This document shows positions 1 to 62,203 of a stretch of 62,203 bases of DNA, one piece after another. Origin of the DNA: Aporhodopirellula sallentina SM41 (GTDB lineage: Bacteria > Planctomycetota > Planctomycetia > Pirellulales > Pirellulaceae); assembly GCF_000346505.1 (NCBI RefSeq), contig NZ_ANOH01000400.1, positions 1 to 62,203 of the forward strand, written 5' to 3'. Positions within the stretch are counted from its first letter, which is position 1. Each line of letters opens with the position of its first letter. The notes under the pieces are model-generated. The model was given only the letters and a program-made list of their open reading frames with translations. It was not told the DNA's origin and searched no databases. A program made the position numbers and the translations under genes.

Positions 1-654
1 CACAGCCGGTACTCAATTGACGCTGTTTTCGGATTCCAACACGGGGTCGATTTTGATTTCGGATTCCTATCGATTCAGTGGGCCGTACAGCCTCTCGGTT
101 CTGCCACAGTGGATCGAATCGCAGATATTACGACGAGTTCCCTCAACGGCGAAACGGAACTCTATGAATTCGGCATTCTCGACGCTGCGGCTGCCGATAT
201 CACAGCCGCCGACATCGCCAACTACGATGCGAGACGGTACACCGGCGATCCCGGATCAGGCCAAGGTGACGATAACTTTTCCGGTGCGGTCAACAGCTTG
301 GGCGATGCCGACGAACTGCTACTTCCCGAGCATCTTGGTACGTTCGCGAGCGTTACCTACGACGCCGAAGCAACGATTGTCGGCAATCTTGCTGATAACC
401 CTGGTACGTCAGAAAACGCTAGCGACAACATTAGTCTTTCTGGAATCGGTATCAATCAATACACGCTCTGGTACGGTGGCTTTGACGTCGGAACCGATAC
501 GAATGTCGGCAACCCAACCGCGTCTTTCAACTTCTCCGGCGACACGACCATCACGGCTGTCCCCGAGCCATCTGGCATCGTTGCACTGGCAACGATCGGA
601 ATGTTCGGTCATGTAATTCGGCGACGTAGAAAGCGAACCATCCTCGCCTCCTAG
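1..654 (+). CDS. PEP-CTERM sorting-domain protein (5' partial)
   Basis: The reading frame is open from the first base of the window, so the start lies outside it. The last 30 or so residues have the PEP-CTERM layout: Val-Pro-Glu-Pro-Ser, a short hydrophobic segment (IVALATIGMFG) and a basic tail (RRRRKR). In that family the tail sends exported proteins to an exosortase for processing at the cell surface. The body is rich in Asp, Thr, Gly and Ala, as in secreted beta-rich proteins, and I recognise no catalytic domain. An imperfect hairpin follows the stop. Function beyond surface sorting is unknown. Confidence 0.8.
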   Translation, partial: HSRYSIDAVFGFQHGVDFDFGFLSIQWAVQPLGSATVDRIADITTSSLNGETELYEFGILDAAAADITAADIANYDARRYTGDPGSGQGDDNFSGAVNSLGDADELLLPEHLGTFASVTYDAEATIVGNLADNPGTSENASDNISLSGIGINQYTLWYGGFDVGTDTNVGNPTASFNFSGDTTITAVPEPSGIVALATIGMFGHVIRRRRKRTILAS

Positions 655-1059
655 CGATCGTGACCGGCGTCCCGCATGCTAAACAACGCCTCGAAACCGA
701 CGGGACCTTCGTCTTGAAAGGTTCCGCCGGTTTCCCGCCGCATTTTCTTTGGGTGTCAGGCCCGTCTAACGCAGTGTGAGTCAGAACACAGATTCATCGA
801 CGAATTGTCGAGCTCCTTGCTATCCGACCTCATGTTATGCAAACCAAACAAGTCTATACGGAGGTAGCGGGTTCACCGGAAACAGTCGATGATGCGTTGT
901 TTGAAAAGTGCACGAGCACCTGCGGTGTTCGCAACTAAACTTTGCACGACACACCTCCTACGGCAGATCCGTTCGCGAGTGGGGCAGAAACGCATCTTGT
1001 GCGAAAACTGGCTCATCGAACGCGACGATGCCGCCGACCCCACGTAGAGAGTTCTATCG
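655..1059. other. Intergenic region, 405 bp
   Basis: It separates the PEP-CTERM gene from the first fucosidase gene. Apart from the hairpin at 694-733 I see no gene, clear promoter or repeat. The few short open frames have no recognisable protein features. Confidence 0.6.
694..733 (+). terminator. Hairpin, possible terminator after the PEP-CTERM gene
   Basis: Two 16-base arms (694-709 and 718-733) pair at 14 positions plus G-U wobbles around an 8-base loop, 40 bases after the stop codon. The right arm ends in TTT but no long T run follows, so intrinsic termination is plausible, not certain. Confidence 0.45.
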
Positions 1060-2619
1060 ATGAATCGCACTCGTGTTTCTGCATTTGCTGCACCTGTTGC
1101 CGCATTGCTTTTCTCCGGCATGATCTGCCTACACACCCACGCTGACGAAACCAATGGTTTCCGCCCCAACCAGTATCCTCCGGTTTACACGCCGGATTGG
1201 GAATCGCTCTCGAAACACGGCAGCGCCCCCGAATGGCTCAACGACGCCAAACTCGGCATCTACTTTCACTGGGGCCCATACAGCGTTCCGGCCTATCGAA
1301 CCGAGTGGTACCCGCGTTGGATGCATATCGCCAAACCCGCAAACTGGGGTGCCGGCACGATGGAGTACCACGAAGAGAACTACGGCCCGATCGAAGAATT
1401 TGGCTACCATCACTTCATCCCCATGTTCACCGCCGAACACTTCGATGCGGACAAGTGGGCCGACCTGTTTCAATCCGCAGGCGCCCGTTTCGCCGGTCCT
1501 GTCGCCCAGCACCACGACGGCTTCTCAATGTGGGACAGCAACGTGAACCCAAACAACGCGGCAGCCGAAGGGCCCAAACGCGACATCACCGGCGAATTGC
1601 TCGCTGCCCTTCGTGATCGCGGCATGAAAACGATCACCACGTTCCACCACTCCTTCACCGGCCAACGCCAACGTGACGGACAACCCAAAGGCGAACGAGC
1701 ACTGAGCTACTATCGTTACGACAAAGACCTGTTTACCTCGAGCGAAGATCCCAAACTCCGCAAACTCTACGGCAACATGCCGGAAGAAGAGTTCAACGAG
1801 TACTGGCTCAGTCTCGTCCAAGAAGTCGTCGACAAATACTCACCCGACATGATTTGGTTCGACTCCTGGTTGGACGTCATTCCCGAGGACTATCGCCAAC
1901 GCATGGCCGCCCATCACTTCAACGCCGGCGAACATCGTGACCAAGAAGTCGCGTTGATCTGCAAACAACAAGACATGCCCGATGACCTCCGCGTCCTCGA
2001 CATCGAACAGGGTGGTATGAAAGACATGCCCGACCGCCTTTGGATGACGGATGTCACATTGAGCTCGAGCGGTTGGTGTTACGTACAAAACCAAAAGTAC
2101 AAACCAGTCGACTTGTTGGTCCGAAACATGATCGACGTGTGGAGCAAACGCGGTGTCGTCTTGCTGAACATCTCGCCTCGCGCCGATGGCGTTATTCCTG
2201 ACGAACAACTCGACCGGCTCGAAGGACTCGGTGCCTGGATGAAGAAGTACGGCGAGGCGATCTACGGAACACGCGCCCACACGATCTTCGGCTACGGCGA
2301 GGCGGCGATCCGCGATGGCAGCCACGGGGGACAAGCCGCGACGATCAAGTATTCAGAAAAAGACGTCCGATTCACTCGCTCAGCCGATGGAATGACCATC
2401 AACGTTTTTCTGTTGGGGCAACCCAAAGACGGCAGTCAAATTGCGATCAAACATCTCGCCAACAGCGAAGGCGTTCAACCCGTCATCGACGAGGTTTCCT
2501 ACCTCGGTGACGGTTCGCAGTGTGACTGGACGTTCGAGAACGATGTCCTGAGTGTCGCCGCTCCGCCGGCTACCGACGCGAATGAAATCGCGACCGTCTT
2601 TCAAGTGAAACTGCAATAG
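1060..2619 (+). CDS. Secreted alpha-L-fucosidase, GH29
   Basis: This 519-residue protein starts with a signal peptide (to about residue 29, ending HTHADE) and continues into a GH29 catalytic barrel. GH29 hallmarks are visible: the N-terminal HWGPYS and EWYPRWM segments, the QHHDGFSMWDS strand, and WFDSW, whose Asp268 sits where the retaining nucleophile of the family lies. A small beta-rich C-terminal domain (from about residue 420) matches the usual GH29 plan. It should release L-fucose from glycans in the periplasm or outside the cell. A DHDPS/NAL-family aldolase is encoded convergently next to it, and a second GH29 lies at 15.6 kb. Fucose specificity is a family-level inference. Confidence 0.93.
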   Translation: MNRTRVSAFAAPVAALLFSGMICLHTHADETNGFRPNQYPPVYTPDWESLSKHGSAPEWLNDAKLGIYFHWGPYSVPAYRTEWYPRWMHIAKPANWGAGTMEYHEENYGPIEEFGYHHFIPMFTAEHFDADKWADLFQSAGARFAGPVAQHHDGFSMWDSNVNPNNAAAEGPKRDITGELLAALRDRGMKTITTFHHSFTGQRQRDGQPKGERALSYYRYDKDLFTSSEDPKLRKLYGNMPEEEFNEYWLSLVQEVVDKYSPDMIWFDSWLDVIPEDYRQRMAAHHFNAGEHRDQEVALICKQQDMPDDLRVLDIEQGGMKDMPDRLWMTDVTLSSSGWCYVQNQKYKPVDLLVRNMIDVWSKRGVVLLNISPRADGVIPDEQLDRLEGLGAWMKKYGEAIYGTRAHTIFGYGEAAIRDGSHGGQAATIKYSEKDVRFTRSADGMTINVFLLGQPKDGSQIAIKHLANSEGVQPVIDEVSYLGDGSQCDWTFENDVLSVAAPPATDANEIATVFQVKLQ

Positions 2620-2669
2620 TCGCGTCGAACCGGTCACGGTGGCGCGTTCGATCGCCCAACGCATCGATC

Positions 2670-2703
2670 GGGTCGCGATATCGTTCGGGTCGCGAAATCG
2701 TTC
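2670..2703. repeat. 17-bp tandem repeat between convergent genes
   Basis: GGGTCGCGATATCGTTC is followed directly by a copy with one changed base (2687-2703). Partial GCGTCAC units follow up to about 2730, inside the end of the aldolase gene. Confidence 0.7.
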
Positions 2704-2723
2704 GCGTCACAGCATCGACCGCG

Positions 2724-3671
2724 TCACCCGCGCAGTTCACGCAAGACTTTATCGACACGCCCTTCGAGTTCTGATTTCACTTTGGTGAGATCCGAGGTGC
2801 GTGAATCCGAATATGGCAAACGGCCGACGCCGAGATCCCAACCTCGCACCCCGGCCCCCAAACGGAAACCGTCTGGAAACTCACCCACCGCGAGCATTCG
2901 ATCAAACAGGTCCAACAGCTCATACTGCCAACGCATCGCCGCCTGCTGATCACCGGTCGTGACACAGCGATAAACGGCCTTGGTCAATTCGGGCAGGACA
3001 CCACTCGTTGCGTTCGTGCCTCCATCCACGCCAGCGATCAACATCGGCGCGAGCGACGGGTCCCATCCGGTCAGAAATGCGAAGTCATCGCGGATCGGTC
3101 GCACCGCAGCCATCATCCGGAGCATGTTGGCCATGTCACCGGTGCTGTCTTTCATACCAACGATCCGCGGTTGCTCCTCCGCGAGCCGCCTCACGACGTC
3201 GACCTCGATCGGCGAAGCGAACATTGGAATGTTGTACAACGTCACGTCCACATCACCATGCGTCGCGATCTCGGTAAAGTAAGCGTGCACCGAATCGCTG
3301 CCGAGCCGATAGTAGAACGGCGCGACAATCGCGACGGCCGTGACCCCCATCGCTCCGTACGCGTTGCACGCCTCAATCGTTTCGCTCACGTTGGCTTCCG
3401 CGGCACCGGCGAGAACCGGCACGCGCCCCGCCGTCTGCCCAACCACGACCTCGACAATCCGCCGCCGTTCCGTGGGGGAAAACCGGACGAACTCCCCAGT
3501 GCTGCCGTTGGGGTACAGCCCGTCGACACCGTGATCGATCAACCAATCGACGTACTCTCGCAAGCGTTCCTCGTCGACGCGACCTTTCGCATCGACGGGC
3601 GTCAGATTGGGGCAGAAGATGCCAGAGAGACGACGGGGATTGAGGGAGTTCTCGGACATCAGTGTCGCCAT
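2724..3671 (-). CDS. DHDPS/N-acetylneuraminate lyase-family aldolase
   Basis: A 315-residue class I aldolase of the DapA/NanA superfamily. The Schiff-base lysine is Lys174 in GMKDS, the catalytic tyrosine is Tyr146 in YNIP, and the substrate carboxylate loop is GSTGE at residues 56-60. True DapA usually has GTTGE, while lyases for 2-keto-3-deoxy acids and sialic acid often have GSTGE, so lysine biosynthesis is not the safest reading. It lies 12 bp downstream of the thioredoxin-like gene, probably in one transcript, and faces a fucosidase. A role in splitting a keto-deoxy sugar acid such as one from fucose is possible but unproven. It has no signal peptide and should be cytoplasmic. Confidence 0.85.
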   Translation of the reverse strand: MATLMSENSLNPRRLSGIFCPNLTPVDAKGRVDEERLREYVDWLIDHGVDGLYPNGSTGEFVRFSPTERRRIVEVVVGQTAGRVPVLAGAAEANVSETIEACNAYGAMGVTAVAIVAPFYYRLGSDSVHAYFTEIATHGDVDVTLYNIPMFASPIEVDVVRRLAEEQPRIVGMKDSTGDMANMLRMMAAVRPIRDDFAFLTGWDPSLAPMLIAGVDGGTNATSGVLPELTKAVYRCVTTGDQQAAMRWQYELLDLFDRMLAVGEFPDGFRLGAGVRGWDLGVGRLPYSDSRTSDLTKVKSELEGRVDKVLRELRG

Positions 3672-3683
3672 ATACGAATCTGC

Positions 3684-4226
3684 CTAACGGATCAAAACAG
3701 AATCCTCCGACGGCGCCACTTCACTGAGCATCTCGTGGAAATTCTTCACCGGCTGATAGCCCACACGATGAGCGATCACTTTGCCCTTCGGGTGTGCGAT
3801 CAACGTGGTCGGGTAGGCGGGCACATCGATCCGCGACAACACCCGATTATTGGGTCCCGGTCGCAATCGAATCGGCACAAATCGCGAGAGCAAGCGTTTC
3901 CGGATGGATTCATCGCATAGAGTATCGCGTTTCATCGCGTCGCAGTAAACGCACTGCTCACTCGTAATAAAGATGACCATCGGACGACCGGTCGCCTTCG
4001 CTTCCTTCCAACCACTCTCGAGGTTGTCATGCCAACGAAGACCGTCGTCAGCGACGGTTCGACTCGAGGTCAACTCCGACGCCGTGGTCGGCATTTCCGC
4101 GTGCACCGTGGTCTGCGTCATTAACGCAAATACCCCGATCGCCCCCGCACGCATCCAAATTGAATCGAAAAAGTGTAAGCCCCTACCTGCCTGGCTGCTT
4201 CCCGCAACCAATCGACGCTTCGACAA
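3684..4226 (-). CDS. Exported thioredoxin-like protein
   Basis: A 180-residue protein with one thioredoxin fold. The redox pair is Cys92-Val-Tyr-Cys95, preceded by a beta strand (MVIFITSE) and followed by the cis-proline loop VPAYPTT. The spacing resembles thioredoxin_7 or DUF255-type proteins that reduce or handle disulfides in the periplasm. A start at Met25 (position 4154) would give a cleaner signal peptide ending VHAE. With the longer start given here the 24 extra residues have little character. It precedes the aldolase gene by 12 bp. The substrate is unknown. Confidence 0.8.
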   Translation of the reverse strand: MSKRRLVAGSSQAGRGLHFFDSIWMRAGAIGVFALMTQTTVHAEMPTTASELTSSRTVADDGLRWHDNLESGWKEAKATGRPMVIFITSEQCVYCDAMKRDTLCDESIRKRLLSRFVPIRLRPGPNNRVLSRIDVPAYPTTLIAHPKGKVIAHRVGYQPVKNFHEMLSEVAPSEDSVLIR

Positions 4227-4469
4227 ATTACTATTCCTCGGAAAAGACTTCTCTCACTCGGCTCGCCGGTAAGAGAACGTTGCAAAGGAGCCAAGGGAAG
4301 ATCATCGACCCTCGTACACCTTTAGCGAAAAGGTTGGAGTTAAAATAAGATGATTAAACGACCTAGGCAAGTGTCCAGTCGTCTCTCACTCCACCAGCAT
4401 CCACCCCGCCCCCCGGCAGCAAGATAGGTAATCCAGGGAAGCAGCGGGCAAGCACCGCGATCCACGCAA

Positions 4470-5732
4470 TCACTGCAGGATCATCGATTCCACCGAGTCA
4501 GCGAACAGCAAACCCCGGGACGTTAGTTTGACGTGACTCCCGTTGCGGCACAGCCATTTCGATTGTTCACACGATTCCAACACCGACTCGATCGTACGCG
4601 AGAACTCGTACCCGACCCGGCGGTCAACCTCGGCCAGATCGATCCCGTCAATTTGCCGGATTCCAAACGCAGCGATCTCGCGAGCGTGCTGTTCGAGCGA
4701 AATCGACTCGTGCTCCGCGGTCGCATCACCCGTCTCCAGCATCCTTTTGATATAGGTCGTCGGACTGCGGTGATTGACATGTCGTCGCCCCTCCACAAAC
4801 CTCGCGGCACCCGGCCCCAACGCGTACCAACCGTAACCATTCCAGTACACCGAATTGTGTTGGCTGCGATACCCGGGCATCGCAAAACTGCTGATCTCGT
4901 AGTGATCAAAGCAGGCATCGCCGAGGACCTGCCGAGACGCCCGGTACATGCGAATGTCGACCGCCTCGTCTACCGGCGTCAAACCTCCGCGTTTTCGCCG
5001 CGACCAAAACTGCGTCCCTTTCTCGTAGGTCAACGAGTATGTCGAAACATGTCGAATCGGCAACGAAACGGCGCACTCTAAGTCTTGTCGCCAATCCGCG
5101 AGCGTCTCCCCGGGTACAGCAAAAATAAGATCGATCGTCACGTTGCCGATCCACTTTGCCGCCAACTCGATAGCCCCGATCGCATGATCGCGTGAATGCG
5201 AACGCTGCAACGTCTGTAATTTGGAATCATGAAAGGACTGAACCCCAAGGCTGATTCGATTAACACCCGCTTCCTTCAACCGCGACAACACCGTGACGTC
5301 GACGTCTTCTGGATTGGCTTCGCACGTGAATTCCGCCCCCGGCGACAGCGTCACGTTCTCTCGCAGAATTCGCATCAACCGTTGCAGTCGTGCGTCTGTC
5401 AACTGAGTCGGCGTACCGCCACCGAGATACAACGTGTCGAGTAACAACGGACTCTCGCTGCCCGTCCGCGCCCGCACGCCGCGAACCTCGCTCTCAATCG
5501 CATCGAGAAATCGGTCCTGCAAATCGTCGCGTCCGGCCAACACGCTGAAGTTGCAGTAACCGCAACGGTGTCGACAAAAGGGGACATGCAAATAGAGCGA
5601 ACGTGGCGTCGGCCAACCTCCCGGAGGCGATCGCTTCCGTTCCGGTGAATCGCCCGAACGACCGCTTCGCAGCACGCCATCCTGCGATTCATGACCTCCG
5701 TGTTCTTCGCCCGTGTTTACTCGCGGCCCCAT
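4470..5732 (-). CDS. hemW: HemW-type radical SAM protein
   Basis: A 420-residue radical SAM protein. The 4Fe-4S cluster motif is Cys53-x3-Cys57-x2-Cys60, followed by Asn-Phe. This CxxxCxxCNF form marks HemW, the haem chaperone, whereas HemN coproporphyrinogen dehydrogenase has a fourth Cys. The glycine-rich SAM strand (LYLGGGTPTQL) and the HemN C-terminal region (QHNSVYWNGYGW) follow. The first 44 residues are Arg- and Gly-rich and unlike the family, so the true start may be further in. The gene begins 4 bp after the RNase Z-like gene, which suggests cotranscription. It probably inserts haem into respiratory proteins. Confidence 0.88.
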   Translation of the reverse strand: MGPRVNTGEEHGGHESQDGVLRSGRSGDSPERKRSPPGGWPTPRSLYLHVPFCRHRCGYCNFSVLAGRDDLQDRFLDAIESEVRGVRARTGSESPLLLDTLYLGGGTPTQLTDARLQRLMRILRENVTLSPGAEFTCEANPEDVDVTVLSRLKEAGVNRISLGVQSFHDSKLQTLQRSHSRDHAIGAIELAAKWIGNVTIDLIFAVPGETLADWRQDLECAVSLPIRHVSTYSLTYEKGTQFWSRRKRGGLTPVDEAVDIRMYRASRQVLGDACFDHYEISSFAMPGYRSQHNSVYWNGYGWYALGPGAARFVEGRRHVNHRSPTTYIKRMLETGDATAEHESISLEQHAREIAAFGIRQIDGIDLAEVDRRVGYEFSRTIESVLESCEQSKWLCRNGSHVKLTSRGLLFADSVESMILQ

Positions 5733-5736
5733 GGGA

Positions 5737-6576
5737 TCAAATCCACAATTTCAAACGACCGCCGAGCATATCAGGCAGGACTTTCTTAACGAATCGCTTG
5801 ATCTGCGCGTCGGTGTACCGTGTGGACGCGTGCGAACCAATGATCAGTTCGTTTTTAAACTCGTCTTTCCGCTCGCGATAGTCATCGACGTGCATGTGAC
5901 CATGCTTGTGGATTTTCTCTCGCCGATGTTCCGGTGCTGCAAACGTCAGCTCGCTGACCAGGATCTTTGCGTCGTAGAACTCGGGGTTGTTGTCGAGCCC
6001 CTTCGGTGACGTATCGCCCGTGTAGGCGAACACGGGAACGCGCCGTTCGGTGGTGATTTCCGTTCCCGCCAATCGAAGGTTGCGGATTTCTTCACCGGGC
6101 AGGTCCAAGAATTCCGGTTTGAGTTTGTGACGACGCTGGTAAACGATGAACCCGAGCGCGTCGATCGTGTGTTTGACTTCGACAGACTTGACGACGTATT
6201 CGCGACCGATTTCCGTTTCGTCGCCACCGAGCAAACCGATCAACTCGCACGGCATCGCACCGCGATCGAGCGACCGAAAAAGCTGCAACATTTTCCACGC
6301 GGCATCCACCGCCGAATCAGGCAGGTAGATCACCGGCGGATCCATCTTCATCATCCGCCGCCGCGAGACATATGCCGGCAACGCGGCAATATGATCCAGG
6401 TGCGCATGCGAGATGAACATGGTGGGTGTCCCCATGAAGTCCCACGGTTGGATTCCCGCATCAAAGAGCAGCTTCAGCTCGTTGACCCGCCAACACGTTT
6501 GCACGGCGGCTCGGGAATAACCTTCAATGGTGAGTCCGTCATGGACATGGGTTAGGAGGGGAACGTTCTCGGTCAT
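5737..6576 (-). CDS. RNase Z-like metallo-beta-lactamase-fold hydrolase
   Basis: A 279-residue MBL-fold protein. The zinc ligands are clear: His57-Ala-His59-Leu-Asp61-His62, then YTGDTS with the bridging Asp and a late GSHASTRY histidine. The order and spacing fit the tRNase Z/ElaC branch, but the N-terminus is shorter than usual and the exosite arm of tRNase Z is not obvious. It may therefore be a related phosphodiesterase. It is the first gene of a tight pair with hemW (4 bp gap) and lies 141 bp downstream of scpA on the same strand. No signal peptide. Confidence 0.82.
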   Translation of the reverse strand: MTENVPLLTHVHDGLTIEGYSRAAVQTCWRVNELKLLFDAGIQPWDFMGTPTMFISHAHLDHIAALPAYVSRRRMMKMDPPVIYLPDSAVDAAWKMLQLFRSLDRGAMPCELIGLLGGDETEIGREYVVKSVEVKHTIDALGFIVYQRRHKLKPEFLDLPGEEIRNLRLAGTEITTERRVPVFAYTGDTSPKGLDNNPEFYDAKILVSELTFAAPEHRREKIHKHGHMHVDDYRERKDEFKNELIIGSHASTRYTDAQIKRFVKKVLPDMLGGRLKLWI

Positions 6577-6717
6577 GTACGAATAAATAGATGGTTGCTA
6601 ATAAGAAAATACAAAAGGCCGACCTGCGGCGGGAGAATCCAAAGGCCGCAGCACAGAAAGAACGTTCTCTGCAAAAGAACTTAGTTGCCTTTCAACGGAT
6701 CCGCCTCGACGCGTCGC

Positions 6718-7521
6718 CTATCTCATCCGGATCGGCATGTTGCTGTTGTCGATCGCCTTGGCCCCGTAGTTGTCAACTTCGTTGACGTTCAGTTCGGCGT
6801 GATAGTCGCCCGTCCGAACGACCTCGATATCACCGTTGTCGTTTTCGGTGACGGCGGCGCCGTGGTGCCTAGTCAGTTCGAGCATCGCGAGGAACCAACC
6901 GATGTAGGCGGACTTGTGCATGCCCGGTTCGACCAGATCGATCAATTCGACCCGCTCACGATCAGCGAGCTTCTCGTGGATCTGCTGCATGTAAACGTGG
7001 ATCGGCGTGTCATCGTAAATGACCTCCGTCGGAGGAGGCCCTGCCGACTCACGCATGATCCTCCCGAAAGCAGAGACCAAATCCCAGATTTCCAGCTCCA
7101 CGATCGGCTGATCGGCAGGATCGTTTCGCCGGGTAGGCAGGTCATCCGAAAGCCGTTCGAAACGTGTCTGCCAACGCGATGACATCTCGTCGAGCACCGA
7201 GGCCGCGTCTCGAATCTCTTTGTATTCGAGCAGCTTGTGGACGAGTTCGTCGTGCGTTTCATCGATCACCTCTTCCTCGTGATCGTCTTCGATTTTCGGC
7301 AGCACCGCGAGACTTTTCATCTCGACAAGCGTCGCCGCCAAATCCAAGAAATCGCCAACCTCGCCGAGATCCAATTCCTCCAAAACCTCGATGTACTCGA
7401 CGTATTGGGACACCACCTTCGATAACGACATCTCCGACAACGACAGTTCCTGCCGCCGAACAAGATACAACAGCAGGTCGATCGGGCCACGATAGACCGG
7501 CAAATCAATGCGAAAAGTCAT
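6718..7521 (-). CDS. scpA: Segregation and condensation protein A
   Basis: A 267-residue ScpA kleisin. It opens with the conserved YRGPIDLLLYLVRRQELSL block, which in the family docks on the Smc neck. An acidic linker follows (DDHEEEVIDETHDEL), and a C-terminal winged-helix region (around residues 190-260) would contact the Smc head. With Smc and ScpB it compacts and separates chromosomes. No scpB or smc is present nearby. ScpA homologues are usually 240-280 residues, so this is full length. Confidence 0.88.
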   Translation of the reverse strand: MTFRIDLPVYRGPIDLLLYLVRRQELSLSEMSLSKVVSQYVEYIEVLEELDLGEVGDFLDLAATLVEMKSLAVLPKIEDDHEEEVIDETHDELVHKLLEYKEIRDAASVLDEMSSRWQTRFERLSDDLPTRRNDPADQPIVELEIWDLVSAFGRIMRESAGPPPTEVIYDDTPIHVYMQQIHEKLADRERVELIDLVEPGMHKSAYIGWFLAMLELTRHHGAAVTENDNGDIEVVRTGDYHAELNVNEVDNYGAKAIDNSNMPIRMR

Positions 7522-7762
7522 GTGTCAAAACGTGGCAGGATCAAAGGAAGTCAGAAAACAAACGACAAGGAATGCCGACCGAACGTTCGCTTTGGAAGGT
7601 CGCTGAGTGCGAACAAACCGCCAACGGCGGAATGAGAGACCGTACCGCGGTGCAGTCCACGCGTCACCAATCCCTCAGTCAGGCAGACAACACAGTTGAC
7701 CAGTTTATACGCCTTTTTCAAGTCGTCCGGGATGGTTTCCCCGTGAATGCAGCCCGCATTGG

Positions 7763-8293
7763 CTAGTAAAACGCGTGTTCGATCGTTGATTCGAAGGCGG
7801 CCTCGTAATGCTCGATTTTAGTCGGCGTGGCTTCATCCGACGGCCACCAAACGGCAACGACGTCGAATCGGCACGGATTGCCCAGGACTCCATTTCGTTT
7901 GAGGTAACGCAACGCCGCTTTGCTGATCCGCGATTGCTTTTTCTCGTCGACTCGATCGGCGGGGTGCCCTGGCCGACGCGTCCCGAGCGTCTTGACCTCC
8001 ACAAAAACGATTATTCGCCGACGCCGGTCCAATGCGATCAGATCAATCTCGCCCGCCCGATCCGACTCACTCTCGGCGATCACCCGCAGTCCCTTGCGTC
8101 GCAACTCGATCGCGGCGACCTGTTCCCCCCGTTTTCCCAAAACCGCGTCGGGGTCGAACGTGCCATACCGCCAACGTTCGTAACTCGCTCGCAATCCGCG
8201 AGGCAAAATTCTCTCGACAATATTGCCTATCCCCAACTGCCTATTCCCATCATCCAATTTTCCTATGGCGTATCCCCCGCGGCGCACATCCAA
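7763..8293 (-). CDS. YraN/UPF0102-family nuclease-like protein
   Basis: A 176-residue protein with the YraN core: GKRGEQVAA at the start of the domain, then ESDRAGEIDLIALD and VFVEVKTL. Together these form the D/E-x-K active site of a Holliday-junction-resolvase-like fold. The family is usually about 120 residues, so the first 50 may be partly untranslated or lineage specific, and the start is uncertain. It lies 27 bp after the DUF4159 gene on the same strand. The biological role of YraN proteins is not established. Confidence 0.82.
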   Translation of the reverse strand: MDVRRGGYAIGKLDDGNRQLGIGNIVERILPRGLRASYERWRYGTFDPDAVLGKRGEQVAAIELRRKGLRVIAESESDRAGEIDLIALDRRRRIIVFVEVKTLGTRRPGHPADRVDEKKQSRISKAALRYLKRNGVLGNPCRFDVVAVWWPSDEATPTKIEHYEAAFESTIEHAFY

Positions 8294-8320
8294 CGAGCCT
8301 ACCGCCCAAACCGCGTTGCA

Positions 8321-10828
8321 TTACTGCTGCAGCGCGTACAAAATCAAACCGGCAACGATCTTTGCCGCATCCCCCGTCGGATAACCTGGACACTGGATCG
8401 AGTTCTGACTCTCCAACGCGCAACTCAGGTCCAGCGGCGAATAGAAAATCGTATCCACACCGTTGACCTGTATCGCCTCCATGACCGGCGCACCTGAACG
8501 TTGGGTGACAACCATGGCATCCTCGCCGGCTCGTTTCTGGTTCGGCAACCGGATGTTCACGTTGGTGATATCAAATCCGCCGTATCGAGTCGTCCATGCG
8601 GGGTGATCTTCCGGCATCGGGACAAACTCCGCTTGCGGAACGAGGGCCGCAATTTCTCGACGAACCGAACTCGCGAACGCTTCGCTCCCACAAATCGGAC
8701 TGGCGATCAGAATCCCCTCGCGGTCGATGTAATTCTTCAGCGCCGCTCGCGATTTCTCGTCGAGTTCAAACTCGGTTTGCCCGGTCAGGTAAAGCACGCC
8801 GACGCGTTGGAGCGATTGTTCGGTCAACGCAATCGGTTGGTCGACAGCGATGACCTCCACCGTCAGTTTCTCTCGAATGATCAACGCCGCGTTGGGCAAC
8901 GCACGCTGCACCTGTTCCTCACCTGCACCGAGCGCACCGGCGGCGACCGGGATCGCACCTCGCGTGGGCTCCGGTGCATCCTCTGCCACCAACACGCTGA
9001 CGCCATCGAGCTTGTCCTTCAATTCACGCCCCGTCGCATACGCGAGGATGTTCTCGCCGATCGTGATCCCCGCGACGACTTCACGGCCGACCTTCGCCGG
9101 CAAATCCACACCTCGCAACAACGGCCCACCCCGAGACCATCGACACGACAAACTGCGAGGCGAGTAGAAAACCGGTGTCCGGCAACACGCCCCGACACCG
9201 TATACCCAATAGTCAGACGCGATGTCGGCGGGGTCCACCGCCGCTTCGGCAAACCAAACGGGATGCGTGGTCGGCAAACGATCCAGCTTCGATTTCGGAA
9301 ACCATTCGTTGCACAGAGAAACCACACTTCGTTCGAAGTTCTTTCCCGCACCGCATCCATCACCAGACAACGAATCAAACAGGATCGTCCCACCTTGATC
9401 CAGGTACGCCTTCAAATTCTCGCGAAGAGCCGCGTTGAACCGGAGCGTATCCGAACCGGTAATCACCAGCACCGGTGCCTTCAACAGGTCCTCCACCGTT
9501 GCCTGATCGGCAACGATCGTTTGCCATGTCAGATCTTTGGACCAATCCCGCTCGACATGACGCACCAGTTCGCGTAGCGCGCTGGAATGAGGCAGCGAAC
9601 GAGTCTTTTTCTCATTCGCCACTCGCACGATCACCTCACCACGCTGGGCCCGACTCTCCGACCTCAACGAAGGATGATCGAGACGCCCGACGACCACCTG
9701 CCGCTTCCCTTTTGACAAAAACAGAAGCGCGAACGAGGTTGCAATATCTCGGTTGGACTCGACCACACCGCCGCCTTTCCAAAACCCTTGGAAAGCGTCC
9801 TGCAAACTGACCAACCGTTCGGCACCCTCGCGGTACCAATCTCGGTTACCGATCAAACGACGTCCCGACAAACGTCCGACTCTCTCGACCGCGTAGAGGT
9901 AATAGTAGTAGCTCAGTAGCTCCCCGCCCGGGTTCGCTTGCACGGTGAAGATCTCACTCAGGTAGTCCAAACCTCGCTCAAGAGCGTCGTCGGTATCGCC
10001 GCCACCACAACAGTTCAACCGATCTTCACCGTTGTCGAGATCCTCCAGGCTGCTGCCACAAATCAACAACGATGCGATTCCGGCACAGGTCATCGATCCG
10101 CTCGGACGCGGTCCTCCGTAGGACCAACCACCGCGTCGCAATTGAATCCGTCTCCAGTAATCCGCGGCCGCTTGAAACACCTTCGGATCGACCTCGATCC
10201 CCCGCTCCGCCGCCGCGCCGAGGGCGAGCACTGCAAATTGAGCATTCGAAGGGTCGCCGTTGCCTCGACCGTTGCCATACGTCCACGAACCATAATTCCG
10301 TTCGTTTGGCCCCTTTTGTTGCTCGGTCAACCAAGCCACGTTTCGACGGATCCGGGGCAGATCCTCCAACGCACCGACCGCACAAAACACCAACGTCTGC
10401 AGCGAAATCGAGTAGGTCTGCTGCGGCTCAAACGTTCGCAGGTAATCCAACGCCCGAACGAAATCAGGATCTCGACGAGAAACGCCCGCGTTCACCCACG
10501 CCAACGTGCAAAGCGCCGACAACCCACACGACTGCCCGCCGTATTCTTCCCATCCCCCACGTGCGGTTTGCGATTTCCGCAAATACTCGACTCCGCGATC
10601 AATCGACCGCTGGACCGTGACCGCATCGATCTCCGCAAAAGCCTCCGTCACCGGCGCCGCTGACATCAAAAGCAGCAAAAACCAACGAAGCCCCCGTGTG
10701 GCGCATCCCATCGACGGAAACCTGGTCGTATTGAAACTCAATCGGAAACTCATTCGATCCATTTTGTTTCGTCCCGGTTGGGCAGTTGTCGTTGCTGTCG
10801 CTGAGTTGTTCGGGTTACTTTCACACAT
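8321..10828 (-). CDS. Secreted alpha-toroid and tandem DUF4159 protein
   Basis: I chose the ATG at 10828 because GAGGAT lies a few bases before it. A later ATG at 10711 would give an ideal signal peptide (GLRWFLLLLMSAAPVTEAFA). The N-terminal part of the mature protein carries prenyltransferase/squalene-cyclase-type repeats (SQTARGGWEEYG, LRRGGWSYGG, DAFQGFWKGGG). The C-terminal half holds two similar segments, each with a hydrophobic strand, an LK-Y-D/G loop, an HP-W motif and YSP-x-x-LSC, which fit DUF4159. Length is about 835 residues. The gene is divergent from moxR, a frequent partner of DUF4159 genes. It is probably periplasmic; the activity is unknown. Confidence 0.83.
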   Translation of the reverse strand: MCESNPNNSATATTTAQPGRNKMDRMSFRLSFNTTRFPSMGCATRGLRWFLLLLMSAAPVTEAFAEIDAVTVQRSIDRGVEYLRKSQTARGGWEEYGGQSCGLSALCTLAWVNAGVSRRDPDFVRALDYLRTFEPQQTYSISLQTLVFCAVGALEDLPRIRRNVAWLTEQQKGPNERNYGSWTYGNGRGNGDPSNAQFAVLALGAAAERGIEVDPKVFQAAADYWRRIQLRRGGWSYGGPRPSGSMTCAGIASLLICGSSLEDLDNGEDRLNCCGGGDTDDALERGLDYLSEIFTVQANPGGELLSYYYYLYAVERVGRLSGRRLIGNRDWYREGAERLVSLQDAFQGFWKGGGVVESNRDIATSFALLFLSKGKRQVVVGRLDHPSLRSESRAQRGEVIVRVANEKKTRSLPHSSALRELVRHVERDWSKDLTWQTIVADQATVEDLLKAPVLVITGSDTLRFNAALRENLKAYLDQGGTILFDSLSGDGCGAGKNFERSVVSLCNEWFPKSKLDRLPTTHPVWFAEAAVDPADIASDYWVYGVGACCRTPVFYSPRSLSCRWSRGGPLLRGVDLPAKVGREVVAGITIGENILAYATGRELKDKLDGVSVLVAEDAPEPTRGAIPVAAGALGAGEEQVQRALPNAALIIREKLTVEVIAVDQPIALTEQSLQRVGVLYLTGQTEFELDEKSRAALKNYIDREGILIASPICGSEAFASSVRREIAALVPQAEFVPMPEDHPAWTTRYGGFDITNVNIRLPNQKRAGEDAMVVTQRSGAPVMEAIQVNGVDTIFYSPLDLSCALESQNSIQCPGYPTGDAAKIVAGLILYALQQ

Positions 10829-10982
10829 TGTTATATCCTCACGCCGGAACCCGACTTTGCTTTTCACTGGCAACGCCTAGACTGATAACGTTACGCTGAA
10901 CCAGACGCCCGCCGTCGCATCGTTCTCGACACCAGCGTAAGTTCTCTGAATTACCAATCGTCCCACGAGCCCACCGATCACG

Positions 10983-12164
10983 ATGACCGACCCGTCTTCG
11001 CCAACCCCACCGCCCGTGGTCAACCAACCAACGTCGAACCAGCCGCCGTCGAATTCAGTTTCGCCTAAAACCGGCGGCGCGGCAAATCCATCGTCGGCAG
11101 CCGGTGCCCCACCCGCCCAGACAACGACAGCACAAGCAGCGTCCGCTCCGGCAAAGCCCCGCAACCTTGCCGACGTGTTGCGAGAGTTCGCCGATCACCA
11201 ACAAAAGATGCGTGATGAACTCGGTAAAGTCATTGTGGGGCAAACCGATACGATCGAACAATTACTCGCTGCGATTTTTACCCGCGGACATTGCCTGCTC
11301 GAAGGCGTTCCAGGTTTGGCCAAGACGCTCATGGTCAGCACATTGGCACAAATCCTCGACGTTAATTTCAAACGGGTTCAGTTCACCCCCGACCTAATGC
11401 CGTCCGACATTACCGGAACGCAAGTTCTCGAGGAAGACGAATCGGGCAAACGCCTATTTCGGTTTGTCGAAGGCCCCATCTTCACCAACATCCTTCTCGC
11501 TGACGAGATCAACCGAACGCCCCCGAAAACTCAGGCCGCGTTGCTCGAAGCGATGCAGGAACGGCAAGTTTCGATCGGCCGCGATACCCACACGCTGCCG
11601 GACCCATTCTTCACAATCGCGACACAAAACCCGGTCGAACAGGAGGGCACCTATCCGTTGCCGGAAGCCCAACTCGACCGGTTCATGTTCAACATCAAAA
11701 TCGACTACCCGACCGCCGAAGAGGAAGAGCGGATCCTCACGGCAACAACACGCGGTGATACCGCAACGGTCAACAAGGTGTTGTCGGCGCGAGCAATCCT
11801 GAATTGCCAAAAACTGGTATCGAGCATCGCCGCCGGTCCCCTCGTCATTCGCTATGCCGCGAAACTCGTTCGTGCCACACGTCCGGCTGACGAGTCCGCT
11901 CCCGAATACGTTCGTGAACTCGTCGATTGGGGTGCCGGGCCCCGAGCCGGACAAAACTTGATCGCTGGCGCGAAAGCAATCGCGGCAATGAATGGGCGTT
12001 TCAATGTCGAACCTGGCGACATCCACCGGATCGCGCTGCCCGTGCTGCGGCACCGAATCGCAACCAACTTTCAAGCCCAAGCCGAAGGCATGAACACCGA
12101 CGCGGTGATCACCCGACTGCTACAGGACATCGAGATCCCCGAGCCACCCAAGATGGCAAAGTAG
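10983..12164 (+). CDS. MoxR-family AAA+ ATPase
   Basis: A 393-residue MoxR ATPase. Walker A is GVPGLAKT (residues 108-115), Walker B is ILLADEINR, and the sensor segment IATQNPVEQEGTYPLPEAQ is typical. The first 60 residues are Pro-, Ala- and Thr-rich and look disordered. MoxR proteins act as chaperone-like ATPases that help assemble or insert partners, usually with DUF58 and VWA proteins in the same operon. Here no DUF58 gene follows. The next gene is convergent glutamate dehydrogenase, so the partners must lie elsewhere. It may work with the divergent DUF4159 protein. Confidence 0.9.
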   Translation: MTDPSSPTPPPVVNQPTSNQPPSNSVSPKTGGAANPSSAAGAPPAQTTTAQAASAPAKPRNLADVLREFADHQQKMRDELGKVIVGQTDTIEQLLAAIFTRGHCLLEGVPGLAKTLMVSTLAQILDVNFKRVQFTPDLMPSDITGTQVLEEDESGKRLFRFVEGPIFTNILLADEINRTPPKTQAALLEAMQERQVSIGRDTHTLPDPFFTIATQNPVEQEGTYPLPEAQLDRFMFNIKIDYPTAEEEERILTATTRGDTATVNKVLSARAILNCQKLVSSIAAGPLVIRYAAKLVRATRPADESAPEYVRELVDWGAGPRAGQNLIAGAKAIAAMNGRFNVEPGDIHRIALPVLRHRIATNFQAQAEGMNTDAVITRLLQDIEIPEPPKMAK

Positions 12165-12227
12165 TCCGGCCATCCTCCAGAGACGATCATTCATTCGCCA
12201 AAGGACAGCCCACGATGAAGCTTTGCA

Positions 12228-12254
12228 GTAGCGAAACTCGCCAAGAGTTTCGGC
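12228..12254 (+). repeat. REP-like palindrome, family A, copy 1
   Basis: It begins with GTAG, followed by the stem GAAACTC, loop GCCAA and stem GAGTTTC. The same layout recurs at 12270-12292 in the same orientation with a decayed second arm. Confidence 0.8.
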
Positions 12255-12317
12255 AAGCCCCACGTTCCGGTAGCGAAATTCGCCAAGAGTTTGTCGATTT
12301 AATCAAGAGTCAACCTG

Positions 12318-12392
12318 TTTTCGTTTAACCGGTAGCCGTAGGCGACGCTTGACAGAACACAACCTACCCTTCGGGCACGGGTTAAACGAAAA
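12318..12392. repeat. Inverted repeat with TTTTCGTTTAACC arms
   Basis: The arm TTTTCGTTTAACC at 12318-12330 is matched perfectly on the other strand at 12380-12392. Pairing continues imperfectly inward through the GGTAGCCG and CGGGCACG segments. The unpaired centre is about 30 bases. Confidence 0.7.
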
Positions 12393-12430
12393 TTGAACGG
12401 TATTGCCGTTACAGGAATAAATCAACAGCC

Positions 12431-12488
12431 CGCCAAGAGTTTCGGCAGCCCCCCACGAATCACCGAAAGTCTTGGCGACTTTCGCTAC
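12431..12488. repeat. REPIN-like inverted pair, family A
   Basis: A 5'-truncated copy (12431-12446, CGCCAAGAGTTTCGGC) faces an intact copy on the minus strand (12463-12488). The intact copy has the stem GAAAGTC-GCCAA-GACTTTC, in which both arms differ from copy 1 in a compensating way. Confidence 0.8.
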
Positions 12489-12596
12489 GCCCCTGAACCC
12501 CCATTTCCAGCCGCAACAGTAGCTGTTTTTCCGGCAGAAAATCGACACTGGCGTCATCCCGTTACGGGGATTCGCGTAGTCGAATGGCAAAACACT

Positions 12597-13838
12597 CTAC
12601 GCGAGACCGGCGAGTTCGGAAGCACGGCGGACGCGTGAGATTCCGATCATGTACGCAGCCGTGCGCAGCGACACTTCATGCTGTCCCGCCATTTGCCACA
12701 CGTCTTCGAACGCTTCGTTCATCGTGTGGTCGAGTTCCTGCCGAACTCGATCGAGTGACCATCGATAGTGTTGACGGTTTTGAACCCATTCGAAGTAACT
12801 CACCGTCACCCCGCCCGCATTGGCGAGAATATCAGGAAGCACCGTCACCCCACGTTCATTGAGCACGTCATCGGCCCCCGGGTGAACCGGACCGTTGGCT
12901 GCCTCCACGATCACTTTCGCTTTGATCGTATCAACATTGTCTTCCGTGATCACACCGCCGAGCGCCGCCGGTATCAAAACATCGACCGGGTCGAGCTTCA
13001 GCAGAGCATCCAAAGGCAAATGCTCGGCCCCCTCGAACCCTTCGAGCAACCCTTTCGGGTGAGCGAGCTTGTGGCGCAGCAACTTTTGTATGTTGAGCCC
13101 ATCTTCGTTGTAGTACGTCCCGGTAATGTCTGACACCGCAACGATTGGGAACTGACCTTCGTACAGGAATTTGCCTGCGTGCGATCCCACGTTTCCAAAA
13201 CCTTGAATCGCAACGCGAGTCTTATCGGGAGTCATCCCCAAGCGTTTGATCAGCTTCTGCGTGAGCGTTCCGACACCTCGGCCGGTGGCTTCTTCACGCC
13301 CCTTCGCACCGTATTCTTCCACGGGCTTTCCAGTGATTACCGCTGGGTTGAAACCGTGGTACTTCTCCCATTGATTCCGAAACCAACTCATCACCTGGTG
13401 ATCGGTCCCCATGTCGGGTGCCGGAATGTCGGTATCAGGCCCCACGATGTCGTGAATCTGATCGACAAACGCACGCGTCATCCGTTCAATTTCGTTGCAG
13501 GAAAACTGCGACGGATCAACGCCGATCCCGCCTTTTGCACCACCGTAAGGCAGATTCACCACGGCGGTCTTCCACGTCATCAAACTCGCTAACGCACGTG
13601 ACTCGTCCAGATCGACCTCTTGGTGATAACGCAGCCCGCCCTTCATCGGTCCTCGGGCGTGATCATGCTGAACACGGAAGCCAACGAAGTTCGCCAGTCG
13701 CCCGTCGTCGCGTCGAATGGTGACCTGCACTTGAATTTCGCGATCCGGCATCAACAACGCTTCTTTCAACTCATCACTCATGTCGAGCTGTTCGGCAGCT
13801 TTACTGAAAAAGTACCGAGTGGCTTCGAATGCTTTCAT
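12597..13838 (-). CDS. Glu/Leu/Phe/Val-type dehydrogenase, probably glutamate dehydrogenase
   Basis: A 413-residue hexameric-type amino acid dehydrogenase. GPMKGGLRYH (Lys66) binds the substrate carboxylate, and PYGGAKGGIGVDP contains the catalytic Lys102. A Rossmann fold with GFGNVG follows around residue 215, and the C-terminal NAGGVTVSYFEWVQN block is conserved in glutamate dehydrogenases. The length suits the small NAD- or NADP-linked class. It interconverts glutamate and 2-oxoglutarate with ammonia. It stands alone, convergent with moxR. Cofactor preference cannot be read safely from the sequence. Confidence 0.9.
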   Translation of the reverse strand: MKAFEATRYFFSKAAEQLDMSDELKEALLMPDREIQVQVTIRRDDGRLANFVGFRVQHDHARGPMKGGLRYHQEVDLDESRALASLMTWKTAVVNLPYGGAKGGIGVDPSQFSCNEIERMTRAFVDQIHDIVGPDTDIPAPDMGTDHQVMSWFRNQWEKYHGFNPAVITGKPVEEYGAKGREEATGRGVGTLTQKLIKRLGMTPDKTRVAIQGFGNVGSHAGKFLYEGQFPIVAVSDITGTYYNEDGLNIQKLLRHKLAHPKGLLEGFEGAEHLPLDALLKLDPVDVLIPAALGGVITEDNVDTIKAKVIVEAANGPVHPGADDVLNERGVTVLPDILANAGGVTVSYFEWVQNRQHYRWSLDRVRQELDHTMNEAFEDVWQMAGQHEVSLRTAAYMIGISRVRRASELAGLA

Positions 13839-14023
13839 GACAAACTTTCATGCAGATAGAGTGAGGAAAAAACGCGAGCGTCCGAACTCAACGCCGCGCC
13901 CGCATTGTACCGATCGAACATTCCCCAACATGGCTGAAAATGGCAACCATTTTTCATCGAGGTCACGTTGAACACGCCTACTTTGTAACACGTGGGAAAG
14001 ACGCGTGGGCGATTGGCAACACT

Positions 14024-14707
14024 CTAGGCGTCTTCGGCTTCGCACTCACCATCAACCACGCGTACCAACCGATACGCCCATCCGCCAACAAGCGCCCCCA
14101 CGATCGGCGCAGTAAGGTACACCCATAAATTTGCGAAATACCCTGACGCCAATGCCGGTCCAAGACTGCGAGCCGGGTTCATTGACGCCTTCGTCAGCGG
14201 CCCTGCCACAAACGCCTCCATCGCAATCACCGCACCGACGGCGAGCCCCGCCGTAATCGACTTTTCCTTCGCTCCGGTCGAAACGCCCATCACGACCCAC
14301 ATCAAAATCGCCGTCATCATCGCTTCGACATACCACGCGGACATCGATGGCAAGATCGTCATCGTCGCCCCCAGGTAGTCTTCCCCCACTCCCAAAACAG
14401 CCCGAATGCTGACGGCGCCGAAAAATGCCCCGGCCACCTGCGCCCCCGCGTAGGCAAATGCGTCCCTCCAAGGGAAACGCCCGACCGACGCGAATGCAAA
14501 CGACACCGCAGGGTTCATGTGCGCGCCGCTGAGATCGCCGATCGAATAGATCATCGTCAACACGACCAATCCCCACACCATCGCAACACCGATGTGCGTC
14601 AACGCCTCGGTCTGCACGTCGACCGAAATCGCGCCACAACCAATCACCACTAAAAAGTAAGTGCCAATGAACTCGCACAGACATCGACGCGGGAGCCCCA
14701 GCAGCAT
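14024..14707 (-). CDS. Aquaporin (MIP family)
   Basis: A 227-residue channel with six membrane segments and the two half-helix signatures: HMNPAVSF (Asn65-Pro66-Ala67) and SMNPARSLGPAL (Asn177-Pro178-Ala179-Arg180). The Arg after the second NPA forms the selectivity filter. The length and ARS sequence fit AqpZ-type water channels more than glycerol facilitators, which are longer. Its start codon shares one base with the stop of the upstream Nudix gene (TAATG), so translation is probably coupled. Inner-membrane protein. Confidence 0.9.
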   Translation of the reverse strand: MLLGLPRRCLCEFIGTYFLVVIGCGAISVDVQTEALTHIGVAMVWGLVVLTMIYSIGDLSGAHMNPAVSFAFASVGRFPWRDAFAYAGAQVAGAFFGAVSIRAVLGVGEDYLGATMTILPSMSAWYVEAMMTAILMWVVMGVSTGAKEKSITAGLAVGAVIAMEAFVAGPLTKASMNPARSLGPALASGYFANLWVYLTAPIVGALVGGWAYRLVRVVDGECEAEDA

Positions 14708-15222
14708 TAAAGATGCCCCAAAAGAAACGCTTGCAGACCGACCAACGTTTTCGAGTCGCGAATTTGATGCTCACGGACCAACGTTTCAACTTCATCGCGT
14801 GAGACGATGCGTGTCGTAATTCGCTCGGTCGGCTCGAGCTGCTGTTCGCCCTCCGTTAAATCACGAGCCGCGATCATGTGCATCAATTCGTTTCCCAATC
14901 CCGGGGCGGAGTAAAACTCACAGATGACATCCAATTGTTTGGCATGATACCCTGTCTCCTCAACCAATTCACGGGCGGCCGTTTCGAGCGGCGGTTCGCC
15001 TGGATCCCGAGTCCCCGCGGGCAGTTCCAACAAAGTCTCCCCCACACCCGTGCGTTCATTCTCGATCATCACGATCGTATCGTCGTCGAGCAACGGCAAC
15101 AGCACGACGGCACCGGGATGTCTTATGTAGGCACGCCGATGAACTTGCCCGTCACGCGACGGCAACTCCATTTCGACAACATCAAAACGGCTCGTCTGCA
15201 ACAGCAGATTCGACTTAGACAC
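14707..15222 (-). CDS. Nudix hydrolase, ADP-ribose pyrophosphatase-like
   Basis: A 171-residue protein with a complete Nudix box: Gly70-x5-Glu76-x7-Arg84-Glu85-Leu-x-Glu88-Glu89-x-Gly91. The preceding sheet and the EFYSAPG segment after the box resemble ADP-ribose or nucleoside-diphosphate-sugar pyrophosphatases. It should hydrolyse a nucleoside diphosphate linked to another group, with magnesium. It is the first gene of a two-gene unit with the aquaporin, overlapping by one base. The link between the two functions is not obvious. Confidence 0.88.
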   Translation of the reverse strand: MSKSNLLLQTSRFDVVEMELPSRDGQVHRRAYIRHPGAVVLLPLLDDDTIVMIENERTGVGETLLELPAGTRDPGEPPLETAARELVEETGYHAKQLDVICEFYSAPGLGNELMHMIAARDLTEGEQQLEPTERITTRIVSRDEVETLVREHQIRDSKTLVGLQAFLLGHL

Positions 15223-15644
15223 GATGGACCATTCTTTCCAAAGACAGGGGCGCCGCCGCTCAACCCACTCCCCGAATTACAAACTCAGCATCTCGATCAC
15301 GAGCGACCGAGAAAGCCTAAGAAAATCCCCCGTCACGCAACACTCCCCTCCTTACAAACCATTCCGAGCACTTTCGCGGCAGCCGACGTTCGCCGGGCAA
15401 CTCAGCGCCGGACATGTCGCAAAAACATCTTCAAAAGTCCGCCGTCCGCACCTGTTATCTAGCGTCAGCGCTAGCCCACTACACCACGCCGGTCAATTTT
15501 GATCAGATGATCGCCATGCGGTGAATGCTCTCGCGAGACCAATATGCTCTATAGAAAAAGTGGCGTTTTTTGTCTCGCGGGCAGTTATGCCGTCCTACCT
15601 CACGACCGCTCTCGGCCGAATCGGACCTGCGCTGATGCTGCCTT
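15223..15644. other. Intergenic region upstream of the second fucosidase, 422 bp
   Basis: It lies between divergent genes, so promoters for both the Nudix gene and the fucosidase should be here. The only clear structure is the perfect hairpin CTAGCG-TCAG-CGCTAG at 15459-15474. No convincing gene. Confidence 0.6.
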
Positions 15645-17774
15645 GTGCGCCCCCCTTCCATTCGGAGTCCCACCTCAATGCACCCCGCCTCAATGCACCC
15701 CGCCTCTCTGCACGCTCCCTCTCCGCACGCTTCCTCTTTGTTGCAAACGTTGCGTTATCAATCGAAGACACAGTTCGGATTTCGCTCCACTGATCAACAT
15801 CGCGTTTTTTGGCTTGTTCGATTCACGACGTTGTTCGTTTTGCTCGTGATGTTGACCAACTCCGCCCGCTCGGAGGAACCGGTTGAACCGATCGGCAAAT
15901 ACGACATTTGGAACTTGCCGGAAATGCCCGTGTCTCCAGGACCCTACGAAGCAAACTGGCAGTCGCTTCGGATGTACGAAGTACCCGACTGGTTCCGGGA
16001 TGGGAAGTTGGGCATTTGGTCACACTGGGACCCTCAATCCATTCCCGAACGTGGCGACTGGTATTCGCGTTGGATGTACGTTCCAGGTCATCACCAGTAC
16101 GAGCACTGCCTGCAGACGTACGGGCACCCTTCCGAGTTCGGCTACAAAGATTTGTGTGCGTTGTGGACGTGTGACAAGTGGGATCCCGAGGGCTTTGTCG
16201 AGATGGCCAAAGGTGCCGGAGGCAAGTACTTCGTGGCACTCGCCAACCATCACGACAACTACGATTGCTGGGACTCGGTATATCAACCGTGGAACTCGGT
16301 CAATCTCGGCCCCAAAAAAGATGTCATTGGCACCTGGGCAAAGTACGCTCGAAAACACGGCATGCCTTTCGGCGTGACCGTGCACGCATCGCCAGCGCGT
16401 ACTTGGGGACAATTCATGCCACCACGCTATTCGTCCGACAGGAGTGGCCCCAAGAAGGGCGTTCCCTACGACGTGATGACCGCCACCCTGCAAAGCGGCA
16501 AAGGAACCGCGTGGGAAGGGCTCGACCCCAAGGATCTGTACGGTCCGCCTCACGTCAAAGAGGACGACGCCAACAAGTCACCGTTCGCGAACCAATTTAT
16601 GTGGAGAGTGAACGACCTACTCAAATACAATCCCGAACTGCTCTACTTTGACGAGTCCGCGGGAACGACCAACCTGGACCTCGGCGTCAAAATGGGGCTT
16701 GGGTACTTGGCACCACGGATCGCGGCGAACTTTTACAACAAGAGTCTTGCCAACAACGAGGGACGCCATGTAGCGGTCCTGAACATCAAGGAAGTCGGTG
16801 GCCCTCGCGACAGTTTAGAAACCAAAGAACTCAGCCACTTGGTGGATCAATCACTCGTCAAAGACAGCGAAAAGAAGAACGAAAAAGAGATCAAGGCGTA
16901 TCCTTTTCAAATCGACGATTCGCTCGGCCCTTGGCACATGAATGTAACGAAACCCTACAACCATGATGCTCGTTGGGTCATTCATCAACTCACCGACATC
17001 GTTAGCAAAAACGGAAACCTGTTGCTCGCCGTTCCGCAACGTGCTCAAGGGAATGTCGATGATCGCGCCCGTGAGATATGCGATAACATTGGCGATTGGC
17101 TCAGCGTCTACGGAGAAGCCATCTACGGCACGCGTCCGTTCGAAGTTTATCGCAATGAAGAACACAAGGTGTACTTCACTCGCAAACGCGATCACGTTTA
17201 CGCGATAATCACGCAGTGGCCCAAAGACTCGTCGCTGACCCTTCCTGAACTAAGGATGGGATGCCCAACGATCGGAAAAATCAGCACGATTGAACTGCTC
17301 GGATCATCAAGCGAGCTTGAGTTCACTCAGTCGAACGAATCGCTGGCCGTTGACCTACCGTCAGAGAGCCCACATGAAATTGCCTCGGTCTTAAAAATCT
17401 CTCACGACAAGACGTGGATCAACGACGACGACCCTGGTGTTCGCTACCGCGGATGGACTCACTTGGTCAATCGCGGCCTTGGTGAATTCAACAACGATAT
17501 CTATTTCTCCAATGCACGTGGCGACCGATGCTCCTATTCATTCCACGGTTCGGGCATCGACCTGGTGACCAACACCAACCCTGAATTCGGAGAACTGATG
17601 ATCCTGATCGACGGCAATCTCGATCGTGTCGTTTCATTGGCACAGGGAGACGAAATCAAACGCCAGCACGTGGTCTATTCAAACCGATCCTTGCCCGCAG
17701 GCGACCACGTTGTGGAGATCGTCAACGTCAGTAACCGCCGATGCGAAATGGATGCATTGGTGATCACCCCGTAG
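15645..17774 (+). CDS. Secreted GH29 alpha-L-fucosidase-like protein with extra C-terminal domain
   Basis: The frame allows 709 residues, but the first 45 are low complexity from a tandem repeat. The hydrophobic export signal (FTTLFVLLVMLTNSA) comes after them, so a later start is likely. The catalytic part shows GH29 features: SHWDPQSIP, DWYSRWMYVPG, ANHHDNYDCWDS and LLYFDES, whose Asp336 occupies the nucleophile position. A beta-rich region follows. A final domain of about 110 residues (from YRGWTHL to MDALVITP) looks like a carbohydrate-binding sandwich absent from the first GH29. It is convergent with the macroglobulin gene. The substrate is probably a fucosylated polysaccharide, an inference. 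Confidence 0.88.
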   Translation: MRPPSIRSPTSMHPASMHPASLHAPSPHASSLLQTLRYQSKTQFGFRSTDQHRVFWLVRFTTLFVLLVMLTNSARSEEPVEPIGKYDIWNLPEMPVSPGPYEANWQSLRMYEVPDWFRDGKLGIWSHWDPQSIPERGDWYSRWMYVPGHHQYEHCLQTYGHPSEFGYKDLCALWTCDKWDPEGFVEMAKGAGGKYFVALANHHDNYDCWDSVYQPWNSVNLGPKKDVIGTWAKYARKHGMPFGVTVHASPARTWGQFMPPRYSSDRSGPKKGVPYDVMTATLQSGKGTAWEGLDPKDLYGPPHVKEDDANKSPFANQFMWRVNDLLKYNPELLYFDESAGTTNLDLGVKMGLGYLAPRIAANFYNKSLANNEGRHVAVLNIKEVGGPRDSLETKELSHLVDQSLVKDSEKKNEKEIKAYPFQIDDSLGPWHMNVTKPYNHDARWVIHQLTDIVSKNGNLLLAVPQRAQGNVDDRAREICDNIGDWLSVYGEAIYGTRPFEVYRNEEHKVYFTRKRDHVYAIITQWPKDSSLTLPELRMGCPTIGKISTIELLGSSSELEFTQSNESLAVDLPSESPHEIASVLKISHDKTWINDDDPGVRYRGWTHLVNRGLGEFNNDIYFSNARGDRCSYSFHGSGIDLVTNTNPEFGELMILIDGNLDRVVSLAQGDEIKRQHVVYSNRSLPAGDHVVEIVNVSNRRCEMDALVITP
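15673..15732 (+). repeat. Four 15-bp tandem repeats at the fucosidase 5' end
   Basis: Two identical units (CCTCAATGCACCCCG, 15673-15702) are followed by two diverged ones up to 15732. They lie in frame in the proposed N-terminus and would encode Ser-Met-His-Pro-Ala repeats, which suggests that translation really starts after them. Confidence 0.8.
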
Positions 17775-17806
17775 CAGTGATCTCGGGCGAGGGCGTTTAC
17801 TAGAAA

Positions 17807-17864
17807 GACGTAGCCGATGTCGCCAGACTTCGGGGGTCTGAATTCTGGCGAATCCAGCTACGTC
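17807..17864. repeat. REPIN-like inverted pair, family B
   Basis: The plus-strand arm contains GTAGCCGATGTCGCCAGAC from 17810. The minus-strand arm, ending at 17864, contains GTAGCTGGATTCGCCAGAAT. The arms meet with almost no spacer. It lies 33 bp after the fucosidase stop, in a convergent gap. Confidence 0.8.
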
Positions 17865-17895
17865 GATTTTCATAATGCTCTTTATTCGGGCGTCC

Positions 17896-17953
17896 GGTAG
17901 TAGATCTTGTTAAAGTTCCCGCGGGATGAGGATCTTTCGCAGGATCCACTACC
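17896..17953. repeat. REPIN-like inverted pair, family C
   Basis: The left arm GGTAGTAGATCTTGTTAAAG (17896-17915) faces a right arm (17934-17953) that reads GGTAGTGGATCCTGCGAAAG on the minus strand. The spacer is 18 bases. A close copy of the left arm lies at 27130-27149. Confidence 0.78.
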
Positions 17954-18010
17954 AGTCGCATCCTCCTCATGCCGACGAGTCAATCGTCGGCATCAAATCC
18001 CGCCGCCTGT

Positions 18011-21000
18011 TCAGTCACCCACCGTCATCGCGTGGCTTTCGCTGTGACTGTTGTACTGCGGAGCGTACATCGACTCGATCGTTGCGAGCCCCGATTGATA
18101 GCGGCCTCGCAACTGAACACGGCTCCGCGATTCGAGCACGTAGGTTCCTTTCGGAAGATAGTCGATGAAGAAATGCTCGGCCGCGTCTCGGGTGCTCTGG
18201 TAGTAACCGAGCCCGTCTTGCCATCGGTATCCCGACAACACATTGCTCGGTTCGGTTCCGCTGCCTCGCGAGTCTTTCAAATGTACGAACTCCATCGCAC
18301 GTGAACTTCGCACGATCAATCGTGACACCAACTCATCTCCGACTCGGATCGGTGTTCCATCGACATCCACTTTGTCGGCTTTACTTCCCGATACCACGCG
18401 GCCGTCCACGACCGGACGCAAAACCTCCCCGGTCGGGGTGCTTCGGACGACAAACAGTTGCTTTTGGATTTCCAAAGGCGTCCCTTCATGAGGCGTGACG
18501 TCTTCGACGTTTTGGAAGTATTTCCAATGAACGCCGCCCCAAGCGATTCCAGGTGTCGTCTTGGTCACCGTGATCGATCCCATCTCCGGCGTGATCTCGC
18601 TAGCTTCGAAACGCTGCTGATAAAATCCAGTACCGGCTTCGACGTTTTCCTGCTGCACTTCACGCTGACCGACTTTGACATCGACGAGCGTTTGGTCTGC
18701 GAGCAGATCGGCACCACGCAACAACAACGAGTAGACGGCATCGGCGGTCGCCTTCGTCGTTTCCCATGAACGTGTCTCTTTCTGCCGCAGCAACCACGCC
18801 TTGCACGAATCAACCGACGATTGATCGGACGCGACCTCGTCGAACATTTCGATCATCATCGCTTGGGTTTCGATATCCGCTTGGTACCAGAACCAACCAC
18901 GCACGCCGTCGTTCCAGTGCATCCCCAACTCATCCGTGACGCTACGTTCCTTCAGCGAAGCGACAATCGCCATCGCGTCATCCTTTCGTCCGAATCGTGT
19001 TAGCGCGATCGCCAAGTGAGCTTGGCTCATTCGGGGCAGATCGATCCAGAATTCAGCCGCCTGATCGAGCCAGTAATTGAGGGCTGGTTTCGCATCCGCC
19101 GAAACATCAACGTCTCGCAAGAAGAAACTGCGACCGTACAGGTACATCGCGATCGTCGACGACAAATGTCGCGTTTTCCGATCTTTCTTCTTGATCTCGC
19201 TGTAGACCTTTTTCGAATAGGCGTCGAGGTGCGAAAGTGATTCGATCGCGGGCGAAACATCAACGTCCACCCCCAAGTGCCGCAGCCGCCCGTAGCCGGT
19301 CGCCAGGTACAAAGTGATGAACGAATTGCTGCGTCCCCCCGGGAACCAAGGCCAACTGCCGTCCTCGAGTTGCATGTCGTTGAGTCGACGTGCCAAACGT
19401 GTCACTTGGTCAGTGACCCTATTTTGATCGAACAAGATTCCGACGTTACGACGCGCCTCCGCTTCCGATTCGGCTTCAACCAACCACGGCGTTTCGGCGA
19501 GCGCGATCGACGCGAGTTCTTCGTTCTGCTGCAGAGGCGACGCGAGGGGATCACGGCCTCCGGGCTGTCCTTTGATCGCGTGAGGCTGATTTCGCCACTG
19601 TTGGAACACCCGTTCGATTTTCGGATCGGAGGTAGCGATATGCCGTGCGAGCAAGTTGGCGTACAAACGGTTAAACGTCTGCTCGCTGCATTCGTGCGGG
19701 TAGTCCATCAGGTACGGAAGCGCCATCACGGCGTACCACGCGGGATTGGACGTCATCTGCACGGTCAGAGATTCGCTGCGGATCGAATCCGAATCCAATG
19801 AAGCGAGCTTATCGAGAGTAAACGTCTTCGTTTCGGCTCCATCGATCGGTAGTGCGATGGACTCGTGCACGAGAGTCTTTCGCGACAGCACCGGAAGATA
19901 ACCTTCCTCGCCGTCCGACAAACGGCCCGTCGATGCGACCGCTTTGTAAACCAAGAACCCCATGCCGTCGGGAACGCGTATCGGCCACGCGAACGATTTG
20001 GATTGCCCGGCCGGAATCTCGAATTCGTGGCGACTTTGCGAATTACCGATCGCCTCATCGACACTGTCCCCGGTGCGTGCATCGGTAAACTCCAATGCAA
20101 CTGTTCCTCGCTGCACCGTGGCGGATTGATTGGACACCTTGACGGTCAACTCAATCTCATCGCCCTCTCGCAGAACACGCGGTGGGTTCGGTTGAACCAT
20201 CAAGTCTTTGCTTGTCACCGCCGTATCCTGAATCACTCCCGCGGAAAGATCCGCGGCGTGTGCAAAGCCGAGCAATTGCCAACGGGTCAGTGCCTCCGGC
20301 ATGGTGAAGCTCATCGTGACCTTCCCGTTTTCGTCCGCGGTCAAATCAGGAAAGAAGAACGCAGTTTCGTTCAGGTTCTTTCGAGGCGAGACGTCCGACA
20401 GGTCCACTCCCTCGCCGTCATCGTTGGACGGTGGTTGGCCGGAATTTTCCAACATGTCGCTGGCAACCATCGCGTCGGATTCCATCGCCGCATCGGCCAT
20501 CGCCATGGGTGCGGCGGCAGGCATAGGCATCCCTTCGGCAGCCATCCCCTTCCGCATCATTCGCCCACCGAACGGACGTTCGGATCGCATTGCCGCAAAC
20601 GCGACCATCACGGAACTCTGCAATTCACGTGGATAGGAACGATACTGCAACTCGACCGACGGCATGCCAATCGCCCGATAAACAGAAATTCGCTGCAGCC
20701 CTTCCCATCGGTTTTGGTCGGTGACGGCGATACGCGAATGGTCCTGATAGAACAAACCGAACCCATCCTGGAAACGGTGCGGCGCGAACGCATCGAGCGA
20801 CGCATCATAGAGCGTCGCAACCATCTCGACGGCCTTCTTCATCGACGATTCGGTATCGCCGGATGGGTCTTCGATAACCGCGGTCCAGGTTTCGCGTTGG
20901 CCGGGTTTCAGTTTCGACAAAAACCGTTCCCAACGAACGGTCAGCTCTTTATTCGTCCACGGCACGTCGATCCGACGCTCGTTGAGATAAAAACGATTCT

Positions 21001-24000
21001 CGCGGACCATCCAAACACGCAGCGTGAATCCGCCACGCAACTCCTCGGTCACATCCAAAGAGATCTGCGATTGCGTTTGGCCTTCGGGAGTCCAGAACTG
21101 CTGCAGCGTTTCACCTCGGTGAGCAATTTCAACAAACGCACGTGCCGATTCGTAACCACTGCCCCAAACAGCACGAAATGTGTCGCCCGGTTCCACACGA
21201 GCGTTCTTCACAGCAAACAAATCCGCGATCATGAGTTCGCAGTTTTTCGCATCCGGATCGATTACCCGAAGGGGCAACACAGCCGACACGTCCTCGCCGG
21301 TTGAATCGACCGCAGACAACGTCACGCGATAGTGTCCGGCATCGATATCAACGTCGACCTTCGCCGCGCCCGATTCATCGGTCGTGGCCTCGATCGTTTG
21401 AACCGTTTCGTCGACCGGCCATGAATTCGGCTCCTCCGGTATCACTTCATCCTCAGCGCCACTCGGCACCGATCTGAACGCACGATAGGGAACCGGATTT
21501 CCGATTCGCCGTTGGCCGACGAATTCCGGTTTTCTCAGCGATTGCACCTTCAACGTCACCTTCGTGGACACGGGCATCCCCTGCAACGTGCGAGTCGAGA
21601 CATTGACCGCGATGGGTTCTTCGTCGGTGAGCCAATCAGGGTTTTCGGTGCTGAGGTTCGCTTCGATCGACGTGTAGCCGACCAAGACCTTCGTCGTTCC
21701 CTCGCGTGTTTCTCCCGTGGTATCAACGACCGCGGCTTCGACTTTGAAGCGGAACTTGGGTTCGCTTTCGCGATCGACCGAGTTGTCAGGGATCGCCGGG
21801 AACGAGACCGTGAAATTGCCCAGTTCGTCCGTTTCGGTTTCGCCTTCTGCGATCGTTTGCGGAGGCATCGGCGAAGGCGGCATCCACCAGCATCGGTACC
21901 ACCACCACGGAGGCAGCTCGGTTTCGCGGACGACTCGGTATCGCACCGTGGCGCCGTCGATCGCGGCGCCGGTATACGCGGTCGCCTTGCCCTTGACCGT
22001 CACGTCTTCACCGAGACGTATCGATGACTCGGGCGAGTCGACTTTCACTTCGAATTTTGGACGCTTGTACTCTTCCACGCGGATCGATTGGGCACCGCGA
22101 AATGCCCCGGTCGTCCGAATCGTCATCACGCCGGTTAGACCGCCTGTGGGCAAGTTAAAACTGCCATGGCAACTCCCCAATTCGTTGCAGCGATGACTCG
22201 CTCGCTCAACGACCTTGCCGTTCGCGTCGAGCAACTCGACCTCGATGGCTTCCTCGGGCGAGACCGCGTATTCGCTTTCGTCCTGATTCGACCGCGTGCA
22301 GATGATTTTGTAGCGGACGACTTGGCCGGGTCGGTACAACGCCCGATCGGTGAAGAAATGGCTGCGTGTGACGTCGTTCTGTTTGCGAGTGTTTCGACGA
22401 TTAATGTGGTACTCCTGCGACCACAACCGGTCGTCCCGCGTTTCGGCGAGGAACGTGATGTTGTAGTTCGCGACACCGGAGTACTCGAATCGGCCCTCTT
22501 GATCCGTTTGCAACTTCGCACGCGAGGCAGGCCCGGACGTGCCGCCACCTCGGCGATTCAATGTCGCCCACACATCCACGTCGACATCAGCGAGCGGCTC
22601 GCCCGTTAACGAATCCAGTACGTATCCGACCAATAACCCTTTGTCATACCGCGACTCGATGACCATCGACAGACCGCTGACCCAAACGTCGGTCATCGCG
22701 GTGTAAACGTCGTCCATTGGGAAGTCGTCAGACGTACTTGCAATCAAATAGTACGCCCCACGCGGCACGTCCAATCTCGCCGCGACCTGTTCGACGCGGT
22801 CGCGATAATCATCCGTCGCGTCCAACGATTCTGACCACGCCAAAACAGGCGTTCTCTTGGTCAGCATTTGACGCGCGACCTGCGTTAGATTCTCAGGTCG
22901 CCGTCCCGATTTGCGGATTGTTTCATAGTCGAGCTTCACCAGCCGGAAGTAAACCTCCGTGATGTTTCGATACGTCACCTGGATCTTGGGATGTGCGTTG
23001 CCATCGAGTTGCGGGTTCCAGATTTCTTCCGTCGCGATGGCGATTGAAGGTGCTTCGATCTGCCGGATCATGGCCGCACAGGCTTTGGCGCCGACGCTAT
23101 CGGGGTGCGAATCGACGGCTTGTTTTGCAATTTCTCTCGCCCGGGCCGGGTCGTCATTTCCACGTGCGATCAACGCCAAACGAAACTGGGCCCGAGTCGA
23201 AATTTCGTGCTGTGAATTCTTCGAAACGAACGCTTTCAACGCCTCCTTGAAAGCTTCGTCTGTTCCCTTTCCGCGGGCGTGTTCGTTAGCAAACTCGATT
23301 CGATGCAGGTCGGTATCGATCAACGCCGATGGGTCCGCATCGTCCCGGTGAAACGACAACCAATCTTGGTACAGAGTCGTCGCTCGGCGGAGCGGTGATT
23401 TCGCGTCAGCGTCAGAAACGTCCCATTCCAAAAATCGATCGAGCGTTTCAAAAACCGGCGTATCTGCCGTCAGTTCAAATCGCTCGGCGGGTCCTGCATA
23501 GGTCTCGGCCGCGTCACTGTAGAAATCGATCGCATCGGCAACGACGAAGTCATACAACGTCGGACGATACGCGTCGGGCGCGCTGCCGCGAACCAGCAAA
23601 TCGGCATAGTCTTCGATCGCGGTATCACGCAGAACTTTCTCGCTGCCGTCGCCCGAGTCCAACGCCGCTTCGAACAGCGCGGCGGATTGAGCGATGATCC
23701 GCTCACGCGTCCATGTCGACAGGTCATCTGCCGATTTGATGACCACCGGCTCGTCCGATTCGAGCACCCCGGGATCCACTTCCGTGCGATTTCGGAACCG
23801 CCATTGGTTCTGTGAATAGTAACCCCAGAACCAATTCGCCAAGATCGCTCGAATGACCGGACGGGTTGCCTGAGGCACGGTTTCGAGATCCTCCTGCAAC
23901 CGCACGATCCGATGGATCTCATCGCGGCCCTGGAGTTGCCCGTCGAGAGTCGCACGGGTGGCCAGCAAACGCACCAAAAAATCATTATCTCCCCGGCTGA

Positions 24001-24196
24001 TCGCCCCGGGCAGTTGTTTGTCGATCTCTTCAATTGCGGTTTTGGGCAGCCCCTTGTTGATCGCCACTTGGATCGGCTGCCACGCTCGTGGCTGCGGATC
24101 TTCGAGCGGTGTGGCAGGCGCGGTTGTCATTGTTTGGCTAGCAAGCAAAAGGACTAGAAAGGCAGAAACGCCAAGAAGACCATAGCGAGATTTCAT
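18011..24196 (-). CDS. Giant alpha-2-macroglobulin-family protein
   Basis: From the ATG at 24196 the protein has 2061 residues. That start gives a signal peptide (YGLLGVSAFLVLLLASQT); an upstream frame to 24265 adds 23 unlikely residues. Order: an N-terminal helical repeat region, a carboxypeptidase-regulatory-like fold (GYVLDSLTGEPLADVDVDV), an MG2-type domain (DRALYRPGQVVRY), more macroglobulin domains, a Met/Ala-rich stretch in the bait position, the A2M block (MPEALTRWQLLGFAH), and a toroid with the thioester motif Cys1503-Ser-Glu-Gln. Bacterial relatives trap foreign proteases in the periplasm. No penicillin-binding protein PbpC gene is adjacent, unlike the enterobacterial pair. It is divergent from the GH63-like gene. 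Confidence 0.9.
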   Translation of the reverse strand: MKSRYGLLGVSAFLVLLLASQTMTTAPATPLEDPQPRAWQPIQVAINKGLPKTAIEEIDKQLPGAISRGDNDFLVRLLATRATLDGQLQGRDEIHRIVRLQEDLETVPQATRPVIRAILANWFWGYYSQNQWRFRNRTEVDPGVLESDEPVVIKSADDLSTWTRERIIAQSAALFEAALDSGDGSEKVLRDTAIEDYADLLVRGSAPDAYRPTLYDFVVADAIDFYSDAAETYAGPAERFELTADTPVFETLDRFLEWDVSDADAKSPLRRATTLYQDWLSFHRDDADPSALIDTDLHRIEFANEHARGKGTDEAFKEALKAFVSKNSQHEISTRAQFRLALIARGNDDPARAREIAKQAVDSHPDSVGAKACAAMIRQIEAPSIAIATEEIWNPQLDGNAHPKIQVTYRNITEVYFRLVKLDYETIRKSGRRPENLTQVARQMLTKRTPVLAWSESLDATDDYRDRVEQVAARLDVPRGAYYLIASTSDDFPMDDVYTAMTDVWVSGLSMVIESRYDKGLLVGYVLDSLTGEPLADVDVDVWATLNRRGGGTSGPASRAKLQTDQEGRFEYSGVANYNITFLAETRDDRLWSQEYHINRRNTRKQNDVTRSHFFTDRALYRPGQVVRYKIICTRSNQDESEYAVSPEEAIEVELLDANGKVVERASHRCNELGSCHGSFNLPTGGLTGVMTIRTTGAFRGAQSIRVEEYKRPKFEVKVDSPESSIRLGEDVTVKGKATAYTGAAIDGATVRYRVVRETELPPWWWYRCWWMPPSPMPPQTIAEGETETDELGNFTVSFPAIPDNSVDRESEPKFRFKVEAAVVDTTGETREGTTKVLVGYTSIEANLSTENPDWLTDEEPIAVNVSTRTLQGMPVSTKVTLKVQSLRKPEFVGQRRIGNPVPYRAFRSVPSGAEDEVIPEEPNSWPVDETVQTIEATTDESGAAKVDVDIDAGHYRVTLSAVDSTGEDVSAVLPLRVIDPDAKNCELMIADLFAVKNARVEPGDTFRAVWGSGYESARAFVEIAHRGETLQQFWTPEGQTQSQISLDVTEELRGGFTLRVWMVRENRFYLNERRIDVPWTNKELTVRWERFLSKLKPGQRETWTAVIEDPSGDTESSMKKAVEMVATLYDASLDAFAPHRFQDGFGLFYQDHSRIAVTDQNRWEGLQRISVYRAIGMPSVELQYRSYPRELQSSVMVAFAAMRSERPFGGRMMRKGMAAEGMPMPAAAPMAMADAAMESDAMVASDMLENSGQPPSNDDGEGVDLSDVSPRKNLNETAFFFPDLTADENGKVTMSFTMPEALTRWQLLGFAHAADLSAGVIQDTAVTSKDLMVQPNPPRVLREGDEIELTVKVSNQSATVQRGTVALEFTDARTGDSVDEAIGNSQSRHEFEIPAGQSKSFAWPIRVPDGMGFLVYKAVASTGRLSDGEEGYLPVLSRKTLVHESIALPIDGAETKTFTLDKLASLDSDSIRSESLTVQMTSNPAWYAVMALPYLMDYPHECSEQTFNRLYANLLARHIATSDPKIERVFQQWRNQPHAIKGQPGGRDPLASPLQQNEELASIALAETPWLVEAESEAEARRNVGILFDQNRVTDQVTRLARRLNDMQLEDGSWPWFPGGRSNSFITLYLATGYGRLRHLGVDVDVSPAIESLSHLDAYSKKVYSEIKKKDRKTRHLSSTIAMYLYGRSFFLRDVDVSADAKPALNYWLDQAAEFWIDLPRMSQAHLAIALTRFGRKDDAMAIVASLKERSVTDELGMHWNDGVRGWFWYQADIETQAMMIEMFDEVASDQSSVDSCKAWLLRQKETRSWETTKATADAVYSLLLRGADLLADQTLVDVKVGQREVQQENVEAGTGFYQQRFEASEITPEMGSITVTKTTPGIAWGGVHWKYFQNVEDVTPHEGTPLEIQKQLFVVRSTPTGEVLRPVVDGRVVSGSKADKVDVDGTPIRVGDELVSRLIVRSSRAMEFVHLKDSRGSGTEPSNVLSGYRWQDGLGYYQSTRDAAEHFFIDYLPKGTYVLESRSRVQLRGRYQSGLATIESMYAPQYNSHSESHAMTVGD

Positions 24197-24405
24197 TGAA
24201 ACTTCGTGGGGGAAAAGGAGGTAACGAAGAGGTTTTCTCAGACCATGCGAGCACACGTCAATCAAGATAACGAAGCAGCCGAAACTTCATTAGGCGGATT
24301 CTCACAAGAAAATTTTCGCACCGCTCGTGGGGCATTCATCGGGTAGGGTTCACGTTACGATAATCTTCTCGTAAACGGTTCCACCGCCAATGATTGCGCC
24401 AACAC

Positions 24406-27105
24406 ATGCCGACACCTGAACACCAACGATTACGCGAAGACGCTGCACGGGAAAAGAACTGGAAACGGTGGGGGCCTTACCTTTCTGAACGGCAGTGGGG
24501 AACGGTCCGCGAAGACTACTCACCGGGCGGACAATCCTGGAGCGATTTCCCCCACGATCATGCCCGCTCGCGAGCCTATCGGTGGGGCGAAGACGGTCTG
24601 CTCGGGTTCACCGATCGACAATGCCGGTTGTGTTTCTCAGTCGCGTTGTGGAACGGCAATGACACGATTTTGAAAGAACGCCTGTTCGGCTTGACCGGCC
24701 CGGAAGGCAACCACGGCGAGGACGTCAAAGAGATCTACTACTATCTCGATTCCACGCCGACGCATTCGTACGCGAAAGCGATGTACCGGTACCCTCACGC
24801 CCGATACCCGTACCGTGAACTCGTCAAAACGAATCAACAACGTGGTTACCTCGACCCCGAATATGAAATCGTCGACACCGGACTGTTCAACGAAAATCGC
24901 TTCTTCGACGTCACGGCGACTTACGCGAAAGCCGACGCGAATGATTTGTTAGTCGAAATCGAGGTGACCAATCAGGGTCCCGACGAGGCGGAGATCACGT
25001 TGTTGCCCACGCTGTGGTTCCGCAACACGTGGGTTTGGGGATGTCGTCACGAAGGATGCACCGCGAAACCTCGCATCATGCGAGACAAAACCGCCACCGG
25101 CCACGTCGTGCACACCACCCACGACACGCTCGAACCGTTCACGTGTGTCTTTGACGAGGAAAACGAATCGGAACTCCTGTTTACCGAAAACGAAACCAAC
25201 ACGGCGAAACTCTTCGACGGAGAAAACTTCTCGCCGTATACCAAAGATGCCTTCCACCGCTACGTGATCGACGACGAATCGACTGCCGTCAACCCAAAGC
25301 AATTCGGCACCAAAGTCGCCGCGAAATACCATTGGAAACTGGCCCCCGGTGAGTCACGCCGGACGCGAGTTCGATTGTGCATGCGCGACGAGGGATCGAT
25401 CCCCGATCTCGGCGAACAGTTCACCACGACGTTGCAGACACGCAAGGATGAAGCCGACACGTTCTACGACGAAGTCATCCCTCAGAAAGAAACCGAGGCT
25501 CAGCGGCACGTGTCACGCTCGGCGTATGCGGGATTGATGTGGACCAAACAGTTCTATCACTACATCGTCGCCGATTGGCTCGACGGCGATGCCGAGGTGA
25601 TGACGCCGCCGGAGTCTCGCAAGAGCGGTCGCAACCGCGATTGGAGGCACCTCTATGCCCGCGATATTTTGTCGATGCCCGACAAATGGGAATACCCCTG
25701 GTTTGCCGCCTGGGACTTGGCTTTTCACATGATCCCTGCCGCTCGCATCGATCCGGAATTTGCTAAACGGCAACTGATGGTGCTGCTGCGTGAATGGTAC
25801 ATGCACCCCAACGGGCAATTGCCGGCGTACGAGTTTTACTTCGACGACGTCAACCCTCCCGTCCATGCGTGGGCGTGTCTTCGAGTCTTTCAAATGGAAG
25901 CCGAAGCGGGCCGGCGCGACACCATGTTTCTCAAACAAACATTTCAACGTTTGTTGCTGAACTTCACGTGGTGGGTCAACCGTGTCGACAGCAACGGCGA
26001 CAATGTGTTTGCCGGCGGATTCCTTGGGCTCGACAACATCGGCGTGTTCGATCGCAGCAAAGGTCTACCCGAAGGTGCCGCTCTCGAACAAGCCGATGGG
26101 ACAGCATGGATGGCGTTCTATTGCGGCACGATGATGTCGATGGCATTGGAACTCGCCCGGGACGACAAGTCGTATTCCGACATGGCGTCGAAATTTCTCG
26201 ATCACTTCATCCGGATCATCGACGCGATGAACGGACGCGACGGTGGCGGCCTGTGGGACGAAGAAGACGGGTTCTACTATGACCAACTCAAGATCGACGG
26301 CGAGACGGTTCCGATGCGGGTCCGTTCACTCGTTGGACTCTTGCCGTTGATCGCCGTGGAGGTGCTCGACGAAAAACTCCTCGACGGCCTTCCCGGTTTT
26401 CGCAACCGGCTCGAATGGTTTCTCAAGAACCGACACAATCTGGCCACACATATTTTGTTCGGAGAAAGCGACTCGGGACACCGAGAAATGTTGCTCGCGA
26501 TCCCAACCCGAGAACGCCTCGAGCGGGTCCTCAAAGTGCTGCTCGATGAGAACGAGTTTCTCTCGAAATTCGGAATTCGATCGCTGTCAAAAGCCCACGA
26601 GGCGGAACCATACCAAGTCACCGTCCGCGGCCAAGAACACACGGTGGCCTACGTGCCGGGCGAATCGGACAGTTGGATGTTCGGCGGAAACAGCAATTGG
26701 CGTGGACCGATTTGGTTTCCAACCAACTATCTGCTGATCGAAGCGTTGCACCGATACCACGAATTCTTTGGTGACACCTTCCAAATCGAATGCCCGACCG
26801 GATCAGGCAACATGATGAACCTTCACGACGTTGCCAGTGAGATCAATCGCCGTTTGTCCGATATCTTTTTGTCGCCCGAAGGCGGCGGGGGCCGGCCCTG
26901 CTTGATCGGCAGCGGCATGACGGGCGACGAAAAACTGTGGCAGGAACACGTGCTCTTTTACGAGTATTTCCACGGTGACACCGGAGAGGGCCTCGGGGCG
27001 TCGCACCAAACCGGATGGACCGCTCTGATTGCCACCTGCATCGAACAACTGCACGGACGCATCAACGAAGGCGCACCGCCGGACCTCAACGAAACCGTCG
27101 GTTAG
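24406..27105 (+). CDS. GH63-like glucosidase
   Basis: The ATG at 24406 gives 899 residues; an upstream in-frame TTG adds four. The opening AREKNWKRWGPYLSERQWG and the WSDFPHDHARSRAYRWGEDG block are typical of bacterial proteins related to GH63 mannosyl-oligosaccharide glucosidase. A central and C-terminal alpha-toroid follows (PWFAAWDLAFHMIP, NGQLPAYEFYFDDVNPP, NSNWRGPIWFPTNYLL). There is no signal peptide, so it probably acts in the cytoplasm on an alpha-glucoside such as trehalose, glucosylglycerate or a glycogen-derived sugar. Which one cannot be told. It diverges from the macroglobulin gene and converges with a sulfatase gene. Confidence 0.85.
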   Translation: MPTPEHQRLREDAAREKNWKRWGPYLSERQWGTVREDYSPGGQSWSDFPHDHARSRAYRWGEDGLLGFTDRQCRLCFSVALWNGNDTILKERLFGLTGPEGNHGEDVKEIYYYLDSTPTHSYAKAMYRYPHARYPYRELVKTNQQRGYLDPEYEIVDTGLFNENRFFDVTATYAKADANDLLVEIEVTNQGPDEAEITLLPTLWFRNTWVWGCRHEGCTAKPRIMRDKTATGHVVHTTHDTLEPFTCVFDEENESELLFTENETNTAKLFDGENFSPYTKDAFHRYVIDDESTAVNPKQFGTKVAAKYHWKLAPGESRRTRVRLCMRDEGSIPDLGEQFTTTLQTRKDEADTFYDEVIPQKETEAQRHVSRSAYAGLMWTKQFYHYIVADWLDGDAEVMTPPESRKSGRNRDWRHLYARDILSMPDKWEYPWFAAWDLAFHMIPAARIDPEFAKRQLMVLLREWYMHPNGQLPAYEFYFDDVNPPVHAWACLRVFQMEAEAGRRDTMFLKQTFQRLLLNFTWWVNRVDSNGDNVFAGGFLGLDNIGVFDRSKGLPEGAALEQADGTAWMAFYCGTMMSMALELARDDKSYSDMASKFLDHFIRIIDAMNGRDGGGLWDEEDGFYYDQLKIDGETVPMRVRSLVGLLPLIAVEVLDEKLLDGLPGFRNRLEWFLKNRHNLATHILFGESDSGHREMLLAIPTRERLERVLKVLLDENEFLSKFGIRSLSKAHEAEPYQVTVRGQEHTVAYVPGESDSWMFGGNSNWRGPIWFPTNYLLIEALHRYHEFFGDTFQIECPTGSGNMMNLHDVASEINRRLSDIFLSPEGGGGRPCLIGSGMTGDEKLWQEHVLFYEYFHGDTGEGLGASHQTGWTALIATCIEQLHGRINEGAPPDLNETVG

Positions 27106-27127
27106 TGTTTTCTGTCAGAGTTATTTT

Positions 27128-27153
27128 CCGGTAGTGGATCTTGTGAAAGACCC
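27128..27153 (+). repeat. REP-like palindrome, family C
   Basis: GTAG at 27131 is followed by the stem GGATCTT, loop GTGA and AAGACCC, with one mismatched pair. It matches the element at 17894-17915 at 20 of 22 bases. Confidence 0.75.
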
Positions 27154-27178
27154 TCTACCGCCGACCTGAACACCATGC

Positions 27179-27235
27179 GCCAGAATTCAGCCCCCGATCA
27201 AAGAGCTACCGAAGTCTGGCGACATCGGCCACGTC
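27179..27235. repeat. REPIN-like inverted pair, family B (partly decayed)
   Basis: A short arm CGCCAGAATTCAG (27179-27191) faces a full arm on the minus strand at 27209-27235. The full arm reads GGCCGATGTCGCCAGACTTC and has GTGG in place of GTAG. It lies between convergent glucosidase and sulfatase genes. Confidence 0.75.
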
Positions 27236-27262
27236 ATTTTCAGATATCGCTCTAGCCGTTCG

Positions 27263-28705
27263 CTACGGCAACGGACGCGTACGCCCGTCCGCTCGGGCCT
27301 TTGCCAACGCGGCAGAAATGCGTTCGATCACTTCGGGGTTCTGCGACGCGAGATTGTTGTTTTCTCCGCGATCTTCTGTCAGATCGAACAGCTCGTGCTT
27401 CTTGCCGTTCTCACCCTTGGACTCGATCAACTTCCACTTGTCAGCACGAATCGCGATCGCGTCGTCCTTGGTGTCCCCTTGGACAAACCCGATCTCACGG
27501 ACCGGTCCTTTCGGCTCGGCTCCCGTCATCGCGGGCAGAATGCTGAACGAATCCTCCCCCGCGTTGTCAGGCAATTTCGCGTCCCAGATCTCCGCCATTG
27601 TTGCCATGATGTCCGTCAGGATCACTAACTGATTCGACATCGAATCCGGAGTGACTTGACCTGGCCAGCGTGCGATGAACGGAATGCGATGCCCGCCTTC
27701 GTAGGGTTTCCCTTTCCCATCCTGCCAAGGCCCGTTGGTGTAATGCCCCATCTTTCTCGCGTCTTCTTTCGCGGTCTTGAATTTCTCGCGGATGTCGTGC
27801 GAATCGACCTGAAGATTCAAAATCGTGTTTTGCGTGCCTTTGAAATCCTTCGGACTGTTCCCGTTGTCGCTCGTGAAGATCAGCAGGGTGTTGTCGGCGA
27901 TTTTCAGTTCGTCGAGCACATCGACAATCTCGCCGACGTGATGATCGAGTTCCTGAATATAGTCGCCGAGCATTCCGGCTTGGCTCGTTCCACGAAAAGG
28001 AGCGGCGGGCGTCACGTGCGTGTGCGGGGCGCACGGCGTGAAGTACAGAAAGAATGGTTGTTCGGCATTCCGACGGATGAAGCCGATCGCCTCGGAAGTC
28101 AAACGTGTGTCGACTTGGTCTTCAACGCGTGGCTCCAACAATCCGGACGGGAATTGTTGACCTTTGACGACCTTTAGTTTTGCGCCCGGTTTCAATCCGA
28201 CAAAGTCATGGTTTCTGACGAACGCGCGATACTTGTCGTTGTGGTTAGTGGGAACGCCGAAGTGATAGTTGAACCCAGCCTCGAGCGGCCCGGGACTCAG
28301 CGGTGCTTCCCAATTTCGTCCATAACCGAGGTGCCATTTCCCCACCGCGGCCGATTGGTAGCCGTGTTCTGACGCGAGCGACGCAAGAGTCATTCGCCCC
28401 GGCTCGAGCTTGTACCCGTTACCTTTGCGGTGCAATCGCCAAGGCGATCGACCAGTCATCAGTCCATAACGCGATGGCGAACATACCGACGCCGCAGCGT
28501 GCGCGTCGGTGAACATCATTCCTTCCGCGGCGAGAGCATCAATGTTTGGCGTGTGAATTTTAGTAGCGCCGTAACAGCTGACGTCTCCGTAGCCGAGGTC
28601 ATCCGCCATGATGATGACGATGTTGGGACGCGAGTCCGCTGACGCGACAGAGCAATACGCTGAACAGCAAACAATGAACAGTAATGGGACGAGTCGGTAC
28701 ATCAT
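27263..28705 (-). CDS. Secreted sulfatase 1
   Basis: A 480-residue type I sulfatase with a signal peptide (VPLLFIVCCSAYCSVASA). The metal site ADDLGYGD (around residues 34-41) is intact. The modification motif is Cys75-Ser-Pro-Ser-Arg, where Cys becomes formylglycine, followed by YGLMTGRSPWR. Later blocks GKWHLGYG and FTSDNGN complete the active site. It resembles arylsulfatase A-type enzymes that remove sulfate esters from polysaccharides. No formylglycine-generating enzyme is encoded in this window. Its divergent neighbour is sulfatase 2. Confidence 0.93.
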   Translation of the reverse strand: MMYRLVPLLFIVCCSAYCSVASADSRPNIVIIMADDLGYGDVSCYGATKIHTPNIDALAAEGMMFTDAHAAASVCSPSRYGLMTGRSPWRLHRKGNGYKLEPGRMTLASLASEHGYQSAAVGKWHLGYGRNWEAPLSPGPLEAGFNYHFGVPTNHNDKYRAFVRNHDFVGLKPGAKLKVVKGQQFPSGLLEPRVEDQVDTRLTSEAIGFIRRNAEQPFFLYFTPCAPHTHVTPAAPFRGTSQAGMLGDYIQELDHHVGEIVDVLDELKIADNTLLIFTSDNGNSPKDFKGTQNTILNLQVDSHDIREKFKTAKEDARKMGHYTNGPWQDGKGKPYEGGHRIPFIARWPGQVTPDSMSNQLVILTDIMATMAEIWDAKLPDNAGEDSFSILPAMTGAEPKGPVREIGFVQGDTKDDAIAIRADKWKLIESKGENGKKHELFDLTEDRGENNNLASQNPEVIERISAALAKARADGRTRPLP

Positions 28706-29009
28706 CGAAACGAACTACCTGGTGCGAGCAGTGGGGAAGGTACGGGGACGTCGGGGCCACCAACCGCTGCCAAGCGTCGGTGGCTGCAATTCAGTGTATT
28801 GACTTCCCACGGCAATGCTGCGCCCCATTTTGACGTTTCTTCCGAGCAGTTTTCGGCCGACGAGGAAATCACTCCCACGCGACTCAATGACGCATATCCT
28901 CACCGAGATGACGTAAAACGGCAGCCAAGGCAACATCCCGGCTGTCAAAATACTTTTCCCGCCGCCTTGATTTCGCGTTCCGCTCAGGCCTCCCACCGAC
29001 ATTGGCTCG
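28706..29009. other. Divergent promoter region between sulfatases 1 and 2
   Basis: These 304 bp must hold promoters for both genes. I see one structured element, GCCACC ... GGTGGC enclosing CGCT-GCCA-AGCG (28756-28784), which would lie in the sulfatase 1 leader. No gene and no clear -35/-10 pair that I would defend. Confidence 0.5.
28756..28784. repeat. Nested hairpin in the sulfatase 1 leader
   Basis: The outer 6-base arms GCCACC/GGTGGC and inner arms CGCT/AGCG surround a GCCA loop. The loop resembles that of the REP-like elements, but the GTAG head is missing. It may be a leader structure. Confidence 0.4.
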
Positions 29010-30443
29010 ATGAAGAATCTACGACTCCCCCACCGCATTCTCCTGTTCATCGCACTGATTTCCTTTGGTCTGCCATGCGATCATTCGGCCTCCGCGGCCG
29101 ATCCCGCCGCCAAGCCCAACATCCTGTTTATCTTCGCCGATGACTGGGGATGGGGAGACTTGAGCTGCCACGGCCACCCGTACGTGCAGACGCCGAACAT
29201 CGACCGACTGGCTCGCCAAGGCACCGACTTCCATCGTTTTACCGTTGCTAGTGGCGTGTGCTCGCCGAGTCGGACGGCGGCGATGACGGGGCTCTTCCCC
29301 GCGCGTTTCAACATTGACGGCCATTTCGCATGGGTCCCCAGCAACGCGAAACGGAACATGCCCGATTGGCTCGACACCGACGCCACGACGCTTCCTCAGT
29401 TGCTGCGTTCGGCAGGATACGCAACGGCTCACTTTGGCAAATGGCATTTGTCCAACGATATGATCCCTGACTCGCCGACACCGATGGAATACGGATACGA
29501 TCGCTACGGCGCGTTCAATTGTTCCGGTGAACAGATGCCTGTCCACGAAGACGCCGACAACACGATTGAGTTCATTGAATCGGCCGTCCAAGATTCCAAA
29601 CCGTTCTTCGTGAACCTGTGGGTCCACGAACCTCACACTCCGTTTCACGTTATTCCGAAATATCGATGGCGTTACCGCGATCATAACCTCGACGAAGCGG
29701 ACGAGATCTATGCCGCGGTTTTGTCGCACGCCGATGATCGGATTGGTGAAGTCCTCGATGCGCTCGATCGCCTCTCCATCGCAGACAACACGTTGGTGAT
29801 CTTCAGTTCGGACAACGGACCGGCACGAGCGAAGGGTTCCGCCGAACTGAAACTTTCTTATGACACCGCCACCGGTGCCGGATACGGAATCGGAGCCTCC
29901 AAAGGAATCACGCAAGGTCGAAAAGGGTACAAAGCCGCGTTGTTCGAAGGCGGTATCAACGTCCCGTTCATCGCGAGATGGCCGGGCAAGATCGCGGAGA
30001 ATGCGGTTGATGATCGGCTGATGATATCGGCAGTCGACCTGTTGCCGACCTTCTGCGAAATCGCGGGCGCGGCCTTGCCAACGGAATACTCGCCCGACGG
30101 AATTAGCCAAGTCGCCGGTTTGCAGGGGCAATCCTCAACCGGACGCAGCAAACCGTTGTTTTGGAAGATGAGCGGTCGCGGCAACCCCGAGCAGCCGAAC
30201 TCGTTTCACTGGGTCGATTACTGCATCATCGACCAAGATTGGAAACTGCTCGAAGATGAACAAACCGGCTACGTCGAACTGTACAACATCACGAGCGACC
30301 CGAAGGAGCAAAACGACCTTCACACCCAACACCCCGAAATCGTCGCCGGATTGCGAGAGAAACTCGAATCCTGGAAGGCGACGCTGCCTGAAAAGCCGGA
30401 TTCGAAGAACTTCTCGTCGCTGCGTCGCAAATCCAAAAGCTAA
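29010..30443 (+). CDS. Secreted sulfatase 2
   Basis: A 477-residue sulfatase with a signal peptide ending near residue 30 (SAAD). The metal site is ADDWGWGD, the formylglycine cysteine is Cys84 in CSPSR-TAAMTG, and GKWHLSND and FSSDNGP follow. The tail (LYNITSDPKEQNDL) is the common sulfatase C-terminus. It begins a run of three same-strand genes with sulfatase 3 (67 bp gap) and an unrecognised secreted protein. Sequence differences from sulfatase 1 (for example WGWGD and the lack of the KGNGYKL loop) suggest a different sulfate position or sugar. Confidence 0.93.
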   Translation: MKNLRLPHRILLFIALISFGLPCDHSASAADPAAKPNILFIFADDWGWGDLSCHGHPYVQTPNIDRLARQGTDFHRFTVASGVCSPSRTAAMTGLFPARFNIDGHFAWVPSNAKRNMPDWLDTDATTLPQLLRSAGYATAHFGKWHLSNDMIPDSPTPMEYGYDRYGAFNCSGEQMPVHEDADNTIEFIESAVQDSKPFFVNLWVHEPHTPFHVIPKYRWRYRDHNLDEADEIYAAVLSHADDRIGEVLDALDRLSIADNTLVIFSSDNGPARAKGSAELKLSYDTATGAGYGIGASKGITQGRKGYKAALFEGGINVPFIARWPGKIAENAVDDRLMISAVDLLPTFCEIAGAALPTEYSPDGISQVAGLQGQSSTGRSKPLFWKMSGRGNPEQPNSFHWVDYCIIDQDWKLLEDEQTGYVELYNITSDPKEQNDLHTQHPEIVAGLREKLESWKATLPEKPDSKNFSSLRRKSKS

Positions 30444-30473
30444 CCCGCCAACAGACAACACGACGCACTCAAA

Positions 30474-30491
30474 TCTGGCGACATCGGCTAC
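30474..30491 (-). repeat. REP-like fragment, family B
   Basis: The minus strand reads GTAGCCGATGTCGCCAGA, identical to the head of the element at 17810. It is a single arm, 20 bp before the sulfatase 3 start codon, and the only copy here between genes on the same strand. Confidence 0.7.
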
Positions 30492-30510
30492 CTCCTTTTT
30501 ATAAACGCTC

Positions 30511-32412
30511 ATGCTCACACAGCCTGAAACTCACACCGGTCCATCGCACCGCGTAGCTGCGATCTTCGTGTTAACCATGGCGTGCATGTTCGCCGGTTTG
30601 AACGTCGCGACCGCCGACGAGCGACCGTCAAAGCCGAATGTTGTTTTGATCCTCGCCGATGACCTCGGATGGCAGGACGTTGGTTGCTACGACATTGATG
30701 AACCATGCCCTTACGAGACTCCTCATCTCGATCGACTCGCCGATCAGGGCGTGAAGTTTTGGCAAGCGTACTCGCCGGCTCCCACCTGTGCCCCATCCCG
30801 CGCAGCGATCTTGTCGGGAAAACATCCCGCCCGCGCACAGAAAACCCATGTCGTCGGTGGAGCGCCCCCGGCTCCACACAACAACCGGTCGCCGTTGATC
30901 TCGCCGTGGTACAGCGGACGCATGCCGCTCAGCGATGTCACGATCGCCGAATGTCTTCGCGACAACGGATACGCGACCGGGCACACAGGAAAATGGCACG
31001 TCGCCATTAACCATAAAGCGTTCCCACAACCGGAAGACCAGGGGTTTCAATACACGCGATCCGACCGCGGTGTCACGTCTCCGGCGAAACCGAATCGATT
31101 GACAGGCTTTGCGACCAACGCGAAGGACGATCCTTACCGGCTCGATGAGAATGGGTTTCCGTTTCACCAGAACACGGCCGATGCGTTGGAGTTTCTCGAC
31201 GCCAACCGTTCCGAACCTTTCTTCCTCTACCACGCGACTTGGCTCGTCCACGCACCGATCCATACCCGGTGCGAACGGTTGCTGAAAAAGTACTGCCGAA
31301 AGATGCAGGTTCCCTTCCCGACCGATCCCGATCACTGGCAGGTCACCGGGCAACGCAACCCGTTCTATGGCGCCATGGTCGAGATGCTCGATTATTACGT
31401 CGGAAGAATCCTAACGTACCTCGATGAAACCGAAGACCCTCGTTGGCCAGGACATCGGCTGAGCGAAAACACTTACGTTATCTTCTCGTCCGACAACGGG
31501 GGAATGGAGCAGCATCCCGGCGAAATCATTACGGACAACTATCCGCTCGATAAAGGCAAAATCAACGCAAAGGAAGGCGGCGTTCGCGTCCCACTTCTCA
31601 TCCGCGGACCGGGAATTGCGTCGAACGTGGAAACCGATGCGATGGTCAACGGATTGGATTTTTATCCGACCATTCTTTCGTGGACAAAGACGCCACCACC
31701 CGAATCACAGTTGGATGGTTCGGACATTTCAACCTATCTGCGTTCGGGCCTCGAAGACACGTCGCTTATTGTTGAACGCGACGGCCAACCACGCGATACG
31801 ATGTTTTGGCACTTCCCCCATTCGTCAATGCAATCCACGATTCGTGTCGGCGGATTTAAACTGATCCGAAACTGGTCCGACGTACTGCAGGACGGGAACA
31901 CATCGCTCGAGCTTTACCAACTCTACGATTCGCAGAATCAGCGGGTCGACATCGAAGAATCCAAAAATCTCGTCGATTCGTTCCCCGAAAAAGCTCGAAC
32001 GCTAAACCAATTGCTGGAAGAAAAGCTCGTCGTTAATCAAGCGAGCCGTCCGTACCTCAACGCGACGCATCCACGCGGTTTACCCAACCAAGAGAAAGTT
32101 TGCTCGGCGATGGAGCACGGCCGAGACGGCAACCGCGTCTGGGTAACGTTTCAACAAAACGGTGCCGAGGTGACCCGCGCCAATTTGATCTACACCGACA
32201 ACGGAGGCCAACGCTACGAAGAGTGGTACCGTTTGCCAGGCAGTGCTCAGAACGGCCGCGCTGAGTTCACGCTGCCTGAAGGCACAACACACTACGTGTT
32301 CAACCTGATCGACGAGAACCAATTCCTAGTCAGTTTTCCGGCGATCCCCGCGGCCAACAAACGAACCGGAAAGTACTCTGCTTACGCGATTGCGGTCTCC
32401 AACGATCCGTAG
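30511..32412 (+). CDS. Secreted sulfatase 3
   Basis: A 633-residue sulfatase, longer than its two neighbours. It has a signal peptide (VAAIFVLTMACMFAGLNVATA), the metal site ADDLGWQD, Cys93 in CAPSR-AAILSG as the formylglycine site, GKWHVAIN and FSSDNGG. About 110 extra C-terminal residues (from about 520) form a beta-rich segment (RVWVTFQQNGAEVTRANLIY, HYVFNLIDENQFLVSFP) that looks like an added sandwich domain. It lies between sulfatase 2 and an unrecognised secreted protein on the same strand. The added domain may bind the polysaccharide; this is inference. Confidence 0.92.
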   Translation: MLTQPETHTGPSHRVAAIFVLTMACMFAGLNVATADERPSKPNVVLILADDLGWQDVGCYDIDEPCPYETPHLDRLADQGVKFWQAYSPAPTCAPSRAAILSGKHPARAQKTHVVGGAPPAPHNNRSPLISPWYSGRMPLSDVTIAECLRDNGYATGHTGKWHVAINHKAFPQPEDQGFQYTRSDRGVTSPAKPNRLTGFATNAKDDPYRLDENGFPFHQNTADALEFLDANRSEPFFLYHATWLVHAPIHTRCERLLKKYCRKMQVPFPTDPDHWQVTGQRNPFYGAMVEMLDYYVGRILTYLDETEDPRWPGHRLSENTYVIFSSDNGGMEQHPGEIITDNYPLDKGKINAKEGGVRVPLLIRGPGIASNVETDAMVNGLDFYPTILSWTKTPPPESQLDGSDISTYLRSGLEDTSLIVERDGQPRDTMFWHFPHSSMQSTIRVGGFKLIRNWSDVLQDGNTSLELYQLYDSQNQRVDIEESKNLVDSFPEKARTLNQLLEEKLVVNQASRPYLNATHPRGLPNQEKVCSAMEHGRDGNRVWVTFQQNGAEVTRANLIYTDNGGQRYEEWYRLPGSAQNGRAEFTLPEGTTHYVFNLIDENQFLVSFPAIPAANKRTGKYSAYAIAVSNDP

Positions 32413-32549
32413 GATCTCGGGTGTATCCTGATGCAGTGGCCATCCTCATTCTCGACTCTCATCTCACCACTGATGACGGATACTAAGCTGCTCTTTCTCG
32501 AACGCCGCGTGACGCAGTCGACATCTCGTTCGCACCGAGAGAAGAACAC

Positions 32550-34841
32550 TTGCTAGATCGACGCCTGATTGTCGGATCCCTTTGCCTGTTGCTCTCGCCG
32601 TTTGCTTTCGGCGATTCGGTCACTGACATGATTCAGTTCGGCAACGAGGCTTCGGAAGAATCGCATGCTTTCGATGCAGGAAAGAGCGAGATCGTCGAAG
32701 GAGGTCTCGGTGTTCGAGCACGCCGCCTGCTTCCACCGGGAAAACCGGGTTGGCGAGGAGGACGGATGACGTTTGAAATGAAAATCGATCCTGACGAAGT
32801 GAATTATGTCACCGTCAAGTTTTGGGGCAGCGATACGACGGGTGAACACAGTCGTCTGATGCTGTTCATGGACGGTAAACAAATCGGACAGCGCCACCTC
32901 GGCGAAGTGGACGCGTTGGACATCGCGGAAGATACCGAACGATTTCCAAATCGATTCTTCTACAAGACGTTACCACTGCCTCAGCAAATGACACGTGGCA
33001 AAACGAAAACTGACATCGCGATTGAAGGACAGGGTCCCGTGTGGGGTTACGGTTACACGTTCGAAAAATTTCAGCAACAGATGACCAAACCCTCACGAAC
33101 GATCTACCGTGCGTACGTGCAGCAGAATCCGTTCTTCACTCCCGCCGAGGAGGAACCCCAGGGCCGCGAAACCGTCTTCCCGATTCGCAGCACTCCTGGT
33201 GCAGAGGTGATTGATGCCGTCAAAAAACGCGTCAATCGTGAGATCGGAAAACTGATGCAATCGAAGAAGGTTGCCAGCATGGAAGGCATCCGCTTCCTCG
33301 CCTACGCGAGTTTGACGTCATGGACCGATGCCTACCATCAAAAGAAAGTGCTCAACAAAGTCGTCCGGGGTGTCGATCATTACGCGATTCAGTTCCGTGA
33401 CGACCCTGAGTGGGTGCAGAAGGAGTGGGTCGGTGCAGGCCCCGTTGCAGACGCGGTGCGCGTACTCGGCCGATCAGTAGGAATCTACTTGGACCATCCG
33501 GTAGACGGAACCGAGTCCACTCGCCGCGAACTTTGGACACGAATGCTTGCGGCGTCGCGAGACTGGCATATCCAGCATCGGCGTGCGTACACCAATCAAA
33601 CGATGATCGTCGATCTGAACATCTATCGCTGCAACAAGGCGCTGCAACATGTAAACCTGCCTCGCGCGTGGCCGGAAGACAAGGTGGTGCGGTTGCTTTA
33701 TGAAGCGGTCGGTTTGGAACCGTGGAGCGGCAGTTTGGATGCACAGGGCAAGTCCACCTGGCGTCTCGGCAAACGGTATCTGCAGTTAACCGAACGCGGG
33801 CTCACCAAAGAACTCGGCTACGTGGGCGGTTACGGTGAAATTGTCCTCGGCCTCACCAAGGCGATGTACGACGCCACCCGCCCAACGCTCGACGCGGAAG
33901 GCGACCCGAGAATCAAAGCCCAATTGGCGAAAATGGCTCGGGCTCGAGCCGTCTTCCGCGTCCCCGCGTCGGACAACGACGGCTTTCGAGCGATGCGTTT
34001 GGAGTCCGTGATCGGTTGGCGAGACTGGCACTATCCCGGCAACGTGCTGTACGTCCAAAGCCCAAACGGTGATGGTGGGCCACTCGATGTGGCTTGTGCG
34101 ACGAAGGACAGTGCCCTGATCGGCATTTGCCAACAAATGCTCGAGGACAATCAGGTATTTGTAGCGATCGAGCGGGTGATTGAACAACGCGGTTTCGAGG
34201 CGCTCACCACGTTGCTTCGGGTTCCCGACAACTACGAGTCACTGCTGCAGTTTCCTAGCAGTTCGGCCCGGTTGCCGATGTCTTCGGATCGCCGTGACTT
34301 CGTTTACTTTGATCCCGAGATCGGGGTCGTGGCGGTAAAGCGTGGCAACGACATACTCTTCGCCTCGTTGTATTGGCGGTCTCGTTACGCGATTAATTTC
34401 CTCGCGCGTGTCCACTTCCTAACGCCCACAATCGAACGAGACGCGACGGTCAGAATCGGGACGTTGTTCACGCCGAGCGGGTTGACGTACACGATGCCAG
34501 ATCAAACCAACGAGCCCTTCAACCGTCGGTATGAAAAACCGTACCAAGACGCGGGAATGCGGTTGGGAGCGGCCGGGGAAACCCAGCCGATCGCCAAGGT
34601 CCCTTCGTACGTGAAGGACTTCAAACCGGGGAAGGAAAATTACCATGCCGGCAAAGGCGAGTTCTACCTCATGCAGTACGGCAACTACTGCATCGCGATG
34701 AATTGCAACCGCACACGCAAGTTCACGTTCCCCATCCCCGATGGATTTGACGGTTCACGCAATTTGGTCGACAACACCACTGCCGATTCTTCTCAGCATT
34801 CCGTCAAGCCTCTGGAAACGGTAGTGCTCTATCGCGAGTGA
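32550..34841 (+). CDS. Secreted protein of unrecognised family, possible toroid-type polysaccharide lyase or hydrolase
   Basis: A TTG start at 32550 gives 763 residues with a signal peptide (LIVGSLCLLLSPFAFG). I do not recognise the family. The N-terminal 170 residues are beta-rich (YVTVKFWGSD, RLMLFMDGKQIG), as in accessory sandwich domains. Residues of about 210-560 look helical and rich in Trp, Tyr and His (YASLTSWTDAYHQKK, YVGGYGEIVLGLTKAMYD, ESVIGWRDWHYPGN). The rest is beta-rich and ends NLVDNTTADSSQ ... VLYRE, like the closing sandwich of many toroid enzymes. It follows two sulfatase genes on the same strand. A lyase or glycosidase is a reasonable guess only. Confidence 0.75.
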   Translation: MLDRRLIVGSLCLLLSPFAFGDSVTDMIQFGNEASEESHAFDAGKSEIVEGGLGVRARRLLPPGKPGWRGGRMTFEMKIDPDEVNYVTVKFWGSDTTGEHSRLMLFMDGKQIGQRHLGEVDALDIAEDTERFPNRFFYKTLPLPQQMTRGKTKTDIAIEGQGPVWGYGYTFEKFQQQMTKPSRTIYRAYVQQNPFFTPAEEEPQGRETVFPIRSTPGAEVIDAVKKRVNREIGKLMQSKKVASMEGIRFLAYASLTSWTDAYHQKKVLNKVVRGVDHYAIQFRDDPEWVQKEWVGAGPVADAVRVLGRSVGIYLDHPVDGTESTRRELWTRMLAASRDWHIQHRRAYTNQTMIVDLNIYRCNKALQHVNLPRAWPEDKVVRLLYEAVGLEPWSGSLDAQGKSTWRLGKRYLQLTERGLTKELGYVGGYGEIVLGLTKAMYDATRPTLDAEGDPRIKAQLAKMARARAVFRVPASDNDGFRAMRLESVIGWRDWHYPGNVLYVQSPNGDGGPLDVACATKDSALIGICQQMLEDNQVFVAIERVIEQRGFEALTTLLRVPDNYESLLQFPSSSARLPMSSDRRDFVYFDPEIGVVAVKRGNDILFASLYWRSRYAINFLARVHFLTPTIERDATVRIGTLFTPSGLTYTMPDQTNEPFNRRYEKPYQDAGMRLGAAGETQPIAKVPSYVKDFKPGKENYHAGKGEFYLMQYGNYCIAMNCNRTRKFTFPIPDGFDGSRNLVDNTTADSSQHSVKPLETVVLYRE

Positions 34842-35120
34842 ACCGTTATCCGCTCAATCCTTCACTTTACCATCGCAGTGGACCGCATCTTTGTCCGGTT
34901 GACCGTCGTAATCGTCACAGCCCGCCTGCTTTTTCACACGCATGCGTTCAATGGTGTGATGAAATGACCCGGGTTTACGTCGCGTGTCAGGAAAAACCTA
35001 GCATTAGGTAGACGTTCTAGCGTGCCAGGCGATTTGTCTGCACTCCTGTGAACGAATTTTTCCTTGCTATCGGGGCAATCGATGTACAACGCGGTGAAAA
35101 CTGCGAAAGGAAAACGCGAC

Positions 35121-36404
35121 ATGGTAATGTTGCCGGTCGACGAACTACACGTCGGGGCAATTTGTCGCTTTCCACTCGAAGACGATAACGGCCTGCTTCT
35201 CTTGGGAGCAGGTACGACGATCACCGCTGAACTGATTCAGGGGTTGGTTGATCGTGATATCGAGGAACTCGCGGTTAGCATCGAAGAGGTCGAAGCACTC
35301 CGCCGTCAGGACTCATTGTCAAGCAAACCGCTCCAAAGACGACGCCCCTCCAAGCCATCTTCCAAGCAGGACGAAGGTTTTCGTGCCGGCCATCCTTCAA
35401 AATGGCCTAAGGGAGTTCCACTCAAAGGGAACCTCGTCGATCGACACCACGAACCGATCAACCAATCTCGGCGTGAAGTCTTACGCGGACATGTGAAATT
35501 GGCGCGGGACGAGTTCGAACAAATCCGGCTCGAAATTAGCGATCGAAAACTGCAAACGATCGCGGCGCTGAATAACCTTTCGGCGGCGTTTGCGAGCGCG
35601 ATCGTTGACGACCACGATCAGACCGTTGCGGACGTTGTGTCGGCCGATGAGTCCATGTCGTTGACCGACCGCAGCGTCAAACTCAGCGTGCTCGGGATGG
35701 CCGTCGGGACCGAATTGGAACTCGACGGACCGACCATCTTGGAAATCGGGACGACCGGTTTGTTGCACGACATCGGGCTGTACACAATGGACCCGGGATT
35801 GATCATCCCTGGACGCGGCCCTCTCAACGACGAAGAGATGTGGGAATACCGCAAGCATCCGATCAATTCGTCAAACTGCCTCCGCGAAGTGTCGGAGATT
35901 CCTCACTCGGTTCTGATCGCGATCGAACAGGTTCATGAACAGTTCGACGGATCGGGCTACCCATTCGGAATCGAAGGCAAACGAGCCAATTTGTACGCAC
36001 GCATCCTGAATGTCTGCGACACCTATCTGCGGTTAACAACGGGCACGAGTTTCCGCAACGCCTTGGTGCCACACGATGCGCTGGGCGTGATTCTGTATCA
36101 GGCCCGGTATCAACTGTTTGACCCGGAAGTCGTTCGCGCATTCCTGCGTGTCGAATCATTGTTCCCGTTGGGCAGCCGTGTGCACTTCAACAAAGAACTT
36201 ACCGCCGAAGTCATCCGTCGCCCGCTCGAAGGATACGCCCACCCGGTACTGCAGTGCGACGACGGAACGCGAATCGACTTGACGACCGAAACCGAAGCGA
36301 TGATCCAACCGGTCGCCGATCCCGCTCGCAACCAAGCTAGATTGCCTCGCGAAATCATGGAAACGATGCGATGGAGCCCAGCGGACGAACTCATCTTCGA
36401 CTAA
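35121..36404 (+). CDS. HD-GYP domain protein, probable c-di-GMP phosphodiesterase
   Basis: I chose the ATG at 35121 because AAGGA precedes it by nine bases; in-frame starts at 35082 (ATG) and 35064 (TTG) are possible. The N-terminal 60 residues (VDELHVGAICRFPL) resemble the small domain that precedes many HD-GYP modules. A charged linker leads to the HD-GYP domain with LLHDIGLYTM, EEMWEYRKHP, IEQVHEQFDGSGYP and RILNVCDTYLRLT. The HD pair and GYP triad are intact, so hydrolysis of cyclic di-GMP is likely. There is no receiver domain or membrane segment. It is convergent with feoB. Confidence 0.87.
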   Translation: MVMLPVDELHVGAICRFPLEDDNGLLLLGAGTTITAELIQGLVDRDIEELAVSIEEVEALRRQDSLSSKPLQRRRPSKPSSKQDEGFRAGHPSKWPKGVPLKGNLVDRHHEPINQSRREVLRGHVKLARDEFEQIRLEISDRKLQTIAALNNLSAAFASAIVDDHDQTVADVVSADESMSLTDRSVKLSVLGMAVGTELELDGPTILEIGTTGLLHDIGLYTMDPGLIIPGRGPLNDEEMWEYRKHPINSSNCLREVSEIPHSVLIAIEQVHEQFDGSGYPFGIEGKRANLYARILNVCDTYLRLTTGTSFRNALVPHDALGVILYQARYQLFDPEVVRAFLRVESLFPLGSRVHFNKELTAEVIRRPLEGYAHPVLQCDDGTRIDLTTETEAMIQPVADPARNQARLPREIMETMRWSPADELIFD

Positions 36405-36498
36405 ACCGCTCGTCGTTTAGGGTGCGTCAGGAAACGCTCATCCCGAACACGTCGATGGTTGGACCAGGCGATAGAACCTTAAAATCAGGGACAAAGCC

Positions 36499-36566
36499 GT
36501 AGTGAAAGTCGCCAAGACTTTCGGTGTCTCGCGGCGCCCGCCGAAACTCATGGCGAGTTTCGCTAC
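36499..36566. repeat. REPIN-like inverted pair, family A
   Basis: Two 26-base arms (36499-36524 and 36541-36566) match at 22 positions around a 16-base spacer. Each arm is also a small hairpin: GAAAGTC-GCCAA-GACTTTC in the left, GAAACTC-GCCAT-GAGTTTC in the right (minus strand). It lies between convergent HD-GYP and feoB genes. Confidence 0.85.
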
Positions 36567-36627
36567 CCACATGGATTTTGCGTTTTGGCGCAATCGCCTA
36601 CATCACTCTCAAAAACGCTCTCGCGAT

Positions 36628-38688
36628 TTAAGTGAACGCCGATACGGCGTGATACGCGACGAACGCGGCTCCGTAGGCCAGCAGTGTCATGTAGCCGAAC
36701 TGGAATGCCGCCCATTTCCACGACCCGGTTTCCTTCTTCGTGACCGCTTGCGTCGGCAAGCACTGCATCGCCAAGACGAAGAACACCAACAAACTGACAC
36801 ACGTCGCGGTGGTAAACACCTTCGTACCGTCGGGATAGGTCGCCGACGATAAACGATCTTTCAACGTCGACTCGTCTTCGGGCTCAGGACCGAGCCCGTA
36901 GAGAATCGAGAGCGTCGAAACCACGACCTCGCGTGCCGCGAAACTGGTCATCACGCCGACGCTGATTTTCCAATCGAATCCGATCGGTTCGAACACCGGT
37001 GCAACGACGCGGCCGAGTCGACCGATGATCGCGTGCTCCTGTTCCGCAGCAGCACGCAGACCGTCGAGTTCTTCCTCGCCGATCTGCTCAACGGCGACGC
37101 TGCGTGAGGCCATCTGCTCCTCGAAACGCTCATCGGAAAGTTTGGGGTAGGTCGACAACGCCCAAATCACAATCGAGATCATGAGGATCACCGTTCCGGC
37201 ATCACGCAGAAACATCCACCCCCGTTCGTACGCGTATCGCAACGCGTTGCGGAGCGATGGGGTTCGGTACGGAGGAAGATCCAAAATCAAATGCGACGCC
37301 TCTCCCGGAAGAAGAGTCATCTTCAACAGGAAGGCGACCACGAAGGCAGCGACCATGCCCAGCAGATACGCCGACGCAAACAAAATCGCCGCCGAGAGCG
37401 GTGAACCGGGAAACAGCATTGCCGCGATGATCGCGTAAACCGGCAACCGGGCCGAACAGGTCATCAACGGAATAACCATGATGGCCGCCAACCGATCGCG
37501 TCGATTCTCGATGACTTTCGTCGCCATGATCGCGGGAATCGCGCAGGCGTGTGCGGCGAGCAGTGGCACGAAGGCTTGACCGGGCAAACCAACCCGACGC
37601 ATCCAACGGTCCACAACAACGACCGCTCTGGCCAGGTATCCGGAATCTTCGAGCAACGCGAGCATGAAAAACAGAATCAGAATCTGCGGCAGAAACACCA
37701 TCACTCCGCCGACGCCGCCGATAATCCCATCGACTACGAGACTCTGAAAATCACCCTCGGGCAACAAACCGCTGACAAAAGAAGCCAACATTCCAAAGCC
37801 GCTGTCCATCCATTCCATTGGCACCTGGGCGAACCAAAATACCAACGAAAACGCCAACACCATCACCGCCGCAAATACGACGGGACCGATGAAGCGATTG
37901 GTCAGGAAATAGTCCACTCGGTCGGCGGTCTCATCCGAAACCACCGAGCCGTCACGGATGCTCTCACGTGCCAACGCGGACGCCCATTGATGCCCATCCG
38001 CGTACGGACAGACTCGGCACGAACCGCATGACTCATCATCGGTCAAAACCGTGAGAACGTTCTCGGCCGGGGTTGGCGGACATTCGGGGGAACCGCTCGA
38101 GATCAACAGTGGCAGCGCGGGCCCAGCTAGCAAAATCGCGAGTTGCGATTTCAACCGATCAAACCCTTCGCCGGTTCGTGCGGAAACGCCGACCACCGGA
38201 CAGCCGAGTTTGCGGCCGAGTGTATTGAGATCAATTTCCAAACCACGACGCCGGGCCGATTCGATGAAGTTCACCGCGACAATCGTAGGCCGTCCCTGCT
38301 GCAACGCCTCGCGGGCAACAAAGAGCGTTCGCTGCAGATTGGTGGCGTCGACCACGACGAGCAGCGCGTCGGGAACTTCCTCGTTTTCACCGAGTACGAA
38401 ATCCCTCGCGACCTTCTCTTCCGGCGACGACGCGCCGAGGGTGTAAACGCCCGGCAAATCCACGAGCGAAATCGACTGTCTGTCGTTCAGCTCGACGCGA
38501 CCGACTCGTCGATCGATGGTCGTGCCGGGAAAATTAGAAGTCTTGGCGAGAAGATTCGTCAGCCGATTGAACATCGACGTTTTGCCGACGTTCGGATTAC
38601 CCAACATCGCGACGACTTTGTCGCCGGAACTCTTCTTACCGGATGCGTCTGAGGATTCCGAAGCGGCCGAGTCGACCGATGCGCTCAT
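36628..38688 (-). CDS. feoB: Ferrous iron transporter FeoB
   Basis: A 686-residue FeoB. The G domain has GNPNVGKT (G1), DLPGVYTL (G3) and Asn140-Phe-Ile-Glu143 at the G4 position, where NxxD is usual. Between the G domain and the membrane part is a cysteine cluster, Cys221-x2-Cys224-x2-Cys227. The membrane core follows with two Gate segments, including FVPLLAAHACAIPAIMATKVI. It imports Fe2+ across the inner membrane. Its start overlaps the stop of feoA by 4 bp, so translation is coupled. Probably controlled by the Fur-type site at 38963. Confidence 0.95.
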   Translation of the reverse strand: MSASVDSAASESSDASGKKSSGDKVVAMLGNPNVGKTSMFNRLTNLLAKTSNFPGTTIDRRVGRVELNDRQSISLVDLPGVYTLGASSPEEKVARDFVLGENEEVPDALLVVVDATNLQRTLFVAREALQQGRPTIVAVNFIESARRRGLEIDLNTLGRKLGCPVVGVSARTGEGFDRLKSQLAILLAGPALPLLISSGSPECPPTPAENVLTVLTDDESCGSCRVCPYADGHQWASALARESIRDGSVVSDETADRVDYFLTNRFIGPVVFAAVMVLAFSLVFWFAQVPMEWMDSGFGMLASFVSGLLPEGDFQSLVVDGIIGGVGGVMVFLPQILILFFMLALLEDSGYLARAVVVVDRWMRRVGLPGQAFVPLLAAHACAIPAIMATKVIENRRDRLAAIMVIPLMTCSARLPVYAIIAAMLFPGSPLSAAILFASAYLLGMVAAFVVAFLLKMTLLPGEASHLILDLPPYRTPSLRNALRYAYERGWMFLRDAGTVILMISIVIWALSTYPKLSDERFEEQMASRSVAVEQIGEEELDGLRAAAEQEHAIIGRLGRVVAPVFEPIGFDWKISVGVMTSFAAREVVVSTLSILYGLGPEPEDESTLKDRLSSATYPDGTKVFTTATCVSLLVFFVLAMQCLPTQAVTKKETGSWKWAAFQFGYMTLLAYGAAFVAYHAVSAFT

Positions 38689-38933
38689 GAATGAGCCACT
38701 CGCATGTAGATGCCTTTGGCGATGTCGCCGGCGACTGCGATCTTTCCGCCCGCCGCTTTGACAATCATGGGATTACCGGCACGGGAAAGCTGCACCTTTT
38801 GCCCCTCGAACAAACCGAGTGACTTCAATCGAATCGCACACGCCTCGGGGAGATCCATGCGTGCGATCTCACCGGAGGTGCCGATGAAGTGATTCAAGGT
38901 GATTTCACTATTCATATGCGTCGGACTGCTCAT
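38685..38933 (-). CDS. feoA: Ferrous iron transport accessory protein FeoA
   Basis: An 82-residue protein with the SH3-like FeoA fold: LPEACAIRLKSLGLFEGQKV, then SRAGNPMIVKAAGGKIAV. FeoA supports FeoB activity at the inner face of the membrane. An alternative ATG six codons downstream is possible. It is the first gene of feoAB, with an ATGA overlap into feoB and a palindromic operator about 30 bp before its start. Iron-repressed expression is therefore likely. Confidence 0.93.
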   Translation of the reverse strand: MSSPTHMNSEITLNHFIGTSGEIARMDLPEACAIRLKSLGLFEGQKVQLSRAGNPMIVKAAGGKIAVAGDIAKGIYMRVAHS

Positions 38934-38962
38934 GGAAAGCGGAGCAAAACCAGCCCCTAGTT

Positions 38963-38975
38963 GAGAATGATTCTC
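38963..38975 (-). promoter_or_regulatory. Fur-type operator upstream of feoAB
   Basis: GAGAATGATTCTC is a perfect 6-1-6 palindrome and resembles the core of Fur boxes (GATAATGATAATC). It lies 30 bp before the feoA start. A second short inverted repeat, AGACG ... CGTCT, follows at 38980-38998. Confidence 0.7.
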
Positions 38976-39180
38976 GTTTAGACGCAGTTTAAACGTCTCG
39001 GACGGCCCAGCCTAGTGGGTTTTCGACCGAATTCGCCGGGAATGGCTAGATTTTTCACAATTGTCGCAGGTCCGATCGCGTTGCGGGCGATGTCCGGTCG
39101 CGTTTCGTTTCCCTCGCGGCCAACTCTGTTGACCGATCCGCTAAGGATTGACGTCTCGGCTGGCGATCGTCGGTCGCTGG

Positions 39181-40716
39181 TCATGCCTCTGTTGGAACCT
39201 TCAATACCTCACCAAGCCCGTCATAGACTCGCCGAGCCGTCCGCTCGGCAGCCCCAATCACGGGCGAGATTCCGACGCCGCCGACCGCGTTGGTCATGAT
39301 GTCGACGCCGGGAAGTTTGTCGGTCGCTGACTTGATCGCAGCGCCCCGTTCGAGGTGGCCGACTTCATACTGAGGCATCGACCGATTCCAACGCACGACT
39401 TTAACAAACGCGGCCCGTTGCTCGACGTCGCCGGGGTGTTGCAAACCGATCAAATCCGCGAGTTCCTTGGCAACAATTTGCACGATCGCCGAGTCCTCTT
39501 TTTTCAGCAGTTCGGGTTGCAGCATTCCGCCAACAAACGAACGGACGATCACATGATCCTTGGGAGCACGCCCCGCGTACTTTTCACTCGCGAAACTCGC
39601 CGCCAGGATCGAACGTTTCTCTCGCGGAGGAACAACAATGCCGAACGTCTTGGGCATTCTCGCAATCAACTCACGAGGGATCGCCATCACCACGATCGCG
39701 GTCGACGCGTAGGGGATCTCACGAAGACATTTCGCCAACGTCTCCGCCGCATCGCGCTGCGATTCATCGTCGAGCGTGGACTGCAGGTCTTCAACCAACT
39801 CGGCCGTGACCGATGACGGGGTCGTCAGAACAACTCGATCGAAAGACTCCTTCGCGAGTTCGGGCCGCGCCGACGATTCGAGCTGAAACACATCGCCTCG
39901 CCGCCGCAATCGATCGATCGGAGTTCGGGTTGCGATGTTTTCGCGTCCGACTTGATCTCGGAGCATTTCAATCAGTTCGATCATCCCACCGGGAAACGCG
40001 CGGAACTGTTCGTACCGCGCCCCGCTGCTGCCGCGTTCGGTGGAGTCCTCACCACTGCGGACTCGTCGCAACGTTGCCTTTGCCAGCGACCCGTCAGACG
40101 CTTCCATGTCCCAGATCGGTTTCATCGTTGCCGCCATGCTGAGGCGATCAACATCCGCCGTGTAGATCCCCGCAACCAACGGTGCAACGATGTTATCGAG
40201 ACACTCTCGACCGAGTCGCCGTCGCACAAACGACCCGACGCTCTCGTCGTGAACACTCATGTCGCGTGGCTTGACAAAGCGTTCGGCTAGCAAACGCAAC
40301 TTACCGGCAGGCGAGAGCAGCGGCGTTGTCACCATCGACCACAATTTGGTTGGTCGCATCAGGACGAAGCCTTCGGGGATCGGGATCAATCCGTTGCCGC
40401 GGGCAATCATCGCCCCTCGTCCCTCCGGATTCGGACGCAGCAATCGGTCGGCGACGCCGAGTCGTTGACACAACTCGATCGCAGCAGGCGGCTTCATCGC
40501 GAACATGTCCGCGCCATGGTCGACGATGAACTCTTCGCCCGATTCGCTGACGATCCGTTCGGTATGGATCACACCGCCATCGCGATCAGACGATTCGAAC
40601 ACCGTGAGGTTTGCGCCGCGGCCGCCTTCGTTGGCTAACAATCGCAGATGGGTTGCGACAGCGAGCCCCGACAGCCCGCCACCGATAATCGCGATTCGAG
40701 GTTCCGTCATGCTCAA
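39181..40716 (-). CDS. hemG: Protoporphyrinogen oxidase, FAD-dependent
   Basis: A 511-residue flavoprotein of the HemY/HemG oxygen-dependent type. It opens with the dinucleotide site IIGGGLSGLAVATHL and FESSDRDGGVIHTE. The middle contains HDESVGSFVRRRLGRE and FRAFPGGMIELIEML, characteristic of protoporphyrinogen oxidase, and the C-terminus closes the FAD site (VGGVGISPVIGAAERTARRV). It oxidises protoporphyrinogen IX (or coproporphyrinogen III in the Gram-positive route). Its start overlaps the stop of the SHD1 gene by 4 bp. With HemW at 4.5 kb it is the second haem-related gene in the window. Confidence 0.9.
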   Translation of the reverse strand: MSMTEPRIAIIGGGLSGLAVATHLRLLANEGGRGANLTVFESSDRDGGVIHTERIVSESGEEFIVDHGADMFAMKPPAAIELCQRLGVADRLLRPNPEGRGAMIARGNGLIPIPEGFVLMRPTKLWSMVTTPLLSPAGKLRLLAERFVKPRDMSVHDESVGSFVRRRLGRECLDNIVAPLVAGIYTADVDRLSMAATMKPIWDMEASDGSLAKATLRRVRSGEDSTERGSSGARYEQFRAFPGGMIELIEMLRDQVGRENIATRTPIDRLRRRGDVFQLESSARPELAKESFDRVVLTTPSSVTAELVEDLQSTLDDESQRDAAETLAKCLREIPYASTAIVVMAIPRELIARMPKTFGIVVPPREKRSILAASFASEKYAGRAPKDHVIVRSFVGGMLQPELLKKEDSAIVQIVAKELADLIGLQHPGDVEQRAAFVKVVRWNRSMPQYEVGHLERGAAIKSATDKLPGVDIMTNAVGGVGISPVIGAAERTARRVYDGLGEVLKVPTEA

Positions 40717-42263
40717 CGACCGCCGACCAACGACAGGAGTCCCTGAACGGAACCGGCGACTTGATCCGCGGCGCGATGGAACGATGCCGCATCGGTCGCC
40801 TCTTCGAGCGGAATCAACATCGAAACAACGCCTCCGACCGATTGCAATACACTGCCGATGGCTTCCGCCGAGATCGTTGGTGCGTCGATCATGCGTGGCT
40901 TCGCACCGCCCGACTGCCCGTACATGTCACCGCCGTAACTGTCATCCATGTAAAGATCCTCATCAAATTCGCTCATATCGTCGTATTGGCTCATGTCATC
41001 GTACTCGTCTGGACGACCGTATTGGCTCGGATCGTCGAACTGCCCCATGCCGTTTCGCGTTGGCTGCGCCGCCGGAGTCGGAACGCTGACATAACTCCCG
41101 CCGAGCCACTCCGAAACGCTCATCGACGCGTCATCGACACCCTGCAGTTCTTCGGTCTTCTGTTTCACCCACTCTTCGAACCCGTCGGCAACGGCCGCCG
41201 GCAACCAATAACCGTCAACTCTCTTCAGAGCGAGTTTGCGCGACGGCGGGTTGGCTCGCGAATGCCCTCGTTCATTCGATTGCGGTAGCGACTGTTCGAG
41301 GACAGCCTCGTCATCCTTTTGTTTGAGCAGCGTCCAACTCGCGGCCGGTCCGGTATAGGAATCCATGACCCGGGTGAGGTACGGCGCGACCGCGGCGTCT
41401 CGGCTGTGCAGCCATGCCCCGAATCCCTGTTCACGAATCCGGTCCAACGCGACCTCGTCGGCCGGGATCCCCACACGAACCGTTTCAGCAATCGGCAACA
41501 GTAGGTTCGTAAACGTTTCTCCGATCGGTGAAAGATCGCCCGGTTCGCCACTCGGGTCGAGCAACCTCGGATGGGACAAAATCCAATTCTGCCGCGTGAC
41601 AAGAAGATCAGCGATCCGGTGGATCTGCCCGAGCGGATCAGCGATCCCTTGCGGATCGAGTTTTTGCATCGTCAATGCGGCGAGCTGATCGAGTTGGCTT
41701 CGGAACTTCGGCGGCATCGCGTCGTAAAGCACGACGAGGTGTCCGTTACGGATCTGCTGAGCGATCGCATCGACCGCATCGTCAGGTCCCATATCGGTGC
41801 TCGGCGGAGAATACTCTGGAGGCGTCGGGGGTGTCGGTAGCGGATTGGGGGCCGGTGCCGCTTCGATCTCGGCGTTGCGTTTGATCTCTTCGGTCAACGC
41901 CCTGCGTTCTTGTTCGAGACGTTCGGCAATCTTGCCCGCTTGGATTCGACTCCCCGCTTCGAAACTGTTGATCGGCACATTGATGCGGCGTCCGTTGGAC
42001 AACACCAAGACAATTTGATTGTCCCACATACCGACCATTTCGGCTTCGATTGATTTGTCGCCGCTCAGGCTGGTCCACGTTTCTGCGGAGGCGTTCGATT
42101 GCCCTCCCGGACCCGACATCGCCCATCCGAAAACCGTCGCGACGCAGACCAACACCGCCGTGCGACCGATCGCATGATTCTCACGAACGCGACAATTTGT
42201 CGAACGGGATTGCCGCCTCTGATCCGTCACGCCAGAGCCAACCTTGTGAAAAGAGTGAAACAT
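40713..42263 (-). CDS. Exported SHD1-domain protein
   Basis: A 516-residue protein. After a long basic N-terminus and an export signal (RTAVLVCVATVFGWAMSG), residues of about 60-115 match the SHD1 (SLA1 homology 1) fold common in planctomycetes: TWTSLSGDKSIEAEMVG, IVLVLSNGRRINVPI. A Pro-rich linker and a helical middle region follow. Near residues 410-460 is an Asp/Tyr/Met-rich stretch with repeated YDDMS. The 3' end overlaps hemG by 4 bp, so both are likely translated together. The function is unknown; SHD1 is a protein-binding module in eukaryotes. Confidence 0.78.
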   Translation of the reverse strand: MFHSFHKVGSGVTDQRRQSRSTNCRVRENHAIGRTAVLVCVATVFGWAMSGPGGQSNASAETWTSLSGDKSIEAEMVGMWDNQIVLVLSNGRRINVPINSFEAGSRIQAGKIAERLEQERRALTEEIKRNAEIEAAPAPNPLPTPPTPPEYSPPSTDMGPDDAVDAIAQQIRNGHLVVLYDAMPPKFRSQLDQLAALTMQKLDPQGIADPLGQIHRIADLLVTRQNWILSHPRLLDPSGEPGDLSPIGETFTNLLLPIAETVRVGIPADEVALDRIREQGFGAWLHSRDAAVAPYLTRVMDSYTGPAASWTLLKQKDDEAVLEQSLPQSNERGHSRANPPSRKLALKRVDGYWLPAAVADGFEEWVKQKTEELQGVDDASMSVSEWLGGSYVSVPTPAAQPTRNGMGQFDDPSQYGRPDEYDDMSQYDDMSEFDEDLYMDDSYGGDMYGQSGGAKPRMIDAPTISAEAIGSVLQSVGGVVSMLIPLEEATDAASFHRAADQVAGSVQGLLSLVGGR

Positions 42264-42483
42264 GTCGAAAGCCTAAAAAAAGAAGCTGATATAACGTGAT
42301 CGAACCGAGCAACATGGCTCGCACTTTGCTCAGTTCTCGCAGAGTCGCCGGGCCACGGATGACGCAACGGAACAAATAAACCGGTTCGGAAACAACAACG
42401 ATGCGAGCCCACCCCATAACACCGCCGCATTGCATTATAGTAATCTCTTCGAGACCCTGACCGCGGCATGAAACGCGAAAGGA

Positions 42484-43599
42484 ATGAGCTTCGTGAGTGT
42501 TCGTGACACCCCACCGACAAACGGTCAATCGGGCCCCAGTGCTCAATCAGGCGCCAGTGCACAATCTACCCCAAATCCAACCTCGCTTGGCGATAAGAGT
42601 ACACCAACCACGGTCGCAGCGGACGACGGGTCATCGGTAGGCCCGCTCGACATGCCGCCCAACGCGCAAGAACAGCGGCAACTCCGCGAACGATTCTACA
42701 ACGCCACGATCATCGACCGGATTGATATCACCGATGACCTGGCGAAATTCCGGATCCGTCCCGACAACGGCATCCCGGCTTTCGATCCCGGACAGTACGT
42801 CGCACTCGGGTTGGGCAATTGGGAACCGCGACTGCTGGGGACGCAGCCGGAAGATGTACCGATTAACAAAGCTCGAAAGATTGTTCGCCGTGCGTACTCC
42901 ATCTCCTGTCCGATGTTGGACGAGGAAGGCAACCTCGCGACGCAGGACTCCGTCGACTATCTCGAGTTCTACATCACCCTGGTTCGCCAAGGGGCGACCG
43001 CCGTCAGCAAACCTCCCGCGTTGACGCCGAGGTTGTTCGGTAAATCAGTCGGCGACCGAGTCGTTTTGGAAAAGAAGATCGTCGGCAAATACAAACTAGG
43101 CAGCTACGAACCCGACGACACCATGCTGTTCCTCGGGACGGGAACAGGCGAAGCCCCACACAACGCGATGGCCGCCAAACTTCTCGCGACAGGTCACCGA
43201 GGACGCATCATCATCGCGACCAGCGTGCGATACCGTCACGACTGTGCCTACATGAATGAGCATCGTGTGCTGATGCGTCAGTACCCAAACTATCTGTATC
43301 TTCCGATGACGACACGGGAACCCGAAAACCTTCAGCCCGACCATCCCCAGTTCGTTGGCAAGCAATATCTGCAGGCGATGTTCACCAGCGGCAAATTGTC
43401 CGAACTCGCCGAAGATCCACTCGATCCCGCAAACACACACGTGTTCCTATGCGGCAATCCGGACATGATCGGATACATCGCCCCGGGTGCCGAAGCACCC
43501 GAGAATCCTGGTATGCTACCGTTACTACGTGCCGCAGGATTTCGCGACGATGTTCAAGAGCATCATGCAGGGACGATCCGTTTTGAAAAGTATTGGTAA
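42484..43599 (+). CDS. Ferredoxin-NADP reductase-like flavoprotein
   Basis: A 371-residue protein of the Fpr type. After a 55-residue disordered Ser/Pro/Thr-rich N-terminus come the FAD site (RRAYSISCP), the NADP site (LGTGTGEAPHN), SVRYRHDCAYMNEH and FLCGNPDMI, ending in an aromatic C-terminus (FEKYW). It moves electrons between NADPH and ferredoxin or flavodoxin. AAAGGA sits right before the ATG used here and about ten bases before an in-frame GTG at 42493, so the GTG may be the real start. It is 27 bp upstream of glgC, in likely cotranscription. Confidence 0.88.
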   Translation: MSFVSVRDTPPTNGQSGPSAQSGASAQSTPNPTSLGDKSTPTTVAADDGSSVGPLDMPPNAQEQRQLRERFYNATIIDRIDITDDLAKFRIRPDNGIPAFDPGQYVALGLGNWEPRLLGTQPEDVPINKARKIVRRAYSISCPMLDEEGNLATQDSVDYLEFYITLVRQGATAVSKPPALTPRLFGKSVGDRVVLEKKIVGKYKLGSYEPDDTMLFLGTGTGEAPHNAMAAKLLATGHRGRIIIATSVRYRHDCAYMNEHRVLMRQYPNYLYLPMTTREPENLQPDHPQFVGKQYLQAMFTSGKLSELAEDPLDPANTHVFLCGNPDMIGYIAPGAEAPENPGMLPLLRAAGFRDDVQEHHAGTIRFEKYW

Positions 43600-43626
43600 G
43601 CACCTCCTCCTCACAGGGCAAACAAC

Positions 43627-44910
43627 ATGGACCTCAGTAACACGATCGCGTTGATTCTTGGTGGCGGACGCGGCACCCGACTCTTTCCGCTGACCAAGAT
43701 CCGCGCAAAACCTGCGGTGCCCTTGGCGGCGAAGTATCGGTTGATCGACATCCCGATTAGTAACTGCATCAACAGTGGTTTGAATCGCGCCTACGTGTTG
43801 ACTCAGTTCTTGTCCGAAAGTTTGCACCGGCACCTCCGCCAAACGTACACCTTCGATCACTTCAGCAACGGATTCGTCGAACTTCTCGCCGCTCAACAAA
43901 CGGTCAACTCCGGCGAAGACTGGTATCAAGGAACCGCCGACGCGGTGCGGAAGAACTTGGTTCACCTGCGAGAGAGCTGGATCAAACACGTCCTGATTCT
44001 CTCGGGCGATCAACTCTACCGGATGGATTTCCGCGAGATGATGAAAACCCACATCGAATCGGGTGCGGCCGCGACCATCGCCGGGATCCCCGTGACCCGC
44101 AAAGACGCTTCCGCTCTCGGCATCATGCAAGTCGACGATACCGGACAAGTCCGCGGGTTTGTTGAGAAACCGCAAACCCCCGAAGAAATCGCCCAGGTCC
44201 GGATGGAACCGAGCTGGATCGACGAGCGCGGCATCCCCAGCAACGGCCGCGACCTGCTCGCCAGCATGGGGCTGTATATCTTCGACAAAGACCTCATGGT
44301 CGACCTGCTCGAAAACAGCCTGCACAGCGATTTCGGCAAAGAAGTCTTCCCCGAAGCGATCAACACCCACAAAGTGCAACTGCACCTGTTCGATGGCTAC
44401 TGGGAAGATATCGGAACGATTCGCTCGTTCTACGAAGCGAACCTGTCCTTGGCCAGCAAGAACCCGCCGTTCGACATCCGCAACCGCCACGCACCGATCT
44501 ACAGCCGGCCGCGGTTCCTGCCGCCGACGATCATGGGCGACGCCACCATCAAAGGCAGCTTGATCGCGGACGGTTGCCGAATCGGTGACAACGTCACGAT
44601 CGAAAACAGCGTCATCGGATTGCGAACGGTCATCGGCGACAACGTGACGATCAAAGACAGTGTTGTCATGGGTGCGGACTTCATCGAAATGCGTGGCGGT
44701 CCCCGCGACGGAAAACTCCCCGTCGGTGTCGGCGCCGGCAGCTACATCTCCGGTGCGATCCTGGACAAAAACTGCCGCGTCGGAACCAACGTCAAAATCA
44801 CCAACGCCGCCGGTGTCGATCACCAAGGCGAAGAGGAAGCACTGCAGATCCGCGACGGCATCAGCATCGTGATCAAGGAAGGCCAAATCGAAGACAACTT
44901 CCAGTGCTAG
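43627..44910 (+). CDS. glgC: Glucose-1-phosphate adenylyltransferase
   Basis: A 427-residue ADP-glucose pyrophosphorylase. The nucleotide loop [21 protein letters not shown] and the catalytic-domain blocks [10 protein letters not shown] and [10 protein letters not shown] are conserved, and the C-terminal left-handed beta helix is visible as hexapeptide repeats ([20 protein letters not shown]). It makes ADP-glucose for glycogen synthesis. It follows the ferredoxin-NADP reductase gene by 27 bp and is ended by a strong terminator at 45038. No other glycogen genes are in the window. Confidence 0.93.
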
Positions 44911-44955
44911 CCAACCGGTAACCGAATTGGTCAAGACACCGGCCCGGGTTCCAAC

Positions 44956-45025
44956 ACGTAGCCGGAGTCGCAAAGCCTTTGGCCCCCCCACCTCCAACGT
45001 CTGAACTCTGGGAAGTCCAGCTACG
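44956..45025. repeat. REPIN-like inverted pair, family B (diverged)
   Basis: The plus arm starts ACGTAGCCGGAGTCGC at 44956. The minus arm (45025 back to 44999) reads CGTAGCTGGACTTCCCAGAG. It lies between glgC and the convergent porin gene, just ahead of the terminator. Confidence 0.65.
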
Positions 45026-45037
45026 ACGACAAAACGA

Positions 45038-45077
45038 CGGGACACGAGCGATCAAAACGCTCGTGTCCCGTTTTTTT
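45038..45077 (+). terminator. Strong intrinsic terminator after glgC
   Basis: A perfect 13-bp stem (left arm CGGGACACGAGCG) with a 7-base loop is followed directly by seven T residues. It ends the reductase-glgC transcript. Confidence 0.92.
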
Positions 45078-45104
45078 ATGCCCCCTCGACTTCCGACACG
45101 CTGA

Positions 45105-46295
45105 TCAATACCGGACGGTCACACCGGTTATCAACGAGTGGGCCGAAACATCGTTGCGGACGGTGACCGGACCGCCAGCGGTTGGCACGGTCCCGATCAA
45201 GCTGTTGTGGCCGAGGTACACGTACGACAGGTTCAGGTCCACGTTCTTCGCAAAACGATACGAACCACCCGTTGCGATGTTGTATTTCTGAATCAGCGGG
45301 CTGATGACGTTTTTCGGAACGTCGCTTTCGTGAATCGGTGGTTGGTTGAAGTTGATTCCGCACCGCAGGTGCAGTCGATCTCCCATCTTCTTTTGCACGC
45401 CGAATGCGGCCGCGAACAGATTGCTCCATCCGAGTTCACTGAACCCGTCGGCATCGTCGTAGCCGATGTAGCGGAAGTCCGCCGCAAACGTCCAATCTTC
45501 CCAACCGGTGTACGCCGTTCCCAGCGAAAAGATCATCGGCAAGTCGAGGTCAAACTTCACCAAGCCGCTCGGCGTGAAGAACCGGAACGTTTCCATCCAC
45601 TGCGTGCTGCGGAAACTCGCTCCGAAGTGAAAGTGGTTGTCGGTGATGTAGTAGATCCCGGTTTGGAATCCGATCCCCCAGTGCTTTCGGTTCCCCTGCG
45701 ACGTTTCCGCTGTGGAAGTGATCACCGAGGGACCGATCGGATCGAAACCAACCTCACCGAGGGTCACCAAAGGGGCGAAACCGATCGACAGTTTTTCGTT
45801 GACCAGGAAAGAGACCGTAGGTGCGATCTGCAAAAACTCCGACATCGCGTAGGCAGGGTTGCCACCGAGAATCGGATTTCCTGCGGGCTGGTTATTCACA
45901 AACCCGGCCACACCGGCCAATCCAAGGCCGACTGTCCAGCGTGAGTCTTCACTCATCCGGTGCACCCAACCGATCGACGGGACCGCGGCGGCGCCGGCAT
46001 CGCCCTCGGTGCCTCCGCCCAGACTCGAGGTCAACTCCACATCGGCCAGCAAGAGTTCGACACCGAACCCAACCTCATTATTAGCCAGCCCCGAGATCGA
46101 AGCCGGGTTCCACGCCAAAGCTCCGACCGCGTCGAGCGGAGCGGCGGTTCCGGCGCCGGCCATCGACCGGTTCACCGGCCCGACTCCGGTCAAATACACC
46201 CCCTGACCGTTGGCGGTCTCGGGCATCACGCCTGCGACCACGGACACCAAGCACGTCAGTATCAATAAATACGAAAGTCGAGATAAGGTCGACAC
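45105..46295 (-). CDS. OmpP1/FadL-family outer membrane transporter
   Basis: I chose the GTG at 46295 because AGGAGG lies seven bases before it; this gives 396 residues and a good signal peptide (YLLILTCLVSVVAGVMPETANG). The mature protein opens with VYLTGVGPVNRSMAGAGTA and NPASISGL, the conserved start of FadL-type 14-strand barrels, and later strands alternate polar and hydrophobic residues. Members carry long-chain fatty acids or aromatic hydrocarbons across the outer membrane. A 21-bp palindrome lies about 60 bp upstream and may be an operator. It converges with glgC. Confidence 0.88.
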   Translation of the reverse strand: MSTLSRLSYLLILTCLVSVVAGVMPETANGQGVYLTGVGPVNRSMAGAGTAAPLDAVGALAWNPASISGLANNEVGFGVELLLADVELTSSLGGGTEGDAGAAAVPSIGWVHRMSEDSRWTVGLGLAGVAGFVNNQPAGNPILGGNPAYAMSEFLQIAPTVSFLVNEKLSIGFAPLVTLGEVGFDPIGPSVITSTAETSQGNRKHWGIGFQTGIYYITDNHFHFGASFRSTQWMETFRFFTPSGLVKFDLDLPMIFSLGTAYTGWEDWTFAADFRYIGYDDADGFSELGWSNLFAAAFGVQKKMGDRLHLRCGINFNQPPIHESDVPKNVISPLIQKYNIATGGSYRFAKNVDLNLSYVYLGHNSLIGTVPTAGGPVTVRNDVSAHSLITGVTVRY

Positions 46296-46302
46296 GGAAG
46301 TC

Positions 46303-46308
46303 CCTCCT
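46303..46308 (-). promoter_or_regulatory. Ribosome binding site fixing the GTG start of the FadL-type gene
   Basis: AGGAGG on the minus strand, seven bases before GTG at 46295. The upstream in-frame ATG at 46346 has no such site and would place 17 extra residues before the signal peptide. Confidence 0.8.
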
Positions 46309-46356
46309 GGACGGAGTCTGCAATGAAGCCCCTGCGTACAATCCATTGTCCACAGT

Positions 46357-46377
46357 CCGTCGCAACAGTTGCGACGG
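46357..46377. promoter_or_regulatory. 21-bp perfect palindrome, candidate operator
   Basis: Ten-base arms (CCGTCGCAAC and its complement) flank a single central A. It lies 62 bp upstream of the FadL-type start codon. This form suits a dimeric repressor such as a TetR-family protein; no regulator gene is nearby. Confidence 0.55.
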
Positions 46378-46560
46378 TTATGGGCAATCGCACTCAGGTA
46401 GGGATTGCACCACTAGAATTGATGAATCGTCCTGCGCGGGGGGCATTCGACGTGATTTACGAGAAATCTGTACCCGTGAACAAATTTTTCGCCGTCCAAT
46501 CGTCGCAGGCGTTACAACCGGACTGCGCCGAGTGCTCGCAAACTCACCTTTCCGCGTGAC

Positions 46561-47031
46561 TCACTTCACCGCGTAGATATCAAAGAGCATTTTCGACTCA
46601 CCGGCAAAGTCGACATGGGCCTCACCAACACCGATGCAGGCGAGCCGATTGAGCCACAGGTATTTCTCAGCCGCAACGTGGAACCGCGGGAAGATACGAA
46701 GTGCTGTTCCCGGCACCGGCGCCCGCCCCGCCATGAATTCCTCAAACCCGTTCTCGCCTAGATCGGCCATGCCGTGGTAGTGCATGTTCAGCAGAGCCTC
46801 GTCATCGGTTCGGATCGTTAGACGAACGTCAACCTCCGCGATGCCATCACTCCGCATCAGCAACCAATCGCCACCGGCCGGCAAGATCGTGCCTTGCACT
46901 TTCTCGCCGGTTACCTCGCCACCGGTCAGGTTGAAGTTCACTCGCACTCCTCCCGCCACCGGCCCGACAATTTCCGGACCACCAATCGTGGCGGTGTATG
47001 AGAACAAATGCTCCATCTTGTAATCGATCAT
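46561..47031 (-). CDS. DUF3237-family protein
   Basis: I chose the ATG at 47031, with AAGGA seven bases before it; an upstream TTG at 47049 adds six residues. The 156-residue protein matches DUF3237: LFSYTATIGGPEIVGP, GGEVTGEKVQGTILPAGGDWLLMRSDG and a late FPRFHVAAEKYLWLNRL. These are small beta-barrel proteins of unknown activity that often occur beside oxidoreductases. It lies 213 bp downstream of the FAD-decarboxylase fusion on the same strand, and the pair may act on the same compound. No signal peptide. Confidence 0.85.
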   Translation of the reverse strand: MIDYKMEHLFSYTATIGGPEIVGPVAGGVRVNFNLTGGEVTGEKVQGTILPAGGDWLLMRSDGIAEVDVRLTIRTDDEALLNMHYHGMADLGENGFEEFMAGRAPVPGTALRIFPRFHVAAEKYLWLNRLACIGVGEAHVDFAGESKMLFDIYAVK

Positions 47032-47044
47032 GTTGGAATCCTTA

Positions 47045-47078
47045 TTCAATGAGTAAACAACTTCAATGAGTAAACAAC
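47045..47078. repeat. Perfect 17-bp tandem duplication
   Basis: TTCAATGAGTAAACAAC occurs twice without spacer, immediately upstream of the DUF3237 ribosome binding site on the minus strand. Confidence 0.8.
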
Positions 47079-47199
47079 GACGAGACCAGAGTGTCCGGCT
47101 TTGACGAACAACCGCGCAACCTCAATAGCGGGCACCGGATAATCAGAGGCGAGCATTTCCTTCTCTGACACCTCTCGCGTCAATGCCCCATTCCCTACA

Positions 47200-47256
47200 G
47201 GCAAACTGGCTTTATGGCCAAACGGTTAGATAGCCAAACAACCTTTACGGCCAAAC
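47200..47256 (-). repeat. Imperfect 16-17-bp repeats at the fusion gene's stop
   Basis: On the minus strand GTTTGGCCGTAAAG, GTTTGGCTATCTAA, GTTTGGCCATAAAG and a partial GTTTGCC follow each other with 16-17-base spacing. The first unit contains the last codons and the stop. Confidence 0.65.
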
Positions 47257-50200
47257 TGTGCGACCGAGTCGCAGTTCGCTGTCGACGGTCATCGTAACGG
47301 CCGCGAGACAGCTTTGCGTGTTGGACTGCATCCCCATGTCCGCCACGATCGGATGGCTTTCGAAATCGCACGCGGTGAGTCGATAGTCGCCGGGCAAAAT
47401 TCCCGCGCTGTGGAACGTTTTGATCTTCAAAGGTGCTTCCACGATCGATTGGAAACACGCTTCCTCTCGCCGGTCCACTTTCGCAAACTGCTTCAAGAAG
47501 GTGAACGGAATGGTCTGATTCGCCAACATCTGCCAGGCTTCCGCGATCAAACCGAGCCCCGGCAATGTGATCTCTCTGTCTTCGCCGCGTTCCTGCTGCC
47601 CTCCTTCCTGCTCCGTGACTAGTGGCGACAGGAGTGCCTCCATCGCTCCCGCGTAGTTGTCCAGTCGCGTCGCGGGTGACGCGAACAGGTCCTGATCCTG
47701 ACGCTTTACTTCGAGCAGCGTACCGGTTTGTGTTACCGCGGAACTGCCGAAGGTCTCGACGTACTGCGATTCGACTCGGTACACCGCCGAATCGTTTTGC
47801 GATTGCGGCACGGTGATCGTTGCATCTTGCTTTGGGAACCCATACGCCTCTCTACCGGAGACAGTCGCCCACGAGTTGTTAACGAAGACGTACGGGAAGA
47901 ACCACGAGATTCGTTCGACCACTTCGATCGGGCCAACCTTTTTCAACTTCACCACGGGAAACGTCAGGTTGATATCCTTTTCAGGCGAGCTGAACTCGTT
48001 GGCTTCGCCGGGGTTAACGCGGATCGTGGGAAAGTCAGCGACCATCACAACGAAACCGGGCAACAAAGGACGGTAGACCGACCGACCACCCAACGGTGCA
48101 TTAAGCGATTGGTCGCACAAACGCTGCAACGCCGCTCGGGTCGACTTCACCGCAAACCCGGTAAGGCTGACGTTTGGGAAATCATATGCACCGGGGAACG
48201 CCGTTTCGCCGCCCCGAATGATATACCGTGGTCCAGAGAGTACTGCAGGGGTTCTGCGTTGGTTGCTGTTTTCGATGACTGCGGTCGCGGCTTCCAATCC
48301 GGACATCACCGCCGCCTCCACGCAACCAACATTCAACGGGTTGTAGGTCCATGTGCCGGCGAGAACCAAATTGCCATAACCGCTCTCGCCCGGATGCAGC
48401 CGATATTTCGTCGATCCTTTCACCGACAACACATAACGTTCCGTCGGCGCGATGTTGGCCCGAAAGTATTGCGCGTCGGATCGCGCCTCGCCTGACGCTC
48501 CCGATGAATCAACCAACACGTCCCAATTCAACGCGTTCGGGTTTCCAGGCTGAGCCGCGTTGGGCCAAAACGGACGGATGTGCTCGGTCAGGATCGCTTT
48601 CGAGTTTGCTTTGGCACGCTCGGTTTCTTGCTCAACGAAACCACACTGGTTTGGCGGCGGCAGAGGAGGAATCGTGTCGTCGTCCTTCATCGCACCGCAG
48701 AAGTAGGCAATGCTCTGCACGTTCTGTGACGTCGGCCATTCTTCGGCGGGGATGACCTGCGTCATGTCCGACCACGTATCGAGCGGCGACTCGTACGCGC
48801 CCACCAAGGCTTGCTCGCGAGGCGGCGTTTCGCCCGCCCCCGGCGCCGGATACCAAGGCTCCCAACCCATGTCGTTGGTCGTTTGGTTGAACCAGAACTG
48901 ACACGCCTGCGTTTGCACCGTTTTGACATGGTCCACCATATTCTTCCAACGGTCGTCGTGTGCGATCAACTCACCGGCGATGTGCGGTATCGCTCCGATC
49001 GAAATGCCGAGCACGATTTGGTCGAAGTCTTCGCCCATGGTCAACGTTTTCTTCTGTACCGGTTCGGGCGGACACCACGCCGACTCGGGATTCAGACCAT
49101 GGTCGATCCAATCTTGGCCCTGTTCGATTTGGTCATACAACGGCGTGCTCGGCCAACACGGACAATCGTGAACCCAAACCAACGGGTCATAAACACCATT
49201 GCAACTGGGTTTGAGCGTGCCCTGAACGTCCATTTCAATCTCGGAGATTCCCGAGTGATCGTCGCTGAGTTTGAGATTGCGAACCTTGTGGAAGAATTCG
49301 AACTTGACCCCTTTTTCCTTCAAGACGAGATACAGCGGCGAGAAAACGATATCTCCCATGCCGGCTTCCATCTTCCACAGCAGCGCGTCTTTGTACGTCA
49401 GCAGAATCCGGGCGAACGCGCGAGTGCATGCTCCGGCGGCAAAGTTCGGATTGCTGGTGTCTCCACCTTCGTACGCGAACACGAGCGAGTACGCAGCGCG
49501 TACCGGCGCGGAATCCGACGAATGACAATCGTTTCGTTTGAGCCATTCGCGAAAGTCGAATTGCTCAATCACATCCCAACCGCCTTGCAACACGCCGTCG
49601 CTTATCATTCCTCGCATCACCGCCGTGCCGATATCGAGCGAAATGAACAATCGCCGCAGTTCGGTGTGACCCGACAAGACACCATTGAGAAGACCTTCGA
49701 TCTGATCACGCAGTTTGGTCAACAGCCAAGTCAGCAAATTGTATTGGTGCACCGAGTGGTTGCGCGAGTCGTCGCTCAACTGATCCATCACTCCGTCAGC
49801 CAGATGCAGCAGGCTAACCCCGGAACGCTCGCCCATTCCGAGCAGCATGGAATCGACACTGCGCAGTTCCGCCCTCACCCACCCTTCAAACTCTTCCGGT
49901 TTCGCCTCCGTTTGTGATCGGAACGCAGGAAGATCGAAATTCCCAACGAAGTCATCGAACAAACGTCTCAACCATTTGGCGAGCGTTTTCATCAATGTCC
50001 AAGGCGTCCAAAGAGTGTTCTCCGTTCCGAGTTCCTCGTCGTTGCGTGGGAAATGATTGGTCCATGGATGCCACGATCCTTCCGCATCCTCCATCACGCT
50101 GACCATGCTCAGTGGTTTGAACGCAGGTTGGTCCCCGTTGACCGATTGATAGGGCGAGTTGGGCGCGAGTTGTCGTTGATGAAACTCCGCATAGGTTTCC

Positions 50201-50442
50201 TTCATCATCCTGAAGGCGTTGTTGTAGAAGCCAAACCAGATATGCAGCCCGTGCTCTTCGATCCGATTGCCCATGCCGGGTTGCTGGTTACGACCACTGG
50301 CTCCTTTCCCGCCGAGCCGCCAACCGACTTGATAGACCGTGATATCAAATTTGTCTTGCCAGTCAGGTGCCTGCATGATCCCGTGAATGGTACTCAAGGC
50401 TCCCAAGCCTCCACCCAACACGGCGATTTTCTGCTTTCCCAT
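47245..50442 (-). CDS. FAD-dependent oxidoreductase fused to an acetoacetate-decarboxylase-like domain
   Basis: A 1065-residue cytoplasmic fusion. Residues of about 1-735 are an amine-oxidase/phytoene-desaturase-type flavoprotein: AVLGGGLGALSTIHG, VGWRLGGKGASGRN, HGLHIWFGFYNNAF, and the closing FAD motif LAGTWTYNPLNVGCVEAA. From about 760 comes an acetoacetate-decarboxylase-like domain (YRPLLPGFVVMVADFPTI, SWATVSGREAYGFPKQ). Lys871 aligns with the Schiff-base lysine of the decarboxylase (FPK). The next residue is Gln where the classic enzyme has a second Lys that lowers the pKa. The pair suggests oxidation then decarboxylation of a keto acid or lipid, an inference. It is followed by the DUF3237 gene. 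Confidence 0.85.
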   Translation of the reverse strand: MGKQKIAVLGGGLGALSTIHGIMQAPDWQDKFDITVYQVGWRLGGKGASGRNQQPGMGNRIEEHGLHIWFGFYNNAFRMMKETYAEFHQRQLAPNSPYQSVNGDQPAFKPLSMVSVMEDAEGSWHPWTNHFPRNDEELGTENTLWTPWTLMKTLAKWLRRLFDDFVGNFDLPAFRSQTEAKPEEFEGWVRAELRSVDSMLLGMGERSGVSLLHLADGVMDQLSDDSRNHSVHQYNLLTWLLTKLRDQIEGLLNGVLSGHTELRRLFISLDIGTAVMRGMISDGVLQGGWDVIEQFDFREWLKRNDCHSSDSAPVRAAYSLVFAYEGGDTSNPNFAAGACTRAFARILLTYKDALLWKMEAGMGDIVFSPLYLVLKEKGVKFEFFHKVRNLKLSDDHSGISEIEMDVQGTLKPSCNGVYDPLVWVHDCPCWPSTPLYDQIEQGQDWIDHGLNPESAWCPPEPVQKKTLTMGEDFDQIVLGISIGAIPHIAGELIAHDDRWKNMVDHVKTVQTQACQFWFNQTTNDMGWEPWYPAPGAGETPPREQALVGAYESPLDTWSDMTQVIPAEEWPTSQNVQSIAYFCGAMKDDDTIPPLPPPNQCGFVEQETERAKANSKAILTEHIRPFWPNAAQPGNPNALNWDVLVDSSGASGEARSDAQYFRANIAPTERYVLSVKGSTKYRLHPGESGYGNLVLAGTWTYNPLNVGCVEAAVMSGLEAATAVIENSNQRRTPAVLSGPRYIIRGGETAFPGAYDFPNVSLTGFAVKSTRAALQRLCDQSLNAPLGGRSVYRPLLPGFVVMVADFPTIRVNPGEANEFSSPEKDINLTFPVVKLKKVGPIEVVERISWFFPYVFVNNSWATVSGREAYGFPKQDATITVPQSQNDSAVYRVESQYVETFGSSAVTQTGTLLEVKRQDQDLFASPATRLDNYAGAMEALLSPLVTEQEGGQQERGEDREITLPGLGLIAEAWQMLANQTIPFTFLKQFAKVDRREEACFQSIVEAPLKIKTFHSAGILPGDYRLTACDFESHPIVADMGMQSNTQSCLAAVTMTVDSELRLGRTVWP

Positions 50443-50640
50443 TCGATCTCTCCGAAGCTAAGGTTTGTTGGCAATCGCAAGATCGCATGTCACCCATTAG
50501 CCAGCGTGGTTGTGGGACGCAGTCAAAACGAATCCGATTTCCAACCACGTTGGCGTCTGGTGCAGGCGACGAGACAGAGCACCAGCATAGAGCATCCCGC
50601 CCTCGCCATGGGGGAAACCAAACCGTTTCATCAGGCGGGT

Positions 50641-53600
50641 TCAGATTTTAGGGAACGCCGGCGTGTACGCCGTGATCATGGCGAGCGGATCTTGAACGCC
50701 GACGGACTTCATCCAATCGACCGCTTCGGTTTGATGAATCTCGCCGCCACCGTCGCCGAGCAGTTGCCCGTAGCGGAATCTCGCCGCGGATGCGAACAGA
50801 TTCATGCTCATCGATTCGAGAAGCTCGGTCGCTTCGCGAAGCTGCGAAATGGCCCGCGACCGGTCCCCGTCGATGTGACTCAGGGCCGCACGCAGCGGCG
50901 CGGCCATCGCCACCGAATAAGGAATCTTCTTTCGTTCCATTTTACGAAGGCACTTCTTCGCGTCCCGCAATAGCCCGGGGTCTTGCTGCTGATGAGCGTA
51001 ACTGCCCAGCGCACCGCGTATTCGAAGTTCCGGCAAAACGACCGAGCAGATTTGTGCTTGAAGGATCAAACTGCGTTTCAAATCACCCCACTCGTTGACC
51101 ATTCGAGCGTGTGCCTTGTCGTATTCACCGGCATACAGATGAACGCTCGCTCCGCCCATCAGCGCCGTCATGTTTTGAATGTTGTATTCCTTGCGAGACC
51201 ATTTCGAGAGCGACTCGGCGACACTTTCACGAGCCGCCACAACATCGCCTGCGGTGAGGTGAGCCAACGGTGTCATGTAAGAGTGCAGGTTGGCTGCCGT
51301 GGTCAGGTCCCCACGATCGAGAACGTCTTCGAGGATCTGCGCCGACCGTTCCGCCATCTCGCCAAAACGCCCTTCCCACGACATACACCAAAGTTGGTAC
51401 GTCGCCGCCTGACCGAGTTCCCACGACGTCCCGGTACAACGGTCTTTCAAAATTGAGATCGCCCGAGCACACCGGGAACTGCCTACCGGCCACCGTCCGG
51501 TGAGAAACCCGCAGGCACCTTCGGCGAGTTCCACCATCGCGTTGATGTAAGGCAGTTTCAATTCGGCGGCGATTTCCGTCGCCTGATCAATCAAGCGGCG
51601 CGAATAACGCATCGCACCGATCCCATCGTGAGCGTTGTAGACAGCTTCCCAGCACATCGCGCGGGCGATACTGAATTGGTCTCCACTACGCAGAGCGAGC
51701 AACAGGTTCAATGTTTGAAACGCCGGGGAAACAACAATGTTCTTTGTCCCCATTCCTGCCGACGCCGACCACGTCACGTTCAGTCGTGCCTTCTCCGCCG
51801 CGTCGATCGCCGCCTCCGCACGATAACCAGTCCCCCGCATTCGCAGTTTCAACCGACGCATCAGCAACTGCGCGAGCGCGTGTTTTTGTGAACGGGGCAA
51901 TTGCATCCCGACACGTTTGAGCACCCGAGCGAGAACCTCACGGCCTTCATCGAGGTGACCTCCCGCACAAAGTTGATACGCCGCCTTGCGTTCCAAGTCG
52001 ATTCGCGTCACCCCATCGGTGAGTTCAGCGGCGATCAAGTACTGACTCGCCGACGGGTGCGGCCGTCCGGCGTTGGCTAGCGTATCGCCGTACTTGGTAT
52101 AAAGCGAACACGCTGCGTCACCTTTCGGCGCACGCGTCGTTAACGACAACCGATACAAATTCGCCGCCCGATCGAACGCGAGCGCCCGGGCAGATTCGTC
52201 GGCAGCCGACGCGTAATACTTCGCCGCCTCTTCGTATTGATCCGATTTGTGCAGGTGAATCGCGATCGTTTCAGTATCGGCGTGTTCGACCTGTCGCAAA
52301 GTCCTCGCCAACGAAGCGTGACAGTTCTTGCGTTCCAAACTCGACAGGTGCAGCGCCACGCTCTCGCGAATCCGATCATGGAAAGCCTCGACCTGGTCGA
52401 TCAAACGCGGCCCGGTGCTGCGGATCAATCGTCCGCCGCGAAGATCACGCAGCGCCTCTATCAATGGCACATCCGCACCGGTCGCGTGATGGGCGTCCCG
52501 GATCGGAATCGGTTGGCCGGCGACGGAAATGATCTCGAGCAGTCGGCGCGACGACTCCGGCAGACTCTGGATCCGTTTCCACAGAACATCGTCGAGGTTG
52601 AGTTTGATCGCACCGGGCTTCACCTCACCGCCCGAATTCACATGGTTGATCAGTTCGTAAACGAACAGCGGACTGCCATGCGACTCCTCGACGATCCAAT
52701 CCACCGCCTCGCGACTCGCCGGCGAAGCATCACGCAACAACTCTTCGACGAGCGAACGCGACTCGGCGGCCGTTAAGTCTTCGACCGGCAACACCGTCTG
52801 ACGAATCCGCGGATTCATTTGCTCATCGAGCGCGATCAAGCAAGGACTCGAGACGATGTACTCGCTGCGGTAACTCAGCACCACGAGCATCTTTGGCGAG
52901 CCACTCGGTTGCAGCAACTCGGCGAGCAAATTCGCGCTATCGACATCTCCCCATTGCAGGTCATCGATCGACAAGATGAGATGACACCGCCCTGCGATCT
53001 CACGCAGCAACATCGCCAACGAGCCGAACGCTTTTCTTCGCAACTCTCGCAAATCCGGAATATCCGCCGCCGATGCATCGGCTTGTTTGACCGCCGGCAC
53101 GCGTTGCAGCACCGGAAAGACTCTTGCCAGGGCCGCAATCGATTCCGGCATCAATGAACTGACTTCGTCGTCAGGCAACTGAATCAGGTAACGGGCGAGA
53201 GCGTCGATCAAACTATCGACGGCTTTGTAGGGCACCGACTCTTGTTCATAACATCGCCCCGAGAGCACAACGGTCTCAGGTGCGAACTGCACTCGGTCGA
53301 GAAAGTGCTGAATCAACGCGGACTTCCCTGCCCCAGACCGGCCGTGCACCCGAACCACCGTCGTGGCACCGTGCTCGAGTTCTTGATATGCGTTGTTGAG
53401 TATTTTGAGATGCTCGACCCGGCCGACAAACGGCAACTCAAACGACGCGACCGCATCCGCTGACAGGGCAACCGTCTCATCGGACCGAGACAAACGCGAC
53501 GCGATCTCGCTGCCCGATGGACGCTCGTCCGGGCCACGACGTAGCAGATCGATGCATAACCGGTTGAGGTCTTCGGGAACGTTGGCGACCCAATCCGATG

Positions 53601-54633
53601 GTGCCGGCGCGTCGCGGACCTGTTTGTTTTTCAACACCGAGCTTCGCGTCCCGTCGAACGGCAATCGGCCCGTGATGGCCTGGAACAGCATCACGCCCAC
53701 CGCGTACCAGTCGCTGCTCGTCGTCAGCCGTTTCGCCGCCGCCTGTTCGGGCGCCATGTACTTTGCCGTCCCGGTAACACGCCCACTCGTGGATTGGTGT
53801 GACGGATTGAGTGCCGGATGCGCCGGGTCAGAATCTTTCGCGTCCTTCGCCTCGGTCGGATGATCGTGCGACAGCTCCGCCACCAACCCGAAATCCAACA
53901 AGACCACGCGACCAGTTGAGCGGACGAAAACGTTCGCCGGTTTTAAATCGCGATGCAACTTGCCGGCATCATGCAACGCACGCACTCCCTCGACGAGCTG
54001 CCTCATCGATGCCCGAATTCGGTCATAGACGCCTTCCGACAGGGCAACGGAACTGTCCGCCGTTTGGCCGCCACCATCCTCCGTCGACGTCATTTCGGCG
54101 AGGCCTTCACCATCGGACCGCGTGTTTCCGCTCGACTCCGTCTGTTGGTAGTTGGGCTGAGTGTCGTCATGCCCGGTGGCAGTGTCTTCGCTGTTGGGCG
54201 ACGTCAGGTTTTGGCGATCGGTGGCGGCAATGCTGGTTTGCGGCCCATTCTCTGTCGAAACCGTCCCGTCACCCAATGAGATCGGACCGTCGTACTGCTC
54301 GGTCGCCAACAGATCCGCGCTCTTGATCGCCCGAATGTGGGTGTAGAAATCGACCGCGTCTTCGGCCAGCTCCATCGTGAAGAACCAGTGCTCGCCGTCG
54401 GAGACTAATTCGTAGAGCGGCAGGAGATTGGGATGAACGATCTCGGTCAACGACCGAAACTCGTTCTTGAATTGATAGAGCGAAGACGCGTCGAGTTCGC
54501 GAATCGTTTTCAACGCGACGAAGATATCGCGTTCCCGGTCGTACGCCTTGTACACGACCCCCATTCCGCCGCGCCCGATCACGCCCTTCAATTCATACCG
54601 GTGCGTTCCGAGAAACTCTTTCACTGGGAGCAT
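50641..54633 (-). CDS. Serine/threonine kinase fused to AAA ATPase and helical repeats
   Basis: A 1330-residue signalling protein. Residues of about 12-390 form a Hanks-type kinase: GRGGMGVVYKA, Lys42 in VALKTI, HRDLKPANV with catalytic Asp229, LDFGLVAEL and GTAKYMAPEQ. A Ser/Thr/Gln-rich insertion of about 95 residues (near 105-200) sits before the catalytic loop. Next is a P-loop ATPase (GRSGAGKS, Lys437; ILSIDDLQWGDVDSANLL) of the AAA_16 type, then about 600 residues of helical, TPR-like repeats. The plan resembles PknK-like multidomain kinases. No membrane segment and no DNA-binding domain seen. The regulated process is unknown. Confidence 0.9.
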   Translation of the reverse strand: MLPVKEFLGTHRYELKGVIGRGGMGVVYKAYDRERDIFVALKTIRELDASSLYQFKNEFRSLTEIVHPNLLPLYELVSDGEHWFFTMELAEDAVDFYTHIRAIKSADLLATEQYDGPISLGDGTVSTENGPQTSIAATDRQNLTSPNSEDTATGHDDTQPNYQQTESSGNTRSDGEGLAEMTSTEDGGGQTADSSVALSEGVYDRIRASMRQLVEGVRALHDAGKLHRDLKPANVFVRSTGRVVLLDFGLVAELSHDHPTEAKDAKDSDPAHPALNPSHQSTSGRVTGTAKYMAPEQAAAKRLTTSSDWYAVGVMLFQAITGRLPFDGTRSSVLKNKQVRDAPAPSDWVANVPEDLNRLCIDLLRRGPDERPSGSEIASRLSRSDETVALSADAVASFELPFVGRVEHLKILNNAYQELEHGATTVVRVHGRSGAGKSALIQHFLDRVQFAPETVVLSGRCYEQESVPYKAVDSLIDALARYLIQLPDDEVSSLMPESIAALARVFPVLQRVPAVKQADASAADIPDLRELRRKAFGSLAMLLREIAGRCHLILSIDDLQWGDVDSANLLAELLQPSGSPKMLVVLSYRSEYIVSSPCLIALDEQMNPRIRQTVLPVEDLTAAESRSLVEELLRDASPASREAVDWIVEESHGSPLFVYELINHVNSGGEVKPGAIKLNLDDVLWKRIQSLPESSRRLLEIISVAGQPIPIRDAHHATGADVPLIEALRDLRGGRLIRSTGPRLIDQVEAFHDRIRESVALHLSSLERKNCHASLARTLRQVEHADTETIAIHLHKSDQYEEAAKYYASAADESARALAFDRAANLYRLSLTTRAPKGDAACSLYTKYGDTLANAGRPHPSASQYLIAAELTDGVTRIDLERKAAYQLCAGGHLDEGREVLARVLKRVGMQLPRSQKHALAQLLMRRLKLRMRGTGYRAEAAIDAAEKARLNVTWSASAGMGTKNIVVSPAFQTLNLLLALRSGDQFSIARAMCWEAVYNAHDGIGAMRYSRRLIDQATEIAAELKLPYINAMVELAEGACGFLTGRWPVGSSRCARAISILKDRCTGTSWELGQAATYQLWCMSWEGRFGEMAERSAQILEDVLDRGDLTTAANLHSYMTPLAHLTAGDVVAARESVAESLSKWSRKEYNIQNMTALMGGASVHLYAGEYDKAHARMVNEWGDLKRSLILQAQICSVVLPELRIRGALGSYAHQQQDPGLLRDAKKCLRKMERKKIPYSVAMAAPLRAALSHIDGDRSRAISQLREATELLESMSMNLFASAARFRYGQLLGDGGGEIHQTEAVDWMKSVGVQDPLAMITAYTPAFPKI

Positions 54634-54936
54634 GAATCAACGAGATAATCGGCAGAAAGGAAAGCGGAAGTAAACCTCCGTTTAGCACTACAATATCCTA
54701 GCCCCCTAAGAGATTTATCATAGCCCCCCGTCGGCTACCCGATTGACGCAAACCGGAAATATTCCCCGTTTTTCCCGGATCAATCGACGCTATCTCAGAT
54801 GATTGCTGCCGATTGCCGCAAAGCCCAGGGATTCTCTTGACCCCGGTCGCTCCTGATTTGTAAAGGAGAAAGATCATCGGGGCAGATCGGCTCGGATGTT
54901 TCCCAGCAAGAACGGATTCTCAGTGGTATCAATCAA
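54634..54936. other. Divergent promoter region between the kinase and lipoprotein genes
   Basis: These 303 bp should hold promoters in both directions. I see a short direct repeat (TAGCCCCCTA and TAGCCCCCCG near 54699-54730) and an AAAGGAGA stretch at 54860 that is too far from the lipoprotein start to serve it. No gene is evident. Confidence 0.5.
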
Positions 54937-55587
54937 ATGAAGCGTCAGCTAATCAATTTCAGATGCGTGTTCGCACTCGGCGTGTTCACACTCGTCATGG
55001 TCACCAACCAAGTCGGCTGCAGCAAACAAGAAACAGCCCAATCCGCTGGCACGAACACCGCTTCGAGCCCTGCCGACCCATCGGCGCCGCAAGCAGCGGA
55101 AGCCGAGGCCGTCGTCAGCCATTTCCTCGATCGAATCCGACGTGGCGGCGAAAACCACAACGCGATGGCGTTGCTGACCGAGCAAGCCCAACGCGAACTC
55201 AGTCGGATCGGCCAGGTCGTCCAACCGATCGGATCGCCTGACGCCCATTTTCAAATCACCCGCAGCACCCCGATGCCGGTCGACGAAAGCGTTGCCGGAA
55301 CCGGTTTCCAAGGTCGCCTCGTTCACTGCATCTGGACCGAACCGGCTCCTTTGGACGCTCAAGGCCAACCGATGTCGGCTCCGCAGAGCTATCAAGTCGT
55401 CTGGTCCGTCGTTAAAGAACAAGCCGACTGGAAAATCTCCGGCCTCGTTCTTGAAATGAGCCCGAGCGAGCCACCTTTGGTGCTCGATTTCGAAAACGGC
55501 GAACACATGGCTAAAATCCTCGGCGGGCAACCAGCCGAGCAAACGGCAACCTCGCCGGCACCGGCCGACACCAACGCCGTGCGGTAA
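54937..55587 (+). CDS. Putative lipoprotein, unknown function
   Basis: A 216-residue protein. Its N-terminus has a charged start, a hydrophobic run (VFALGVFTLVMVTNQVG) and Cys28-Ser, which looks like a lipoprotein signal, although Gln at -3 is unusual. A disordered Ala/Ser/Pro linker follows. The folded part (about 50-195) ends VWSVVKEQADWKISGLVLEM, a pattern seen in small NTF2-like or SnoaL-like domains. I recognise no family with confidence. It probably faces the periplasm and stands alone on its strand. Confidence 0.7.
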   Translation: MKRQLINFRCVFALGVFTLVMVTNQVGCSKQETAQSAGTNTASSPADPSAPQAAEAEAVVSHFLDRIRRGGENHNAMALLTEQAQRELSRIGQVVQPIGSPDAHFQITRSTPMPVDESVAGTGFQGRLVHCIWTEPAPLDAQGQPMSAPQSYQVVWSVVKEQADWKISGLVLEMSPSEPPLVLDFENGEHMAKILGGQPAEQTATSPAPADTNAVR

Positions 55588-56293
55588 ACCGATCCGGTTT
55601 GAGGCGATTCGCAGGCCGAAACGCCGATCTGGAAAACAACCATCCGCGGGACGACCTTCATCGGGTCAAACTCTCGCGGGCGAGCCGACTGGCGATCGGG
55701 CGGCCACGAGAACGGACGCCATATCAAGGTCCGACATATCGACGCCTCACATCTCGACGCCTCACATCTCGACGCCTCACATCTCGACGGCCTCTATGCC
55801 AGGCCGCCGCCCCGGACTCAACGGCGCCGCAGACTCCTCTTCAGTCGCCCAAAGGCACCCTCCCTCCCTTAAAGCCCATTTTCGAGACCGTATCCCGGTA
55901 CCGAAGCGAGACGTCTGTTTTGCATTGCGGCCCTTCTGCCGACGCACTGCAAACGCGTTCATCTCCCGCGAACGACGTCGCATCCTCCGAAAACCGACCG
56001 AAGTTGGTCTTCGACATGCACGCGAGGCTACGCTGAGTTGCCTATTTAGGAGGTTTGGGCAATTGACAACGGTGGCGCTGAAGTTACTGTAGGCGGGCAA
56101 TAAGAACAGAGTGGATGTGGTTTCCAATGCGGCACCCACGATTCCTGTGTGAATCACCTGTTCCTCCGTGGCCCTGATCGCAGCGTGTGATTGGGGCGAT
56201 GACAAGATTTTCAGAAGTGCTCGATAGCATTTCAACAGTTTAGTGTGCGAACTCAGATCGCACCGAACACTCCGAACCTTTTGGGAGAATTAG
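55588..56293. other. Intergenic region, 706 bp, with a 15-bp tandem repeat
   Basis: Overlapping short open frames on both strands are rich in Arg, Ser and Pro, carry no motif, and I do not call them. The clear feature is the tandem repeat at 55734-55794. A weak TTGACA (56063) with TACTGT 16 bases later could be a promoter for the next gene. Confidence 0.55.
55734..55794. repeat. Four 15-bp tandem repeats
   Basis: The unit ACATCTCGACGCCTC occurs four times without spacers. The first copy has one changed base and the last has one inserted G. Confidence 0.85.
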
Positions 56294-57007
56294 ATGACTC
56301 GGAATTTGGTGAAAGGAACGGCCGCCCTCGCGTTGGTCATGGCCGCCTCTTTGACATTGAGCGCACCGGTACAAGCTGGTGGTTTGTTCAAGAAACTTTT
56401 CGCGAAGAACGACTGCTGCGAACCAACCCGCTGCGGCGGTGGTGGCTTGTTTGCCAAACTGCGTGCAATGAAAGCAGACGATTGCTGCGAGCCTTGCTGC
56501 TGCGAACCAGCACCAGAGCCATGCTGCGAACCTGCTCCGGAACCATGCTGTGCCCCAGCTCCTGAGCCATGCTGCGAACCAGCTCCTGCTCCTTGCTGCG
56601 AACCTGCACCAGCACCATGCTGCGAGCCTGCTCCCGTCGTCGAAGCTCCTTGTTGTGGCGCCGTCGAAGCAGCTCCTGTCGTTGAAGCTCCTTGCTGCGG
56701 TGGCGACGCCCCAGTCGTCGAAGGTGCTCCTGTCGAAATGGGCGAATCGGTCAGCAGCGAAGGTTTCGACCTTGCTCCCGGCGAAACTCTCGTTCCTGGT
56801 AGCGTAACGACCGGTGCTGCTACCGAAGCCGCAACGGAAGCTCCAGCCGCGGAAGCTCCTGCTGCTGAAGCACCACCAGCACCGACCGCAGACGCAGCAG
56901 CCGATGCCGCTCCTGCCGAAGGCGATGCCGTTCCTAGCAGCAGCGACGAAGAAGCCGCTCCACCGGCTCCTCCAGCACCAACGCCAGACGCCGCTACCGA
57001 CATCTAG
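56294..57007 (+). CDS. Exported Cys-Cys-Glu-Pro repeat protein
   Basis: A 237-residue protein with a clear signal peptide (LVMAASLTLSAPVQA) and GGGAGAA-like GGGAGAA-type Shine-Dalgarno sequence GGGAGAA before the ATG. The mature part begins GGLFKKLFAKNDCCEP, then repeats short units of Cys-Cys-Glu-Pro-Ala-Pro about nine times (residues of about 40-115), then Ala-Pro-Cys-Cys-Gly variants, then an acidic Ala/Pro/Glu tail without cysteine. More than 25 cysteines lie in paired positions, which fits disulfide cross-linking or metal binding outside the cytoplasm. I recognise no catalytic family. Planctomycete cell walls contain Cys-rich proteins, so a structural role is conceivable. A terminator follows. 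Confidence 0.85.
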   Translation: MTRNLVKGTAALALVMAASLTLSAPVQAGGLFKKLFAKNDCCEPTRCGGGGLFAKLRAMKADDCCEPCCCEPAPEPCCEPAPEPCCAPAPEPCCEPAPAPCCEPAPAPCCEPAPVVEAPCCGAVEAAPVVEAPCCGGDAPVVEGAPVEMGESVSSEGFDLAPGETLVPGSVTTGAATEAATEAPAAEAPAAEAPPAPTADAAADAAPAEGDAVPSSSDEEAAPPAPPAPTPDAATDI

Positions 57008-57126
57008 TCGACGCCCGTCGCGAAAGTGACCTGACAGATCTCCGCTGCGGCGTCGCCAAGACAACGTTCGGTTCAGGCGTCCTCACCCGGTCGCCGATCT
57101 CGCCAGAATCACTAACCCAAAACCAA

Positions 57127-57158
57127 ACCTCGCCCGATTCATTCGGACGAGGTTTTTT
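57127..57158 (+). terminator. Intrinsic terminator after the Cys-repeat gene
   Basis: Stem CCTCG with an inner CCGA/TCGG stem around a TTCAT loop, separated by one mismatch, then CGAGG and TTTTTT. It lies 120 bp after the stop codon. Confidence 0.82.
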
Positions 57159-57192
57159 CGTGCGCGACGACCGAGTCTCGCGGGATGGGGCG

Positions 57193-57268
57193 TGTGCGTT
57201 TCCGAATGACCTGTATGTTTCCGAGTTACCTGTGTGGTTCCGGATGACGTGTGTGTTTCCAGATGAAC
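57193..57268. repeat. Four 19-bp tandem repeats
   Basis: Units of exactly 19 bp, such as TGTATGTTTCCGAGTTACC, start at 57193, 57212, 57231 and 57250. The TTCC core is constant and the flanks vary. Confidence 0.85.
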
Positions 57269-57444
57269 GAGGGCTCGCCGCGGGACGCTGAAAACCGCAT
57301 CAAAATACCGGTGAAAAACTCAGAACGGGGGATGCCCCAAGTGTCCTGCAATTGTCAACAATCAAGGCCCCCCAAATCGCAAACAATTTTGTGACATCGC
57401 GGCCTTGCAAAGTATCAACGCAGAGCCCACGTAACCTTGCCCGG

Positions 57445-57981
57445 CTACGCCGCCGTTTTGGGTTTGCGTCCGACCACCAGGGCCAACACAAACGCCACCG
57501 CCGCGACCGCGAGGTAGGCCATCGTTTTCTGGCCCCAGGCTTGTTTGCGTAACTCGATGGTGCGGTATTCCAGCGGCGTAGGGATATCGACCCCGTACTT
57601 CGTGATGTCCTCGAACTCGCGGATCATCTGTGCCGAACTGGCCTCCTGGTAGCCCTCTTCGAGCAATTCCAAGTGTTTTTCGGTCGTCAGCGGCACGTCG
57701 ATATTGGACCAGTTCACACCGCAAAACGCGGCACCGAGGAGGCATAACAGACATACCAGCCCGAGGGCCGCAAAGGCGAACGACCGCCCGCCCGACAGCC
57801 CACCGGAAGACGACGTCGCACGCACCGCTTTTGTGTCCTCGACCGGCGGCAGGTTCCGCAGTTCGCCGAGCTTGGGAACGGCGATCATTTGCCCGCAACC
57901 ACTGCACTCGATTTCACCGCCCGCCTTCGCCGTGGAAACCTCGTTGATCGCCTCGCACTTGGGGCATGTCAATTGATACAT
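57445..57981 (-). CDS. Zinc-ribbon membrane protein, unknown function
   Basis: A 178-residue protein. The N-terminus is a zinc ribbon (Cys6-Pro-Lys-Cys9 and Cys26-Ser-Gly-Cys29). A Pro/Ser linker leads to a first membrane helix (FAFAALGLVCLLCLLGAAF), a soluble loop of about 60 residues (TTEKHLELLEEGYQEASSA) and a second helix near the C-terminus (MAYLAVAAVAFVLALVVG). The ribbon and short tail should face the cytoplasm. The arrangement is common among planctomycete proteins of unknown role. It stands alone, convergent with the Cys-repeat gene. Confidence 0.78.
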   Translation of the reverse strand: MYQLTCPKCEAINEVSTAKAGGEIECSGCGQMIAVPKLGELRNLPPVEDTKAVRATSSSGGLSGGRSFAFAALGLVCLLCLLGAAFCGVNWSNIDVPLTTEKHLELLEEGYQEASSAQMIREFEDITKYGVDIPTPLEYRTIELRKQAWGQKTMAYLAVAAVAFVLALVVGRKPKTAA

Positions 57982-58964
57982 CGTCGAACCTGAACAAAAG
58001 TGAGAATGGAGCTGTAATGAAGGGTGGCGATGCTAGTCGGAGGCGACTGTCCCCCCCGGAAACGCTCACAAATCGCGTGACGCACGGGTAGACCGAAAAC
58101 TCTGACAGACTAACATTGCGATGTGCTGAGGTTAACACACGACCGGTCGCTCCCGTCAGGTGCTCGCAAGGCGAACACTTGACCGGACATTCAACGATGA
58201 TTCGCGACAACCACCACAACGAACTGTAGTTCGTCTTCGCAACCCGAGCGGATTGGGTTCGCGGCACCCACAGGTGCGTGGTTCCTCGGTAGAGCCAGGA
58301 TGGTGCTCGAAGATCGTTTGCCAACAAAGCCTACTCGGTGAGCAGAGCATTTCGACAAAGTGTTGAAAACAATGCTGACAAGGCCAACCACTTCGGCGGC
58401 GCCAACCACAGAAAGTGGCAACGGGCTGATGGGGCTAGAAGGGCAAAAGATTCTCGGGCTGAAAAGGCACTCGAGTAAAAGAAATGACTCGGGATGCAGG
58501 TCGTTATTCTCCGTTCATCTTGTTTCACCCTAGCAGCTTTCCAACGGGCTACCATTGCAGGATACCAAAGGAAAAGTTCCCGAAGGCGACACGGTTGACA
58601 GAACCGGGGATTCCAGCCAATCGGAATGTTTTTCCAATTGAGGATGTCATTCCGGCGGACCGTCTAACGGGTGCTAGATTGAAGGTACCTGATGACTGAT
58701 CCGCAAGACGTAGTTGAAATTTTACGGGCAACATTTCAGCGTTGAATAAGTTTCCTTTGCACAGGCGTACAAACTCTGGCAACGCGACTCGTTTTGACGT
58801 TTCGTCGAATTACACTCGGGCTCGAATTACCCGCACTTAGAAAACAACAAACGAGTCATCTTCGGATGCCTCGAACCCCACGGTGACCAACACCCAGGTG
58901 GAATCCTGGTTCGCTGCTCACCCGCGATAAGCAACAGACACACAACCTTGAAGGAGTTGATACT
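57982..58964. other. Long gap upstream of the sigma factor gene, 983 bp
   Basis: No credible gene: open frames on both strands are below 140 codons and lack motifs. One perfect hairpin, ACGAAC-TGTA-GTTCGT, lies at 58219-58234. A long leader for the sigma factor gene or an unannotated small RNA could fit here, but I cannot support either from the sequence alone. Confidence 0.5.
58951..58956 (+). promoter_or_regulatory. Ribosome binding site fixing the TTG start of the sigma gene
   Basis: AAGGAG lies eight bases before TTG at 58965. The first in-frame ATG, four codons later, would be too far from it for normal spacing. Confidence 0.82.
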
Positions 58965-60524
58965 TTGTTCGATCCGATGATGGATGATTTTGACGACGTT
59001 TCGGCAACCAACACCGATGTCGTTACAGGCGGTTTCCGTAAACTTCCCGTTGATGACAACGAGGACGATACGGGCGTCAGCGTTGCTGACGTCAGCGACG
59101 GTCAGGTGCAATTGGAAAGCCCTGATGAGCTGATTGCGATTGACGAATCGGAAACGTGGTCGGACGATCCAGTTCGGATGTACCTGACGCAAATGGGTGA
59201 GATCCCATTGCTGACCCGTCGTGAAGAAATCGAACTGGCCAAACGGATCGAAGAAACCCGCCGTCGCTTCCGCACCAAACTGCTCGAGAACCACTACGTC
59301 CTCGTCGAAGCCTACAAGACGCTGAAGAAGGTCTACCGCGGCCAATTACCGTTCGACCGAACCGTTCAGGTCAGCGTCACCGACCGGCTCGAGAAAGAAC
59401 AAATCGTCGGCCGCCTTCCGCACAACCTCCGGACCCTGCAAACGCTCCTGAGCCGCAACCGCCATGACTGGAAGGTTGCGATGAGCAAGAGCACGCCGGC
59501 ACGTCGCCGCGCCGAAGCATGGCGGGCACTCGCTCGTCGTCGTCGCCGCGCCGTTCGCCTGGTCGAAGAACTCGGCCTGCGTACCCAACGGATCGAAACC
59601 CGAATCGCGATGCTCGAGAAATTCTCTCGCCGCCTCGACGAAATCGATGCCCTCATCCGTGACCAGAAACGCACCAAACACGGCCGCGAAGTCCGCGACC
59701 AACTGCTGCACGAACGTCGCCAAATCCTGACCGCCTGCCAAGAAACCCCAACGTCGCTGCGAAACCGCTGCCAAATGCTCGGCCGCGTCTACAGCGAATA
59801 CCAACAGGCCAAACGGGAACTGAGCGAAGGAAACCTTCGTCTGGTCGTCTCGATCGCGAAGAAGTACCGCAACCGCGGACTCTCGTTCCTCGACCTGATC
59901 CAAGAAGGCAACGCCGGACTCATGCGAGCGGTCGACAAGTTCGAATACCGTCGCGGGTTCAAGTTCTGCACGTATGCGACATGGTGGATTCGCCAAGCAA
60001 TCACCCGCGCTGTCGCCGACCAAAGCCGTACGATTCGTATCCCGGTTCACATGGTCGAAACCATGAGCCGCGTCCGAAACGTCGCTCGTGCTTTGCTGCA
60101 AGAACTCGGACGTGAACCGTCGATCGAGGAAACCGCTCGGCGCGCCGACGTGACGATCGAAGAAGCACGCCGCGTCCTGACAATGAGCCGCTTCCCGATC
60201 TCGCTCGACCGCCCAGTCGGAAACAGCGAAGACAGCCAATTCGGTGACTTGCTGCCCGACGGCACCGCGGAAAGCCCGCAAATCGGTGCGACCCAGGAAA
60301 TGCTCCGCCAACGAATCACCGGCGTGCTGAAATCGCTCTCCTACCGTGAACGCGAAATCATCAAATTGCGTTACGGTCTCGGTGACGGCTACAGCTACAC
60401 GCTCGAAGAAGTCGGACACATCTTCAAGGTCACCCGCGAGCGGATCCGACAAATCGAAGCCAAAGCGGTTCGCAAGCTTCAACAACCTAGCCGCAGCCAG
60501 GACTTGGTTGGATTCCTGGACTAA
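58965..60524 (+). CDS. Primary-type sigma-70 RNA polymerase factor
   Basis: A 519-residue sigma factor from a TTG start. Region 1.2 is [21 protein letters not shown] long Arg-rich segment of about 175 residues comes before region 2, which is textbook: [36 protein letters not shown] and [18 protein letters not shown]. Regions 3 and 4 follow ([21 protein letters not shown]). It recognises -10/-35 promoters for RNA polymerase. The region 2.4 and 4.2 sequences fit RpoD/SigA, but other planctomycete sigma-70 copies cannot be excluded. The acidic N-terminus lacks a full region 1.1. Its stop shares a base with the next gene's ATG. Confidence 0.92.
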
Positions 60525-62044
60525 TGCCATCCATTGGCGAAGTCCTACAACAAGGCTGGCAAATCCATCAAAGTGGAAACGTTCCCGCCGCGATGCAACT
60601 GTATCGCGGTGTCCTGGAGCAAATCCCGGATTCTGCCGAAGCCTGGGTGTATCTCGGGATCGCGCAGTTCGATCTGCGAGACTTTCAAGGCTCGATCGAC
60701 TCTTATCGACGGGCCCTGGCGATCAAAAGCCAGTTCCCGATCGCGTGGAACAATCTCGGTAATTCGCTCCGAATGATCGGCGAGATCGACGAGGCGGAAA
60801 CCTGCTTCGCCAAAGCCCTTGAGCAACAACCGGGCTATCTCTCCGCACTGAAGAATCGCGGAACCCTGTGGGTATGGAACGGCGACGTTCAACGCGGTCT
60901 GCAGTGGTACGACCAAGGGCTCAAGATCGATCCCAACAACGCGGAACTGCACCGCAACCTCGGCGTCATCTCTCTCCTGATGGGTGACTACGATCGCGGG
61001 TTCGAAGAGTTCCGATGGCGTTGGCGGATGCCCGGTGTCGGCAGACCTGCGATCGCCGAAGCATGGAGGGCCGCCGGAATTCACGTCCCGATCTGGACTG
61101 GCGAGCCACTCGATGGGCGAGTCGTTGTGATCTACCCCGAACAAGGTCTCGGCGACGCGATCCATTTCATCCGCGTCGCATCGGCGCTCAAAGCGAGCGG
61201 CGCGACAGTCATCGCCGTCTGCAGCGAAAAACTGATCCCGCTGTTTTCAACGGTCCCGGGTGTCGACGAATTCGTTGCCGACGCCACCCCCACTTCAAAC
61301 AACGGCGACATGATGGCCGCGGGCATGTCGATGCTGCACGGCAACGTCACCCAAGCCAACTTCCAAGGTTCGTTTATCGAAATACTGGACGCCGTCTATC
61401 AACGCGACCGAGCGATGTTCTTCGGCGACTCCCTGTTCGCGAGCACACAGACAACGCCCAACGAACCACCCTCCTCCCCACCTAGGATCGACGGCTACCT
61501 GCACGTCTCAGATCAACTGATCAACCAGTGGCATGATTGGCTCGCTCCGAAACGCAAACCGACCGACCACGACTCCTCTCCCAAACCGCTTATTGGGATC
61601 AACTGGCAGGGCAACCGAGAACATCACGCGGACGTTTACCGCAGCGTCGCGTTGGAAGAACTGCGTCCCATCGTTGAAGGCGGCGAGTTCGATGTCGTCA
61701 ACATGCAGTTCGGCCACGGCATCGAACAACTCGATCAAGTCGACTTTGCCGACTCGATCATCCGATTACCTGACACGCTCGACCAAACAGGCGGTCAATT
61801 CATGGACACCGCCGCGGTTTTGTGCAACCTCGACGCACTCGTAACAACCGACACTGCAATCGCTCACCTCGCTGGAGCCCTGGGCGTTCGCACGCACCTG
61901 CTTCTGGGTAGAGTCCCCGATTGGCGCTGGTTGATGGAAGGCGACTCGACGCCATGGTACCCGAACACTGTCATCAGCCGACAAACCGAATTCGGCAACT
62001 GGAACGAGCCCGTAAATAGGATCAGAGATCGTTTACTCGCCTAG
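60524..62044 (+). CDS. TPR protein with glycosyltransferase-like C-terminal domain
   Basis: A 506-residue protein. Residues of about 5-165 hold four to five TPR units (AEAWVYLGIAQFDLRDFQGSI, AWNNLGNSLRMIGEIDEAE, AELHRNLGVISLLMGDYDRG). The remainder resembles the GT9/O-GlcNAc-transferase-like fold: VVIYPEQGLGDAIHFIRVA, LIGINWQGN and the closing LVTTDTAIAHLAGALGVRT. Such proteins may glycosylate proteins or act as inactive relatives. The ATG overlaps the sigma factor stop (TAATG), so translation is coupled. The substrate is unknown. No signal peptide. Confidence 0.85.
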   Translation: MPSIGEVLQQGWQIHQSGNVPAAMQLYRGVLEQIPDSAEAWVYLGIAQFDLRDFQGSIDSYRRALAIKSQFPIAWNNLGNSLRMIGEIDEAETCFAKALEQQPGYLSALKNRGTLWVWNGDVQRGLQWYDQGLKIDPNNAELHRNLGVISLLMGDYDRGFEEFRWRWRMPGVGRPAIAEAWRAAGIHVPIWTGEPLDGRVVVIYPEQGLGDAIHFIRVASALKASGATVIAVCSEKLIPLFSTVPGVDEFVADATPTSNNGDMMAAGMSMLHGNVTQANFQGSFIEILDAVYQRDRAMFFGDSLFASTQTTPNEPPSSPPRIDGYLHVSDQLINQWHDWLAPKRKPTDHDSSPKPLIGINWQGNREHHADVYRSVALEELRPIVEGGEFDVVNMQFGHGIEQLDQVDFADSIIRLPDTLDQTGGQFMDTAAVLCNLDALVTTDTAIAHLAGALGVRTHLLLGRVPDWRWLMEGDSTPWYPNTVISRQTEFGNWNEPVNRIRDRLLA

Positions 62045-62137
62045 CGAGCACCCCCGGTATCTCTTTCAGTCCCCGCAACAACACGTTCGTTACGGTCCAG
62101 AGCCTTCGGAAATTCGACATACCCGCTTCCCGCAGCC

Positions 62138-62159
62138 GGATTCGCAAGAATCCAGCTAT
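62138..62159. repeat. REP-like hairpin at the window end
   Basis: The perfect hairpin GGATTC-GCAA-GAATCC is followed by AGCTAT. On the minus strand it reads ATAGCTGGATTC, close to the head of family B. It lies 94 bp after the TPR gene. Confidence 0.5.
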
Positions 62160-62203
62160 TCCCCAACACATACAAACCCGGCCCTACTTAAACGCCAGGG
62201 TCA

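Follow-up and report, generated by a model that had tools for sequence, protein, structure and literature searches.

A flavoprotein joined to an acetoacetate decarboxylase-like domain is recurrently linked to STAND signalling genes in scattered bacteria

The window, i.e. the whole stretch of 62,203 nucleotides of Aporhodopirellula sallentina SM41 DNA that was analysed, carries four neighbouring genes on one strand (Table 1). A gene for a STAND-type signalling protein lies next upstream of a flavoprotein fused to an acetoacetate decarboxylase (ADC)-like domain and ends 198 bp before the start of the fusion gene. The fusion gene is followed by a DUF3237 gene, for which an ATG at 47031 (156 aa, with AAGGA ahead) is the likelier start, and then by a FadL-type porin gene. 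The STAND and FadL genes are both in the window, outside the interval treated in the preliminary description.

Table 1. Genes of the locus and domains of the fusion protein
Feature	Position	Strand	Basis or remark
FadL/TodX-type outer-membrane transport protein	45105..46346	(-)	PF03349, 88.5 bits vs cut-off 29.7
DUF3237 (PF11578) protein	46561..47049	(-)	107.2 bits vs cut-off 24; 162 aa from TTG
FAD oxidoreductase/ADC-like fusion	47245..50442	(-)	1065 aa ORF, Pfam, alignments
FAD domain of fusion	residues ~1-725		
ADC-like domain of fusion	residues ~736-1065		Lys871, then Gln872; Asp823 at Glu76-like column
Ser/Thr kinase - AAA_16 NTPase - long C-terminal region, STAND-type signalling protein	50641..54633	(-)	1330 aa; Pfam and motifs

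The earlier proposal of a desaturase-like flavoprotein and an ADC-like domain within a single chain is borne out by the open reading frame and by three Pfam domains above their cut-offs: NAD_binding_8 at residues 8-82 (30 versus 21.9 bits), the C-terminal part of Amino_oxidase at residues 680-723 (25.8 versus 19.8) and, passing narrowly, ADC (PF06314) at residues 745-892 (32 versus 29.8). Full-length fused homologues are present elsewhere in Aporhodopirellula and in Rhodopirellula rubra (71% identity), in a betaproteobacterial metagenome-assembled genome (32% identity) and in further lineages. The fusion is thus not a frame artefact, and its architecture is confirmed as genuine. Structure prediction, for which four rows (the window and loci L001-L003) were available, gave models of too low confidence to be used, with a mean pLDDT of 31.4 for the whole fusion and 32.0 for the ADC domain alone.

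Judged by its sequence, the FAD domain is of the carotene-desaturase/amine-oxidase type. Both the Rossmann motif (GGGLGA at residue 10) and the C-terminal Amino_oxidase motif of this superfamily are present. A profile of the FAD family matched both ends of the plant phytoene desaturase 5mog in the correct order, with a whole-sequence E value of 3.7e-6 to which each piece by itself contributed only about 12.6 bits. The end of strand 2 in FAD Rossmann folds is usually acidic, and the Gln38 found at this position was counted against the assignment. The nearest named families are zeta-carotene desaturase and phytoene desaturase, yet the window protein scored far below the equivalog cut-offs (29 versus 622.15 bits for TIGR02732 and 14.5 versus 569.4 bits for TIGR02731).

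A profile of the ADC-like domain matched the solved ADC-superfamily chains 3bgt, 5upb and 3c8w (E values 3.5e-6 to 2.2e-5) with the lysine motif aligned. In acetoacetate decarboxylase, Lys115 forms the Schiff base and Arg29 holds the substrate carboxylate. Lys116, going by the title of a 1996 paper, is reportedly important for the pKa of Lys115, and a later structural study is said to credit a hydrophobic pocket instead. Among 22 aligned ADC domains the Schiff-base column (Lys871) holds lysine in every one, whereas the adjacent column holds lysine in none. The Lys871-Gln872 pair given in the preliminary description was read as such in the window protein; the glutamine, however, is no peculiarity of this protein, the second lysine being lost family-wide. 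The column of Asp823, aligned with Glu76 of acetoacetate decarboxylase, contains glutamate in 12 domains, aspartate in nine and asparagine in one. At the Arg29-like column, placed by MAFFT and by eye only, the 22 rows contain no arginine (Val758/Ser759 in the window), and the next column has a single one, at locus L027. Because the neighbouring lysine is missing from all 22 domains, ordinary acetoacetate decarboxylation by the ADC-like domain appears unlikely from these alignments. The decarboxylation step proposed earlier loses ground accordingly, although the Schiff-base lysine is kept.

The 1330-residue STAND protein contains the kinase motifs HRDLKP and DFG, and its AAA_16 domain (74.2 bits versus a cut-off of 32.6) has a Walker A motif, GRSGAGKS, at residue 431 and a Walker B motif, LILSIDD, at residue 552. 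Pfam listed no TPR family for it; the STAND proteins of loci L045, L021 and L058 gave weak TPR matches, all below cut-off. A role in anti-phage defence was considered and rejected: no PADLOC model matched the fusion, and 33 models matched the kinase protein, the 25 shown all on the kinase domain.

A survey of homologues yielded 26 deduplicated loci with the FAD protein in Planctomycetota, Pseudomonadota and one Bacteroidota. An ADC partner is present in 20 of these, fused as FAD-ADC in nine, fused in the reverse order in two and encoded separately in nine; it is missing from the other six. The ADC calls for L003, L047, L062 and one of two in L035 rest on the profile made for this study, with Pfam below cut-off or absent. 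A protein with an AAA_16/STAND core and a kinase, cyclase or hybrid-kinase output is encoded at most a few genes away in 18 of the 26 loci, or in 15 of 23 lineages when the loci of a single clade (the window, L001 and L002) and those of a single genus (L060 and L061) are each merged. FadL porins were found at nine loci; the FadL counts are lower bounds, the profile made for this study having missed L003 and L020, which Pfam detected. A PF11578 search of 14 records that encode the FAD protein, whether genomes or plasmids, found DUF3237 in only three, all in the window's clade; loci beyond these were searched with a narrow profile only. Left out of all counts were three partial hits (G191, G300 and G302; 66-91 residues, E values 4e-5 to 1e-3), seven of eight Azospirillum plasmid records and the L023 protein, at first aligned as an ADC, which had no Pfam match.

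The preliminary description had joined the fusion to DUF3237 as a compact oxidation-decarboxylation unit. The compact FAD and ADC-like unit holds up, linked as it is in most loci and fused in both orders, whereas the DUF3237 partner does not: this gene is linked, but in one clade only, and the recurrent neighbours are STAND and FadL. DUF3237 was accordingly ruled out as the defining partner of FAD-ADC. Nor is it a family of unknown activity, since the passages on PinX in PMC12607616 and PMC12997858 describe this DUF3237 protein and its homologues PhcF and PhcG as decarboxylases of phenolic dimers.

The linkage of FAD, ADC and STAND genes is well supported. When the STAND region of the window was searched against 12 records, selected for having FAD and STAND genes as neighbours, one to four homologues were obtained in 11 and none in the Qingshengfaniella plasmid; in all 11 the best homologue was the one adjacent to the FAD gene. 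A rough product of random-placement probabilities over nine paired lineages, with lineages lacking the pairing left out, is about 10^-20. The pattern had been fixed after 20 loci, and of six loci found later, with homology to the FAD domain as the only criterion, five had a STAND gene; in the sixth, the 5-kb contig breaks off within the gene. Three of the eight loci without STAND are on contigs of 4.7-7.3 kb. The remaining five (L022, L025, L047, L048 and L057) have ample flanks, and the FAD enzyme can therefore exist without STAND. A DNA-binding-TPR regulator adjoins the gene in L048, and a PAS-histidine kinase is found in the short-contig locus L056. Conversely, the STAND region was matched at some level in 89 of 294 Planctomycetota genomes. 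Five neighbourhoods of close STAND homologues, taken from a longer list (plus one in G384), were inspected, and none of the five showed a FAD gene over the 13-19 kb covered. Linked and unlinked proteins were not separated in a tree of 11 STAND proteins. The FAD gene itself is patchy, occurring in about 1-3% of genomes per search with partial hits dropped, and two congeneric genomes are without it. A search of viral contigs gave 19 pattern matches and no relative. No description of the fusion or module was found in the open-licence PMC literature with strict word combinations, which is weak evidence of absence.

This gene context points to an enzyme-and-sensor unit rather than a plain two-step pathway. 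Starting from the observed domain composition, gene linkage, invariant lysine, and kinase and NTPase motifs, the reading given somewhat better than even chances is that the fusion provides the catalytic centrepiece of a conserved module for a hydrophobic compound, in which FAD-dependent oxidation and Schiff-base chemistry are watched by a STAND sensor. Substrate class, chemistry and signalling direction are all inferred in the following scheme. The FadL-type porin would admit the hydrophobic compound, which the FAD domain would dehydrogenate by desaturation or by oxidation towards a carbonyl. The ADC-like domain could then bind this carbonyl through Lys871, forming a Schiff base and leading to an imine/enamine step that would more probably be an aldol-type reaction, a dehydration or an isomerisation than a decarboxylation of the acetoacetate type. 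In the window's clade, the DUF3237 protein, from a family that includes phenolic-dimer decarboxylases, may handle a further step. The adjacent kinase-AAA_16 protein would sense the substrate or product and signal via its kinase, a role proposed by analogy with MalT-like STAND proteins, which respond to their ligands.

Could the genes instead form a catabolic operon only, with FadL importing a hydrophobic compound for degradation by the fusion and DUF3237, through oxidation followed by true decarboxylation, and the STAND kinase acting as a local inducer-type regulator? This explanation, the closest to the preliminary description, is possible but doubtful. The FadL genes near the module and the phenolic-dimer decarboxylases PinX, PhcF and PhcG (PMC12607616 and PMC12997858, in their passages on these enzymes) would fit it, as would the conservation between the window and R. 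rubra, where DUF3237 (90% identity) and FadL (89%) exceed the fusion. An AMP-binding gene of the CoA-ligase type also lies about 2.3 kb past the FadL gene in L036. On the other hand, the four window genes include neither a CoA ligase nor a ring-cleavage gene, DUF3237 is restricted as described above, and the signalling partner is more frequent than FadL. True decarboxylation is further opposed by the uniform absence of the second lysine and of an Arg29-like arginine.

With regard to the substrate, carotenoid or apocarotenoid chemistry, in which the FAD domain would act on a polyene and the ADC-like lysine on a polyene aldehyde or ketone, fits either functional reading and is considered rather unlikely. 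It would agree with the nearest named desaturase families, although not with the distance from their equivalog cut-offs. In L058 an RPE65-family oxygenase (E value 7.9e-125) is encoded between a second FAD gene and the STAND gene, and the L035 cluster contains a lycopene-cyclase-like FAD protein and a Lycopene_cyc-domain protein, the latter exactly at cut-off (27.0 bits). Six of the 22 genomes that have the FAD gene contain RPE65-family genes, versus none of the 15 that lack it (one-sided Fisher p=0.03, controls not lineage-matched). However, such a gene lies beside the FAD gene in one genome only, and the window genome and all four plasmid records with the FAD gene have no match. The RPE65 family also holds lignostilbene dioxygenases and hence does not single out carotenoids.

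A bolder proposal, to which only a small probability is assigned, is that the FAD-ADC protein itself does the sensing, as the front end of a bacterial signalling unit of a new class. A polyene or ketone of hydrophobic character would be bound or converted there, forming a Schiff base with the ADC-like lysine beside the flavin, and the protein would relay its ligand state or redox state, possibly light, to a STAND partner whose output (kinase, cyclase or hybrid kinase) is interchangeable. That two ordinary enzymes merely happen to be fused among unrelated genes would suit the patchy distribution and the same-genus absences, but is very improbable and already contradicted by the linkage data, as the association recurs in three phyla, both fusion orders exist and the later loci upheld the STAND pairing.

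If the linkage reflects function, the module is an uncharacterised unit of enzyme and sensor, widely scattered, whose flavin/Schiff-base enzyme stays constant while its output domain varies between Ser/Thr kinase, nucleotide cyclase and histidine kinase. The unit would offer a way of learning which stimuli act on large orphan STAND kinases, and Schiff-base chemistry new to the ADC superfamily could come to light.

Among known systems, the fusion shares its N-terminal Rossmann motif and a C-terminal motif with the plant/cyanobacterial-type phytoene and zeta-carotene desaturases (5mog, TIGR02731, TIGR02732) and with HpnE (TIGR03467). An E-x-GLHI-x-F-G-x-Y stretch reads EHGLHIWFGFY in the fusion and ETGLHIFFGAY in 5mog. 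Unlike these enzymes, its FAD domain has ADC and STAND proteins as fused or linked partners and is far from the equivalog cut-offs; it also spans about 725 residues versus 497 in the 5mog chain. A further likeness is to the oxygen-independent allylic oxidation carried out by limonene dehydrogenase CtmAB and sterol delta-24 desaturase, both of them flavoproteins with terpenoid hydrocarbons as substrates. The passages of PMC4109377 and PMC11061730 on these enzymes report a comparison of CtmAB with phytoene dehydrogenases by its authors and a covalent-flavin histidine consensus, G-F-L/R-X-N/S-T/L-H-A; they describe CtmAB, unlike the fusion, as a heterodimer (CtmA 1698 b, CtmB 1650 b), and the same passages do not mention an ADC partner. 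The consensus is absent from all 22 FAD rows examined, which rules out membership of the CtmAB type.

With the ADC superfamily (PF06314; 3bgt, 3c8w, 5upb) the fusion shares a GRE-x-YG-x-x-K-type motif with the Schiff-base lysine and the acidic residue at the Glu76-like column. The three solved chains have Lys-Lys where the second lysine is missing here, and the superfamily differs further in its Arg29-like arginine and in lacking the FAD domain fused in the window protein. PinX (PMC12607616 and PMC12997858, in the passages on it) and the window's DUF3237 protein have their Pfam domain in common, a likeness by domain rather than by sequence comparison. Unlike the PinX setting, the window genes that were scanned with Pfam yielded none assignable to a lignan pathway. 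MalT-like STAND regulators and Ser/Thr kinase-AAA_16 hybrids are known families, and the STAND proteins of the module resemble them in the AAA_16 NTPase, the long C-terminal region and the interchangeable outputs. They differ in that the output is a kinase, cyclase or hybrid kinase and that their genes pair with that of a flavoenzyme.

The preliminary description had read the fusion of a FAD oxidoreductase with an acetoacetate decarboxylase (ADC)-like domain, together with a DUF3237 gene, as an oxidation-decarboxylation unit of an undescribed pathway with an unknown substrate. Both genes are present, as the middle members of a run of four minus-strand genes whose outer members, a kinase-AAA_16 gene and a FadL-type porin gene, lay outside that description. 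The reading itself finds partial support; a better one is a FAD/Schiff-base enzyme paired with a signalling protein of the STAND type, an AAA_16 NTPase protein with kinase, cyclase or hybrid-kinase output. In the window genome (8.19 Mb), the gene order of the module and most flanking genes matches Rhodopirellula rubra and Aporhodopirellula, and both carry all four genes in unchanged order (identities: kinase-AAA_16 73-77%, fusion 71%, DUF3237 85-90%, FadL 83-89%). Loci L001 and L002 form one clade with the window. A homology search for the fusion gave no match in two other genomes of the genus, and none of the four genes lies within 20 kb around the orthologous glgC of the same two. A second Amino_oxidase-family protein, about 6.5 kb from the fusion and kept in L001 and L002, looks by eye like a protoporphyrinogen oxidase. 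Elsewhere in the window, two low-complexity antisense ORFs overlap almost completely.

Positions of the module genes and of further features in the surveyed loci
Locus	Feature	Position	Strand
Window	Ser/Thr kinase-AAA_16 protein, 1330 aa	50641-54633	-
Window	FAD/ADC-like fusion, 1065 aa	47245-50442	-
Window	DUF3237 gene	46561-47049	-
Window	FadL-type porin	45105-46346	-
Window	Second Amino_oxidase-family protein	39181-40716	-
Window	Low-complexity ORF, many CCEPAPEP repeats	56294-57007	+
Window	Low-complexity antisense ORF	56290-57003	-
L024	Three tandem FAD-protein paralogues	6642-12737	-
L035	Lycopene_cyc-domain cluster	1163-7496	
L047	Two ADC-like genes and TIR-TPR gene	13920-16384, 16344-18302	+, -
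L058	RPE65-family oxygenase	13363-14820	+

Homology was the sole criterion in looking for FAD-domain relatives, in overlapping samples: 294 genomes of Planctomycetota (6 matches, of which 1 was dropped), 100 genomes of the window's family (5, 2 dropped), 398 of the phylum of a betaproteobacterial locus (5), the classes of genomes G627 (289 genomes, 3), G748 (274, 3) and G299 (287, 5), plasmids (11 records) and one scan of genome contigs (3 loci). Deduplication left 26 loci, and an ADC partner was found in 20 of them, fused as FAD-ADC (window, L001, L002, L003, L021, L027, L036, L045, L063), fused as ADC-FAD (L025, L059) or encoded separately (L020, L022, L026, L035, L047, L058, L060, L061, L062). 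The occurrence of fusions in both orders is strong evidence that the two domains work jointly.

The 22 ADC-like domains from these 20 loci passed the Pfam cut-off (window, L020, L021, L022, L045, one of two L035 copies), scored under it (L003, the second L035 copy, one L047 copy), had no Pfam match (the second L047 copy, L062) or were assigned by custom profile (the remainder). All 22 retain the Schiff-base lysine and none has a lysine directly after it. The Lys-to-Gln change singled out previously is common to the whole family, and taken alone is hardly informative on activity. An acidic residue occupies the Glu76-like column in 21/22 (Asp823 in the window), and the Arg29-like column contains no arginine, Glu76 and Arg29 being residues of acetoacetate decarboxylase. 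The residue pattern suggests that the domain may perform imine chemistry other than acetoacetate decarboxylation. A neighbour of the Rufibacter FAD gene (L023), aligned initially as ADC, had no Pfam match and was excluded from the count. In L047, a distance of about 3-5 kb separates the ADC-like pair and a TIR-TPR gene from the FAD gene.

A STAND protein is encoded near the FAD gene in 18/26 loci (window, L001, L002, L003, L020, L021, L023, L024, L027, L035, L036, L045, L046, L058, L060, L061, L062, L063); L058 and L035 have one and three intervening genes, respectively. Pfam confirmed AAA_16 in the window, L003, L020, L021, L045, L046 and L058, and in the others it was assigned by custom profile. 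When first noted, the association stood at 13/20 loci, and in six new loci it recurred in five, the sixth being truncated by a contig end. STAND is absent from L022, L025, L047, L048 and L057 despite ample flanks; L026, L056 and L059, where none was seen either, have contigs of only 4.7-7.3 kb. Two loci lacking it have a DNA-binding-TPR regulator (L048) or a PAS-histidine kinase (L056) beside the FAD gene. With the window AAA_16/C-terminal region as query, 11 of 12 records selected for pairing contained 1-4 homologues, the FAD-adjacent copy ranking top in all 11; the Qingshengfaniella plasmid contained none. A crude random-placement estimate is about 10^-20, covering nine lineages with pairing and excluding those without. 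Outputs comprise kinase (window, L036 and others), kinase-GAF-PAS-histidine kinase (L020), kinase-GAF-histidine kinase-receiver-Hpt (L046) and cyclase (L003, L021, L045, L058). Against exclusivity, the STAND region was matched at some level in 89/294 Planctomycetota genomes, no FAD-family gene occurs in the 13-19 kb read around five unlinked STAND-kinase homologues (L049, L050, L051, L052, L053), and linked and unlinked members were not resolved from each other in an 11-protein STAND tree.

Since both structure models of the fusion and its ADC domain were unusable (pLDDT 31-32), we can only infer mechanism and substrate. A hydrophobic compound is suggested by the desaturase-like fold together with FadL, which is present in at least 9/26 loci (window, L001, L002, L003, L020, L035, L036, L063 and, about 7.5 kb off, L062). 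Two loci have neighbours of carotenoid type. In L058, a FAD-family gene and a STAND gene of the cyclase-AAA_16 type flank the RPE65-family oxygenase gene. The L035 cluster comprises a protein with a Lycopene_cyc domain whose score equals the cut-off, a FAD protein resembling lycopene cyclases, two ADC-like proteins (one under cut-off), a STAND kinase, FadL and the FAD gene. RPE65 was found in 6/22 genomes with the FAD gene versus 0/15 without, the controls not being lineage-matched, and in neither the four plasmid records with the FAD gene nor the window genome. As the family also includes lignostilbene dioxygenases, the carotenoid lead is not specific.

DUF3237 had been called a family of unknown activity. 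This is contradicted by passages of two papers in which PinX has a DUF3237 domain and is a homologue of the dilignol-catabolism decarboxylases PhcF/PhcG (PMC12607616, PMC12997858). Solved chains matching the window protein include 3c5o and 4pux, which have no functional name, and weakly PhnH. The gene (PF11578) occurs in 3/14 genomes or plasmid records with the FAD protein, all of the window clade, and we read it as an accessory of that clade.

No description of the FAD-ADC/STAND combination was found in searches of open-licence papers; its component parts belong to known superfamilies. FAD-family genes number three in L024 and two in L020, L027, L058 and L060. The L024 paralogues adjoin a STAND kinase, and the 20 kb read there contains no match to ADC. 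The window FAD domain exceeds the NAD_binding_8 and Amino_oxidase cut-offs. Its closest named families, zeta-carotene desaturase and HpnE, fall far under theirs, and plant phytoene desaturase is the top solved chain, a weak match to a profile of 16 relatives. The GGG motif, GWRxGGK, R60, E63, G65, H67, E709 and G715 are invariant in 22 aligned rows. We take the domain to be a probable distinct family of the superfamily, unnamed in the libraries used. The aligned rows of the window's FAD family lack the covalent-flavin motif shared by limonene dehydrogenase and sterol delta-24 desaturase.
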